Shown here: positions 1 through 64,000 of the stretch, one piece after another
Numbering within the stretch: the stretch's first letter is position 1
Layout of the letters: every line of letters starts with the position of its first letter
From: Phycomyces nitens
Lineage: Eukaryota; Mucoromycota; Mucoromycetes; Mucorales; Phycomycetaceae
Direction of reading: 5' to 3'
Length of the DNA stretch: 64,000 nucleotides
Assembly: GCA_022702545.1 (NCBI GenBank)
Contig: JAHRBC010000002.1
Location: 7,998,001-8,062,000 of the forward strand
Position numbers and translations under genes: made by a program
The notes under the pieces: generated by a model
Told to the model about the DNA's origin: nothing
The model's database searches: none
The model's input: the letters and a program-made list of their open reading frames with translations, nothing else

Positions 1-180
1 CTCTTTAAGGCTTGTGGGAGTATTCAGTAACTCAGGTTCATTGGAGACATAAGAATAGGAATCACAAGTTTCTTTATTAATGGCAGTATATGATATTTCA
101 TTATTTTTACTGGCCTCTGGGGAGGATTTTTCTTCCATGCTACACAACCGACCTCCCGTTACGGTTGTGCCTCGCGAAAA
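1..180 (-). CDS. Start of pol reading frame of a Ty3/gypsy-like element (partial, runs off the window)
   Basis: The minus strand is open in the -1 frame relative to gag from about position 180 to the window edge, with no stop; its first ATG is at 138. It overlaps the last codons of gag (gag stop TAA at 159-161). A heptamer G GGT TTT at 183-177 lies in the gag frame, exactly where a -1 slip would enter this frame. No protease or reverse-transcriptase motif is reached before the window ends, so the pol assignment rests on position behind a gag with a zinc knuckle and behind an LTR and PBS. An independent short ORF started at 138 is the alternative. Confidence 0.55.
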
Positions 181-1313
181 CCCTGCTTCTTGCGGTTCTC
201 CTCATCCAACTGCTTTATAGCAGCCAAGCGCTGCCGGCACTGTCTCTGCATATGCCCGGCCTTGTTGCACCAGTGGCAGATCACCTCGGAGCGGTTGTAA
301 GCAGGCTTTCTTTGTTGGAACCGGCGGCGGGAATCGATGGCGTCGATCTCCATGGGCACTGGCTCTTGCATTCTGTACTGTGATTGGTACTGGTATGGTT
401 GTGGTTGATAATGAAACTGCTGTTGATACTGCTGTGGCTGTGGCTGGTACTGGTACTGCTGCGGCTGATGATAATACACCTGCGGGTGTCCAAGCTGTCT
501 ACTACTTTCGTAGGTTTGCGCCATCTGCATGGCCTCATCGACATCGGTTGGCGTGAGCGTTATCACGTGGAGACGTACTTCTTGTTGAAGACCACGGACA
601 AATCTATCCTGGGCTTCTTCGTTTGTCATGGAGGGGATCTCCAACTGGATATTTCTGAATTCGTCTACATACTCCAAGACGGTCCTGGTCTGGGAGAGGT
701 TTGCCAAACGGTCTCTGGCTGAGCGGAGAGTGTGTGCAGGACGGAATTCTTCAATGATTGCCTCTTTGAATGGCTTCCAGGCGGAGGGATATGATGCCTT
801 GCGTTCCATATGCTGCCACCAGACATCGGCTCGGCCTCGCAGTAAGTTTACTGCGTACAGCATAGTTCTCTCTGCGGTGAACTCATAATACTCGGTGTAA
901 CGTTCTACGCTTCTTAACCAGCCATCGAGGATCATGGCTGATCGTTCTCCATGGTAACATTCTGGTTGCCGGATTCGTTCTCCACTGGGTTTCTGGCTGG
1001 CAATAGCACGTTTGAAAGCGTCGGCCATAGTGTTGGCCATTTCTGCCATATCGGGATTCTTTGACATAGCTTCAGATTTTCCGGTTAACGTGGCAACAAG
1101 CTTCTTTGCGTGGTGTGACCAATGTTCTTCTCTTTTCTGGGTGGATGGTATTCTCTGCTCACTAGGCAAGAATGGTATTGTTCGGCTTGACTTGTAACTT
1201 GCCACTAGGTTTTCAGGTAATGCTGCTTGGACTCGTTCTTCGATCTCAAAGCGCTGCTTTTCTTCGTTGGTATATTCTTTCTTGTCTTCAACGGATTGTC
1301 TTTCTGGATTCAT
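159..1313 (-). CDS. gag: Gag polyprotein of a Ty3/gypsy-like retrotransposon
   Basis: Structural protein that would form the virus-like particle of an LTR retrotransposon. It is 384 residues with an ATG at 1313. The middle (about residues 110-270) has the retrotransposon-gag fold signature, including the DVWWQHMERK stretch and the YVDEF and RFVRGL motifs. A Gln/Tyr/Pro-rich segment follows, then a CCHC zinc knuckle (C-x2-C-x4-H-x4-C, CHWCNKAGHMQRQC) near the C terminus, typical of RNA binding by gag. It lies just inside an LTR (1356-1695) with a PBS between, so the order is LTR-PBS-gag-pol on the minus strand. The frame is intact with no stop, suggesting a recent insertion. The element continues beyond the left edge, so its 3' LTR is not visible. 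Confidence 0.9.
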   Translation of the reverse strand: MNPERQSVEDKKEYTNEEKQRFEIEERVQAALPENLVASYKSSRTIPFLPSEQRIPSTQKREEHWSHHAKKLVATLTGKSEAMSKNPDMAEMANTMADAFKRAIASQKPSGERIRQPECYHGERSAMILDGWLRSVERYTEYYEFTAERTMLYAVNLLRGRADVWWQHMERKASYPSAWKPFKEAIIEEFRPAHTLRSARDRLANLSQTRTVLEYVDEFRNIQLEIPSMTNEEAQDRFVRGLQQEVRLHVITLTPTDVDEAMQMAQTYESSRQLGHPQVYYHQPQQYQYQPQPQQYQQQFHYQPQPYQYQSQYRMQEPVPMEIDAIDSRRRFQQRKPAYNRSEVICHWCNKAGHMQRQCRQRLAAIKQLDEENRKKQGFREAQP

Positions 1314-1340
1314 AGAGTGTTCTTGGGGAGGATCGTTAAG

Positions 1341-1352
1341 CTTCAGCTACCA
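1341..1352 (-). promoter_or_regulatory. Candidate primer binding site (initiator tRNA-Met-like)
   Basis: Three bases inside the LTR the minus strand reads TGGTAGCTGAAG. This would pair with a tRNA 3' end of the form ..CAGCT-A-CCA, whose acceptor implies a tRNA starting A1-G-C-T-G. A1:U72 is the known hallmark of eukaryotic initiator tRNA-Met, the usual primer of Ty3-type elements. The tRNA itself is not in the window, so the primer identity is inferred. Confidence 0.55.
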
Positions 1353-1355
1353 ATT

Positions 1356-1695
1356 TGTCGTTCCTGATCTAGGCTATCTTCCAATTCACTGTAAACGTAG
1401 TCGAATTGGTCAAGCTTTAATACACAGGAGTATTCAAAATAAGAGAGAGGATAAAAGATAATTTTTATTGTTTTGAATTTGGATATCTTATATAGTTTTC
1501 TAAATGATTATTCATCTTTGACTACACTGAAGAGGTGTCTAATGTTCTTACAAAATTATTATAAACGGATTACAAATTTCTGTAATTACAAACAGATGAA
1601 TAATCATTTCAAATCATGCCTCATTTGTAAAGACAAGTCACTAGAGCTTGTTTCACCAAAATTAGGCACGACAATAGCCTAGATCAGGAACGACA
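1356..1695 (-). repeat. 5' LTR of the Ty3/gypsy-like element, with 22-bp terminal inverted repeats
   Basis: A 340-bp segment begins TGTCGTTCCTGATCTAGGCT and ends with the exact reverse complement; the match is 22 bp. It starts TG and ends CA as LTRs do, and directly precedes PBS and gag. Its outer edge is 41 bp past the 3' end of the tRNA-Leu gene. The partner LTR is outside the window, so LTR identity and target duplication cannot be measured. Confidence 0.85.
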
Positions 1696-1729
1696 CATCT
1701 AAAAAAAAATCCATCAGACGTCTTTTGGT

Positions 1730-1733
1730 AAAA
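1730..1733 (-). terminator. RNA polymerase III terminator of tRNA-Leu
   Basis: A TTTT run on the minus strand begins 3 nt after the tRNA 3' end. Four or more T residues is the Pol III stop signal. A second run of nine T lies about 30 nt further on, as a backup. Confidence 0.75.
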
Positions 1734-1735
1734 GA

Positions 1736-1818
1736 TGGTAACTGTGAGATTCGAACTCACGCCTCTTGCGAGACCGCAACTTGAGTGCGGCGCCTTAGAC
1801 CAACTCGGCCAAGTTACC
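1736..1818 (-). tRNA. tRNA-Leu (anticodon CAA)
   Basis: The minus strand folds as a class II tRNA. The acceptor GGTAACT pairs with AGTTACC, followed by discriminator A. The D arm contains the A box TGGCCGAGTTGG, the anticodon stem CCGCA/TGCGG encloses loop CTCAAGT (anticodon CAA, reading UUG), a long variable arm TCTCGCAAGAGG follows, and the T arm GTGAG-TTCGAAT-CTCAC holds the B box. No intron is seen. The gene is complete, yet its first 15 nt and 6 nt of 5' flank are one copy of the target-site duplication of the adjacent LINE. Upstream flanking DNA is now LINE sequence; the internal A and B boxes remain, so it may still be transcribed. Confidence 0.95.
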
Positions 1819-2047
1819 GGACACGGCTCTTTCGCTTAAGGATTTTTTTACCCCAAAAAATTTCCTTTTATAGTAATTTTACCGAACTTTCCATCCATCC
1901 TAACCAACACTGCCAACAACTACGCATCCATCGCCTACCACGCCCCATCCCGCCTCCGTAGCAAGTTTTCCATTAAGCTTACCAGTCCAAGCACCCACTG
2001 TCCAAGTTTCAGCCCAAACGAACGACATTTATTTTCCCCGATTCCCG

Positions 2048-2928
2048 ATGTCATCTTCAATGATGCCCCCAATCCCAGGCGCATCAAATGAGCTCATGTC
2101 TTTTTTGGCCTCCATGTTGACCCGCCTTGACAACACTGAGAAGCTTGCTGTCCAAGTGAAGGCTCTTGAAGCCGAGAACAACCGCCTCCAAGCAGAATTG
2201 GCGGACACCCGAAACGTCTTGAGCAGGCTACGACCTCTCAAACCTCCCTTCCCCTGGGCAATAGCCCAAATGTTTCAACCTCCGACCCCGCCCCAAATCC
2301 CAGTTCCCAGGAACCAGGATTGGAAGCCTCCACTTGGGCTGCCAAGGCCAGCGTCAACCGCCCCCCTCCTGCCCGTAAGGGTCCTTCCCCACGCCGAGTT
2401 GCTGCTTCTCAGCGTATTTTCACTGCGGCCTCTGGCCCCCTTGGATATAAATACGTTTATATTCCTCGCTCCCGTCGCCTTACCCACAGGGAAGTGCGTA
2501 GCTCCCTCCGCACCCTTGGTATTGACACTGCTCGTCTGTTGGACATTAATTTCCCTGCTCGTGGAGTTGTTGGCATACTGGTCCACCTCCAGTTCATTGA
2601 CGAATTTGAGGCACAACTCAATAGAGCCAAGGTGGAGATCATTGGTGACTTTGATCCCGTTGACCCACAACACTTGGCAGACCCCAAGTACCACGATCTC
2701 CCTCTGGACGAGCGGGCAAATACTGCCATTCAAGTACAGAATGCGCGTTGTCTCCAGACCCTCAAGTTCCTCCGCCCCCATGTTGCCCTCCCAGTTGCCC
2801 ACTTCTTTGTTGAAGAAGGGTGGATTAGCTCTGATGAGGTGCCTCCCCGTTCTGCTCTTGGTGGGGATGCTGAACAACTGTTTAAGAGAAAGCGCACTCT
2901 CGATCCAAGCAGCCTCATGGAAGAATGA
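2048..2928 (+). pseudogene. LINE-A copy 1 ORF1 (one frameshift)
   Basis: ORF1 RNA-binding/coiled-coil protein of the LINE. The N terminus contains a leucine/heptad coiled coil (NTEKLAVQVKALEAENNRL and onward, about residues 28-65). The C-terminal half is a basic domain with no zinc knuckle. One A is missing at about 2214 (CCCGAAACG against CCCGAAAACG in copies 2 and 3), shifting the frame; the remainder is read from 2320. It ends TGA at 2926-2928, overlapping the ORF2 start as ATGA. The lost base is in an A run, so sequencing error is as likely as mutation. Confidence 0.85.
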
Positions 2929-5900
2929 GTGAGCTTTCTATAGGATTATGGAACGCCAATGGGCTTCAACCCCGTGCCATAAACGACGTGCTCAACCACT
3001 GTCAGTCCCTCCATATGCTCTTCATCACAGAAACATGGCTCCTGTCACCTGCGCGTATTCTCACATCATGGTCCCAATTTCATTTGTACGGACCCCCTGT
3101 TGCTGGGACATACCGTGGGTCAATGGGAGTTTCATTGTTAGTCTCCCCTTCCTGTCCTTACACCGTCACCCAAATCCCTATGCCCAACAACTATGCCCTC
3201 GCCGTCAAGATTGGCACCCTTCGATTGGTTTGTGTTTACCTCCCCCCCTCTATGTCCACTGCCGATGCCCTTTCTGTTCTCTCTGACATTCCTTTGACTG
3301 AAGACACCCTCCTTTGTGGGGACTTCAATGCCCGTTTGGGTTCCATCACTGGAGATTATGCCACAAATTCTCGCGGCCTAGCACTTAGTGCATGGCTAGA
3401 AGAAAGATCCCTCACTGTCCTTAATGGCTCACTCTCTCCTTGCACCCCCACCTACATTTCCTTTCGCCGTGAAGTCGAAATTAGCAGTATCATTGACCTA
3501 TTCATCACCAACACCAATTTCGCCAATCCCTCTCTCCACATTCAAACCGAACTCTCCCTAGGCTCTGACCACCGACTTCTTTCACTTTCCTTCACCTATG
3601 ACCTTGACCCTTCCCCTCCATCTCCACCCCCTCTCCGCCGACTCTGGAACCTCTCACGCCTCAAGGAACCAGACGTCCTTCAACTCTACACCGATTCCCT
3701 CATCCTCAACGCCACACCCCTCCTCAACACCTTGCAAGACATTGTACAAAACCCGCCCTCCTCTCCTCCCCCCATTGATGCCCTTACTAACGATTTCAAC
3801 ACACTCATTTATGATTCTCTTAGTAGTTCAATAGGTACCCGCCCTCACCGCCCATCCAAATGGAAGAAATTCTGGACCCCTGCCCTTCAAGCGGCAGCCG
3901 ACCATCGTGATGGTTGTTACAAGCAATGGCGTCGTGCTTGTGGCATTGACAAGATCAATTGGTGGAGCCGGCACCAACATGCACATCAGGAGTTCCGTCA
4001 ACAAGTCCAGACAGCAAAACGTCAATCCTGGCACGCCTTCTGTAGGTCTCTGGAACGTGACTTTGCCAAGGCCACTTCCAAGATCAAACAGATCAAAAGG
4101 CGTCGACAACCCAAACATGTCTTCCAACATGACGATGGCCCAGCTGCTGCAGCAACCATCATGTGCAACCACCTTGCTTCGGTGTATAGTGGCCACATCC
4201 TTCCTTCCTCCCGCCCTCCTCCTCCTCCATCAACCTCTCCTCACCTGCCTTTCGCCGCTGTTGACTCCCCATTTGATTCGTCAGTGGTGGAAGAATACAT
4301 GCGATTTATGCCTAGCCGCAAGGCGCCGGGTCCTGACCATATCCGTGCAGAAATGCTTAAGCCCGTTCGGTCCAAACTCTCTCCTCTCCTTGCCCTGCTC
4401 TTCACTCTGTGTTGGCAGTGGTCTTATGTCCCCTCTCTCTGGCGCCAAGCCCAAGTTTTCCCAATCTTCAAGAAGGGTAACCCAAACGACGCTGCCAATT
4501 ATCGGCCAATCTCTCTCACTTCTGTTCTTCGGAAATTACTTGAGATGTGTATTGCGCCTGATCTCACCAAGTTCTCTCCTCCCTTGGACGTAGCACAAGG
4601 TGGATTTCGCCCCGACGTGGAGCACTGGACCAGGCCCTCTGCTTGCATGACCTTGTCAAAGCCCACTACCGCCGCCACAACCGCTACCCTGTAGTCGCCT
4701 TCCTTGACATCAAGGCAGCTTATGACACCGTAGACCGACGTGTCATTTGGGATGCTCTTGTCCGCCGTCAAACTCCCCTGCCCTCGTTGGCCTCCTTGTC
4801 AACATGTTTGACGAAGTCTCCATCTCTGTCCTTCTTGGCAACTTCTCCTCCCATTCCTTCTCTCCTTCCACAGGTGTACTGCAAGGCTCAGTCCTCAGTC
4901 CCCACTTATACTCTATCTACATCAACTCCCTGCCGCCTCTCCTTCGCACAGTTGCTCTGTCTACATCCGCCGCCCATGTCCCATCGTCCTCTCCCTCCTC
5001 GTTGGATTCCTATCGCGCCCTTTTGGATCCTTCAGGTGTGGATGACTTTGGCGATTCCACCTCTCCCACGCCGATTAACTCTCTTCTCTTTGCTGACGAC
5101 GTTGCCATTTTTGGTTCCGTTCCTGACGTTCAGAAAATGTTGGATCTGGCCGCAGCCCACTCTCTGGAACTCGGTTACCGTTGGAGTCCATCCAAATGTG
5201 CATTTGTGTACCAAAACTCCCGCTCCCACTCTCCTCCCTCCCTCTCCCTGTATGGTGAGTTACTCCCTGCAGTGGATGAGTTTATCTACCTTGGCATGCC
5301 GTTCCGGAGTAAGGGAATTCATTCCCCCTCCATTGTAACCCATCGTCGAGCTGGTACCCTTGCTGCCATGGCCACAATGCACGCCGTTGGTGCCTGCCGT
5401 TCTGGTTTCTCTCTGCTCTTGAGCTCTCGGTTATACCGAACGTTCATCCGTCCCAAGTTCGAGTATGGCCTGGCCATTGCCCCACTCCTAGAAAAGGATT
5501 TCAAGGCCTTGGAACTGATACAAGATAAGTGTCTTCGCATGATAGTTGGGGGCATGCCACGTCCTCCACTATTGTGTTGAAGCACATCTGTAATATACCC
5601 AGCATGAGATTCCGCAAGGATATCCTTGTTACCAAGTTCTGCCTTCGGGCCCGTACCCTTCCTTCCCGCTGTCTCCTTTCTCTCCTCCACCAACACCACC
5701 GTTCCCATTCCTCCCTTGTCCCGCTGAGCCACCATCCATTCCTTCTCGATATGCCAGTTTCCCTCAACGTACGTAGCATCAACGCCGTACAAAAATACCT
5801 TGACTCCCGTCGAGTGTCCCTTTTCGCCACCTTCCTCTCCAACACCACCCAAGTCTTGATCCAAGCATGTCGCCCTGACCTTGGGGTTGACCCAATCCTG

Positions 5901-6251
5901 TTCCTCCCTGCTTCCCGAGTAGAACGTGGTCGCCTTGTTCGTTGGCGAATGGGTTGGCTACCCGGAAACCCTCGTTCATGTGCATGTGAGACAGACCACA
6001 CCTCTCGCCGTCATCTCGCCATCTGCCCTAGGATCCCATCAGAACTCCTTGCTTCCCTCCCAATCCCTCCCTCTCCTGCGAATCATCCCATTGATTTTGC
6101 CATCTCCTCCCTCCCTTCCTCTTCCTCGGCCCCATGTCCGCCATACTGGGTGCCATTGCTCACCATTCTCTGGCACATCGATCAATTGTGCAACCCTGAT
6201 GGGGAGTACTCCCACGAGAAGAACCATGGTGCTTTGTGGCATGCTGCTTAG
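2925..6251 (+). pseudogene. LINE-A copy 1 ORF2: APE endonuclease and reverse transcriptase (three frameshifts)
   Basis: Enzyme for target-primed reverse transcription. The N-terminal apurinic-endonuclease-like domain (2925-3600) shows GLWNANGL, FITETWLL, LCGDFNARLG, SIIDLFITN and GSDHRLL, which cover the known catalytic residues. The RT domain shows KAPGPDHIRAEML, NYRPISLTSV, AFLDIKAAYDTVD (motif A), GVLQGSVLSPHLY (B) and LLFADDVAIF (C, about 5090). The C terminus has a CxC-x8-H-x3-C cluster (CACETDHTSRRHLAIC). No RNase H is seen. Single-base losses in C or G runs near 4612, 4778 and 5556 break the frame; joined, it would be about 1,108 residues. Copy 3 is in frame at all three points. Confidence 0.88.
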
Positions 6252-6793
6252 CATTTTTTTTTTTATTTTATTTTATTTTATCTTTTTCTAGTTCTTTTCG
6301 CACAGGAAAAGTTGTCTGTCTGTTCTCCTATCTCCTCCCTTCCACTGTTACAACTATTTCACAGCTGCGAAGTGGAGAGTAGGGCTCAGCTTTCATCTTA
6401 GTACTGTTAGCTCACTCCATTTTTCTCTACTTTTTTTTGTCTTCCTTGTGCCCAAGAGACTTTTTTGCTTCCCTTCCAGTAGTTCTCGAGATGCTAAATG
6501 GTCTATAGACTGCCAGCACTATATCTCTCAATAAAACATAATCTTTAACCTCGGCCAAGTTACCGGACACGGCTCTTTCGCTTAAGGATTTTTTTACCCC
6601 AAAAAATTTCCTTTTATAGTAATTTTACCGAACTTTCCATCCATCCTAACCAACACTGCCAACAACTACGCATCCATCGCCTACCACGCCCCATCCCGCC
6701 TCCGTAGCAAGTTTTCCATTAAGCTTACCAGTCCAAGCACCCACTGTCCAAGTTTCAGCCCAAACGAACGACATTTATTTTCCCCGATTCCCG

Positions 6794-7675
6794 ATGTCAT
6801 CTTCAATGATGCCCCCAATCCCAGGCGCATCAAATGAGCTCATGTCTTTTTTGGCCTCCATGTTGACCCGCCTTGACAACACTGAGAAGCTTGCTGTCCA
6901 AGTGAAGGCTCTTGAAGCCGAGAACAACCGCCTCCAAGCAGAATTGGCGGACACCCGAAAACGTCTTGAGCAGGCTACGACCTCTCAAACCTCCCTTCCC
7001 CTGGGCAATAGCCCAAATGTTTCAACCTCCGACCCCGCCCCAAATCCCAGTTCCCAGGAACCAGGATTGGAAGCCTCCACTTGGGCTGCCAAGGCCAGCG
7101 TCAACCGCCCCCCTCCTGCCCGTAAGGGTCCTTCCCCACGCCGAGTTGCTGCTTCTCAGCGTATTTTCACTGCGGCCTCTGGCCCCCTTGGATATAAATA
7201 CGTTTATATTCCTCGCTCCCGTCGCCTTACCCACAGGGAAGTGCGTAGCTCCCTCCGCACCCTTGGTATTGACACTGCTCGTCTGTTGGACATTAATTTC
7301 CCTGCTCGTGGAGTTGTTGGCATACTGGTCCACCTCCAGTTCATTGACGAATTTGAGGCACAACTCAATAGAGCCAAGGTGGAGATCATTGGTGACTTTG
7401 ATCCCGTTGACCCACAACACTTGGCAGACCCCAAGTACCACGATCTCCCTCTGGACGAGCGGGCAAATACTGCCATTCAAGTACAGAATGCGCGTTGTCT
7501 CCAGACCCTCAAGTTCCTCCGCCCCCATGTTGCCCTCCCAGTTGCCCACTTCTTTGTTGAAGAAGGGTGGATTAGCTCTGATGAGGTGCCTCCCCGTTCT
7601 GCTCTTGGTGGGGATGCTGAACAACTGTTTAAGAGAAAGCGCACTCTCGATCCAAGCAGCCTCATGGAAGAATGA
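6794..7675 (+). CDS. LINE-A ORF1 protein (intact copy)
   Basis: The only uninterrupted ORF1 in the array, 293 residues. Residues about 28-65 form a coiled coil with leucines and charged residues in heptads (LAVQVKALEAENNRLQAEL). A Ser/Thr/Pro-rich linker follows, then a basic domain (about 115-270) with YKYVYIPRSRRLTHREVR and GILVHLQFIDEF, perhaps an RRM-like fold; this is not certain. Coiled coil plus nucleic-acid binding without zinc knuckles is the L1-type ORF1 layout. The stop TGA overlaps the ORF2 ATG (ATGA at 7672-7675), suggesting termination-reinitiation. The presumed role is to coat the LINE RNA. Confidence 0.82.
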   Translation: MSSSMMPPIPGASNELMSFLASMLTRLDNTEKLAVQVKALEAENNRLQAELADTRKRLEQATTSQTSLPLGNSPNVSTSDPAPNPSSQEPGLEASTWAAKASVNRPPPARKGPSPRRVAASQRIFTAASGPLGYKYVYIPRSRRLTHREVRSSLRTLGIDTARLLDINFPARGVVGILVHLQFIDEFEAQLNRAKVEIIGDFDPVDPQHLADPKYHDLPLDERANTAIQVQNARCLQTLKFLRPHVALPVAHFFVEEGWISSDEVPPRSALGGDAEQLFKRKRTLDPSSLMEE

Positions 7676-10600
7676 GTGAGCTTTCTATAGGATTATGGAA
7701 CGCCAATGGGCTTCAACCCCGTGCCATAAACGACGTGCTCAACCACTGTCAGTCCCTCCATATGCTCTTCATCACAGAAACATGGCTCCTGTCACCTGCG
7801 CGTATTCTCACATCATGGTCCCAATTTCATTTGTACGGACCCCCTGTTGCTGGGACATACCGTGGGTCAATGGGAGTTTCATTGTTAGTCTCCCCTTCCT
7901 GTCCTTACACCGTCACCCAAATCCCTATGCCCAACAACTATGCCCTCGCCGTCAAGATTGGCACCCTTCGATTGGTTTGTGTTTACCTCCCCCCCTCTAT
8001 GTCCACTGCCGATGCCCTTTCTGTTCTCTCTGACATTCCTTTGACTGAAGACACCCTCCTTTGTGGGGACTTCAATGCCCGTTTGGGTTCCATCACTGGA
8101 GATTATGCCACAAATTCTCGCGGCCTAGCACTTAGTGCATGGCTAGAAGAAAGATCCCTCACTGTCCTTAATGGCTCACTCTCTCCTTGCACCCCCACCT
8201 ACATTTCCTTTCGCCGTGAAGTCGAAATTAGCAGTATCATTGACCTATTCATCACCAACACCAATTTCGCCAATCCCTCTCTCCACATTCAAACCGAACT
8301 CTCCCTAGGCTCTGACCACCGACTTCTTTCACTTTCCTTCACCTATGACCTTGACCCTTCCCTCCATCTCCACCCCCTCTCCGCCGACTCTGGAACCTCT
8401 CACGCCTCAAGGAACCAGACGTCCTTCAACTCTACACCGATTCCCTCATCCTCAACGCCACACCCCTCCTCAACACCTTGCAAGACATTGTACAAAACCC
8501 GCCCTCCTCTCCTCCCCCATTGATGCCCTTACTAACGATTTCAACACACTCATTTATGATTCTCTTAGTAGTTCAATAGGTACCCGCCCTCACCGCCCAT
8601 CCAAATGGAAGAAATTCTGGACCCCTGCCCTTCAAGCGGCAGCCGACCATCGTGATGGTTGTTACAAGCAATGGCGTCGTGCTTGTGGCATTGACAAGAT
8701 CAATTGGTGGAGCCGGCACCAACATGCACATCAGGAGTTCCGTCAACAAGTCCAGACAGCAAAACGTCAATCCTGGCACGCCTTCTGTAGGTCTCTGGAA
8801 CGTGACTTTGCCAAGGCCACTTCCAAGATCAAACAGATCAAAAGGCGTCGACAACCCAAACATGTCTTCCAACATGACGATGGCCCAGCTGCTGCAGCAA
8901 CCATCATGTGCAACCACCTTGCTTCGGTGTATAGTGGCCACATCCTTCCTTCCTCCCGCCCTCCTCCTCCTCCATCAACCTCTCCTCACCTGCCTTTCGC
9001 CGCTGTTGACTCCCCATTTGATTCGTCAGTGGTGGAAGAATACATGCGATTTATGCCTAGCCGCAAGGCGCCGGGTCCTGACCATATCCGTGCAGAAATG
9101 CTTAAGCCCGTTCGGTCCAAACTCTCTCCTCTCCTTGCCCTGCTCTTCACTCTGTGTTGGCAGTGGTCTTATGTCCCCTCTCTCTGGCGCCAAGCCCAAG
9201 TTTTCCCAATCTTCAAGAAGGGTAACCCAAACGACGCTGCCAATTATCGGCCAATCTCTCTCACTTCTGTTCTTCGGAAATTACTTGAGATGTGTATTGC
9301 GCCTGATCTCACCAAGTTCTCTCCTCCCTTGGACGTAGCACAAGGTGGATTTCGCCCCCGACGTGGAGCACTGGACCAGGCCCTCTGCTTGCATGACCTT
9401 GTCAAAGCCCACTACCGCCGCCACAACCGCTACCCTGTAGTCGCCTTCCTTGACATCAAGGCAGCTTATGACACCGTAGACCGACGTGTCATTTGGGATG
9501 CTCTTGTCCGCCGTCAAACTCCCCTGCCCTCGTTGGCCTCCTTGTCAACATGTTTGACGAAGTCTCCATCTCTGTCCTTCTTGGCAACTTCTCCTCCCAT
9601 TCCTTCTCTCCTTCCACAGGTGTACTGCAAGGCTCAGTCCTCAGTCCCCACTTATACTCTATCTACATCAACTCCCTGCCGCCTCTCCTTCGCACAGTTG
9701 CTCTGTCTACATCCGCCGCCCATGTCCCATCGTCCTCTCCCTCCTCGTTGGATTCCTATCGCGCCCTTTTGGATCCTTCAGGTGTGGATGACTTTGGCGA
9801 TTCCACCTCTCCCACGCCGATTAACTCTCTTCTCTTTGCTGACGACGTTGCCATTTTTGGTTCCGTTCCTGACGTTCAGAAAATGTTGGATCTGGCCGCA
9901 GCCCACTCTCTGGAACTCGGTTACCGTTGGAGTCCATCCAAATGTGCATTTGTGTACCAAAACTCCCGCTCCCACTCTCCTCCCTCCCTCTCCCTGTATG
10001 GTGAGTTACTCCCTGCAGTGGATGAGTTTATCTACCTTGGCATGCCGTTCCGGAGTAAGGGAATTCATTCCCTCCATTGTAACCCATCGTCGAGCTGGTA
10101 CCCTTGCTGCCATGGCCACAATGCACGCCGTTGGTGCCTGCCGTTCTGGTTTCTCTCTGCTCTTGAGCTCTCGGTTATACCGAACGTTCATCCGTCCCAA
10201 GTTCGAGTATGGCCTGGCCATTGCCCCACTCCTAGAAAAGGATTTCAAGGCCTTGGAACTGATACAAGATAAGTGTCTTCGCATGATAGTTGGGGGCATG
10301 CCACGTCCTCCACTATTGTGTTGAAGCACATCTGTAATATACCCAGCATGAGATTCCGCAAGGATATCCTTGTTACCAAGTTCTGCCTTCGGGCCCGTAC
10401 CCTTCCTTCCCGCTGTCTCCTTTCTCTCCTCCACCAACACCACCGTTCCCATTCCTCCCTTGTCCCGCTGAGCCACCATCCATTCCTTCTCGATATGCCA
10501 GTTTCCCTCAACGTACGTAGCATCAACGCCGTACAAAAATACCTTGACTCCCGTCGAGTGTCCCTTTTCGCCACCTTCCTCTCCAACACCACCCAAGTCT

Positions 10601-10995
10601 TGATCCAAGCATGTCGCCCTGACCTTGGGGTTGACCCAATCCTGTTCCTCCCTGCTTCCCGAGTAGAACGTGGTCGCCTTGTTCGTTGGCGAATGGGTTG
10701 GCTACCCGGAAACCCTCGTTCATGTGCATGTGAGACAGACCACACCTCTCGCCGTCATCTCGCCATCTGCCCTAGGATCCCATCAGAACTCCTTGCTTCC
10801 CTCCCAATCCCTCCCTCTCCTGCGAATCATCCCATTGATTTTGCCATCTCCTCCCTCCCTTCCTCTTCCTCGGCCCCATGTCCGCCATACTGGGTGCCAT
10901 TGCTCACCATTCTCTGGCACATCGATCAATTGTGCAACCCTGATGGGGAGTACTCCCACGAGAAGAACCATGGTGCTTTGTGGCATGCTGCTTAG
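7672..10995 (+). pseudogene. LINE-A copy 2 ORF2: APE endonuclease and reverse transcriptase (five frameshifts)
   Basis: Same enzyme as copy 1 ORF2, with all APE motifs in frame at the start and RT motifs A, B and C present. The frame breaks at run-length differences near 8358 (C run), 8517 (C5 against C6), 9525 (C4 against C5 in copy 3), 10070 (two C fewer than copy 1) and 10304 (G5 against G6). The longest open piece is 8345-10324. Since each break is in a mononucleotide run and copies differ there only in length, the locus may encode a complete protein of about 1,108 residues if the consensus is wrong at these runs. Confidence 0.87.
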
Positions 10996-11532
10996 CATTT
11001 TTTTTTTTATTTTATTTTATTTTATCTTTTTCTAGTTCTTTTCGCACAGGAAAAGTTGTCTGTCTGTTCTCCTATCTCCTCCCTTCCACTGTTACAACTA
11101 TTTCACAGCTGCGAAGTGGAGAGTAGGGCTCAGCTTTCATCTTAGTACTGTTAGCTCACTCCATTTTTCTCTACTTTTTTTTGTCTTCCTTGTGCCCAAG
11201 AGACTTTTTTGCTTCCCTTCCAGTAGTTCTCGAGATGCTAAATGGTCTATAGACTGCCAGCACTATATCTCTCAATAAAACATAATCTTTAACCTCGGCC
11301 AAGTTACCACGGCTCTTTCGCTTAAGGATTTTTTTACCCCAAAAATTTCCTTTTATAGTAATTTTACCAAACTTTCCATCCATCCTAATCAACACTGCCA
11401 ACAACTACGCATCCATCGCCTACCACGCCCCATCCCGCCTCCGTAGCAAGTTTTCCATTAAGCTTACCAGTCCAAGCACCCACTGTCCAAGTTTCAGCCC
11501 AAACGAACGACATTTATTTTCCCCGATTCCCG

Positions 11533-12413
11533 ATGTCATCCTCAATGATGCCCCCAATCCCAGGCGCATCTAATGAACTCATGTCCTTTTTGGCCTCCAT
11601 GTTGACGCGCCTTGACAACACTGAGAAGCTCGCTGACCAAGTGAAGGCTCTCGAAGCCGAAAACAGCCGCCTCCAAGCAGAATTGGCGGAAACCCGAAAA
11701 CGTCTTGAGCAGGCTACGACCTCTCAAACTTCCTTCCCCTGGGCAATAGCCCAAATGTTTCAACCTCCGACCATGCCCCAAATCCCAGTTCCCAGGAACC
11801 CGGATTGGAAGCCTCTACTTGGGCTGCCAAGGCCAGCGTCAACCGCCCCCCTCCTGCCCGTAAGGGTCCTTCCCCACGCCGAGTTGCTGCTTCTCAGCGT
11901 ATTTTCACTGCGGCCTCTGGCCCCCTTGGATATAAATACGTTTATATTCCTCGCTCCCGTCGCCTCACCCACAGGGAAGTGCGTAGTTCTCTCCGCACCC
12001 TTGGAATTGACACTGCTCGTCTGTTGGACATTAATTTCCCTGCTCGTGGAATTATTGGCATACTTGTCCATCTCCAGTTCGTTGAAGAATTCGAGGCACA
12101 ACTCGATAGAGCCAAGGTTGAGGTCATTGGTGACTTTGATCCCGTTGACCCACAACACTTGGCAGACCCCAAGTACCACGATCTCTCTCTGGACAAGCGG
12201 GCAAATGCTGCCATACAAGTGCAGAATGCACGCTGCCTCCAGACTCTCAAGTTCCTCCGCCCCCATGTTGCCCTCCCAGTTGCCCACTTCTTTGTTGAAG
12301 AAGGGTGGATTAGCGCCGATGAGATACCTACCCGTTCTGCTCTTGATGGTGATGGTGAATCACTGTTTAAGAGAAAGCGCGCATTTGCTCCAAGCAACCT
12401 CATGGAAGAATGA
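11533..12413 (+). pseudogene. LINE-A copy 3 ORF1 (one frameshift)
   Basis: Same protein as the 293-residue copy 2 ORF1, with the coiled coil present (KLADQVKALEAENSRL). One C is missing at about 11731 (AACTTCCTTCCCC against AACCTCCCTTCCCC), so the second half is read in another frame (11805-12413). The 3' end again overlaps ORF2 as ATGA (12410-12413). Substitutions against copy 2 are real base changes, unlike copy 1 against copy 2. Confidence 0.85.
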
Positions 12414-15400
12414 GTGAGCTTTCTATAGGCTTATGGAACGCCAATGGGCTTCAACCCCGTGCCATAAACGACGTGCTCAACCACTGTCAGTCCCTCCATA
12501 TGCTCTTCATCACAGAAACATGGCTCCTGTCACCTGCGCGTATTCTCACATCATGGTCCCAATTTCATTTGTACGGACCCCTGTTGCTGGGACATACCGT
12601 GGGTCGATGGGAGTTTCATTGTTAGTCTCCCCTCCTGTCCTTACACCGTCACCCAAATCCCTATGCCCAACAACTATGCCCTCGCCGTCAAGATTGGCAC
12701 CCTTCGACTGGTTTGTGTTTACCTCCCCCTCTATGTCCACTGCCGATGCCCTCTCTGTTCTCTCTGACATTCCTTTGACGGAAGACACCCTCCTTTGTGG
12801 GGACTTCAATGCCCGTCTGGGTTCCATCACTGGAGATTATGCCACAAATTCTCGCGGCCTAGCACTTAGTGCATGGCTAGAAGAAAGATCCCTCACTGTC
12901 CTTAATGGCTCACTCTCTCCTTGCACACCCACCTACATTTCCTTTCGCCGTGAAGTCGAAATTAGCAGTATCATTGACCTATTCATCACCAACACCAATT
13001 TCGCCAATCCCTCTCTCCACATTCAAACCGAACTCTCCCTAGGCTCTGACCACCGACTTCTTTCACTTTCCTTCACCTATGACCTTGACCCTTCCCCTCC
13101 ATCTCCACCCCCTCTCCGCCGACTCTGGAACCTCTCACGCCTCAAGGAACCAGACGTCCTTCAACTCTACACCGATTCCCTCATCCTCAACGCCACACCC
13201 CTCCTCAACACCTTGCAAGACATTGTACAGAACCCGCACTCCTCTCCTCCCCCATTGATGCCCTTACTAACGATTTCAACACACTCATTTATGATTCTCT
13301 TAGTAGTTCAATAGGTACCCGCCCTCACCGCCCATCCAAATGGAAGAAATTCTGGACCCCTGCCCTTCAAGCGGCAGCCGACCATCGTGATGGTTGTTAC
13401 AAGCAATGGCGTCGCGCTTGTGGCATTGACAAGATCAATTGGTGGAGCCGGCACCAACATGCACATCAGGAGTTCCGTCAACAAGTCCAGACAGCAAAAC
13501 GTCAATCCTGGCACGCCTTCTGTAGGTCTCTGGAACGTGACTTTGCCAAGGCCACTTCCAAGATCAAACAGATCAAACGGCGTCGACAACCCAAACATGT
13601 CTTCCAACATGACGATGGCCCAGCTGCTGCAGCAACCATCATGTGCAACCACCTTGCTTCGGTGTATAGTGGACACATCCTTCCTTCCTCCCGCCCTCCT
13701 CCTCCTCCATCAACCTCTCCTCACCTGCCTTTCGCCGCTGTTGACTCCCCATTTGATTCGTCAGTGGTGGAAGAATACATACGATTTATGCCTAGCCGCA
13801 AGGCGCCGGGTCCTGACCATATCCGTGCAGAAATGCTTAAGCCCGTTCAGTCCAAACTCTCTCCTCTCCTTGCCCTGCTCTTCACTCTGTGTTGGCAGTG
13901 GTCTTATGTCCCCTCTCTCTGGCGCCAAGCCCAAGTTTTCCCAATCTTCAAGAAGGGTAACCCAAACGACGCTGCCAATTATCGGCCAATCTCTCTCACT
14001 TCTGTTCTTCGGAAATTACTTGAGATGTGTATTGCGCCTGATCTCACCAAGTTCTCTCCTCCCTTGGACGTAGCACAAGGTGGATTTCGCCCCCGACGTG
14101 GAGCACTGGACCAGGCCCTCTGCTTGCATGACCTTGTCAAAGCCCACTACCGCCGCCACAACCGCTACCCTGTAGTCGCCTTCCTTGACATCAAGGCAGC
14201 TTATGACACCGTCGACCGACGTGTCATTTGGGATGCTCTTGTCCGCCGTCAAACTCCCCCTGCCCTCGTTGGCCTCCTTGTCAACATGTTTGACGATGTC
14301 TCCATCTCTGTCCTTCTTGGCAACTTCTCCTCCCATTCCTTCTCTCCTTCCACGGGTGTACTGCAAGGCTCAGTCCTCAGTCCCCACTTATACTCTATCT
14401 ACATCAACTCCCTGCCACCTCTCCTTCGCACAGTTGCTCTGTCTACATCCGCCGCCCATGTCCCATCGTCCTCTCCCTCCTCATTGGATTCCTATCGCGC
14501 CCTTTTGGATCCTTCAGGTGTGGATGACTTTGGCAATTCCACCTCTCCCACGCCAATTAACTCTCTTCTCTTTGCTGACGACGTTGCCATTTTTGGTTCC
14601 GTTCCTGACATTCAGAAAATGTTGGACCTGGCCGCAGCCCACTCTCTGGAACTCGGTTACCGTTGGAGTCCATCCAAATGTGCATTTGTGTACCAAAACT
14701 CCCGCTCCCACTCTCCTCCCTCCCTCTCCCTGTATGGTGAGCTACTCCCTGCAGTGGATGAGTTTATCTACCTTGGCATGCCATTCCGGAGTAAGGGAAT
14801 TCATTCCCCCTCCATTGTAACCCATCGTCGAGCTGGTACCCTTGCTGCCATGGCCACAATGCACGCCGTTGGTGCCTGCCGTTCTGGTTTCTCTCTGCTC
14901 TTGAGCTCTCGGTTATACCGAACGTTCATCCGTCCCAAGTTCGAGTATGGCCTGGCCATTGCCCCACTCCTAGAAAAGGATTTCAAGGCCTTGGAACTGA
15001 TACAAGATAAGTGTCTTCGCATGATAGTTGGGGGGCATGCCACGTCCTCCACTATTGTGTTGAAGCACATCTGTAATATACCCAGCATGAGATTCCGCAA
15101 GGATATCCTTGTTACCAAGTTCTGCCTTCGGGCCCGTACCCTTCCTTCCCGCTGTCTCCTTTCTCTCCTCCACCAACACCACCGTTCCCATTCCTCCCTT
15201 GTCCCGCTGAGCAACCATCCATTCCTTCTCGATATGCCAGTTTCCCTCAACGTACGTAGCATCAACACCGTACAAAAATACCTTGACTCCTGTCGAGTGT
15301 CCCTTTTCGCCACCTTCCTCTCCAACACCACCCAAGTCTTGATCCAAGCATGTCGCCCTGACCTTGGGGTTGACCCAATCCTGTTCCTCCCTGCTTCCCG

Positions 15401-15734
15401 AGTAGAACGTGGTCGCCTTGTTTGTTGGCGAATGGGTTGGCTACCCGGAAACCCTCGTTCATGTGCATGTGAGACAGACCACACCTCTCGCCGTCATCTT
15501 GCCATCTGCCCTAGGATCCCATCAGAACTCCTTGCTTCCCTCCCCATCCCTCCCTCTCCTGTGAATCATCCCATTGATTTTGCCATCTCCTCCCTCCCTT
15601 CCTCTTCCTCGGCCCCATGTCCGCCATACTGGGTGCCATTGCTCACCATTCTCTGGCACATCGATCAATTGTGCAACCCTGATGGGGAGTACTCCCACGA
15701 GAAGAACCATGGTGCTTTGTGGCATGCTGCTTAG
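12410..15734 (+). pseudogene. LINE-A copy 3 ORF2 (broken 5' half, intact RT and C terminus)
   Basis: The APE region is broken by run-length losses near 12580, 12633, 12727 (two bases) and 13252. From about 13255 to 15734 the frame is fully open (longest ATG-started piece 13641-15734, 697 residues). It carries RT motifs A (FLDIKAAYDTVDRR), B (GVLQGSVLSPHLY) and C (LLFADDVAIF), the YLGMPF thumb motif, and a C-terminal CxC-x8-H-x3-C cluster. This copy gives the reference frame for the runs that are short in copies 1 and 2. Confidence 0.87.
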
Positions 15735-16024
15735 CATTTTTTTTTTATTTTATTTTTTCCTTTTCTAGTTCTCTTCGCGCAGGAAAAGTTGTCTGTCTGT
15801 TCTCCTATCTCCTCCCTTCCACTGTTACAACTATTCCACAGCTGCGAAGTGGAGAGTAGGGTCCAGCTTTCATCTTAGTACTGTTAGCTCACTCCATTTT
15901 TTCTACTTTTTTTGTCTTCCTTGTGCCCAAGAGACTTTTTTGTTTCCCTTCCAGTAGTTCTCGAGATGCTATATAGTCTATAGACTGCCAGCAACATATC
16001 TCACAATAAAACATAATCTTTAAC

Positions 16025-16045
16025 CTCGGCCAAGTTACCGGACAC
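16025..16045 (+). repeat. Outermost target-site copy of the LINE array (tRNA-Leu 5' end)
   Basis: CTCGGCCAAGTTACC (tRNA nucleotides 15 to 1, antisense) followed by GGACAC. The same sequence is at 1804-1824 (in the intact tRNA) and 6550-6570; a shortened form is at 11294-11308. Because the LINE 3' end may be ..TTAAC or ..TTAACC, the duplication is 20 or 21 bp. Confidence 0.9.
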
Positions 16046-16048
16046 AGT

Positions 16049-16728
16049 TGACACGTGTGTTGTAAGCAGGTTCGGTTTCGACCATGAAGCCGGACCAAGG
16101 GCCTGGAACAGGCCTAGGAGGGGTCGGAGGCCGGACCAATCCGAAGAAGAAGTCCGAGCTGAGTAAGGATGGCCGATCCCCGAGTTTCTTTATTTCTCTT
16201 TCTTTTCAATTTTTCTTTATTTTATTTTATCACATTTTATTATTTCCTTTTTTATACTCTTTCCTTTTATATTTCCTTTGTGAATCCTTTCTCACTTTCT
16301 TGCAGGATTGCACTATTCTGTACTTCTTTAGTTTGTTTCCCCTACTTCTTTGTCTTACCCTTTTCTTTACTATGTTATAGTATTTTTTTTTATTATATTT
16401 TTCCTTTGGCCTTGATGTCATCATTTTATTATTTTATTATTTCATTTTTCGGTTATTCTTTTAGTTATTTTCTTTGTCTATAAAAGACTTTCTTTTCTAA
16501 TGAAATAAAGATTATCAGTCAGTTTTACAATCAATTTTACGGTTATTTTATTCTTTTGAGTTTAAGCTCTTGATCTCTGAAGAGCAGTTATATTTTGCCC
16601 GGTCATTTTGGGGCTATTTCTGTTGAGTTTTGTTAGTCTTTTACTGGTTCTTTCATTGTTTCTTTTATATATTTTATTTGTCGCCCGTTCGGTTACCATA
16701 CACAACCATACAAACACATCACGCGTCA
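16049..16728 (+). repeat. Solo LTR 1 (680 bp)
   Basis: Starts TGACACGTGTGTTGT and ends CACATCACGCGTCA, so the ends are imperfect inverted repeats (TGACACG.. against TGACGCG..). It contains a TATA box (TATAAAAG, 16479-16486) and AATAAA at 16504-16509 just downstream, the compact promoter/poly(A) core expected of an LTR. Preceded by CAGT (16045-16048). Its left edge is 9 bp upstream of the tRNA-Leu 5' end at the array's right border. It is close in sequence to LTR 4. No internal retroelement genes are attached. Confidence 0.8.
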
Positions 16729-16730
16729 GT

Positions 16731-17922
16731 TGACATGGGTGTTGTAGGGTTTCCAGCTTCGCCTACTTCTCTCCATTTCACGTGACTTTTCCAAGGTCTT
16801 CCCTGCTAGAAAGCGTGACGTAGCATCCTGATCAACTTGGCAACGTCACCTTTCTCCATTTGCAAGTCACCTTATTTCTCATATCTCCCTTTTCTCCGCA
16901 CTTCTTTGATTTTCCATATTTGTCACCCTTGCTCTCATTTCAAACCCCTCCTATCCATTTCCATATTTATCCATTGTACACTATTTTTGTCATCTATCTT
17001 CCCTTCCCTTCTCCCCACGTTGCTGTCTGTGCGCACTTATCTTTCTCTTCATGTTATCTATCTCTTTACACCCTCTCACACATTGGCACTTCATTTTATT
17101 CATACCCCTTCATATCTCTGTCCCTTCTCTCACACTGCTCACTTTATCATATTACTGTTATCCATATCTTCATACTTCATATTTACATTGTCCTCGCACA
17201 TTTTCATATCTCATTTTATCTTATCATATTTGTCCTCCATTTTTATATTATCACCTTCACTGTATATCCCATTTTCTCATACTATCATATCTTATTTTGT
17301 CTTATCATCTCATACCTCTCCCCCCAAAGTCATTATTATCCTTATCCATTATCTCATATACTGTTCTATTTTTCATTCACACACCCAATTCCTATATTTT
17401 ATTATTAATCAATTCACCATTTATCACTAAGTAACATTTTACGAAGTCTATATAAGAGACCAAAATTTCAATCAATAAACATTATCAGTTACCTCTCTCT
17501 TAATTTCCATCCCTGAACTAGTGAATTGTCTTGTATAGAAATTCCTAGTCATACCTGTGCCAAGATTGATTTTTCTTTTCATCCAATTCCCTTTTCCGTC
17601 CAAATCTGTATCTTCCCAGCACCTTGCTGTCAACTTTAATAATTGTCCTAAGTGAAATTATCTAGTTCCCCTCTCCTATTATATCTCTTCCTCCCTGTTT
17701 CCATTGCTGTCAAGAATATATTCAACTGTCCCGAGCGAAGTTATATATCTCTATCCATATTTTCACCTTTTCTTTCTCTTGTCCGTTTCTTGCTGTCTAA
17801 TTTCGGTTTCTACCCCTGTTATTGTCTATCTCTATTGCACCATCGTTATTGTCAACGAGTGGTATTTAATTTATTATATTTTCTGACTTGTTTTCACATC
17901 ACAACAAACTCAACACGCGTCA
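16731..17922 (+). repeat. Solo LTR 2 (1,192 bp)
   Basis: Starts TGACATGGGTGTTGTAGG and ends CAACACGCGTCA. TATATAAG is at 17449-17456 and AATAAA at 17474-17479, followed by ATTATCAGT, as in LTR 1. The body is long, T/C-rich and not obviously similar to LTR 1; only the ends and the promoter core match. The junction to LTR 1 is CGCGTCA-GT-TGACAT, as if CA of the usual CACAGT spacer had been lost. Long T/C-rich open frames inside are not genes. Confidence 0.75.
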
Positions 17923-17926
17923 CAGT

Positions 17927-18906
17927 TGACATGTTGCATTGTAGTTTTGTTGTCTCTTTGCACTTGCCCGGACCAAACCCCTTCCCGGCCCATGACGTGT
18001 ACCGAACTCGAGGTCTTTCTGGTAGGAAAATATTTGTAACACCGACGGCGGCCCAACGATTGCGATAATTTCACCCCCTTTTTTCTTTTTCTCCTGTTTT
18101 CTTGTCCATCCCATTTTTGTTAAAGAGGATGTTGACTTAGTCAAATTTCTCAAGTACTATTTTCTTCGACTAAAAATTAGTCAATTATTTTATTACATTT
18201 TTCCGTTGCTCTGTTCTTAACACTTTCAGTAAAGAACATCAATTTAGTTTAGAAATCCTTTTTACATTATTTCATTTTTCTCTTTAGTTTTCCTTGAAGG
18301 TTGTCCTTTACCAAAATTGTTAAAGACACTTCTCATTTTCTTTTAACCGAGCATTATACGATAGTCACTGATGTCTCTTAGCCCATTTTCTTATAATAAT
18401 TTACACCATCTAAGTAGAATTGTTCAATATCGTTTATCCACAAAGTAGTATAAATACCCCTTTGAATTCTTTCAATAAACGAGGATTATCATCTGTCTTA
18501 TATTCTGAATACAAGTTTTCGAGGCACGCGGTTGCTATTTCTCTTGTCGATTTTCCGTTTATTATCTTTTTGTTTTAACCAAGTCCCCGCAGTGGATTGA
18601 TTTTGATTATATTATTTGTACCCCTCTTTGTATTTTGATCATTGTATCTTAATTGTTCTCACTTGAGTTCAGTTATTTCCTTATATTATTTTATTAAGTC
18701 TCTCTTGTGGAATAGAGAACTTCACCCCCTTGTTATTCGTATTTAGAGTGCTTTTGTGGAATAGACACTCACTTTTTACCCTATTTTGAACCCATTACCT
18801 TCAAACCTGGCAATATCTTTTATTCATTCTTTTATATTTCTATATTCGTTTTATTCAATTTCTTTTTTATCAACATCTACCATATTGCCAAGCACCACAC
18901 GCGTCA
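17927..18906 (+). repeat. Solo LTR 3 (980 bp)
   Basis: Starts TGACATGTTGCATTGTAG and ends CACCACACGCGTCA, flanked by CAGT on both sides (17923-17926 and 18907-18910). TATAAATA is at 18449-18456 and AATAAA at 18474-18479, followed by a GATTATCATC element. The body differs from the other three. Confidence 0.75.
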
Positions 18907-18910
18907 CAGT

Positions 18911-19571
18911 TGACACGTGTGTTGTGGGCAGGTTCGGTTTTGACCATGAAGCCGAACCAAGAGCCCGGAACAGGCCTAGGAGGGGTCGGAGGCCGGACCA
19001 GTCCGAAGAAAAGGTCCGAACTGAGTTGGATGGCCGATCTCCGAGTTTCTTTATTTTTCTTTTCTTTCAATTTTCTCTATTTTATTTTATCACACTTTAT
19101 TATTTCCTTTTTTATACTCTTTCCTTTATGAACCCTTTCTCACCTTCTTGCAGGATTGCATCATTCTGTACTTCTTTAGTTTATTTCTCCTACTTCTTTG
19201 TCTTACCCTTTTCTTTACTATTTTACAGTATATTTTTATTATAACTTTTCCTTTGGTCTTGATGGCATCATTTTATTATTTTATCATTTCATTTTTTGGT
19301 TATTCTTTTACTTATTTTTTTTGTCTATAAAAGACATTCTTTTCTAATGAATAAACATCAGTCAGTTTTACGATCAATTTTATGGTTATTTTATTCTTTT
19401 GAGTTTAAGCTTTCAACCTCTGAAGAGCAGTTATATTTTGCCCAGTCATTTTGGGGATATTTCTGTTGAGTTTTGTTAGTCTTTTACTGATTCTTTCATT
19501 GTTTCTTTTATATATTTTATTTGTCGCCCGTTTGGTTACCATACACAACCATACAAACACATCACGCGTCA
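18911..19571 (+). repeat. Solo LTR 4 (661 bp)
   Basis: Starts TGACACGTGTGTTGTGGG and ends CACATCACGCGTCA, flanked by CAGT on both sides (18907-18910 and 19572-19575). TATAAAAG is at 19326-19333 and AATAAA at 19350-19355. It aligns with LTR 1 over its whole length with few substitutions and small indels, so LTR 1 and LTR 4 belong to one subfamily. Confidence 0.8.
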
Positions 19572-19934
19572 CAGTTTTCACGTGTGTAGTAGAGTTATTG
19601 GCCGTCGACCAGAAACACCCTTTTTGAGTCTATTTTTAATCACCTTTTCTATCTATAGTAATCCTTCTTGTTTGTCACACTTGTATTTCCATTTATATTT
19701 TTCTATTATCACACCTCTTCCAGCCCAATTCCAGTAGAAATCATGTCACTTTTCTTTTCCCTTTCTTGTCTTTTCAAACTGCGCAATCCCAAAAACCAGT
19801 TGCTGATTATCTTTTCTCTTTTCCCTTCAAGACCTCTCCTCATGCACTACAAAATTCTAAGGGTATTATGTAGATAAAACTTATAAAATAAGCTACTTAA
19901 TTGTGTAGTTTTACTATGCTTTTGGTAATATATA

Positions 19935-20475
19935 ATCGTGATCCGTAGTAGACTAAAAAGATATGGGGGTGAACTGAATCAGCCTACCTACTGGTGTACA
20001 AGAATCCATTGTAGAATATTTAAATGTCCTCAAACAGTGCAAAACTTAAATATACATTGTAGCTACAATATATTCCTAGTTGCTCTACCCTTTTTTGCAT
20101 TGTATTTTACAATACACAGACAGTTTGTGTCAGGGGAGATTGACTACTTACAAACAACCAGTTTTATCTTTCATTATATTTTATAGTGGGCTTTATAGTA
20201 TATTTTAACAGTCCATCAAGGATGATTGTAGACTATTGCAAGCTAACTGTAGTTATTCTATGCAAACAAGCCTCCCTGGTTTGTTGTTTTTTTAGAGCAA
20301 TAGATTCTGAAAAATTTTATTTTTCATTTTATTTGATAAAAAATTCATTTGCGCTATATATTCTAGTCTCTAGATTGTTTCTTTGGTATATCTATTCTAC
20401 CAATCGATATTTCTTGGTCGGCACCATGAACTGGTTCTTAATAGAGCCAGGATACTTACCTAGCTGAGAGAAAGC
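19935..20475 (-). repeat. Unnamed dispersed repeat R, copy A
   Basis: Aligns in inverse orientation with 31825-32735 once the solo LTR in the latter is removed. Landmarks shared by both (minus strand here) are GACCAAGAAATAT, ACAACAAACCAG, GGCTTG/TTTGCATAGAATAAC, and ACTACGGATCA at the far end. On the minus strand one frame is mostly open but broken by TAG and TAA codons, so R could be a decayed coding element. I do not recognise the family. Confidence 0.75.
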
Positions 20476-21602
20476 CAATACTGTCTAAAAGTAAAAGAGA
20501 AGATTGTTAGTAAATAATTTTTATATAAACCATTCATTCTTATACTTACATTTTTAATCTAATAAACAGAACTTTTGATAGACTCTCTGTAATATACTAA
20601 CAAATGATTATTGTCTAATAGATATATATTAATATTTGTAGATAGGCAATATATAATACTAAAATATTGGTTTACTTACAAGATATAGCCATTGGAATAG
20701 CCAGATAATTTTAATCAGGAATCCATATAAGAGTATAGAAAGACGTCTGTTATAGATATTATTAAAGAGGACATATTTATAATATAAAAGGTTTACCAGA
20801 ATATTATATTGAGATAGATAGAAAAATAGAATTTGCAGCTATATATAAAAGAGTGATTTAGTTAATAAAAAATAGCTTTAGCATAATATGATTTTACCTT
20901 TGAATATACAGCCAAGTGCAATAGAGAGCCCCATAATATATTTATAAGCAGTTACCTATGAATAATAAAATATATTGAGTAAAAAATATATTTACAAGAG
21001 AAAGAAAAGAATTAATTACCAGAGTATTTTGCGGTAATATTTAGGCACAAAAGAATATAAAAAATAAAAAGGAAAAACAAATACTTTGTATTAAAAGGCT
21101 GTTTGACCCTGATAAAATGCGGGCAATAAAAATGATAATCCAAAAGAATATACCTGCCGTCATTTTCATATCTTTGTAATTTATAGTTTATTAGGTTGAA
21201 AAAGATGTCTAGATAAAGAACAAGTGTACACAATGCTGTTAAATAATAATAAAACTATAAGACAATTCATTATTTTCAGTCAACTTATTTACTTGCAAGC
21301 ATACTGGTCATATTTCTCTTCCTTCTTATGAGAATAACTATGATAATAATTGATTTGTTTATTATTTCTACTACAATTAATTTCACAATATAGTTACAAG
21401 AAGTAGAAATAAATCACAAACAAATATCATATATAAAAGGCTTTACTTTATTATTCTATCCAATAGAACATATTGAATAATATAATTGCCATCAAAAATA
21501 AAAAAAGTTTATTATGTTTAACTTCAGTCTACTAATGGTAAGATAATATAGTATTTTGCTATGAATGAAACCACTCAATTTTTGTAGTAGTTATACTTAG
21601 AG
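20476..21602. other. AT-rich gene-free stretch
   Basis: About 1.1 kb of very AT-rich sequence with many TATA and AATA strings. No reading frame with recognisable content, no RNA gene and no clear repeat border was seen. It may be old transposon sequence decayed past recognition. Confidence 0.5.
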
Positions 21603-22516
21603 TATTGGTGGCCGGCTGCATTTAATGAGGTCAAGGAATATCTATCTACATGCAAAGAATGTCAGTTGTTTGCACCTATATCCAAGTGTAGGGTATTGGG
21701 AAAAGTTCCAGTTACCAGGCTATTTGAACAGTTTGCTATCAATTTTGTTGGTTCTTTTCCATGGTCTGCTCGTGGAAACTCTTATGTACTGGTCGCAGTC
21801 AAATGCTTCTCATGATGGCCCATTGCCATAGCTTCTCCCAAGGCAGATGCGGTCACTGTCACAAAGTTTTTGTATGAGCATGTTTTCTGTCAATTTGGTC
21901 CTCCCACGCACTTGCTTTTTGACAATGGAACACATTTTGATAACCAGCTTGTAGAGCAATTCCTGAATGTTGTCAAGACCCATCACAAGTTCTCTGCGTT
22001 GTATCATCCTCAAACCAACAGCATGGTCGAGAAGTTGAATGGTACTCTCACAAAGGCTATCAAGAAATTATCGTTGGAAGATCCAAAGCATTGGGATTCT
22101 CATCTTCCTGCAATTCTGTATTCATATCGTACCAAGGCACACAAGGTGATCCAAGTCTTGCCATACAAGTTTTTATATGGGCAGACACCAAGGTCTATGT
22201 GTTAGGATGTCTTACAGACATATGGTAGTGCTCTTGGATATGAGAGACTCAACAAGTTGATGACAAGGAATATGACAAGTGAAGATTTTCCTCCATCACT
22301 AATGGAACAACCAGAAGATGAAAATGTCTTTCCACCAGGTTCTTCAGTTGTGAGAGTGCGACCCAACAAGTCTAGTAAATTGGATTCAAGTTATTCTCCC
22401 AAGATTTTCACAGTAGTTGCAGGTTTTGGAAATGAGTTCTACTAACTTGTGGATAAGTTTGGCTGTCTCTTGAAAAGAAGGGTTAACAGATTTACTTTGC
22501 ATCACTTTTATGGTTG
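21603..22516 (+). pseudogene. Ty3/gypsy integrase fragment with three in-frame stops
   Basis: One continuous frame with no frameshift. It contains the end of the zinc-binding region (YWWPAAFNEVKEYLSTCKEC), the catalytic core (LLFDNGTHFDN; SALYHPQTNSMVEKLNGTL, giving the second D and the E), and a C-terminal domain (VDKFGCLLKRRVNRF). Stops are TGA at about 21816, TAG at about 22203 and TAA at about 22443. In context each is one C-to-T change from the expected codon (CGA, CAG, CAA). Protease, RT and RNase H are missing upstream and no LTR is visible next to it. It is a relic, different from the gag element at the left edge. Confidence 0.85.
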
Positions 22517-22769
22517 AAATGACACCCATATTGCTTATTTTACAGGGAGATTGTGAAATGGAGTACCTGATTATCAAGTTAATTCAGATCGACATTCATT
22601 CGATAGGTTTCATTTTAGTATAATTTTCTGTTACTGTGAGGGTATTTCTTGTGGCAGACACCTCTTTTTTATTATTATTTGATAGTGTATTATACATATA
22701 TTTTTTCAAAAGAATTGTTTTGTGCGGATAAATATTCTACCGACACAAATCCCCAAAATAAGAAATAGT

Positions 22770-24110
22770 ATGAGTACCTCTGAGGGATCGAACTCACAGG
22801 GCAGTACTGTCAACCCATGGCAGGTACAACGACCAGCGATCCATGCACAGAGCACACCATCCCGTCCGAAGAACAAGTCTCTTCATATCTTTACTGCACC
22901 TGGTTTTGACTAGAGTCTCTCCGTGAATCCAGCATCTGCTGCTTGGGCCAGCACCATCCATCCATTGAGCATTTTGTTCAATCTTGGTAAACTCGTTCCT
23001 GCAAATGCAGTAGATGATGTCTTCTCTGACAATATTGGCCAGATGACCTCATTGACCTTGCGTTACACTCGTTCCAAGGACCCTTTGGCAGAGGCCCTTT
23101 TCATCAAACCTGCCACTCAGGTGAAAGCCATCTCCAACGGCCTGGTATTTCAGAGCACCAGAATCATCGCCTCTCAAAGTTTGCCTTCTAATAGTCATAT
23201 TGTGAAGGTTAACATGTATCGCATCAGCACCTGCGATCCCAAAACTGATCTTCTTGCACCAATAGAAGAGGCTTTCCAGTCATATGGAAAGGTTGTCCAA
23301 TTGCGTGCCTACATCTCCCACTGTGGAACTTTCCGTGGTGAAGCTACCGTCCTTCTGGACACATTTGGGTTAGACACACCCAAACCCCTTCCCAGCTGTC
23401 TTCATTTGGAAGGATCCATTTCTTGCGCAGTGGAGCTGCGTTCCAAGGATATTCCACCCGTGTGCGGGTATTGCTGTGAGGAAGGTCACTTCCTGCGTGC
23501 ATGTACAAAGCGTCCCTCTCGTACACCCCGCTGTAAGTGTTGTGGTGTCTTGGGCCACGAGATGATCAGCAGAGACTGTCCTGCCCATCCCGATACCATT
23601 GAGGCCGAGCATCTTCAGCAAGAGCAAATCCAGTTGGAGATTGCTGAAGCAGAAGCTCTCCGTGCTCTTCAGACAGAAGCTAATGCTCTCTCTTCCCCAC
23701 CTTCCATTGCAGCTGTGTGTTCAACATTGGACACCACAACTCTTGCACCTATATCTTTGGCTCCAAAGCCCATTTGCCGCCGATCAGTTTTGGTAATGAC
23801 TACTCAATCCAAGGCTGGATCCACTTGACCCCCTGTCCCCACTGGTGGTAACGTAGACATACCAATGTATGATCCCAGTGGTCGCGGCACTGCTGCCAGC
23901 AAGTACTCATTTGCTGCTCGAGGCATTGCACTTCCTGAGGATGGTATATCCCGGCCTACAATGACGGATGTAGAATTCCGCCAGTCCCTGCTCAATTTCT
24001 CAGTCCAGGCCCATGCTCAGGGCAACCAACCTTTTGTTGATCTTGATGGCAACACACCTATGCATGAACCTGATACTGCTTCTGGCCATTCTGGTCAGTC
24101 ATCTTTATAA
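22770..24110 (+). pseudogene. LINE-B1 ORF1, zinc-knuckle RNA-binding protein with two stops
   Basis: First ATG at 22770, one frame to TAA at 24108, with in-frame TAG near 22911 and TGA near 23826. The central part (SHIVKVNMYRISTCD, SYGKVVQLRAYISH, GEATVLLD) looks like a divergent RRM. It is followed by CGYCCEEGHFLRAC (C-x2-C-x4-H-x4-C) and a second, looser knuckle CKCCGVLGH. The same protein is found in broken form in LINE-B2 (55290-59933). The likely role is binding the element RNA. Both stops fit C-to-T changes (CAG to TAG, CGA to TGA). Confidence 0.82.
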
Positions 24111-24111
24111 G

Positions 24112-27100
24112 ATGACTGTACAATCTATCCACTTAGGAACCTTGAATGCTCGAGGTCTCCTCTCCACCATTACTAATCTGCAATCCCCAAAACGTCTCTT
24201 TATCTGTCACCTCCGCTCCTTTTCCCCTTCACTTTCCTTACTTGCTCTACAAGAGACCCATCTCCTTCCTTCCCACCACTCAACTATGCACCTTCTCTTC
24301 CAAGCCCAGGCAAGTCTTTGGACTTTGCACTGTGGCCTTATATCTTTCAATCCCCTTCTCCATCTTGAACAATTGTACATGTTACCAGATGACCATGCAC
24401 TAGTTGTAAAGGTTACACATACTGATCAACACATTGATCCTTTTGCTGTTGTTGTTCTTTATGCTCCCAATATCCCTGCCCAGCGGCGCACTTTCTTCTC
24501 TTCTCTTGCCACCCTTCTCCCTTCCCTCATCCCTTCACTTCCTGCCTTCGTCTTGGGCGACTTTAACTGCAATCTCCATCAACGTTGAAGCCATCCTGCA
24601 GACTGGCAAGGCTACCTCCAAGGTAATTGTATCGATGCTATCACTAATTCCACCTCTTCCCCTATCCCTACCTTCCATAGTTCCCGAACCCGCACATGTA
24701 TCAACTACCTCTTCCGCCCTTCCTCAATCCCCACCGAATCACCCAAAGTCAGTTTCATCAATCCTTCTTGGACTGACCACTGTCTTCTTGCTGCCTCCAT
24801 TCCTCTCTCTTGCTCGTCTGGACCTGGGGTCTGGCGTTTCAACACCCAGTACCTTTTCCATGACGAATTTGACACTATCTTGACTGATCTTTTGGATAAA
24901 GCAAGCCAATCTTTTCCCAAAGATGCTTCCCCTGGGATCCGTTGGGATTGTCTCAAGCAGGCTGTCAAGCAATTATCGCTCACTTATGGCAAAAAAGTCC
25001 AATGTCACCTCCGTTCCCAAGAGCATTGCCTCCACCGCCTTTGCAATGAGCTCTCAGGATCTTCATCCTCACCTCAACTCTCCTCTGTCAAATCTGAGCT
25101 GGCCTCAATTCAACTATCTCGTGCCTCCACCCTAGCAGCCCGATCTGATGCCAAGTGGTGTGAAGAAGGTGAGACATCGTCCAAGTATTTCTTTCAAGTA
25201 CTTAAGCAACGCTCTGCTGCCAAGTCCATCACCACACTCATTGACCCCAATACCTCCACCACCTTCACTTCACCAGCAGACCTGCTTGGCCACACATGCT
25301 CATTCTACCAGTCCCTATACTCTCAAGAAGCCATTGACCTCTCAGCTGCTCACTCCCTCCTTCTACAAGTCTTTCTTCTGATGACTCTGCTCCTTTGACC
25401 TTTAAAGTGACGCTGGACAAACTCAAGTCTGTGCTTAAGAATACCCTGAACAACTCCAGCCCTGGCATGGATGGCCTGCCATACCCTTTATGGTTGCACT
25501 TACTTGCCCACCCCACCATCCAGTCCCTTGCTGTTGAGGTGTATCAGGATGCCCTCTTTGGTGTTTTTCCCCCTTTGTGGCTGGAAACAGTTTTGGTCTT
25601 GCTTCCCAAGGCTGGTGACCTGACCTCCCTTCGGAATTGGCGCCCTATCTCCCTCATCAACTGCGACGCTAAACTTTTCACAAAGATGCTCACATCCCGT
25701 CTAAGATGCTGCATAGGCCCTCTGATCACCCCATTCCAAACGGGCTTCATGGCTGACCACTTCATTGCAGACAATGGACTTTTGACTCAGCTGGCTATGT
25801 CCCATGCCCAACTCACCAAGGATCCTGGAGTTGGTCTCCTTCTTGACCAAGAGAAAGCCTACAATCGGGTTCATCCCACTTATCTTTATCTGGTCATGGC
25901 ACGGTTAGGTTTACCTACCATGTTCATTGACTCTGTTTGTGCCCTTTTCTTCTTGACCCAGATCCACGTCAATGTCAATAGTCATATCTCTTCCTCGTTT
26001 GAGCAAGGTTGTGGGCTTCAACAGGGTGATTCTCTCTTGCCTCTGTTGTTCAACATTGCCTTTGAGCCTCTCCTTTGCTCCCTCCTTGCCTTTCTGTCTC
26101 TTAGTGGATTTTGCTTCTTGGTTCCTTCCCACCTTGCCTCCTTCCCACCCTCTCTCTCTCCACCACCTCTAAAGCTTCTAGCCTACGCTGATGATCTTCT
26201 GTTGTTCTTGTCCTCTCCCCCTGAGATGAGCACCGTCTTGTTGATTCTGCGCACTTCGGGCTGGCCTCAAATGCAAAGGTCAATCTGAACAAGACAGTTG
26301 CTGTTGCTCTCTCTGGGCATTTCCATCCCGATTGGGGTCCTGTTCTGGATGCTGCCAATATTACCACCCGCCATGATTGCCATGAGGCTAATGCCATCTG
26401 TTATCTGGGCTTCCCACTTAGCTCTCACCCTGCCCAACTAGAATCTTTCCGTGCTGCCCTCCTTGCCAAACTCAAACGCCACTGCACTATGCTCTCTGCA
26501 AGAGGCTTGTCAGTGCGCGGTAAGAGTATTGTTGCCAACTCTCTTCTCTTGAGCTCCATATGGCATGTCCTTTATGTGACCTCTGCCCCTCTCTCTTTCT
26601 TTGCTGCTATACGCAAGCATGTTTGTTCTTTTCTCCACCTTGGTTTTGGCAGCCCTGGTTGGCCTCTTCTTTGCCTACCATGCAAGGCTGGGGGTTTGGG
26701 TCTTTTGGATCCTGATCACCAACAGTATGCTCTCCAACTGCGATGGATTCTTCCCATTTTGCGTTCTCGATCATTTTCTCAATCTTCTTCCTTTTTATTA
26801 CCTTATTTAGAATTTTTACTTCCTCTTCACTTTCGTTCTCCTTCTGCTAGTATAGCTCTGCTGTTTCCCTGTAGTACTGTGAGTTGCCCCAGTTCCCTAC
26901 TGCCAATTCACCGTGCCTGCTCTCGTCTGCTTCCCAATGCTCTTCCTCCCACACTCAGTGTAGCACCTTTGGTGGTTCTTGAGTTCCCCCTGGCTTCTGT
27001 TTGGACTTTTGTCCCGCCATTTGATTCTCCGGAAATGAATCTCAAGTCACTTCTTGTCTCGGATGCCTTTCTGGTAGATGATGATGGACGTCTCTGTCCA

Positions 27101-27796
27101 CAACTTCGTGGCAATCACCCAAGAGCACGGAACCATATTGGCCAATTCTTCAGCAAGATTGATGCTGGTAGAATGGTCTATTGTCCTTGGTTTCTTCTGT
27201 GTCTTCAACTCCCGTCTCCCACCTCACCTCCTCCGCCTGGTCTCTTTTCTCTCCTCTCCGTGGTCCTTCTGGACAAACGCCCTTTGGGCAAAGCATCCAC
27301 AGGATCACTGCGCTGGCATCTTCGTCCATCCCCACCTCCACCTCTTCTCCCTCCTGCCCGTTGGCGTTGTTTTTGGTCCCTGGTTATTCCACACCATTGT
27401 CGCACTTTGTGGTGGAAAGTGATATGGCAGCGAATTCCCACCCGACTGGCCATTAACACTATCATGCCTCATACTGTACCTGACCCCATGTGCTTGGTGT
27501 GCTCCACCAACACCAAAGACCAAGATCATTTCCTCTTCTTCTGTCCTAAGAAATGCCAGGTGTGCAACATAGTCCTCTCTCATTTCTGCCAGGGCTGGAC
27601 TTTGGATGACGTTCGTCAGATGCTGACATCTTGTCAACTCCCCTGTCCTTCTCCCACTTGGGATACTCAGATTTTGCTGGTGGTTATAACAGCCAAGGCA
27701 ATTTGGAATGCCCATTGGAAGTTTGTCTTTGACAATCAGCCTTTTCTTCCTGGAGTAGTGGCTACAAAGGCCTCCAGTACTATAGAGAGACAGTGA
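24112..27796 (+). pseudogene. LINE-B1 ORF2: APE endonuclease, reverse transcriptase, zinc-binding C terminus
   Basis: ATG at 24112 follows the ORF1 stop after one base (TAA-G-ATG). APE motifs are LGTLNARGL, LALQETHLL, VLGDFNCNL and WTDHCLL. RT motifs are SSPGMDGLPY, NWRPISLINCD, LLDQEKAYNRV (A), GLQQGDSLLPLLFN (B) and LLAYADDLLLF (C, about 26190). The C-terminal domain has LWWKVIWQRIPT and CLVCSTNTKDQDHFLFFC, the zinc-binding RT module (zf-RVT type). It is broken by TGA near 24586 (CGA to TGA likely), a frameshift near 25370 and another near 26270. Motif B reads LL where the family usually has PLSP, another sign of decay. Confidence 0.85.
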
Positions 27797-27975
27797 GCTA
27801 TACTAGCTTAAGGAGTTTTTTTTTCTTTTCTTTCTTTCCTTTCTTTTACTTATTTTCCTTACTTTTTTATCACCTATATTGTCCTTTTATCTTATTCCTT
27901 TCCTCCAAGTCCAATTAATGGCAATCTAGAAGCTGCACGCCTTGCGTGATGGCAGAACAATATAATACTAAAAAA

Positions 27976-28156
27976 AAAATTCTTGTGGCTCATAGTCTAT
28001 CTGGGTTTCAGACTCATCAAATTTTGCAGGATTGGGAATGAGAAGGAAATACTTAAATTGGGAAAAAAAATCAGATTTCATGCCTATTTTGGAGTATTTT
28101 TGATAGTGGGTTTGATAGTTTTTATGAATCAAAAAACTGTATTTTACAAAGCATTA
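27976..28156. other. Spacer between LINE-B1 and the Harbinger element
   Basis: About 180 bp of AT-rich sequence with no feature recognised. Confidence 0.4.
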
Positions 28157-28522
28157 GGGCCATAAATCTTCAGAGAAGCAATATTTATTAAAGATTGTTG
28201 TATTTGGCATAATAATATATCAGAGAAAAGTGATATATAAACCCAGATAGCTGGATTATCTGAAATCAAGACAAACTAGAGACAATTTTAAATTTGCTCT
28301 AAAACTCATTACCAAAAAAAGAATTTTTTTACAAGGACTGTTTTACATTTTAAACCCAGAGACACCTTATGCAAATAACACGTTTTGCAAGATATCATCC
28401 TAAAGGAAACGAAATAAACACACATAATATATTGATATTATTATCATTTATAAATCTCTTGCCTTTCTATATTATTATTATTATTATTATTACACTTACC
28501 AATATTCTTCAAATCTCATAAA

Positions 28523-29665
28523 ATGAACAACTTTTTTGAAAACAAACAACATCAAGATGGTGATTATACTTCACAAGAGGAGCAAAGTGGTTCCTCCAGA
28601 AGAGCTCCTAGAACCAAGTACACCAGACTAAACCTGAATGCTCTTGGTGATGGTGCTTGTACATACCTTTTCCGTTTCACTTTGGATGAAATTGAGACAA
28701 TCACTACTGCACTTGGGCTGCCTGAAATATGTCGCTTTTTGAGCATACAAGTTTGCAAAAACTATGGGTTTGCCATGTTGCTGAATTGTTACAGCTTTCC
28801 CAGACGTGTGGGTGATATGTCTATACTTTTTGGGATGAGTCCAATGAATGTGTCTGTTGTCTGCAGAGGGATGAAGAGCCTTGTTTTTGAACAAATAAAG
28901 TGGGGCATCCAATTCAACGCCAAGCAGTTCAGTCCAGAGAACTTGAAGAAGTTTGCCAAGGCCATGCATGACAAAGGTGCCACATTCCCAAATGTTGTTG
29001 GGTTCATTGACGGTACAATGCAAGCAGTATCTCGCCCAAGCCACAGTGAAGAAGACCAAAAGGCTTTGTACAATGGCTGGAAGCATCTTCATGCTTTGAA
29101 GTTCCAGTCAATTGTTACTCCAGATGGGATAACCAGCAGCATAATTGGTCTCTATGCTGGCTCAAGACATGACCAGAGTGTGTATTTCTCTTCAAGGACT
29201 AAACAAAGAATTGAGAGATACCTCAATATCCCATCTGGTTATGGTGACCCTGGATACATGTCATCCGAATGTTTGTTCTTGCCACTTGGAGGTGTAAGAC
29301 TTACTGGTAAAGTAACACAAGCTGGTGAGAAACTATAAACAGTGTATTAATTATGTGTAATAGAGAATGACAAGTTGATAAACAAGAGCATGTCAAAAAT
29401 GAGAATAGCTGTGGAGTGGGAGTTTGCTGAAGTCAAGAAGTACTTCAAGTATTGCAAGTACAAGTATGCAATGAAGATGGGGGAGAATGAATCTGGAGTT
29501 ATCTACATTCTCTCAACTGTTTTCAAAAACATATTGCATTGTGTGCATCGTGGTGGATTATCTACCAATGCATACTTTGGGTTGGAGCCACCAACAATTG
29601 AAGAGTATATCTCTGGGTTAAGAAGAGATAAGATTGATAGAGAAGTTGAAGATTATATAATTTAA
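28523..29665 (+). CDS. Harbinger transposase (DDE_Tnp_4-type nuclease)
   Basis: Catalyses cut-and-paste transposition. Two exons, 28523-29306 and 29364-29665, give 361 residues. The 57-bp intron (GTAAAG...TAATAG) is needed to bridge stops and restores LTENDKLINKSMSKMRIAVEWEF, broken here as exon 1 ..LT and exon 2 from E. DDE residues visible: D in GFIDGTMQ, D in YGDPGY (with SRHDQSVY between), and E in RIAVEWEF. An N-terminal helix-turn-helix-like segment (GDMSILFGMSPMNVSVVCRG) precedes the nuclease. Length fits the family (about 350-450). Its partner is the minus-strand Myb-like gene at 29696-30641. Confidence 0.9.
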
Positions 29666-29695
29666 TAAAAACAAAAGAAAATCTTATAATATTAT

Positions 29696-30641
29696 TTATT
29701 TAATTTTGTTCACTAACTGCTCCAACAGCTTCTCAATGTTGGTGAGCTGGCTTTCCATGTTGGTGATCTGGCTTTCCATGTTGATGATCCGGCTTTCCAT
29801 GTTAGTGATCTGGCTTTCCATGTTGGTGATCCGCTCCTCTTGGCCGGTGCTAAGGGACCCACTGTCCTCTCCATTCTGGCAATCACCAGAGGTTGCTTCT
29901 GTCTCTACTGGGACTTCTGTCTCTCGAAAACTGCCAGAACCACTGGCAGATTCCTCAACTGGAGGGGAAAGGGTCCTAGGCTTGTTGTTCCTGGCGTTTG
30001 CCTCCTTGTCCACATGCTGGCAATCACATATTTCTTTCTGGATATTCTTTTTGTGATTCACAAATGATCCAGCCAAGGCTCTCATAGACCACTCCATATT
30101 TGTCTTACAGTAATTTCTCTCAAGAACCTTTTCTCTCCCTTCTTTCTTAAGATCATCATAAGAATTCTTTTATGTTTCCAAAGATACCAATATATGTTTA
30201 GTTGGCATAGTAAAAATATTTCTTACAAATTAAATATACCTTTTTGATGATCTCATAGACAGTCTTCTCTACTTCAGATCTATTTCTGTTTGCACCAGAA
30301 AGAGATACGACATTTGACTCCTCGAAGCTTTTTCTGTAGCTTCTTACAAGCCAATCAACTGCACAGCAACAGGAGTCATAACTCAATGGTAGATCACTGG
30401 GACTTACCCCATTCACACTGGCAAGGATTTGTTCCCATGCTTCTTTGTGCTGTCCTCTCTTGCAAGCAGGTGGGAAGACGTTGGCATACTCTTTTAAGAG
30501 TGCCAACTCTTTCTTGTTGGTCCAGAAACCATTTACTCTGGGAGGCTTGTTTTCTTTAACGGGCAAAGAAGGGTTACATTCCTTGAAACAGATATTTGTG
30601 GTGCTGCTTTCAGCATTAGTGCTTATTCTTTCTTGTGACAT
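29696..30641 (-). CDS. Myb/SANT-like accessory protein of the Harbinger element
   Basis: Two exons, 30641-30240 and 30166-29696, with a 73-bp intron (GTATAT...AAAAG), give 290 residues. Exon 1 holds the trihelix/Myb-like domain (RVNGFWTNKKELALLKEYAN; YDSCCCAVDWLVRSYRKSF). Exon 2 opens with SYDDLKKEGREKVLERNYC and CKTNMEWSMRALAGSF. The C terminus is a coiled coil made of near-perfect heptad repeats (ITNMESQ). In known Harbinger systems this protein binds the terminal repeats and carries the transposase to the nucleus; that role is inferred here. It converges on the transposase gene. Confidence 0.82.
29737..29831 (-). repeat. 21-bp tandem repeat coding heptads
   Basis: About four and a half copies of a 21-bp unit (core CTGGCTTTCCATGTTGGTGA on the plus strand), each coding one coiled-coil heptad ITNMESQ, with variants IINMESQ and LTNIEK at the edges. 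Near identity at DNA level indicates recent expansion by slippage. Confidence 0.85.
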
Positions 30642-30716
30642 GTTGGTAAAATATTATCTTTGTATGAAAGATAAAGTAGAATATGCAAAAATTACAAAAA
30701 AAACATCATATAGCCC

Positions 30717-31824
30717 TTTAACAATGCAATATGCATGAATTCTGTTGCTTAGCAAATTTTGCAAATTATTGTCAAGATGAGTGTCCAAAAAAAAAGGTGG
30801 TTTCACATTGGTTTCAAAAAAACCTTCTAAAATTAGAAATTTCCTCATATTTTCTGCGTAGTAAAAATATCACAGCAAATTTAAAATTGTCTCTATTAAG
30901 CTTAATAAAATATTCTAATAAGCTTTTTATCCTATAAATATGCCCTCTTTAATAATAAGTAATACATATGTCTTACTATATTATTATTGTATATATATAT
31001 ATATCTGATTAAAATTATTTAGTCATTACAACACCTATATCTTGTAAGTAAACAATATATTAATATTGTATATATTTATATACAAATATTTATATATATC
31101 TATTATATAGTAGATATCTACTGGTATATTACAGAGAATCTACTAAATTCTCTAGTTCATTATATAAAAATATAAGTATAAGAACAAACAGTTTAGTATA
31201 TAAAATTATTTTCTAATAGTCTCTTTTAATTTTAGACTGTACTGCATTTCTCTTGGATAGTGAAGTATTTGGTAGAATAGAGATATTAAAAGGGTCGATA
31301 GAAAATAAAGTGAGACTTTGACGTGTGGTTTTTAATGAGAGATTTTGAAGTGTTTTTTTAGACAAGTTGTTTAGAATGATATTTTTTATCTCTTTTATAT
31401 CTTCTTGTGGATAAACTATCTTTCTGTTATTCCTGCATCTTCCTGTTCTCTTCCGAGAGGACTTCTTTACTACATTGTCCGCTTTGATTTAGGGAAGTGC
31501 ATTGTCTCTTGTCATTATCAGCGTTAGTGATGCTTCCGATATATGACTGCCTTTATATGCCCTGACTCTTTATTTCTAAGTCAGGTTTCCTGGAACCTTG
31601 ATATTGCAAATACGACAGATAGGTAATGACACAGTAGATTTTATTTACCAATGTTTGTTGTATCGCTCATCGCAGTGAACTTCGAAGTAGTGATGTAGCT
31701 ATAGAAATTCCCAGAAGTAGTTAAATAGTCTTTTAATCTGTTCTTTATTAAAGTTGTCTTTCTACCCATATTCATTTTCTTGTCACTTAGTTGGACATTT
31801 ATACTATATAGCCAACCCACCATG
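30717..31824. other. AT-rich gene-free stretch
   Basis: About 1.1 kb rich in TATATA strings. No coding, RNA or repeat structure that I can support, apart from short AT microsatellites near 30990-31010. Confidence 0.5.
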
Positions 31825-32735
31825 TGTCAGTAAGTACTCTGATTCTGTTAAGAACAAATTGATAGTTCCAACCAAGAAATATCTATTGACAATATATATA
31901 TATATCAAAGAAATAATCTAGATACTAGAGTGTATAGCATAAATATTTTTATATCAAATAAAACCAAAAATAAAAAAATTCAGAACCTACTGCTCCAAAA
32001 AACAACAAACCAGAAAGGCTTGTGTCACGCGGTGTGTTGTCTTGAGTGATAAATGTCCAAGACGACTGATGAGACGAAGTAGATAGATAGAGAGAAAGAG
32101 AAAGAAACAGAGATTCTTGACACAGTATCCAATAATTCGTAGCTTAGCAAGCAAATAGAATGATTCTTCAGGAAGAGGTTTCGAATTTCAAGGTTGAGAG
32201 AAGAGAAGTTAAGGGTAAAATTGAATGAATCATTTATTCGTTAGTTGTTCTGCTGATATTTATATGAAAGAGAAAAGGAAAGAATCGGGAAGGTATTTGT
32301 AAAAATATGGAATGCTCACTCTTGTAAAAGGGTGGCATGCCAATTGTTAATAAGATGGTGTGCTTTCAGTACAGACAGAAGACGGAGAACCACAAACACG
32401 GCGTGACACTTGTTTGCATAGAATAACTACTATTGTACTTGCCAAAGTATACAACTATCGTTTGATTGACTAGCAAAACATACTATAAAATATAATAAAG
32501 ATAAAACCAGCTGCCTGTAAGTGGTCAATCTCTCCTGCCACAAACTTTCCGTGTATCATAAGATACAATGCAAAAAAGGGTAGATTGACTAGGAATATAT
32601 TGTGGCTACATGTATATTTAGCTTTTGCATCTTTTGAGGATATTTAAATATTCTACACTAGATTCTTATATACCACTATGTAGGATGATTTGGATTACCT
32701 ACATGCCTTTTTAACTCACTACGGATCATAATAAT
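31825..32735 (+). repeat. Unnamed dispersed repeat R, copy B (interrupted by a solo LTR)
   Basis: Inverse-orientation relative of 19935-20475. Shared landmarks are GACTC/GATTCTGTTAAGAAC, CCAAGAAATAT, CAAAGAAA-AATCTAGA, AACAACAAACCAG, TTGCATAGAATAACTAC, AATGCAAAAAAGGGTA and CACTACGGATCA. The alignment is continuous in copy A exactly where the 386-bp LTR (32023-32408) is inserted here. Identity looks like 70-80 percent by eye. No intact frame. Confidence 0.75.
32023..32408 (-). repeat. Solo LTR inside repeat R (386 bp)
   Basis: Ends TGTCACGC...GCGTGACA, flanked by CTTG on both sides (32019-32022 and 32409-32412). Copy A of repeat R reads GGCTTGTTTGCATAG on the aligned strand, the uninterrupted site, so insertion with a 4-bp duplication is seen directly. 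On the minus strand it carries CATATAAATA followed by AATAAA, the same compact promoter/poly(A) layout as LTRs 1-4, and its ends resemble theirs. Confidence 0.85.
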
Positions 32736-34291
32736 ATATTAATAAAAGTAAGTTTAAGCGATTCAGTAGCATATTTTATCTTGAAATAGTAATACGCAGT
32801 ATTACCATTTGGTACAACAATTGTCAGGACTACCGAATCCAATATTTCAATTTACACACGATATATATTTTAGCCAACTTTTAACTTGACTCATTTCTTC
32901 ACCTTTATTAACCTTCATACGTATTCTCACCAAATATTTCTTAATCAACAATCTCTATTTCGGTACGAAATCCCTGATGTTTTATCTTTATATTTTACCC
33001 AACTGTTTCTTTAGTTGGTTTTTATTTTTATAATAGACAAAGAGTTACGTATCAATCTAAATAAAATATCTAGTATTTTGTAGTGAGTGTAGCAGAAACA
33101 ACCAACCATTTACTTTCACATGTATCTCTAATCTGGTCTAAATCACCCAAAATACAAGTATATTATTCAAGTAACAATGTTTGCTATATACAAGCTAGTT
33201 TATTGCATAAAATAATATATCATAATGTTTATGAATAGTACCAAAGGCAGATAGATATTTTCCACAAAGCTTCCAAAGAGTTTTTTTTTAAAAAAAACTT
33301 CCAATATTAGAAAACACTCTAGAATGTAGATTATGTTTAGTATTAGCCAATCAATGCAGTAAAAAATATATAGGAATTTTCTACTCATCATAAAAATCAA
33401 TCCCACAAATAATAAAATATGCAGAAGAAATTTAGTCGAACAGTAATACTATCTCCTAACCGTCCTAGACAATATTTGAAGCTGATGGTGATAAAACAAA
33501 TAAATATACCCGGCAGTTCTTTTAACAGCCACTGTCTACTGGGTACATAAATAGTGTCAATAAGCATAAAAAATGACAAGATAATATAATGACATGGTAA
33601 TAGAGTTTAATAGTATTTTAAAATGGACCCAACATTAGATATAGCCACTTATAGACAATATCAGTTGTAGAGTATCCTGTTTTGTATTGAATCCTAAAGT
33701 ATATGCCCATAAGCACGAGGAGATGAACAATTGGATACGTATCTAGCCAACCTTTCCAAGAGGATCAAAGCTGAACATAATCTTTTTAAATCCAAAGCAG
33801 ATATACTAAAGAAAGAAAGAAAGGAGGAAAATGTAACAAAGAGAAACTTTGAGGATGTAATATGATTGTATAGTAAGCCAAGAATATTTTGGAGTATAAC
33901 CTTTTAATTATATGATATTTTGATCAAGAAAAATGTACAAGGACAATAAAATGATGAGTGTCTAGAGAGAATCTCCTTTAAAAAAAAACAAAGGCTGAAA
34001 AATGTGGGCGCAATAGGGTGCTAGTGAATCTCTGGTTATAAGTGTAGAAAATGCTCTAGATAATTTGAATATAGAAATAAAGATCATATTAGATCTTGGC
34101 CTGTCTCCTTAAGCTGGCTGGAACATGTGAAAATTTCAAAAAGTGGGTTGGGTTTCCTTGTACTACTCGTTCCTCAATTTCGCTGTTTTTGTTTTTTGTT
34201 TGTTTGTCCGATCGACCAAAAATCCAATCGATTCTGGGGCAACAAGAGTAATAAAATAAAATAAGATAAAATACAATAAAACACTTTGCTT

Positions 34292-34324
<33 letters not shown>

Positions 34325-34354
34325 CTACAAAAGGGGGAAGACTATGCTTTTTTT
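32736..34354. other. AT-rich spacer with a (CTT)n microsatellite
   Basis: About 1.6 kb without a supported gene. It ends in a (CTT)n run at about 34296-34326, lying in the presumed 5' leader of the gene that starts at 34355; read through, the run would encode leucines, but there is no ATG in that frame ahead of it. Confidence 0.55.
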
Positions 34355-35858
34355 ATGCCAAAAAATACAGACCTAATGAGCTCTTCAACCACCCGCACCT
34401 TATTCTGCCTGCCACAGTCCCAGCCAGACGACGAGCTGAACGCATTCGACCTAACCTGGAGAAACTATCTGCCATCAATGACACAGCTTTGTCCCTGTCT
34501 TGCCATCTTTCCAAGAAGAGGCATTCAGCTCGATGATTATGATGACGATGCAGGAAATCTTGGACCCCAGTACTACAATGATCATTCAATCTACCAAGGC
34601 CAGACTATCCAGGGCTATTTGAGAAACTCCAGAGACCGAGAGTTCGAATCTGTTCTTGAGGGGGGTGGAGAAGATGGAATATTTTCCGGGGGAGACTATA
34701 TGCCGAGCTTTGTTACCAGAAACCCATTTGGAAGAAGTAAAAAGAAGCGCTCGCGACGAAGAAAAGATAGAGCCCATTTGATACAAGAGCACGATGAGCC
34801 GGCAGTGTACGAGATATTCTCAGAAGACCAAGACAGAGTGGATGCTGAATCGCTTGGGGACGATCAGATTGCCAGTCTTGTATTCCAACGCAAAGTAATA
34901 CACCTTAATATGCGCCCAATATCTCTAACTCCTTTTTTTCTTCTTCTTAATGATATAGGCATCCGATCAATACGACGAGGAGCTTTATATTACTGCACCT
35001 CGAGGTGGTCCCAAGGTACAGGAGATGCTTCCCCCAACAAAATATTCAGGAGAGAACAGGAATTATGTATCTCAGATCCCGTATATAAATCGACTGGAGG
35101 AAGCCGAAGAGTATGATGAAGATACTGGGTACGAAGAGGATACAGAGTATGAAAACTATCGAGCCGAGACAGATGGCTGTTATGAGCCAGATGAAATCGA
35201 TGAGTCAGATGCTGGACCGGCGACTACTACAACAGTTGCACAGACGATTTTGACTGAGCAGCTGGATGGTCTGACCGAAAAGTTGGTCTTTATTAAGCAG
35301 AATATAATGGATATTGGTGTAAAGGATCTTAAGACAGAGCCTAGAACGAGTGCAGTACTGCGTCCCTTGAAGCACCTGTCTATGATATCTAATTCTGAAA
35401 GGTAAATGGAGCGTTTGAGAATAACATTTGTGAATGACAATAACAAGAGTAACTCACGTGGCTGATATCCTATCCATTGATCTTTCTTTAAAATAAAAAT
35501 ATATATAAAAAAAAGTCGAGCCATGTCTGACCTGGACTCAATTGCATCAGAAGCACTAGAGGAATACGGAAACACAGTGCTGAAAAACAAGACTGCAAGT
35601 AGCCATACAACCGAAGAGGTTAATCATTCACGTCTTGGTATCCGAAGAAACTCGGGAGCATCAGATTTTCAGATGCCATTATCTGATAGCCATGCCACAC
35701 CATTTGGCTCTGACCAGCACCCGTTTACCTACTTTGACCGTTCGCCTGCAATTGCACCAGAGATACCCTCAAACAGAAGCAGCCTAAGAGAGAACCAAGG
35801 ACTTAATGTGCACTCTGTACTTGAATTTGGCAAGAAGTGGCTTAATGGCACTTCTTAG
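34355..35858 (+). CDS. Unrecognised acidic, low-complexity protein (3 exons)
   Basis: I do not recognise this protein. Exons 34355-34894, 34959-35401 and 35516-35858 (introns of 64 and 114 bp, GT-AG) join in frame to about 441 residues from the ATG at 34355. Visible features: an N-terminal Ser/Thr-rich start; an acidic patch (LDDYDDDAGN); a basic cluster RSKKKRSRRRKDR (about residues 127-140) that could be a nuclear localisation signal; a very acidic middle (EEAEEYDEDTGYEEDTEYEN); a possible short helix (LTEQLDGLTEKLVFIKQNI); and a polar C terminus. No membrane segment or enzyme motif. Mostly disordered by composition. Exon 3 placement depends on an AAAAAAAAG acceptor and is the weakest part. 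Confidence 0.6.
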
Positions 35859-38001
35859 ATAAAAAAAAACCTTTTTCTATAACCCTTTCCATTTGTACTA
35901 TTTTCTAACCTTTTCCTCTGTATAATTTAGCACGCTGATTACAACCCTATAAAACTCATTTCAAGATGGACATTTCTTTTCTATTTTTTTTACATCTTTA
36001 AAATAAACTCGAGAGATAAGAAACCCTCATTTGAGATTTGTATATCAAATTAAATAATGCTTTATATTAAAAGGGTTATAATATGAAAAAAATTGTACTT
36101 TTTGCAAGTTTGTTAAAGCATTTGTTTTGTCTAAAAATAGCCTTGAATATTAATAGAATTTGTTCTTTTCTTTTGGTACAAATTATAGGATCAACAAGAT
36201 ACCCAAAAGCTATTGATTGATTATGGGTTTGATCTTTGGAAAATAGCTTTCTAGTCTTGGAACGATTGATAAAGAGTGTCCCTGGAGTTTGTTACAGAAT
36301 CTGTGCTTCTTTAGTATCACACAGGGTGTTATTCATTGGATACAAAATCAATCTTGTATAATATTACATCCTAATTTACTATATATGTTTCAGTAGCAGT
36401 ACCACAGCCGTAAAAAGTATATATTTGCATTTTATTGATATTGGTCAAATAGCTTTCCAAATCACCATTTTCACATTTGTCTCCTACCTTTTATCTACTA
36501 TTCATCACTACCTATCAGTATCTTAAAAGATGATTGCCAACACTGTGATAACCAAACTAGTATGATGATTTATAAAAAATAAATACTTTGATTGAATCGT
36601 TTATACATCAAATTGGCACCATACACAGTTTTAGGACAAGTAATTTTATCACACTAGCTCATTTTATAGCCAATATCTCGGATATATTGTAAAGCTTATC
36701 AAAGGTAAAGATCTTGACAGCTAAAACTAGATTGATAAGTAGTATAGTATTATTTTTCAAAAGCCACAAAGAATAGGATACTTGGAACCAGAGATGAAAG
36801 ACAAACCATTTAAATTATTCTGGAATATTGTTTAAAGCTCCATGTTTTATGCGTATTAGTATTTGGTCAATTTAAAGAATATCTTGATCATCTACTAATA
36901 CATCTCGACTATTTCTTACTCAGTTGTATCTGCACAGATGACAATGTTATTTTTGGCTGATATATATATATCTTAATAAATATGATTGAAAACAGACAAT
37001 TTTCTGTTTGAATATTGATTTGGGTACTGGAGCAGGACTAACTAAAATCTTTATTGAATTTCTTGCAAGAGGTTTTAATGGCTTAGATGCTTTCTTTTTA
37101 CTAACATTAATGGCTTCCAGAGTATTTCAATTTGTTTGTAGGCTGGTATAGCTGCCCTAGATAGTTCTGACTGTATATCGCCTTTTTTTGTTTTAATTTA
37201 ACTTTTACAGTACAACAGACATCTATATATTATTATAGATTATCATTGTAGCTATGGAAGAGTTACGTTTAACAAATTGTCATTGATCTTTGCTTTCGGA
37301 CTGATTGATCACCAGCAGCTGTCTATTCCAGTTATTGGAATTGAATCAACTTGAGTCGAAATTTTTCAGATATTAATATAGCCTTGGATACTGATCCAAT
37401 CGACCCAAGACGCGATTTCTTGGGAAAAGCACTTTACAAAAACGAGAATAAAGATGGTGATCTGAATACATAAATAATGAAAATAATCCCAAGGTTTTAT
37501 GGTCCATGTAACTAATAAATCAGACTAGTTTATCTGCAAAGATATCCAAGGAATATTTTGCAAAACATGGAATGCTGCCATGGGTTGTAAAATTCAATTG
37601 GAACATAGCAATGTTTAGAAACCAGAATTGTTTCTTCTATCATTCTTTTATTCTGGCAGGAGAGAAGCTCTTTTCTTTTACAAATGTTAATTATATATAT
37701 ATATATATATCCAACATATTCTCTATTTCTTCTTTTTGGTATCGTTTACCATTGCTGTATAACCACTGTTGCGAATTAGGGTTGTATGGAGACAAGAGGT
37801 ATATTAATAAACTCCGACGACATTTTAAAAGTACGACATTATTTTTTTTGCGACATCATTTTGGCAAAAGTTGAATAAAAAAACTCAGGAAGAGGAAAAT
37901 ATGATGCTTTAACCCCATATTTGGTCCTGTAGTCTCTTCCTTTTTAACCTTTAATAATATTGTTGAGACCAAACCAAGAAAAGAACCCACAATTATTGCT
38001 A
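35859..38001. other. Gene-free spacer between the unrecognised gene and the BUR1-like kinase
   Basis: About 2.1 kb of AT-rich DNA without a supported gene, with short (TA)n runs near 36960 and 37695-37710. A (TA)n tract and the kinase 5' leader lie in its last 300 bp. Confidence 0.5.
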
Positions 38002-39741
38002 ATGAAACGCTCATTCTCTGGAGATTCCTCGAGCGAACGTTCTTACAGAGACGTACGCTCATACGACAGACATTCAGATACAACAGTGCAATCTCCTGCG
38101 CGTACATGGTCATCCCCTCCGGTTCCCCGTCCAGGTGTTTATCCCAATCATCATCGCTTTACAGGCTGCTCAAAGATTGCAAACTATGAGCTCAAGACCA
38201 AACTAGGCGAAGGAACTTTTGGGTAAAGCTTTTATTTATTTCTCTATATATGTGTATATATACCTTTTAACAATCACTATATTGTAAAACCAGAGAAGTG
38301 CACAAGGCACGCCACAAAGACACAGGCCAACTGGTTGCTCTTAAGCGTATCCTTATGCACAATGCCAAAGAGGGTGTAAGTTTAAGCAGAAAAGACCTGG
38401 TCTGACACTGCAAATATCCAAAAAGTGTATTCATTTTTGCATGCTTTATTTGCCATAGCTTCCCATTACAGCTATGCGTGAAATCAAAATTCTAAAGCAG
38501 CTACAGCACAAAAATATCGTCCCGCTTTCTGATATTGCCATAGGAACAGGTAAGTCGTCTTTTATTAGACCAATAACGAATGAATCCAACCGAAATATCA
38601 TTTAGAGGACAATGGCCGAAAAGGACCAGGCATCATTTACATGGTGTTTCCTTATATGGACCATGACCTTGCTGGTCTACTTGACAATACTTCGGTGCGT
38701 CTCACAATCCCTCAGATAAAGACATATATGAAACAACTGTTAGAAGGAACAGCCTATCTTCATCATGTAAGCAAATTTAATACAAGCAAAATACAGATTA
38801 TAGACAAAGCTCAATGATACATTTTCTATCTTGTAGAATATGATCCTTCATCGTGATATGAAAGGTAGTATCAGAAAGGACTACAAGACAATAAGTCTAA
38901 CCGCAGCCTTATCTCTTTCTCTCTCTCTCTTTTTTTTTTTTTAAAAAAAACGTGTATAATTGTCACTAGCTGCCAACCTGCTCATCAACAACGAAGGTGT
39001 TCTTCAGATAGCAGACTTTGGATTGGCACGTGGCATGGAAGATGACAATAGAGAATACACTCAATGTGTGGTTACTAGATGGTATCGTCCACCAGAGCTA
39101 CTCTTGGGCGAACGTCGCTATACGAGTGCCATTGACATGTGGGGAGTAGGGTAAGAGCACACATAAAAGGGACATGTTCTTACTCTGGCAAAGATGTGTA
39201 TTTGGTGAATTCCTCAAGCTACGGCCTATTTTGCAAGGAGCAGATGACATGGAGCAGCTCAAAAAGATCTTTCATTTGTGTGGCTCACCCACAAACGAAA
39301 ACATGCCTGGGTTGTCAAAGTTACAAGATGGCAGTAAAGTCCGGTTTGAACCCTCCAAAAGGCGGGTCTTGGATCTTTTTACACGCCATGATCCTTTGGC
39401 AGCCGATTTAATTGATAAACTTCTGGTCCTGGATCCTTCCAGTAGATATACAGCACTTGAAGCATTAGATCATAATTATTTTTATTCTGAACCTCTTCCA
39501 GCCGACCCAGCAGTGTAAATTTCCTAGAATGCTTGTGAATTCATGACTGTCTAACATTTCAGGTCTGATGTCTAGTCTTCCAAAATACGAAGCCTCCCAT
39601 GAATTCAATCGTCGCAAGGCAAAGCAGGATCAGCATCGCTCTCACACCTCTCATAATTCCCAAAAACATTCACGGCATTCCCATTACTCGTCTCAACCTC
39701 ATCATTCAAATAGCCGCAGAAGGAATTCCAATAGAAAATAA
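38002..39741 (+). CDS. BUR1: BUR1/CDK9-type cyclin-dependent kinase (8 exons)
   Basis: Kinase of the P-TEFb/BUR type that phosphorylates RNA polymerase II and elongation factors. Exons 38002-38222, 38294-38375, 38459-38549, 38606-38766, 38837-38864, 38970-39150, 39194-39514 and 39576-39741 join in frame to 416 residues. Kinase features: GEGTFGEVHKA loop; VALKRI lysine; [11 protein letters not shown] (the PITALRE helix that defines CDK9); [34 protein letters not shown]-loop [30 protein letters not shown]. Introns are tiny (43-105 bp) and exon 5 is only 28 nt. The last exon encodes a His/Ser/Arg-rich tail after [10 protein letters not shown]. The ATG at 38002 is the first in frame. CTK1/CDK12 is less likely, having PITAIRE. 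Confidence 0.92.
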
Positions 39742-40596
39742 TGAAACTAACTTTATTATAATGATAATGATAATTAGCAATTCATCAAAATGATTTGTAT
39801 TATTCTAAAGTACACGCCAAAGAATTCAGCGTAATATATACATACATATATATTAAATTTATAGTGAAGAGATAGCTGTATGGCCATTATTTCATGACAC
39901 ATCTCCCAAGCAAGTCGAATAGATTGAAATATTGCTTTGCGATATATAACATATTTTTATCATGAAATCAATTACCACCATTACACGGGTCTTTTTTTTT
40001 TAAAGATTTTCTTGTAATATTATGTCTTGATACTCTATTTACTACTTAAATACAAGACAAACTAGTTTGAATTTTTACACTTTATCATCCTGAGACTCAT
40101 TTTGGTGCCCATTCCTATCTGGATCGATGATAAATATGATTCTAGCCTTGAATCAGACAAGGTATAAATCCAGGTTTACCTTTACCCTATGCGGAATATT
40201 TGTGTTTTATAAAGGTCTATATAAAATAGTATAGCCTTTACAAAATGTTTGCTTTATCCTGGAGCATCATATACTCATCATCAATAAGGCAACATCTTAC
40301 ATCTTCTAACAGTTATTGTTGGATTCAATCTAACTAGACAAATTCTATTGTGTGTTCATAAATCGTATGCTTACTGCTTTATACAAAAGCAATTTAGTTG
40401 GTCTTTCTTTAAAGTATAAAACTACTTTATTTCTATAAGAGATAATTTTCTTTTCTTCAAAAAGATAGTACAAAAGGTAATGAAGTTGGGCGATGAAAAA
40501 GAAGAAGAAGAGAGAAATGTAGGGGACAAGTGAATATGGGTAATATACGCCTTCATTTTCCTTTCAATAAATGCATGCAAAAATAAATCCTATAAA
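39742..40596. other. Convergent 3' flanks of BUR1-like and PAN1-like genes
   Basis: About 850 bp, AT-rich, between convergent stop codons. It contains several AATAAA-like strings usable as poly(A) signals on both strands (AATAAA near 40566 and its complement nearby). Nothing else seen. Confidence 0.5.
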
Positions 40597-43032
40597 TTAG
40601 AAATCTGGAAAACGAGTTTCAAAGGAAGGATCTACTTCAGGTGCTTTTGCAGTGGCACTTTCGAATGAGAGCTGCTGGATAAATGCCTTTAGATCGTCGG
40701 CAACTCGAGTACCATGCTCAAAGCGGCTTCTTTCTTCAATCTTCTTCTGATCCTGACCCTGTTTTCCGATATCCAATCCAATCATACTGATCTCCATATG
40801 AATTGAATTTACAGAATTTTCAATTTCATAGAGACTGTCAGATACCGAATCAGCATACTCTTTAAACTCTTCACACTCGTCTTCAATCTTCTTGGTTTCT
40901 GCTCTAATATCCACGGTACTAGCCTTGCCAGTGATTTTACCCATTCGAGCTGCCACCATTGCCTTGGCTTTGGCTCGAATACGATCGCTTTCAGTAACAG
41001 CACCGCCCGGGCCTGTACCAATGATTTCGAGAGGACCTGGTCCGGCTTTTGATGATTTCTCAGCATTTACTTTAACCAGCTGAATCTTCTTTCCTTTTAG
41101 ATCCTCTTCAGTCTCTTTAACCTGTCGCACAAGGTCTTTAAGGGTATCGTCAAGTAAATGATGGATCTCTTGTTCCAAAGCCTTTTCTTGATCTGCTACA
41201 TGCGATAATTCGGCCGTTTTTTCGATATAAGAATCCCACAGATGATCAGCACCATCACCACCGGATTTTACAATTTCGCCTTGAAGTTCTCGAATCCGTT
41301 CTTTAAGATCTTCGATATCTTTACGATCCAGATAAGACAGCTCGCTCAACGACTTTGGCTTCACATGAATAGCATCATTCTCAAACTTCTCGATTCTTTT
41401 CTTTTCTTCTGCAATCTGTTTGCGCAAGTCCATAATTCGAGTAGTCTTTCCACGATATTCATAGCTAGACGTTACTGACCGTGACGCAGGTGGTCCAGGA
41501 GATTTATCCCTTGATTGTCCCCACCGACCTCTATCTGGACCCATACGGCGTGCACTTGAAACATATCCCACCTCAGCTGGTTCTTCTGACCGCTCTTTGT
41601 TGCGTCCTGGGCTAACAGATCGTGCACGCGGTGATTGTGCATGAGGTGAAAGGAGAGAAGGGGAGGAACTAAAGTTGGAAATGCCCTTCTTTTGTGCAAT
41701 GCCTTGAAGAATCGATTTCTTTAGTTCGCTGACGCTGTCATTTAGCTCTCGTGTGGAAGGTGGGATCAGTTCTGCAGGAAGATTTGTAGGGACATCATAG
41801 CCATTGATCTTTCGGTAAATAAGGTGCATTCCAACAGAGAATTCATCCACATTGAGTTTTCCTTGGTTGTTGAGATCAGACAGATTCCTAAAAAAAAACA
41901 AGCAAACGATCCAGGGCTTTAATTAAAGACAATTCATTAGATTCCATCATTTTATAGTTACCAGATCTGCATTAATACGTTCTGAGGAAGACCAGACTGT
42001 GTAAAGATCTCTTTGGCAACTTCACCTGTTAAATATCCCTTTTTATCTTTATCCCATGCTTTGAATATCTTGGTGTATCTTTCTTTTTCCTCTTTGCTAA
42101 CTGCCCAAGGAATCTTGACTTTCCCTGGCAAGCTTGAAAACGATCTTTGTTGAATTGGATATGCTCCTGTAGCCTGTGGCATCATCCCGTTGGTAAAATC
42201 AAGATTGTAGCCCTGCATTCCTGTTGGTTGCATCGACTGAAACCCTGTCATTTGGGCCTGGAGGGAAGGTTGGCCAGTTGGCATGGAATTAAGCATAGAT
42301 GTAGATAAAGAACGATGTGGCGTGAATCCCGGGTGTAACCCTGTCGGTAAAGTTTGTTGCATTGTGGGTACGTTCACTGATGCTTGGCTGCGGGGATCAG
42401 TAGATTGAATGATGGCTACTGCTGTCTCAATTTCTCCTCGAATATTATCGGGAAGAGCATTCGGGACTTCTTTACCGGTCATTTTTACAGATGTTAAGTA
42501 CATAGCCAGAGCAAATTCTGGAAATGTCAGTCGAGGAGACTGTGTGACATTGGAAAGATCCCTGTGAATATTAAAAAAATATATATTTAAGTATGAGGCT
42601 GTTAAAGAGCCATTATTCCTGGTGAAAAAGAAGTATGAGTGGGTAATTGTGTATTTACCAAATCTTGGCCAACACATCATCGCCCAAATTTGACCGAGAG
42701 AGCACGTTTCTTGCATCCGTTGCTTTTAAACAAGGTTTTATATTGGTTAATTATTTTGAACTCTTTTCAGTGGTTATTGAAAGAACTAATGCGAAAAGTC
42801 ATCTCACCAGATAAGTAAGGTGAGTTTCCTGAGGCTTGATTGAAGAGGGATTCATAGCGACTCTGGTCGGCTTGTGCAAGAAAGCTCAAGCGAATGGCTA
42901 GATACAAGCAGACAAGAATGTATAAGAGAACATTATATATTTGCTTTTAATGTCTAGTTCTTATCAGCTTTTACTTCTTTTCCTAGAAAAAAGTGCAGGA
43001 TGATGTAGATTCTTTCTTTACTTACCAGCCAT
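40597..43032 (-). CDS. PAN1: PAN1-like EH-domain endocytic scaffold (5 exons)
   Basis: Scaffold of clathrin endocytosis and actin-patch assembly. Exons 43032-43026, 42897-42808, 42722-42659, 42561-41962 and 41887-40597 give 683 residues; the first coding exon is only 7 nt (ATG GCT G). EH domain 1 is at the N terminus (DQSRYESLFNQA, NLGDDVLAKIWDLS) and EH domain 2 around residues 205-305 (IPWAVSKEEKERYTKIF, LPQNVLMQIWNLSD, MHLIYRKINGYDVP). A coiled coil follows (about 400-540). DRIRAKAKAMVAARMGKITG after it is typical of Pan1 proteins. It ends soon after, without the proline-rich/WH2 tail of yeast Pan1, which is about twice as long. It is divergently arranged with OCT1, 175 bp apart. A shorter EPS15/Ede1-type protein is the alternative. 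Confidence 0.87.
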
Positions 43033-43207
43033 GGTTGAATTGTAGGTTAGGAAAAAGAAGAGGTGAATTGCCAAAAAGAGTTATAAGCCAGTAAAGACAG
43101 TCGGGGTTTCATGACATCACGCTTGTCAACCCAATTCTTTTTATATATATATTACTTTTTGCTCTTTAATCCATTTAATTTTTGTACCTTGGAATCCGTT
43201 ATCCTAA
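43033..43207. promoter_or_regulatory. Divergent promoter, PAN1-like and OCT1
   Basis: Only 175 bp separate the two start codons, so promoter elements must be shared or overlapping. A TATATATATATTA tract (about 43142-43154) lies some 55-65 bp ahead of the OCT1 ATG. Confidence 0.6.
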
Positions 43208-45768
43208 ATGTCGAAGCAGATCTTCTCGGCCCTGCGTATACATTCTCGATCCAGACTTGTGCTGCGATCTAGAGTTGGCCAACGATTCCTGACCACATCA
43301 CAATCAATTCCTACAAAAGAGCTTGATACGACAAGTGAAGCTACAAATGACTACCTCCGATTGATATTTGATGACAAGTCTATCTGGAAACAGCACCAAA
43401 CACTTTCTATCGGAAAAAATACTAGCAAAGCAACAACATTGTACCGATCCAAGAACAACAGACAATTGGCCGGCCTATTCGAAAATCCAAACTTTGTCGA
43501 TGGTCCTGGTTTCAACTATGCCGCACAGCAGGCCATTCAACGAGCTCAGATAATCGTAGAGCGTATTTGGAATGCACCTGAGAACGGCCCTGAAGAGATG
43601 CAACGAGTGGTCAAGAACCTTGACAGACTTTCAGACACGCTGTGTAGTGTGATAGATATGGCCGAATTTATTCGAAATGCACATCCTAACCCAGTGCTTA
43701 TGGAAGCTGCCAATAAGGCTTACTCTGACCTATGTTCTTATATGAATACTCTCAACACAGACACACGAATTCACCAGGTACACCAGTAAAATATTAATCA
43801 ACATTACTTTTCTTTTTTGATAAATGTACAAGACAGTAACATTATGTGCATAATCAGGTCCTTTCTCAGGTCTTGGCAGACAAGAACATCGTAAAGAGAT
43901 TCTCTCAAGATGAACGTGCTGCAGCCGAAGTTTTCTTGAGAGACTTTGAAAAGTCAGGAATCCACCTGCCTAGCAAGCAACGTACTCAGTTTGTTGATCT
44001 TTCCGACAAGATTATTCATCTTGGCCGTGAATTTATTCAACGCAACCCACGCGCCATTTCTCACGTCAAGATCCCAAAGTCTGCCTTGGCTGGAATGAGC
44101 CCTTCTATAATCCAACCACTTTTAAGAAAAGATGGCTATGCCTATATCCAAACAGATTCTGCTGAATGTCAAATGGTACTCAAGTATTGCACAAGCCCAG
44201 AGGTCCGTCAGCAAGTTTATGAATCTGTTAATTCAGCCAACCGAGAAAGTGTTGCAATATTGGAGCAATTGATGAGAACACGCGCAGAACTTGCTACTCT
44301 TGTAGGAATAAACTCGTTTGGCGAATTGCAGCTTCAGGACAAGATGGCAAAACACCCCCGTAAGTTATTAGATGCTGTTTTTATTGATCTGTATTTCGCT
44401 TTACTCGAAGCCCTCTTTTGATATGGTTTTCTCACTAGACAACGCTTGAATATAGAGAACGTCGAAACATTCTTAAAGACTTTAATCCAGCACCAAACGA
44501 CCGATTCGCAGAAAGATATAGACACTTTGCAGCAACTAAAACAACGTTATCAAAGGCTTGATAGCCCACCTCAAGTACATGCATGGGATCGCGATTACTA
44601 CATGCATCTGGCCAATGCTACTCAACGCAATTTTGCTCAAAAGACCTCTTTTACACCTTATTTCTCTGTTGGATCGGTAATGCAGGGTATCTCTCGCCTT
44701 TTTAACCATATGTATGGAATCAAATTTGAGCCTGCTTATTTACAACCCGGAGAGTCCTGGCATGATGATGTTCGTAAGCTCAATGTGGTGTGTGAGCGTG
44801 AAGGAAATATTGGTACAATTTACTGCGATCTGTTCTCTCGTCCTGGAAAGACAACCAACGCAGCTCATTACACCGTTCGTACCTCTAGACGAGTCGATGA
44901 TGATGACCAAGAAAACGATATCAGACATGCATTTCCACATAAAGACATCTCTCCAGATACATTTATGCCACCTGCCTACCAACCCATGAGCACTATTCCT
45001 GGGCAGACTGGACAGTTTCAAATGCCTGTAGTGGCACTGACATGCGACTTTACAAATTCACAGACTAAGCAAGGTAGCCCGGCCATGTTATCCATGTACG
45101 AGGTCGAGACATTATTCCATGAGATGGGCCATGCAATGCACTCGATGCTTGGCCGAACAGACTTTCATAATGTTGCTGGTACACGTTGTGCCACAGATTT
45201 TGTTGAATTGCCTTCTATTTTGATGGAGCACTTTGTTTGGCACCCAAGTGTCTTACCTCTTTTCACCAAAGGAACAGAAGGTCAAGCCTCTCAAGAAGCT
45301 GTAAATGCGCACTTGAAGCAGAGGCGTAATTTTAGCGGCATAGAAGTCAACAGCCAAATATTGATGGCCATGTTGGATCAACGCTATCATTCTGAAGCCG
45401 CAATGGATCCTCGTTTCTCGAGTGTTCAGATTTGGCATGAATTACAGAACGCTAATGGGCTTTTCCCGAGTGTTCCTGGGACTATGTGGCCTGTCCAGTT
45501 TGGTCACCTATTTGGGTATGGTGCGGGATACTACTCTTACCTATTTGACCGTACGCTTGCACGTAGAGTATGGGAGAAATGTTTTGAGAAGAATCCATTG
45601 GATCGTGAGAAAGGATTGGCATTCAGGGATAATCTTCTTAAATGGGGAGGAGCACGCGATCCGTGGGAATGTGTAGCCGATGTGCTAGGTGGAGAAGATG
45701 GAGCCCGGATAGCCGCGGGCGACAAAGAAGCAATGAGAACAGTAGGAGACTGGGGAATTAATGTATAG
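43208..45768 (+). CDS. OCT1: Mitochondrial intermediate peptidase
   Basis: M3-family zinc metallopeptidase that removes an octapeptide from imported mitochondrial precursors after MPP cleavage, acting in the matrix. Exons 43208-43777, 43858-44359 and 44456-45768 give about 794 residues, within the usual 770-800. The Arg/Ser-rich N terminus (SALRIHSRSRLVLRSRVGQ) is a mitochondrial presequence, and RFLTTSQS resembles an octapeptide site. The zinc site FHEMGHAMHSML (HExxH) lies near residue 577, with the downstream glutamate in DFVELPSILMEHF. The last acceptor is the AG before AACGTCGAAAC; an earlier AG (44437-44438) would hit a stop. It shares a short promoter with the PAN1-like gene. Confidence 0.95.
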
Positions 45769-46687
45769 AATGGGATTACTGAATAGAAACCCCCCCCCCC
45801 CCCCCCCCGAGAAAATAACTAGACAGAGAAAGAGGTTGTATGTAGTCTTTAAAATAATAATAGTAAGCACATAAGTATAAAGACCCTTTAAACCAACAAC
45901 CTTTACATTTTATGTGCTGGTATAGTATAAGCTATACTTTCCAATTAATATTTTGTCTCTCCAAGTTTGCGTCAACTAATTGATTATACAGGCGTAATAT
46001 CCATGACTTTTTCAAACCTGAATCAAAAAAATTGGTAATTTGAAGGTCAATAAATAAGAAAACATACGAAAGATCTCGGTTTATTTAGCGAGAATCATGT
46101 AAATCATCGTAGCCGTATTCAATTAATTATTGATGTACATGTTACGACCATCAACATAATTAGAGTAAAAGTGACAAGACGAAAAGGTAAAAAAAAAGGT
46201 AGATCATAGTAGTATGACATGTTAAATATTTAGTATAGTTGAATGGATTACAAGCTGAATCTTCCTACAAAGTAATGATACTGTGAATATATTTTATTAG
46301 AGAAGTGGATATCGTATGAACATTTATAATTTCTATATTTGTACAACAAATTTAAACTCACAGGAACATTTAATATCTCTTATAAGTCATAGAATTATGA
46401 AATTTTCGTAAAGCTGGATGACGTCTAACACATATTTTATTTTCTCACGAGAATTTGGCTTGAAACTTACGTAAAATTTATAAAATTTGCAGGGATTCTT
46501 TCATAACTAGGATCCAAATTTTCATAGGACTTTAAAAATAAAGTTATGTCTCACATTTAACAGCCGATTTAATCACAGAGCCTTAAAATTTATAAATTTT
46601 CATACGATATCTACTTCTCTATTATAAAAGAAGAAAAGATAAATTATGAATGATAAATGAAAACAGTGTATAGATATCCTGGTTTAA
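45769..46687. other. Convergent 3' flanks of OCT1 and TFC3
   Basis: About 900 bp without a gene. It begins with a poly(C) tract (45790-45808) and is otherwise AT-rich. No repeat borders recognised. Confidence 0.5.
45790..45808 (+). repeat. Homopolymer of 19 C just after the OCT1 stop codon
   Basis: Nineteen consecutive C start 22 bp after the OCT1 stop, in otherwise AT-rich DNA. It would lie in the OCT1 3' UTR; the G-rich strand could form quadruplexes. Exact length is uncertain given run-length noise elsewhere in the assembly. Confidence 0.8.
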
Positions 46688-49600
46688 TCAAATTTTGTTA
46701 TAGTAGCCAGACACTGTCCAGTAGCACGTCTTCGTTCTAATGTCAATTTTTTGGGAGGTTTGGACCTCAAAAACAGATGGCTGTCCAAATATGCTGACTT
46801 TACGGGTATTGGAATATATAACGAGCTTTTTAAGTGCTTTCGATTCGACCAGAGCTGTCAAAAGATCTTCCACTTCTGTTCGTGTAAAACGATCTTTGAA
46901 ATGCTGTTGAATTTCAGTCATGAAAATTCCAGGTCGGGCCATCACCAACTCGACAATCGACCGAAGACAAACACGCCAAACACGATCAATACGTTTACCA
47001 TTCAAGTCATTCCATCTACGCAGGTTAATAACTGGCTTGCGAGACTCTGCCAATTCTTCAATTATCAATCTTTTTTCTGAATCTGCAGGCTTGGGTATGA
47101 TGACTCCTGATGGGACAATAAGCCAGTTCTCCAGGTACATTGGCAAAACAAAGCGGTATGCTTCAAAACCAACGCGGGCAACAAGAGGTGGGTTGTTCCC
47201 AGAGAGAATATCAATAGCCTTGATGATATCTTCGTCCATTGTGTCACTCGATGCTGTCTTTATATGTTTCTAGAATAGATATTTTTGGTTATATTCATAT
47301 ATTAAGACATTGTATAAACCCCACAAAAACTTTTTATACCTTGAGTTCCAGTAAGGTGGCACCATCTGAGCCCATATTAGACAGTTTCTCGACAATGTGT
47401 CCCACAATCGCTTTCAAACGATAGTCTTTAACATAAAGATTATCAAAAGCATTTTCGAAAGCATCTTCTTGAAGGCAAATAACATTTTCATTGTAATCCA
47501 CAATTTTTGGGACAACGTCTTGTTCTCGGGGTGTTTCAAGCTTTATCTTGATATCAAAGTAAGCATGCGAAGAATCTGTAGCAATCGTTAATAATCAAAA
47601 GGACAATCTGCAATATATATATATAGACCAATTAATTACCAACAAACCGTGATTTTGAATGGAGCATGACGTTGGGACCTTCAATAGTTGATTTGTCTTT
47701 AATATCCAACCGAAGCTGGTTTCAATTCTCCAATTAGTCATGGATTGATTATGGATTTTGTATAGTACTCACTCTTCCATCCGAAAAGAGATCCAATATA
47801 CAGACCATCGCAGCCTTTCCAGAAATGAGAGGCATAAATTCAACATCCCGTTTTTTGGTAATATACTCTTCGTATCTTGCTGCATGGGCTGAAAAGTTCA
47901 ACGTCTCACCATTCATAAACTTTAAGAATCTGAATGATTTACAAGTACTTTTTAATTAAAATTCCATTCTAGAAACAAGATACTTACTTATACGAGAGCC
48001 CTTCTTTTCGCCCCGGAATGCGTCTCTTGTATCTTGAATTTCTTACAATGGAACCTTCATCACTAAAGGCATCCACAGCAGAGGAAACAAGGTCGTCTGA
48101 GAATTTTTTCAGAATCGCATATGCAAAAAATGGCTCATATGTTTTCTCTGGTGACAAAAGAGTCATCTAATAAAAATTCAAGTAAAGCCACGTTGGTGCC
48201 ATTTAACTAATGCTTTGGAATCCCAATTCTTACCATGATGAAAACTTTTATAAAAGAAACGATTCTTTTATCCTGATCCATCTCAGAGAGTGCAGGGTCA
48301 CAGATTGTATCCACGTATTTTGATGAATGCCTTAAGCGAGGGGTGTTGTAACAAAGAACTGCTTTCTTGGCCAGGGGTGTACATTGAATATGATATATAT
48401 CTTCATAGTGCCTTTTCTTTTCAGGCTTTACAATGTTTTTCTCGAATCCGGCGTCTGTGCTTAGTGTAAACCCATTATCGATAGTAAATGGACTAGAATA
48501 CTATGATTAATAAAATCCTGTCTGGCCAGTAATCAAACCATCCTACTTATTTACCTTGGATTTTTTTGAAGTTGTTCGAGAAAGTAGCGAACTTGACCCA
48601 AAAGATCAAAGTTTGTAGTATCGTGAATGGTTTCTTCATTTTCAATAATAGCACCGCTTTCGCGCCCTTTGGTATATATATCTCCCCATAGTTGACGCAA
48701 CGTATTAATCTGTGGGCCAGCCGAGGCAGTTTCATGAAGCTTTTTCAAACGGTTGCGAAGACTAGAGATTGTGCGATCAGAAAAAACTCGCTCAATTGCT
48801 CCCCACGTAAAACGGAAATCCTTGAGACGTTCTGACACAATGACATAACCGTAGATTAACAAATCATCCTCTTGCTCACTCCAGTGATATCTTTTTCGAC
48901 CAGTCTTGTCATTAAACAGTTTAAATTGATCTATAAAAACGAGTTGGATATTTTAATATACCGAAGAATTAAACATTGTTTTTCAAGAACTTACCATCTG
49001 TAAAAAAGTTTAATAAATTCTTATCATCACCGTATTGATCTCCACCATTTTTGGCACCTAGCATATTTGTGGAATCAAGTCCAGAGTGTTCACTTTGATC
49101 CTCTGTCTCGTCATTCAAATAGTCTATATTTCCAGACAATTTCAAGCTATCGGAATGTCCTTTTGCAGAATTTCGATCCATTGGAGTTTGTTTGATTCTA
49201 GGCTTTCTGAACCTTTTTCTTCCATACACATGCCGTTCGATATTTCGAATAGACAGTTTCTCCTGGCGAATATGAAAAGAGACTTCGACTTTTCGGTAAT
49301 GGGCTCTGACCATACTAAGACTCATTCCACTTTCTTCAGCAGCCTTGTTGCAAATATCGATATTCTTCAATGGTGTAGTCTTGTTCACCCTGTCAATGTA
49401 GGCCTCAAGAATTTTCTTTTGGTTGGAAGTCATCTGGTAGGTAGTTCTCCAATTCTTCATATAGAGCATTCCATTGACGAATGAGCGACGAGTAGGTTTT
49501 AGTCGGAAATTGTTGATTTCTGACATTTTACCGGCTTGACTAGTACATCTGTATTGGAGGTCACTCCAGTAAATATGGATATCCGCAGGTGTGCAGACAG

Positions 49601-52600
49601 GATATGTTCGCAGAATAATCTGATCTGGGTCCAAGACATCACGTATCGGAACTTCCGTCCTTAGAGTGCAAACCTTTGTATTATCAACAGTCCAGCTTGA
49701 AAAATAGGTATCGAGTGATGTTGTACCGCGAATGCCGCGTTCAATTATTTCGAGTCCTTCGAGCACATCTAGGACTAGACGTAGCCGACGCAAAAGTCTG
49801 GTTTTTCTGCTAAACAAGATATCTTGGATATTTTTAGGGAGCTCACAGAGGATGGTTTCACGATTTCTGGACGGGCCGTTGAAATATTCTTGTATCTCAG
49901 CAGAGTTGAAGAAAATACCAATTATCTTGAGGTATTCTCCAAAGGTTAAATTCTGCACAATCTTGATAACGGGGACCTGACGAGTCTCAGAGTCGATATC
50001 CGATAGACCTCTGTTAACCAAATCGTTTAGATATTGATGCAATCTTTTGGCCCTAATGAATTTAGAAGATATGAATCCATATCTAAGTCCAATAAGAAGC
50101 TTGCTAGGCTCATTTTCTCGACCATCTGCTGATTCAGTAGGATCTTCTGGGTGTATATTGGCCAAATTAATATTCTTTCTGAATTTTTTCAATTGGGTCT
50201 GGATTTTCGCTGCTTCTGTTATATTTTTTCCTTTGACGGCCATGGTGTGTTCGACTTCCATACGTGCAATACGGTCCGAAAGACGTTCAGGTTGTTCAAT
50301 CTTCTCGAATTGTGGCTGCGGTCGACATAATCCCCAGGCAGGTTCACCTTTACCCACATATTTCAAATAATCCTTCATCAATTCTCCATCAGCATCTATA
50401 TCTCGGCGAAACATAATGTCTCTCTTGGTTTTCTTTCCACAGATGTTTTCTAGCGTGATTTCGCGAATATAGACTAAATCTTCTCGGGCAAGCTCTTCTA
50501 CTGCTCTCCAGATCGTTTTAATGCAGATTATAGATGTGGGAAGCAAGCTATCTCCATACATTTCCTTTGTTTTTTCTTCAAAGAGACCCTTAAAATGAAA
50601 GTTACGCTCCATGATGGGGTAGCATTCCAGGAGAGCCAATATTACAGTCTTTCGCTGAAGCATATAACGATTCATCATTGCCGGGCCATGCTTCTTCCTG
50701 GGGGCTCTTTTTGTAGAGCCGGATTTTAATTTTGCTGTTGCATTTTTATCGTTCGATCTTAGATTTACAGTCTTCTTTTGCTTTCCTTTTTCCTTTTTCT
50801 TTTTCTTTTTCTCTTCCTCTTCCTCTTCATCTTCCTCTTCCTCTTCCTCTTCATCTTCCTCTTCTTCATCATATTCTTCGTCATCTTCCTCACTGTCTTG
50901 AGATTTATCAACCGCAGTAGGTTTACCGTCCTCTTGAAGTTTTCTTTCTGGTACTATATGTGAATCATTGCTAGGGTGATTAATCGGTGACAATACAGTA
51001 TCGTCGTTTCGAATGAGCTCATGCTCCTTGCCATACATTCTAGCGGATCTAGTAATACGCGGAAGACTATCGGCATTTGTAGTAGTTCTGTCCTGAGTTT
51101 TTCTGGGTACTTTGGCAACCTCAGTATTGACTGACCCCAGCTCTAAAAAAGCCTGGGTTATACTAGGAGACCCACTATCTTGCTCTGATCTTTGATTTGG
51201 TGCTGCAGGTAACTGAGATACCTTGTTTCCTTTTATCGATCTAGTAAGTCTTTCATTGGTATGAAGTGGTACAGAAGGTTCATTTGGCACACTTTGCTTA
51301 TGATTACGAGGGTTTGGTTCCTTGGGACGTTTAGAAAATAGTTCGAATAAAGTTGTTTGGCGGGTTGCAGTAGATCTTGTTGTCGGGCGATCAAATGTTC
51401 GTGAAGCAGCCAAAGGGGTTGCCGAGGGCTTTTTGGTTATATGTCGATTCTCGTGTTCCGTAAGTTGATCCCCACATTTTTGAGGAATCAAACTTTCTGA
51501 TGTTTGTAGGGGTAGTGCCTGGTTTTTGTGTACAGTTGCCGGCTGGGGACAAGAATTAATAGACACGCTCTCAGGTAATATGTTTTCAGGAATTTGGTTT
51601 TCTATGCCCTGGCTATTTGATACTACATTAACCTCTTTAGAGAGGTTTATTTGGCCGAGGTCTTTTGTTCCATTTGCTGCCGTACTTTTTTTGGCTGGTG
51701 TGGATACAAGTGTTGTAGTTTTAAGTTTTTTGGCTTGTGTATCTTTAGTGGATCTTGTAATTCTTTGATATTCATTATGTTCACCAATTTTGTTGGACCT
51801 TGGTTCGACGTACTCGTTTGATGTTTCATCGTCTGATGATTGGGGCATCTTTCGTTTTTTATATGGCCCTCTTGTCTGTTTTGGCTTTGTTGTCTTTGTT
51901 GTCTGTTTGCGTCGTTTTATTATTTTTTCTGGCTTTGATGATATAACGCTAGATCGCTTTAGTGTTACTGCTCTTTTTACTATTGGCGTAGGATCAAAAG
52001 ACGGAGGGTTGTTGACAGATGCATATTCTCTTTGGATACCTGGCTCGGGACGCTTTTGACGCGGAAGTAAAGGTGGTATTTCTTTCGTGGCTTTTTTGGA
52101 AAGCGTGAATTTGTTGTGGCAATAATTAAAATAATCATTTTCCTGGATGTGGCTTGAATCCGGTGTAAAGTTACAATACTTTATGGGCAAGACATCCTCA
52201 TTTTCGATAGCCTTTTTGTAACTTATATATGTAAAGTAACGATATCGTCGATTACGACCTTCAAATTCAAGGTGACGACAGACACCATAGTTCTCTACTC
52301 CAATCCTTTGCTCCGAGACCATTCTTTCCAAAGCTCTATAAAGCATACGAGAGTCCGTACAGTTGATTGCCCGACCAATATCCTATAAATCCCATATAAG
52401 TCAAAAATATAAATCATGAATAATTCAAACCTTTTGAGTAATGCCCTGAACACCAGCTGTTCGTAGAGCTTCAATGATCTGGGCCTCAAGTGTGGAGCCT
52501 CGGTAAAAATGTGGAGAGTTTGCTACTTGGTGTCTTCCATTTACCCGTGGGACGACAAGCACTCTGTTTTCATCCTCGTCTTTTGATACTTCTTTTAACA

Positions 52601-54105
52601 GCATGCTGTGGTGCCGCTTCATAGCTAGTATTGTATTGAAAAATGGTTTCCTTTTTTAGTAAAATCCAAAATAAATAACGAGATATTATATTATATAATT
52701 GACTTACACAATTCAGTCTTGAGGAGCTTGAGGCATCGAAGTGACCTTCCTACATTATTTTCTTTTGCAACAAACTTTTGAATATATCCACGAAGACACA
52801 TGATGTCAATTGCTCGGTTGAACCATTTTCGTACTGTTCGCTTCTTTGAATTGAAACCCTAAAGATGATATAAGAAAATCCATAAGAAATCCTGGTACAA
52901 TGCAAGTATATTTATTGACACTTACCAATGCATTAAGAATATCGTCGCTAAACATGACATTGTCTTTGGCATCCGAAAGTAGCTCTGTGATGGAGTTTAG
53001 GAGAGACTTTGCTGAGAAAACCACGCCAAGTGTATTGACATTGTAAGGACAAGGTTTCTCATCGTTATCACCAGTCTTTTCTTCGTCTTCTTCGTCTTCA
53101 TCATGCTGAGAGAGCTTGGCAGTTCTAGTAAAGCGAGTGTGTACACACAGATTGGTGCGGATACCTGCATGAGAGTACGTTGTTCTTGTACTGATTTTGG
53201 GATAGTTATTAGTCTTGTTTTTGATGTAAAAGAAATCCTTACATTGCACCCATCTTCTCGAGTGATTTTACATAGTGACCAGTTGAACGAGGATCGAGAT
53301 CAAAGATTCTTGTAATATCAGCCTGGGTGATTCCTTTATGTCGAGATTTCATGATGGTTTGCAAGAGGACGACTAAGTTTTGTGAAAATGCAGGACCGGG
53401 CTTTAGGAATATTGTGAGCAATTGGTCTGGGGATTCGGGATTTTTGGTTTCGTGTGTCCATTGGTACTTACAGGCACACCGGTATTTAACTGTTCTTTTT
53501 GATATTCAGGAGTGGCTATTATATATAGACGATCTCCATATTTCTCTACCACTTTATCGTATTCGAGAGAGGCAATGTCATCTATGGGCTTAAAGTCCTT
53601 TGGTATACCGTCTTTTAACTAAGATTGATTTCTTTAGTTCACCTAGTAGAAAATGCAACTGTCTTTGATAATATGTCTTGCCTTTAATTGACAAAAGGGT
53701 TTAACTCTTCCATCACAACCAGTGTCTGAGCTATCCGTATCATTCTCGTCTTGATCATCTTCTAGCTGGTCACTTGTTTGATTAGCTTTATCCAATTTTT
53801 CATAAAAAACAAGCTCTTGAAAGTGTCTGATGAATCGCCAGACATAGCATTTGTAGGCCATATCCAAGTTCATTGGAGTAGATAATTCTCCTTCACGTTG
53901 GACGATCTCATGGGTCGCAATGGCCTTGACATGATTCCAGATTTCATTGATACAGGTGCCTAATTTATTGTGCATACATTTGTAGATTTGACATGAGCAA
54001 AGGAATGATCTTAATATACTAGTCATTATTATTTATTCATTGCTTGCCTTTGAAACCGTCAATAGCTATTTCTTGCTTGAGTCTTGCAAACACATTCTCA
54101 AGCAT
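46688..54105 (-). CDS. TFC3: TFIIIC largest subunit, B-box-binding (tau138/Tfc3 type), 15 exons
   Basis: Binds the B box of tRNA genes in RNA polymerase III initiation. Exons (minus): 54105-54048, 53959-53682, 53618-53480, 53426-53250, 53164-52926, 52858-52708, 52624-52431, 52382-48995, 48930-48555, 48492-48234, 48166-47988, 47929-47773, 47715-47640, 47575-47340, 47269-46688; together 2,162 residues in one frame. The N terminus has winged-helix units (DGFKG-TCINEIWNHV; GITQADITRIFDLDPRSTGHYVKSLEKMG, split here by wording only at DPRS/TGHY). A second HTH is seen at AQIIEALRTAGVQGITQK and a SANT-like stretch at RYHWSEQEDDLLIYGYV. A long disordered, Glu/Lys-rich insert fills about residues 540-1000. 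Introns 1 and 2 use GC donors; introns 3 and 4 use weak GTGTGC and GTGCAA donors. Confidence 0.85.
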
Positions 54106-54366
54106 TTTTTATGTCTGCTTTTGTTCTATTCTTAAGAAAGACTATAGTTCATGAATCAATCAATGATAGACTAGATCAAGAAAAAGGAAAAAAAAAGATT
54201 GAACATGAATTATATGTGGATTTCTAGAAACAAGGCTGACGTCATGATAGTTTTTTGACGTAAGATTCAAGATAACCTGCCTGGACACTTCTTGGGTCAA
54301 CAGGAATATTTGCAAAATTATAAAACACTGTGAAACCAATCTTAAATCTCCTTTTTAAGGTATAAT
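54106..54366. promoter_or_regulatory. Upstream region of TFC3 up to the fold-back element
   Basis: About 260 bp remain between the TFC3 ATG and the first transposon border, so the promoter is probably confined here unless it extends into the inserted element. No defined motif is claimed. Confidence 0.4.
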
Positions 54367-55268
54367 GACGCTCTCCACCAATGGCGCTCTCCACCAACCC
54401 TCAACCGGTCAGCGAAAAAGGAAAGTGTGAGCTGATTGACTAATTTAGTAATGAAGCTGTTTATTATGGTAGCTGAAATACTAAATGTAGTAGGTCTTTT
54501 CCAAAATGAGAATCTCAAAAATCACTGTTGACTGAATATAAATGGATGAAGAACAGGCGGAGGTCGTATAAAATGAAGTTATGGCCAATAAAAAGACTTT
54601 TATACCCTAAATCAAATTGCTATACTAACATGTTACACTTGTTACCGGCAAGACTCCTCTACACGTGATATGCTATCGGATATCAAGGGAGAGTCTAGCG
54701 AGGATCTTTTTGAAGATAACTTCTGGCAGACAATAAAGTAGATGTGAATATTAGTAGGAAGAGAACTGTCTTTATTGAATATCGCTGTCTAAACTTATTT
54801 ATAATGGCGATATTTCGCTACAAGTCACGTATCGCTGGCGACACACTATTCACTTTTACAGCCTTTATTTTTATTTCTGGATTATAACTTTGTGCCTATT
54901 AAGTAGTTATTTTAGCAAATATTCAAATATATTATTTGGATGCTAACATAACTACTTAATAGGCACAAAGTTATAATCCAGAAATAAAAATAAAGGTCGT
55001 AAAAGTGAATAGTGTAACACTTTAGTTTAGCAATTTTATTTAGGGTATAAAAGTCTTTTTATTGGCCATAACTTCATTTTATACGACCTCCGCCTGTTCT
55101 TCATCCATTTATATTCAGTCAACAGTGATTTTTGAGATTCTCATTTTGGAAAAGACCTACTACATTTAGTATTTCAGCTACCATAATAAACAGCTTCATT
55201 ACTAAATTAGTCAATCAGCTCACATTTTCCTTTTTCGCTGACCGGTTGAGGGTTGGTGGAGAGCGCCA
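54367..55268. mobile_element. Non-autonomous fold-back (TIR) element, about 0.9 kb
   Basis: Long terminal inverted repeats: 54381-54638 pairs with 55012-55268, with ends reading GGCGCTCTCCACCAACCCTC inward on both sides. The left end has a second copy of the terminal 13-15 bp in tandem (GACGCTCTCCACCAAT before GGCGCTCTCCACCAA). It is flanked by TATAAT on both sides (54361-54366 and 55269-55274), a candidate 6-bp target duplication. No transposase inside. It sits between the TFC3 promoter and the LINE-B2 5' fragment. The superfamily is not recognised. Confidence 0.8.
54843..55018. repeat. Nested hairpin (MITE-like) inside the fold-back element
   Basis: 54843-54913 and 54945-55016 are near-perfect inverted repeats (ACACTATTCACTTTTAC, GGATTATAACTTTGTGCC and ATTAAGTAGTTAT on the left arm), leaving a loop of about 30 bp. 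The whole would fold into one hairpin. It abuts the inner end of the outer right arm, as an element inserted in the loop of the outer one would. The remaining loop, 54639-54842, has no partner. Confidence 0.8.
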
Positions 55269-55289
55269 TATAATACAACTATACTATTG

Positions 55290-55618
55290 CCCAAATCAAC
55301 AGTAAACATCCCAAATTCTGCTCCTTTGTCCAACATTGACAGACATTCAGACACTTGGGATGGAGTGAATGCATCGCTCCACAACCGTATACACCGACCC
55401 ATTGTACAACCTAATAAGGTACTACCGCTTTTCACTTCTCCAGGAAATGAAGTTCTTATCAACCAGGATGCCATCACCGCAGCCTGGACCAGAACAATGA
55501 ACCCAACCTGCGTTGTGTTCAATGTTGGCAAGATTGCCTCTGACAATGAGTTCTGTGAAGTCATGGTCCAACAGCTTTGGCCCGCAGCGTCCTACATCCC
55601 CCGTTGATCCAAGGCAAA
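55290..55618 (+). pseudogene. LINE-B2 ORF1, N-terminal fragment (plus strand)
   Basis: Translates (about 55290-55605, then a stop and a few more matching residues) to a peptide that aligns with LINE-B1 ORF1: FTSPGNEVLINQDAITAAW against FTAPGFD-SLSVNPASAAW, and CVVFNVGKIASDNEF against SILFNLGKLVPANAV. Similarity ends at SKA (B1: SKDPLAEALF), exactly where the LTR-like repeat begins. The rest of ORF1 resumes, in opposite orientation, at 59933. No good ATG remains. Confidence 0.75.
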
Positions 55619-55885
55619 ATATCTTGCAAGGGAAATAAGAATACTGTGAGAGTGTTGTTTATTGAAGTGAGAATATTATGATTGCTTATATACTATTATT
55701 CAAATTCCCTTGTAATTAAAGTCCCCGTCGTGTAATGGTTGGTGATCACTGTAGCAGTGTGAAGTGTACGTGTGCCTGGTGTGTAACTGTTCCTGAGATG
55801 TTAACTTTCCAGGGTCATTAGAAAACAGGAACCAGATATCGGTTTGGGAGTGTGTGTTTCACTCAACTGTGGTGTGCATACCACA
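55619..55885 (-). repeat. Solo LTR-like repeat, left member of an inverted pair
   Basis: 267 bp matching 59934-60368 in reverse complement (minus that copy's internal LINE fragment). On the minus strand it starts TGTGGTATGCACACCACAG and carries TATATAAG then AATAAA 30-40 bp later, as in the other LTRs of the window. A 21-bp stretch within it resembles a tRNA 5' half (TCCCCGTCGTGTAATGG) but no B box follows. Confidence 0.75.
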
Positions 55886-58800
55886 AACACTACTTCATTT
55901 CAAATGGATCAAAAGTATCCTTGACATCAAAGAACTTTACAAAATCCTCACAATGAGTTCCTATTCAGATGTTTCTTGACTTCTTTAATCTTGGAGTTTT
56001 TCTAGACAGACTTTAGTTTACAAAGTACGAGATCAATTTCTTCTTTTTTAAAAAAAAATTGTATCAATTATCAATATCGTAATGTTTCTGTACAAATTAC
56101 TTTTTTTTTGTAATTATTGGTATGGCTGGTGCTAATACTGCACAACCTTTACAAATATTGTGAAATGGGGAAGAAGGAAAACAGGTTATGTAGACACTGA
56201 AACTAATCTGTGCGTTCTGGATGGCGGTAATGGCTCTGATCACGATGGACTGAACTAAGAAAGGGGCGTTATTAAATATGGAGGCCCAATGTGCACACCA
56301 CATTGAATGGACGGTGATGAGTACGATGGTGATTTGAAGGGAAGACGAAGTTGATGACGAAAGGCGGGTTTGGGTGAGGAGAGCAGCTACATCTAGTATG
56401 GAGAGAAATGGAGGGATGTGTCCAAGCACGGAAACTCAAACTGGGAAATTATTGAGGCAGGAAAAGATAAAATGCTGTAGTGTATCGACATCGTCCTGAA
56501 AAATTGGGCAGATGGGTCTAGGGAGGAAGGAGGAGGTGGAGTTATAGACAAAGGCAGTAATGGGAACCCGTTGCCAGAGGATTTTCCACCAAAATTTCTG
56601 TGTTTTGTGGGGCATAGACCAACGCCAGAAGAGCTTCTAACGGATGTCTGTGAAGGAAAGAGACGGAAAAGAGGGGAGAAGATGAAGCCGCAAGGACCCA
56701 GTACGTGCCTTTTGAAGAGGATGGCCATCAACCTCAACTAGGAGTAGAAGCGAGTAAAACCCATCGTTAGGATTGGGCGAGTCTGGTGGAGTGGGTAGAA
56801 GGAGGGAAGCAAACCAAGACCAAAGGAAGATTTTGGCAGTGTCAAGGTAGTGAAAGAAGGCGATAAGACGGTTGCGGGCGTGTATGTCACAGTATAGAGA
56901 GTGACAACAGATGACACTCTGTGTGCTGATCACAAAGGTATGGTACACATATAGGCCCTTGTGATTCCAGCGAGGCAAAACTAATGATAGAAGGAAAGTC
57001 CAAATGATGTAGAGGGGAAATATGAGGGCGGTAATGGGTAAAAGGCGAATGAAGAGAGGGAGTGTGAGAGGGAGTATATGAGAACTAACACGAACACAAG
57101 GCTGTAGTGGAAGTGGGAAGGTTGACGGGTGCGATGGCGGGTGAGGGCTTGAAGAAGTCGAGCTGTAGGAGGAAGATGATGTAAGGAAGGGCATATTTAG
57201 AGTGGGCATACGAATCCCGAAGTATTGACAGAATCCAACGCAGTTGTAGCGCCTTTTGTTGGTTCTCCAGATCGAGTAGGCCTAATCCACTTTTACGACG
57301 AGGTAGGCAGAGGAAACCTCATGAAGGGCTACCAAACCCAAGTGAGAGGTATTGGCGGGTAGTTTTGCGAACATCAACTAAAGATGATGCGGGAGCAGGC
57401 ATGACATATAGTACATACCGTATGGTACTGAGAAGGAGAGTGTTAGCAATGAGGTCTTTATCTCTGACAGACAAACGATGCTGAGCAAGGGCGAGGCAGT
57501 GGCGGCCAAGTTTACTGAGGAGGGCAGAGCGGAAGGTATCGAGCTGACGAGGGTAGGAGGTGAGAGAAAAACCAAGGTAGCGGATAGAATCAGTAGAATT
57601 GTAATCATGAAGGTTAGTGATCTCAGCCGCAGTGAGCACAGGACCCCAGTCAGGGACAAAAACACCAGACAAATATACTCCAACCGTCTTGCCCGTATTG
57701 ACTCGGGTATTAGATGCCCTACTATAGAGGTCCATTATGGCGAAGAGGGAGGAGATTTCAGAAGGAGGGGCACTTCCTAAGAGGGAGTGGGAACCGTCAA
57801 GGGAAATTAGCTCTGCAGAGTAAGGTAGAGGCGGATGTGAAGATTTCCCCGGAGGAAGGGTCTCTAAGGGAGGTGATGGAGCGTGCAATGTTGCCGGACT
57901 TGATGACTTTGTAAAAATATGCATTGTACTGATCACCCTCTTCCGTTCAGCGAACACTCGCTCGCTGTGCAAGATTGACAGTCTTGTAAGCCTGGTGGTT
58001 TGCAATATCAGCTTCCACCTCACGTAAGTCAGACAGGGTTCTGTTGCGGAGGAAGCTTGTGCGTTGGCGGTGCAGAGAATGTTCAACTGTTTTGCAACAT
58101 TGGGTATGTTTTTTTCGCATATATCATTGTGAAGTTCTTTATTACTTCCTTAAGGGTATCCAATTGGGAACCGAGAGAATCCTCTGCTCGTAAAGAGGTA
58201 CACGCGAAGTCGAGGAGAAGGTCAAGTTGGTCTGTGAATGAGTCGAGAGTGAGAAACATAGTATTAAAGCGCCACACGCCAGGCCCAGATGGGCGCTGCA
58301 AAGGGAGTGAAACGGTCAAGAGGCTATGGTCTGTCCAAAACGGGTTGAGGAAGATGGCATTAAGCGCATTGGTTGTGAGATTATGTGGACGGAAGATAAA
58401 GTTAATGCACGTTCGGTGTCTACCGTTGTTAAAGGTGGAGAGTGGAGAAGAATTGGGTGCAGTAATAACATTGGAAAAGTGTTGTTCTAGGCAATAGTTC
58501 CAGGCCGTGGGATAGGTGTTGTAGTTATAAAGATTGCAGTTGAAATCTCTAAGGAGAAAGGTGGGATGGTTATGCGGAATTGAGGCAAGAAAAGTGACCA
58601 GAGAGCGGTAGAAGGGGTATCATTGTGCGGAGAGACTAGGTTCGTACATGTCAATAAGAGCAAAGTAATCAATTCAGTTGTCTGAATGGGAAATAAGTAC
58701 TGAGAGAACTCGTCCATCATCGGAGACAGAGAGCATAGTGAGGGTGAGGAGAGGATTGAAGGGAATGAGACCGCATTCCTTCGTCCAAAGACTAGAATGG

Positions 58801-59933
58801 GATTGGAAGAGTAAATCAAGGTGAGGTTGGAAGGGTGCGAGTCTCCTGGAGAGCAAGTAAAGAAATCTGTGGTTTGAGGGAGCGTAGGTGTCGGCATAAA
58901 AGTGATTTAAGTGAAGACGGATTTGAGATGACATTGATGAGAGCTCTCACATTGAGGGTCCCTAGGCGAATAGAATCGCCGTTCATTGAGAGAAGGGTTT
59001 CCCAAGCTCATTAGTATCGGCGAGTGACATGTCTACAGGAACAGTGACAGAGACAAAAGTATCATCTATGACACGGATGCCTCGACCGGAGGAAGAGTAC
59101 TTACTAGAGTTGCAGGTGTTGCCAGTGGGGTCAGCCATAAGCTCATCAATTTTTCCTGCAAATATCTTGATGTCAATCTAAGCATCTTTCTGCTTCTTGG
59201 ACATCCCTACTGTTGCTTCACTTACAGTAATTACTTTGGCAGTGTAGCTGGCGGCTGGGGTGCTGGTGACATTTTTAGCATTAAGAATGTCGATATCTTC
59301 ATCCTGCTGGGGAGAAGGGGTAGTGATGGTTGTTGGTGTGGTAGGAGAGGCAGAGTCCACTGGGGTAGTGGGAGTGCCGTTCTGAGTGGTCAGATCAATT
59401 TCTACTTTAGCAGTAGCTCTCTTAGCGGAATATTGCAGGGATGCTCAGAACAGAGAGTTTTTCTGGCTAGATGACTGGTTTTACCGCAGCGACGGGATTG
59501 AGGGGGACGTATGAGGAATCCCGAAATTAAATGTCCCTCTTGAAGGCACCAACGACAATGATGGGGTATAGCCTTAAAATAGGCCAACATTGGAATATTG
59601 AGGCATCCACCGAGGTGGATGGGAGCTGGAGTGGGCGGATTGGAGATAAAACCGAAATTTCCAAGAACACTGTGGCCTCCCATCTGGATTGCCCATGTCT
59701 GTCCACATAAGCACGGATATGAATGATCTTGCCATAAGGCTCCATGGCATGCTTGAGAGGATCACACAGATCAATCTCAACTTGGTAGGCGGGGATGTCG
59801 TAAAGGCTAACCTTTACAATATTTTCATCCGAGGAGAAAACAGGGGATGCAATAATGCGGGAGCCTTTGCCGGTAAGACCATCGGTGGTGGCCTTGCGTC
59901 TTGTCTATGCTTTGGAAAAGAGAACTTTATAAG
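55886..59933 (-). mobile_element. LINE-B2 body (ORF1 C-terminal part and ORF2), minus strand, decayed
   Basis: Minus-strand relative of LINE-B1. ORF1 remainder 59933-58984: KATTDGLTGKGSRIIAS, ENIVKVSLYDIP, EPYGKIIHIRAYVDRHG, CRWCLQEGHLISG (degraded knuckle), SKYSSSGRGI. Its stop overlaps the ORF2 ATG at 58986 as ATGA. ORF2 58986-56097: IRLGTLNVRAL and SLLALQETRTLP (APE), then the thumb/C-terminal part VYLSGVFVPDWGPVL, IRYLGFSLTSYP and LSLGFGSPS. The catalytic RT palm is missing: this ORF2 is about 830 bp shorter than that of B1 and motifs A, B and C are not found. Many stops and frameshifts. The 3' UTR runs to about 55886. Confidence 0.8.
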
Positions 59934-60368
59934 TGTGATATACACACCACAGTTGAGTGAAATACAATCCCAGTACTGTTAGCTCCCCACTTTTCCTCTC
60001 TCTCTCTTTTTTGTCTATTGTCCCCAAGACTTTTTTCCCTTCACCTTTCGCACTTGAGATGCTACATGATCTATAGATCGCCAGCAACATATCTCGTAAT
60101 AAAAATAATCTTTAACCCGAGTGAAACACAGACTCCCCAACCGATATCTAGTTCCTCTTTGCTAATGACCCTGGAAAGTTAACATCTCAGGAACAGTTAC
60201 ACACCAGGCACACGTACACTTCACACTGCTACAGTGATCACCAACCATTACACGACGGGGACTTTAATTACAAGGGAATTTGAATAATATTATATAAGAA
60301 ATCATAATATTCTTTCTTTAATAAATAATACTCTCACAGTATTCTTATTCCCTTTCAAAGATACTAAC
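59934..60368 (+). repeat. Solo LTR-like repeat, right member of the inverted pair (interrupted)
   Basis: Plus-strand counterpart of 55619-55885, starting TGTGATATACACACCACAG and ending near GATACTAACA. It has ATTATATAAG and AATAAATAATAC near the end. It is interrupted at GAGTGAAA by a 156-bp LINE-A 3' fragment. Its inner flank is LINE-B2 ORF1 at the residue where the plus-strand fragment 55290-55618 stops. Confidence 0.75.
59963..60118 (+). mobile_element. 5'-truncated LINE-A relative (3' UTR only)
   Basis: Matches the last about 150 bp of LINE-A (CAGTACTGTTAGCTC, CCCAAGACTTTTTT, GAGATGCTACATGATCTATAG, ATAATCTTTAAC) at perhaps 75 percent identity. Flanked by GAGTGAAA on both sides (59955-59962 and 60119-60126), a direct 8-bp target duplication; the other copy of the host repeat has the empty site (rc CCACAGTTGAGTGAAACAC). 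So a LINE-A-type element also inserts outside tRNA genes. Confidence 0.82.
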
Positions 60369-62080
60369 AAACCATATACCTCAGTGTTATACAGTTGACT
60401 ACTTCTCCCATTTATAAAATCTCCGAGATTTAAAGCCTGATTGTATCACACTAATAAGGTCACATACTTGCCACCTTACCATTGTTGAACCCTGGTGAAT
60501 GGTTTTGTCTCAAGGTCAAGGAGACTATTAGGAGAGATTGTCCAAATATAAAAGATGATATGATCACAGGAATCGGCAAGTAAGCCAAAACCGTATCAGT
60601 TGATGACTGTGTAAATTAAACAACCAATTCATATTCGTACTTTTGTTAAATGACTGGTCCTAGAGTTAATTATCAAAGTAGACCAAATAAATAAGCTATT
60701 CACAGAGCAATGCTTATTGTCTGCAAAATAAAATAAAGATGCCCACAAATTTACAGAGGCCAACATTCTTTTAAATATCTTTTTGACCTTTTAGTTATTT
60801 TTATTATTATCTATTGACAATATATATATATACTCAATTGAATAAAGAGAGTCTTTGTCTTTACCCTAAATTAATTTAATAGGCCGATTCGCGGCTGTAA
60901 GTAGTAAAAGGATAAAGGTCAAGTGAAATATAAACTCTACACTTGGACACTGTTAATTATTTGTTAATAAACATAGCAAGTTATAATATATTAGGAATAG
61001 TTACACCAGACACAAGTACATAATTATAATTACCCATTCTAATTTTTGAGGTATTAATAATAATGTAAAAACACCAAGGTCATCAGCAGATGGCTTAATT
61101 AGATTTTCTACTAAGAATAATAGATAACTCGCTTTAATGACCATATTTGCACCAGCATATTAAATATAGTATATATATATATATGAAAAAAATATACCAA
61201 TGTTAATGTATAGTTGGGCTTATGGACATGCTGTTTTATAAGTTTAATATCACTCTTTAAAGCTATTCATCTCACTTGAGAATAGACCACCAAAAACACG
61301 ATCAAGGGAGTATTATGTAAACATGAATCGAATATTTTTAAAAGTGTGATGGAATGCAGATTGAGTTTCAGAGTGATCACAGACTGATATCTGGGGTTTT
61401 TTTAAAAAAGAAAAGAAAAGCCGATTCAATATTTAAATAGGCGATACAAGTTTTTTTAAAACAAATTATTAATATGCGAAAAACAATGGACTCCAAAGGC
61501 ACAGAATATTTTAAAAGAATGGGATAAACTATATATATATATATATGCTGAGTAGCTATCATAATCATGATATTCTTATAATTTCTAGTAAATAGAAAAA
61601 AAAAAAGAGAGAGAGAGAGAGAGAAAAAAACAGCTGTTGAAAAGCAAACGCAACTTCCCCGCAATTTTCCACAGACACCACAAGGCAATTGACAACCATT
61701 AAAATAAAACAGGTGAGTAAGATGTAAAGATTATTCATTCCACGTTCTTGCCACGATACAACAAAACATCGTACTGATTAATTAATTTATATTTATTTAT
61801 TTGTTTAGTCTGTTTGTTTTGTATTGCTCTAGAGTGGGTTGCCTGTCAAATGAAATAATGAGAGAATGCATGTACAAATAAAAGCAAGAGTTACAAAAGG
61901 AGAGAAGGGCATGATTGACATGAAGATGATGAGTAAAGAGAAAGTGAGTTGTGTGAAAGAGGAGTAGTATAAATACAGTACAATAAGTAAGAATAAAGAA
62001 CAATAATAATTATATAAAAAGAATGGACTGTGAATGCATAAGTAAAAAGAGTGTAAAAACGGACAATGTCAAATCTGCAA
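60369..62080. other. AT-rich gene-free spacer
   Basis: About 1.7 kb with (TA)n near 60820, 61170 and 61530 and an (AG)n run near 61610-61622. The last 300 bp are presumably the 3' UTR of the Ras-GEF gene. No gene supported. Confidence 0.5.
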
Positions 62081-64000
62081 TTAAGCCGTGGGCTCCACAT
62101 TGCGCGGTTCGAGTCGTACGGATCGTTCATAGAGTTGTTCAATGTCATGACTATTCTCGAGATGTGTTTTGATGAATTCTTGGAGCTCAGGGATTTTACG
62201 GAAGGTGTAAGGTGGGGTCTGGAACTGCTTGAGTTCACGAATGACTTCGGCAGCCTTTTGCTTTTTGGCAAAGTTGATCAAGTTTGATGACTTCTTCAGG
62301 TAATCAGGGTTTCCGTCTTCAATGAACGTAAGATCTTGGAGATAGATACCAAGGAATGGAATACAAGGGGGATTTACTGAATGAATCATCTCGCGATACT
62401 CCACAAAGTTGCGGTTGGCACCCATCAATTTACGAATATAGCCTAATGTTTGGTTTGTACGATTGCCAACCAACTGATTTCAAAACAGTCAATAAAGCCC
62501 TATAATTTACTGACCATCAACTTTTCCTACCTCCCAAGTCTTGCGAAGACGTCCAATGGCACTATTGTCGAATGCAGATAGGATTGCCATGCAAGTATTG
62601 TAGTTGTTGAGAATACGACAATGCTATGAAATTGGTTAGTGACCAATTCCACAAATAAGAAAACCCCCTCTTTTTGGGGATTGTTTTTGTTCAACATACG
62701 TTGGCTACTTGGACCCAGTACTTGATAACAACCACCCGTCTCTTGGGCTCCTCATGGGTAAGGATGCTTTGGGTTGCCCAGGCGGTCAGTCTGTTGCAGT
62801 AATCAATCGACTGCTTTACATTGGTGGCCGCATTGCTATCATTGTCGTCTCTAGACCATCCTTGGCCAAGACACTCTATGGGCAAAATACTGCTATACAA
62901 CTTAAAGTCTCTTATGCTGAGTTGACGAGCAAGTTCTAGAGGATCGATTTCGAGCATCTTGATATCGGTTATGTTTTTGGGCATGATCGACGTAGGACTA
63001 GCGGTGTTATTTGGAACGAGCTTCTTGAGATTACCATTGGCATCTAGTTCACGACGTTTGCGAATCAGTCGGTTGAGCTGGTCAGCCGAAAAAGAAGACG
63101 CGTCTCGGATGACCGTGTTGGTGAAGAATTCGAGGCGAGCGAGAATAGGCTCGTCCTCGTCAGTATAATAGTTTTCGAGCCAGTTCTTCATCACATTAAA
63201 CACACTAGATAATTAAGCGGTAAGTAAAGACCGAAATAACATACGAGCCGAATAGGAAAAAGATGCCAAACAACACACGGACGCTCAAAAAGAACTTCTT
63301 GTCCCACATACCGTAGTCGAACAAGTTTCTGTTTGCGTTCAGTCCATGTCTCGAGCTCCTCGGGCGTCAGTCCTTCTGGAGCGAGAAGATTGTAACGTTG
63401 CTCAAGTAGGCCAAGGAATTCGTCACTTGTACAGAACGAGCGATAAGTGAGCAGAAAGTTGGCAATGAAGCTCATATCTAAAGAACAAGGGTTTAGCCAC
63501 CGTACAGATCTCCTGTTTTCTTACCAAGGGTGTCATGAAGAGTGAGGCGTTCCACAAGTGCGGGCAGAGTGCCACCCTTGAGAGTGTTTTCTTTGGTAAA
63601 GACGATTTCACCTTCGGCATAGTCGTATCCAAGATACCAGTTATCAGGTACACCAGCGCGTCCATCAGCCGTCTTTGATCCATTTTGGCGCTTTCGTGCT
63701 TTATCAACCATCTTTTGCTTATAATCATTGGCATTTCCACCAATCGATGGTCGTTGATGAAGAGGGGAGCGTGCACGCATAGGATCCTCAACATCAGTTC
63801 CACTATCATACCGTCGCACACCACCTTCATCATCCGCTCCATTAAACACCGTGTCAGGTGAACGGGTAGGCGAATCCACCTTGCTGTCCGGCTGTTCGGA
63901 AGAAGATCCACCACGCATCAACCATAACTTACGTTGGCCAACCATCTGGTCCACACTGGAAAATATGCTTTCGATGGTGTCCTCGACACGACGAATGCTG
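62081..64000 (-). CDS. Ras guanine-nucleotide exchange factor, CDC25 type (3' part, N terminus outside window)
   Basis: Activates Ras-family GTPases. Exons (minus): >64000-63525, 63477-63312, 63204-62700, 62623-62531 and 62473-62081, all joining in frame to a TAA at 62081. A polar, low-complexity region comes first. The REM domain follows: FTKENTLKGGTLPALVERL, then MSFIANFLLTYRSF and SDEFLGLLEQRY. The catalytic CDC25 domain runs from EIDPLELARQLSIRDFKLY through YWVQVANHCRILNNYNTC, AILSAFDNSAIGRLRKTW and NPPCIPFLGIYLQDLTFIEDG to the end. The C terminus stops soon after the domain, as in many fungal Cdc25/Ste6-type exchangers. The reading frame is open to the right edge; any SH3 domain would lie beyond. 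Confidence 0.92.

Follow-up and report, generated by a model that had tools for sequence, protein, structure and literature searches.

LINE-A, a retrotransposon of Phycomyces nitens, very probably enters tRNA genes by target-primed reverse transcription: the gene is nicked after nucleotide (nt) 15, nt 1-15 are duplicated, the gene is thereby rebuilt, and insertions stack. The evidence comes from one assembly of one genome, beginning with a 64,000 bp stretch of DNA (the window). It lies in the insertion sites, the duplication, the intact tRNAs, the orientation and age order within clusters, and a similar stagger at off-target sites, all as they read in the sequence.

A LINE array beside a tRNA-Leu gene

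Three full-length LINE-A copies lie head to tail in the window (1825-6549, 6571-11293 and 11309-16024), as a preliminary description of this DNA had claimed. Copy 1 is 99.9% identical to copy 2 and 97.4% identical to copy 3 (BLAST), and the adjoining gene is tRNA-Leu(CAA) according to ARAGORN. The features of the window are:

1736..1818, minus strand: intact tRNA-Leu(CAA), the current target (ARAGORN)
1804..1818, plus strand: tRNA nt 1-15, antisense CTCGGCCAAGTTACC; 5' copy of the target-site duplication, with the first nick placed between tRNA nt 15 and 16
1819..1824, plus strand: GGACAC, taken as a 5' extension of copy 1 outside the duplication
1825..6549, plus strand: LINE-A copy 1, youngest type (no substitution or indel separates it from 5 copies elsewhere over the last 1480 bp)
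2925..4694, plus strand: copy 1 ORF2, N-terminal part, APE-type endonuclease and then the start of the reverse transcriptase (Pfam)
6550..6564, plus strand: duplicated tRNA nt 1-15 (15 bp) after copy 1
6565-6570, plus strand: GGACAC ahead of copy 2
6571..11293, plus strand: LINE-A copy 2
6794..7675, plus strand: copy 2 ORF1, 293 aa
11294..11308, plus strand: 15-bp duplication after copy 2
11309..16024, plus strand: LINE-A copy 3, older type (27 substitutions against copies 1 and 2, last 1480 bp)
13641..15734, plus strand: copy 3 ORF2, reverse transcriptase and C-terminal part, 697 aa (Pfam RVT_1)
16025..16039, plus strand: 15-bp duplication after copy 3
16040..19571, plus strand: GGACACAGT, then stacked LTR-type repeats (start TGACAC or TGACAT, end GCGTCA)
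59972..60116, plus strand: LINE-B tail, 5'-truncated, at a non-tRNA site (76.6% identity to the last 150 bp of copy 1, 91% to LINE-B)

The 15-mer CTCGGCCAAGTTACC stands directly 3' of all three copies (at 6550, 11294 and 16025), so the first 15 nt of tRNA-Leu do border each copy as described. GGACAC had been placed at every border, but the border of copies 2 and 3 lacks it, with GTTACC meeting ACGGCTC.

LINE-A is an APE-type non-LTR retrotransposon (LINE) with two ORFs. The endonuclease of copy 1 ORF2 has an APE-like domain (Pfam PF14529, 5.4e-14; PF03372, 4.9e-7), and copy 3 ORF2 has a reverse transcriptase of the non-LTR type (RVT_1, 2.5e-24). A homolog, P0003, matches LINE-1 and R2 reverse transcriptase entries in the PDB, matches that do not discriminate between the Tx1, R1, L1 and Tad clades; the endonuclease part had a single match among PDB sequences, to a ribosomal protein (E 0.32), and ORF1 of copy 2 had no Pfam match above the cut-off. 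None of the three window copies showed LTRs at its ends, and two hallmarks of target-primed reverse transcription, target duplication and 5' truncation, occur in LINE-A and the short copies. Homologs occur in Rhizopus, Mucor, Umbelopsis and Phycomyces; a search for relatives in viral contigs confirmed none. The ORFs of the window copies are interrupted by single-base indels, and for this reason we describe LINE-A as presumably active.

tRNA targets of LINE-A and its sisters

In 20 of the 20 full-length LINE-A copies with both ends paired, the 3' end is followed by CTC and 12 further nt of the antisense 5' end of a tRNA-Leu or tRNA-Ser (one of them degenerate), which sets every paired copy between tRNA nt 15 and 16. 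These counts are lower bounds (at least 20 paired, from the best 40 of 60 candidates scored). The 30 loci listed also include 5 short A-like loci (L017, L023, L026, L028 and L036), whose 3' ends are at non-tRNA sites, 3 sister-type loci (L029, with two 3' ends, L030 and L033) and 2 of another repeat (L034 and L035) that were dropped. Pattern matches in all numbered 65 + 65, against 18 + 13 for the control, and the weaker ones lie outside the counts. At the other end of the element, 12 of 25 LINE-A 5' ends adjoin an intact tRNA gene on the opposite strand (ARAGORN): Leu-CAA (3), Leu-TAG (1), Ser-AGA (4), Ser-TGA (2) and Ser-GCT (2). Nine of the 25 border an LTR element, with no tRNA there, and 5 of the 25 are without a paired 3' partner.

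The label "tRNA-Leu-specific" given to LINE-A at the outset does not hold: Ser sites account for 14 of the 20 paired copies (one with a degenerate 15-mer), Leu sites for 6, and a related subfamily is found at Ile and Thr genes. The proposed genome search for what follows the LINE-A 3' end returned a tRNA 5' end (one degenerate) for every paired full-length copy, but not a Leu majority. Chance placement would put a LINE-A 5' end beside ~ 1.5e-4 of the 15 tRNA-Ser genes that fit one pattern; 8 are so adjoined, and at a further 2 an LTR element intervenes. Chance is excluded as the cause of the association. Among 15 exactly matched tRNA-Leu genes, LINE-A adjoins 3 of the 6 with GGTAACTT and 0 of the 9 with GGAGAGAT (Fisher p 0.044), where occupancy is given for exact patterns only and the tRNA family search scored the best 63 of 2276 candidates. 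For the tRNA-Leu(TAG) start sequence, the only place found (≤ 2 mismatches) has taken an insertion, and ARAGORN still reads an intact gene there.

The sister subfamily has 16 readable 3' ends, and at 15 of them a 15-mer beginning CTGAG comes next; 9 of these are exact starts of ARAGORN-confirmed Ile or Thr genes and 6 merely resemble tRNA starts. The sixteenth, L128, is the sole end that is not tRNA-like. At one tRNA-Ile (L108), the 15-nt figure rests on a preferred acceptor pairing, ARAGORN placing the start one base earlier. tRNA-Met was considered as a target of some sister copies and rejected, since ARAGORN identifies the gene as tRNA-Thr(AGT).

The duplication and the rebuilt gene

At all 12 loci where a tRNA adjoins the 5' end and the 3' end is readable, the 15 nt past the 3' end are the start of that same tRNA. 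The intact tRNA at one end and its own 15-mer at the other bear out the earlier claim that insertion regenerates the gene. The claimed sense-strand nick within the A box agrees with the junctions too, which place the first nick after tRNA nt 15 (between CCGAG and T) and the second at nt 1. Among 18 copies tested, the duplication measures 15-17 bp in 11, 21-25 bp in 3, because another LINE start stands downstream, and is lacking in 4, because an LTR end occupies the 5' side. Read from these junctions, the target-site duplication of LINE-A is tRNA nt 1-15 (15 bp), and the tRNA gene is thereby rebuilt.

The preliminary description had favored a 21-bp duplication, the 15 nt plus GGACAC, and we abandon this for the simpler 15 bp. 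Besides its absence between copies 2 and 3, GGACAC is present at a tRNA-Ser(GCT) locus without a match in that locus's own 3' flank; it therefore looks like a 5' extension on some copies, probably outside the duplication. A 21-bp duplication with a later deletion may be an alternative history.

Off-target copies and the order within clusters

Ten of 15 short or off-target copies examined, with element lengths of 64-221 bp, have a 15-18 bp duplication (up to one mismatch allowed). A convincing duplication was missing in the other five: L023, L130, L081, the window copy and L079, which is a tRNA-type site whose 5' end lies outside the stretch searched. The similar duplication at off-target sites suggests that a stagger of ~ 15 bp is intrinsic to the element; the tRNA as what sets the duplication length was rejected on the same observation. 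Off-target sites have little in common with tRNA beyond the nick trinucleotide, which was typed from 3' flanks, where the last base of the LINE can mimic the first C. Where there is a duplication, the 5' copies of all 4 A-type sites retain CTC; of the 6 B-type sites, 4 retain CTG, whereas L132 and L134 do not keep the CAG nick motif.

The 25 LINE-A 5' ends fall into 15 clusters, each with a single orientation, and 8 clusters hold 2 or 3 copies, which upholds the expectation of repeated hits on one tRNA gene. In all 5 multi-copy clusters informative on age order, the tRNA-proximal copy is the youngest type, by substitutions in WIN, C1 and C4_495 and by 5'-end identity in C7 and C9; the other 3 are uninformative. 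Twelve LINE-A copies have no substitutions over the last 1480 bp. The copy at C10_727 was left out of the age reading, as it has 450-470 differences from the rest and the 1480 bp cannot be aligned as the same sequence throughout.

Proposed mechanism and alternatives

We propose that LINE-A, with its APE endonuclease and two ORFs, would carry out target-primed reverse transcription within the tRNA gene. The first nick would fall on the tRNA sense strand past nt 15, after GAG for LINE-A at Leu and Ser genes and after CAG for the sisters at Ile and Thr genes, and the second strand would be cut 15 bp off, precisely at nt 1 of the mature tRNA. Fill-in would then produce nt 1-15 twice, so that the LINE 5' end borders a complete tRNA gene and a 15-nt relic stays behind past the 3' end. 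The rebuilt gene would be a fresh target, so insertions would stack in one orientation, the newest next to the tRNA. A domain of the LINE presumably recognizes the target, and the order of strand cleavage is likewise presumed; insertion would be harmless to the host, and Pol III factors may help. More broadly, we consider it reasonably likely that fungal LINE subfamilies divide the host tRNA genes. The GAG (LINE-A) or CAG (sisters) nick and the unvarying 15-bp stagger would fit nt 13-15 and nt 1, each subfamily would have its own tRNA classes, and each hit would rebuild the gene; tRNA genes would become permanent landing sites, where ladders of elements build up while the gene keeps its function.

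Could the Pol III transcription complex set the target instead, through a TFIIIB/TFIIIC tether as proposed for TRE5-A, with the endonuclease adding a weak nick preference? This is a real possibility, although we lean against it. Off-target sites share little but the nick trinucleotide, and therefore the nick motif alone cannot explain why all paired full-length copies are at tRNA genes; an LTR element also occupies the same region. A tether sits less well with one-base precision at nt 15/16 across five isoacceptors, and with an isotype choice that tracks sequence (GAG versus CAG, and the unequal occupancy of the two tRNA-Leu types). TRE5 itself inserts 40-54 bp upstream of the tRNA gene, not within it (PMC5911963).

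It is improbable that a read-through RNA tail, made of the LINE 3' end and antisense tRNA nt 1-15, pairs with the nicked sense strand and guides homing. The 15-mer after all 20 paired copies is indeed complementary to the target strand, but L085 (13 nt of tRNA-Leu(TAG)) and L092 (GGACAC) carry tags pointing to a Leu source and sit at Ser genes, where their tails would pair by ~ 5 and 3 nt at the nick. That one chance insertion was copied genome-wide or in tandem by segmental duplication, a history raised in the preliminary description and suggested by the near identity of copies 1 and 2, is contradicted by 12 tRNA loci of five isoacceptors, each with its own matching 15-mer, and by copy 1, which equals five copies elsewhere yet has 2 indels against copy 2 (last 1480 bp); we regard it as extremely unlikely. 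Hardly any weight falls on an assembly artefact in repeat arrays: young copies do differ by indels without substitutions, suggesting residual read errors, but the same junctions recur at one-copy loci with distinct flanks (e.g., C5:5690145, C5:5841770 and C4:1123044).

Insertion by target-primed reverse transcription, with the gene rebuilt, has wider implications. By cutting an essential promoter element while keeping the gene whole, such a LINE would avoid harming its host, which could explain long persistence. Because subfamilies differ in nick motif and tRNA class, the target choice of LINE endonucleases becomes testable by small swaps. There is interest, too, in using site-specific LINE proteins as insertion tools.

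Comparison with known systems

Site-specific LINEs are already known, and LINE-A is a variant that cuts inside the tRNA A box and restores the gene. R1 and other site-specific APE LINEs have a fixed nick, a fixed short target duplication and full-length copies at the target. LINE-A shares the fixed nick and duplication with R1, but R1 insertion disrupts the 28S gene unit, whereas the target of LINE-A is regenerated. Bacterial islands also enter tRNA genes and restore the 3' end, via a tyrosine recombinase and att sites; the entered tRNA is restored as with LINE-A, by an unrelated mechanism.

Dada DNA transposons, which target tRNA-Leu, tRNA-Ala and snRNA genes, resemble LINE-A in their use of tRNA genes but have a DDE transposase and a 7-bp duplication (GCGTTCA in tRNA-Leu; PMC3706591). 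Dewa of zebrafish, a non-LTR element offered earlier as a precedent, does share the link to tRNA-Leu but targets the spacer rather than the gene (PMC3706591). In Rhizopus oryzae, a related mould, the retroelements that co-localise with tRNA genes are Ty3-type LTR elements, and the account of them in PMC2699053 makes no like statement for LINEs. Closer in specificity are NeSL-1_TV (tRNA-Pro), LIN15_SM (tRNA-Arg) and LIN25_SM (tRNA-Glu), non-LTR elements that each use one type of tRNA gene. They are treated with the NeSL group, and outside the Tx1 and R1 clades, target-specific elements carry a restriction-like endonuclease; the passages on these three do not describe gene rebuilding (PMC4640811).

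The dictyostelid LINEs TRE5/TRE3 and NLTR-A/B are, like LINE-A, non-LTR elements of the APE type that land at tRNA genes, where several can stack per gene (PMC5911963, PMC5006619). Their insertions lie outside the gene, at a distance of tens of bp, whereas LINE-A cuts at one base inside the A box and the gene is rebuilt.

Genome-wide distribution of LINE-A

We analyzed one 49-Mb, 11-contig assembly, in which an intact tRNA-Leu(CAA) gene in the window (C4:7998001-8062000) adjoins a tandem of three ~4.72 kb copies of a LINE, LINE-A. A search with its 3′ end, for which 40 of 60 candidates were scored, located at least 20 places at ≥94% identity, and a 5′-end search located 25 places at ≥96%. By coordinates, all 20 3′ ends pair with a same-strand 5′ end, at a spacing of ~4.7 kb (17 copies), 5.3 kb (one) or ~11 kb (two, which presumably hold inserted sequence); five of the 25 5′ ends have no 3′ partner.

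Every paired 3′ end (20/20) is followed by a 15-mer antisense to tRNA nucleotides 1-15. These derive from Leu-CAA (5), Leu-TAG (1), Ser-AGA (8), Ser-TGA (3), Ser-GCT (2) and a degenerate Ser-like sequence (1). The tRNA-linked array reported in the preliminary description is upheld and broader than claimed; Ser sites are used besides Leu. Its expectation that most full-length copies precede a tRNA-Leu 5′ end holds for the tRNA 5′ end in all 20, but for Leu in only 6.

ORF2 carries APE endonuclease and RT domains (Pfam), and a Pfam search of ORF1 returned nothing above cut-off. Named relatives of ORF2 come from Umbelopsis, Rhizopus, Mucor, Lichtheimia and Phycomyces. The window ORFs are interrupted by single-base indels at positions that differ between copies; because only a few indels, and no substitutions, separate the young copies, some of these breaks may be read errors. 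Elsewhere in the window, the ORF at 44446-45768 is mitochondrial intermediate peptidase-like and shares 90% identity with Phycomyces blakesleeanus, which places the host among moulds near Phycomyces. A further retroelement (22923-27796) has zinc-knuckle-like and RT-like ORFs, as read by eye.

Insertion geometry and target choice

Among 18 LINE-A copies tested, the duplication is 15-17 bp in 11 (exactly 15 bp in six), 21-25 bp in three, owing to a further LINE start downstream, and absent in four because the 5′ side is an LTR end. In the proposed mechanism, the first cut would fall on the tRNA sense strand after nucleotide 15 (..CCGAG|T) and the second at nucleotide 1. Among short or off-target copies (element length 64-221 bp), 15 were examined and 10 have flanking duplications of 15-18 bp (≤1 mismatch). 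The stagger therefore seems to be a property of the enzyme, and the nick position would account for its agreement with the tRNA 5′ end. We consider it very probable that LINE-A inserts by site-specific TPRT with a 15-bp duplication that rebuilds the tRNA gene. All 20 paired copies occupy tRNA sites, versus none of five short A-like copies (Fisher p 1.9e-5; length measured for four of the five), a contrast to which the loss of long off-target copies may have contributed.

An intact opposite-strand tRNA gene abuts 12 of the 25 5′ ends (one in the window, 11 elsewhere). Four lie within arrays, preceded by the 15-mer of another LINE: window copies 2 and 3, and loci L089 and L096, the latter also with a short LTR remnant. 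An LTR element end precedes the other nine; in two of these an intact tRNA-Ser with an adjoining LTR start lies 1.0 and 7.1 kb off (C4:4647220, C5:7739854). Fifteen tRNA-Ser genes fit one exact pattern: eight are abutted by LINE-A, two have an LTR between, and no nearby LINE-A 5′ end was found for five. Among 15 exactly matched tRNA-Leu genes, LINE-A abuts 3/6 of the GGTAACTT type and 0/9 of the GGAGAGAT type. Insertion may be directed by DNA sequence alone or by Pol III factors as well.

A sister set, which shares ~73-76% identity with LINE-A in the 3′-end region, has 16 readable 3′ ends, 15 of them followed by CTGAG.. 15-mers and one otherwise. Six of the 15 are exact tRNA-Ile(AAT) gene starts, three are tRNA-Thr(AGT), and six are tRNA-start-like without gene assignment. 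At one locus (L108) an intact tRNA-Ile abuts the sister 5′ end, and four further elements lie near tRNA genes (two Ile, two Thr), each tRNA with an adjoining LTR start. Another related set (about 80-84%) has five readable 3′ ends, all of the CTGAGCTA type. Nucleotides 13-15 are GAG in Leu and Ser tRNAs and CAG in Ile and Thr tRNAs; the predicted nick is after GAG for LINE-A and after CAG for the sisters. Truncated tails of LINE-B occur at four unrelated sites (L129, L130, L131 and window ~59965) and share nearly the same start base (CCCAGTACTG), which lies ~143 nt before the 3′ end. They look as if made from a short RNA whose 5′ end is fixed.

Probable source loci and repeated insertion

Two copies carry 5′ tags. 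The LINE-A at C9:143160 (L085, C9:142980-143190), at a tRNA-Ser(AGA), has 13 nt of tRNA-Leu(TAG) at its 5′ junction. At ≤2 mismatches, the start sequence of tRNA-Leu(TAG) matches a single place in the genome, where another LINE-A sits; the tag is likely a 5′ transduction identifying the source locus. A copy at C1:8377054 (tRNA-Ser GCT) starts with GGACAC, which is also seen at the window array. If both tags are 5′ transductions, transcription would begin a short distance 5′ of the element, and each of the two moves would have gone from Leu to Ser, which argues against homing by a read-through tail alone.

The 25 5′ ends form 15 clusters (<50 kb), eight with two or three copies and every one with a single orientation. 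Across the last 1480 bp, 12 of 20 copies have no mutual substitutions, and the distal copies of three clusters (the window, C1 and C4_495) lie 26-31 substitutions from this young set. In the C7 and C9 clusters, 5′-end identity to window copy 1 is 100% for proximal and 97% for distal copies. Age order is unreadable in three clusters: C5_402 has two young copies, and in each of C10 and C4_463 the two 5′ ends are at 97%. Fresh insertions at the rebuilt tRNA would displace older copies outward; the geometry foresees this, and the order in the informative clusters fits it. Over the last 1480 bp, window copy 1 matches five copies from elsewhere in the genome exactly and is two indels away from copy 2, which disfavors local duplication as the origin of the array.

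LTR neighbors and the new tRNA flank

For 8/15 tRNA-Leu genes and in 6/6 other tRNA stretches fetched, an LTR-type element (TGACAC..GCGTCA) precedes the tRNA gene at a distance of ~9-11 nt, at times lying within the LINE's first bases. Occurrences are:

Window 16040-19571: LTR-type element
Fetched loci L037-L051: LTR-type element
Fetched loci L137-L142: LTR-type element

Several are ordered head-to-tail in the window. It looks like an independent, putatively Ty3-like tRNA targeter.

The antisense LINE 5′ end forms the tRNA's new upstream flank (window 1819-1880). At loci lacking the 6-nt extension, TAAAAAAA and TATAAAAGG, read by eye, lie ~28 bp and ~50 bp upstream of tRNA nucleotide 1. The LINE end might replace an upstream Pol III element.

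Comparison with known elements

In the titles and abstract openings covered, we found no paper on an APE LINE with an A-box cut and a rebuilt gene, and none from this fungal group. We suggest novelty only tentatively because this coverage leaves out most subscription journals and Repbase reports. According to excerpts of the sources, tRNA-gene specificity occurs in NeSL-1_TV, LIN15_SM and LIN25_SM (PMC4640811), Dewa targets a tRNA-Leu spacer (PMC3706591), and the tRNA-linked TRE/NLTR elements insert outside the gene (PMC5911963, PMC5006619).
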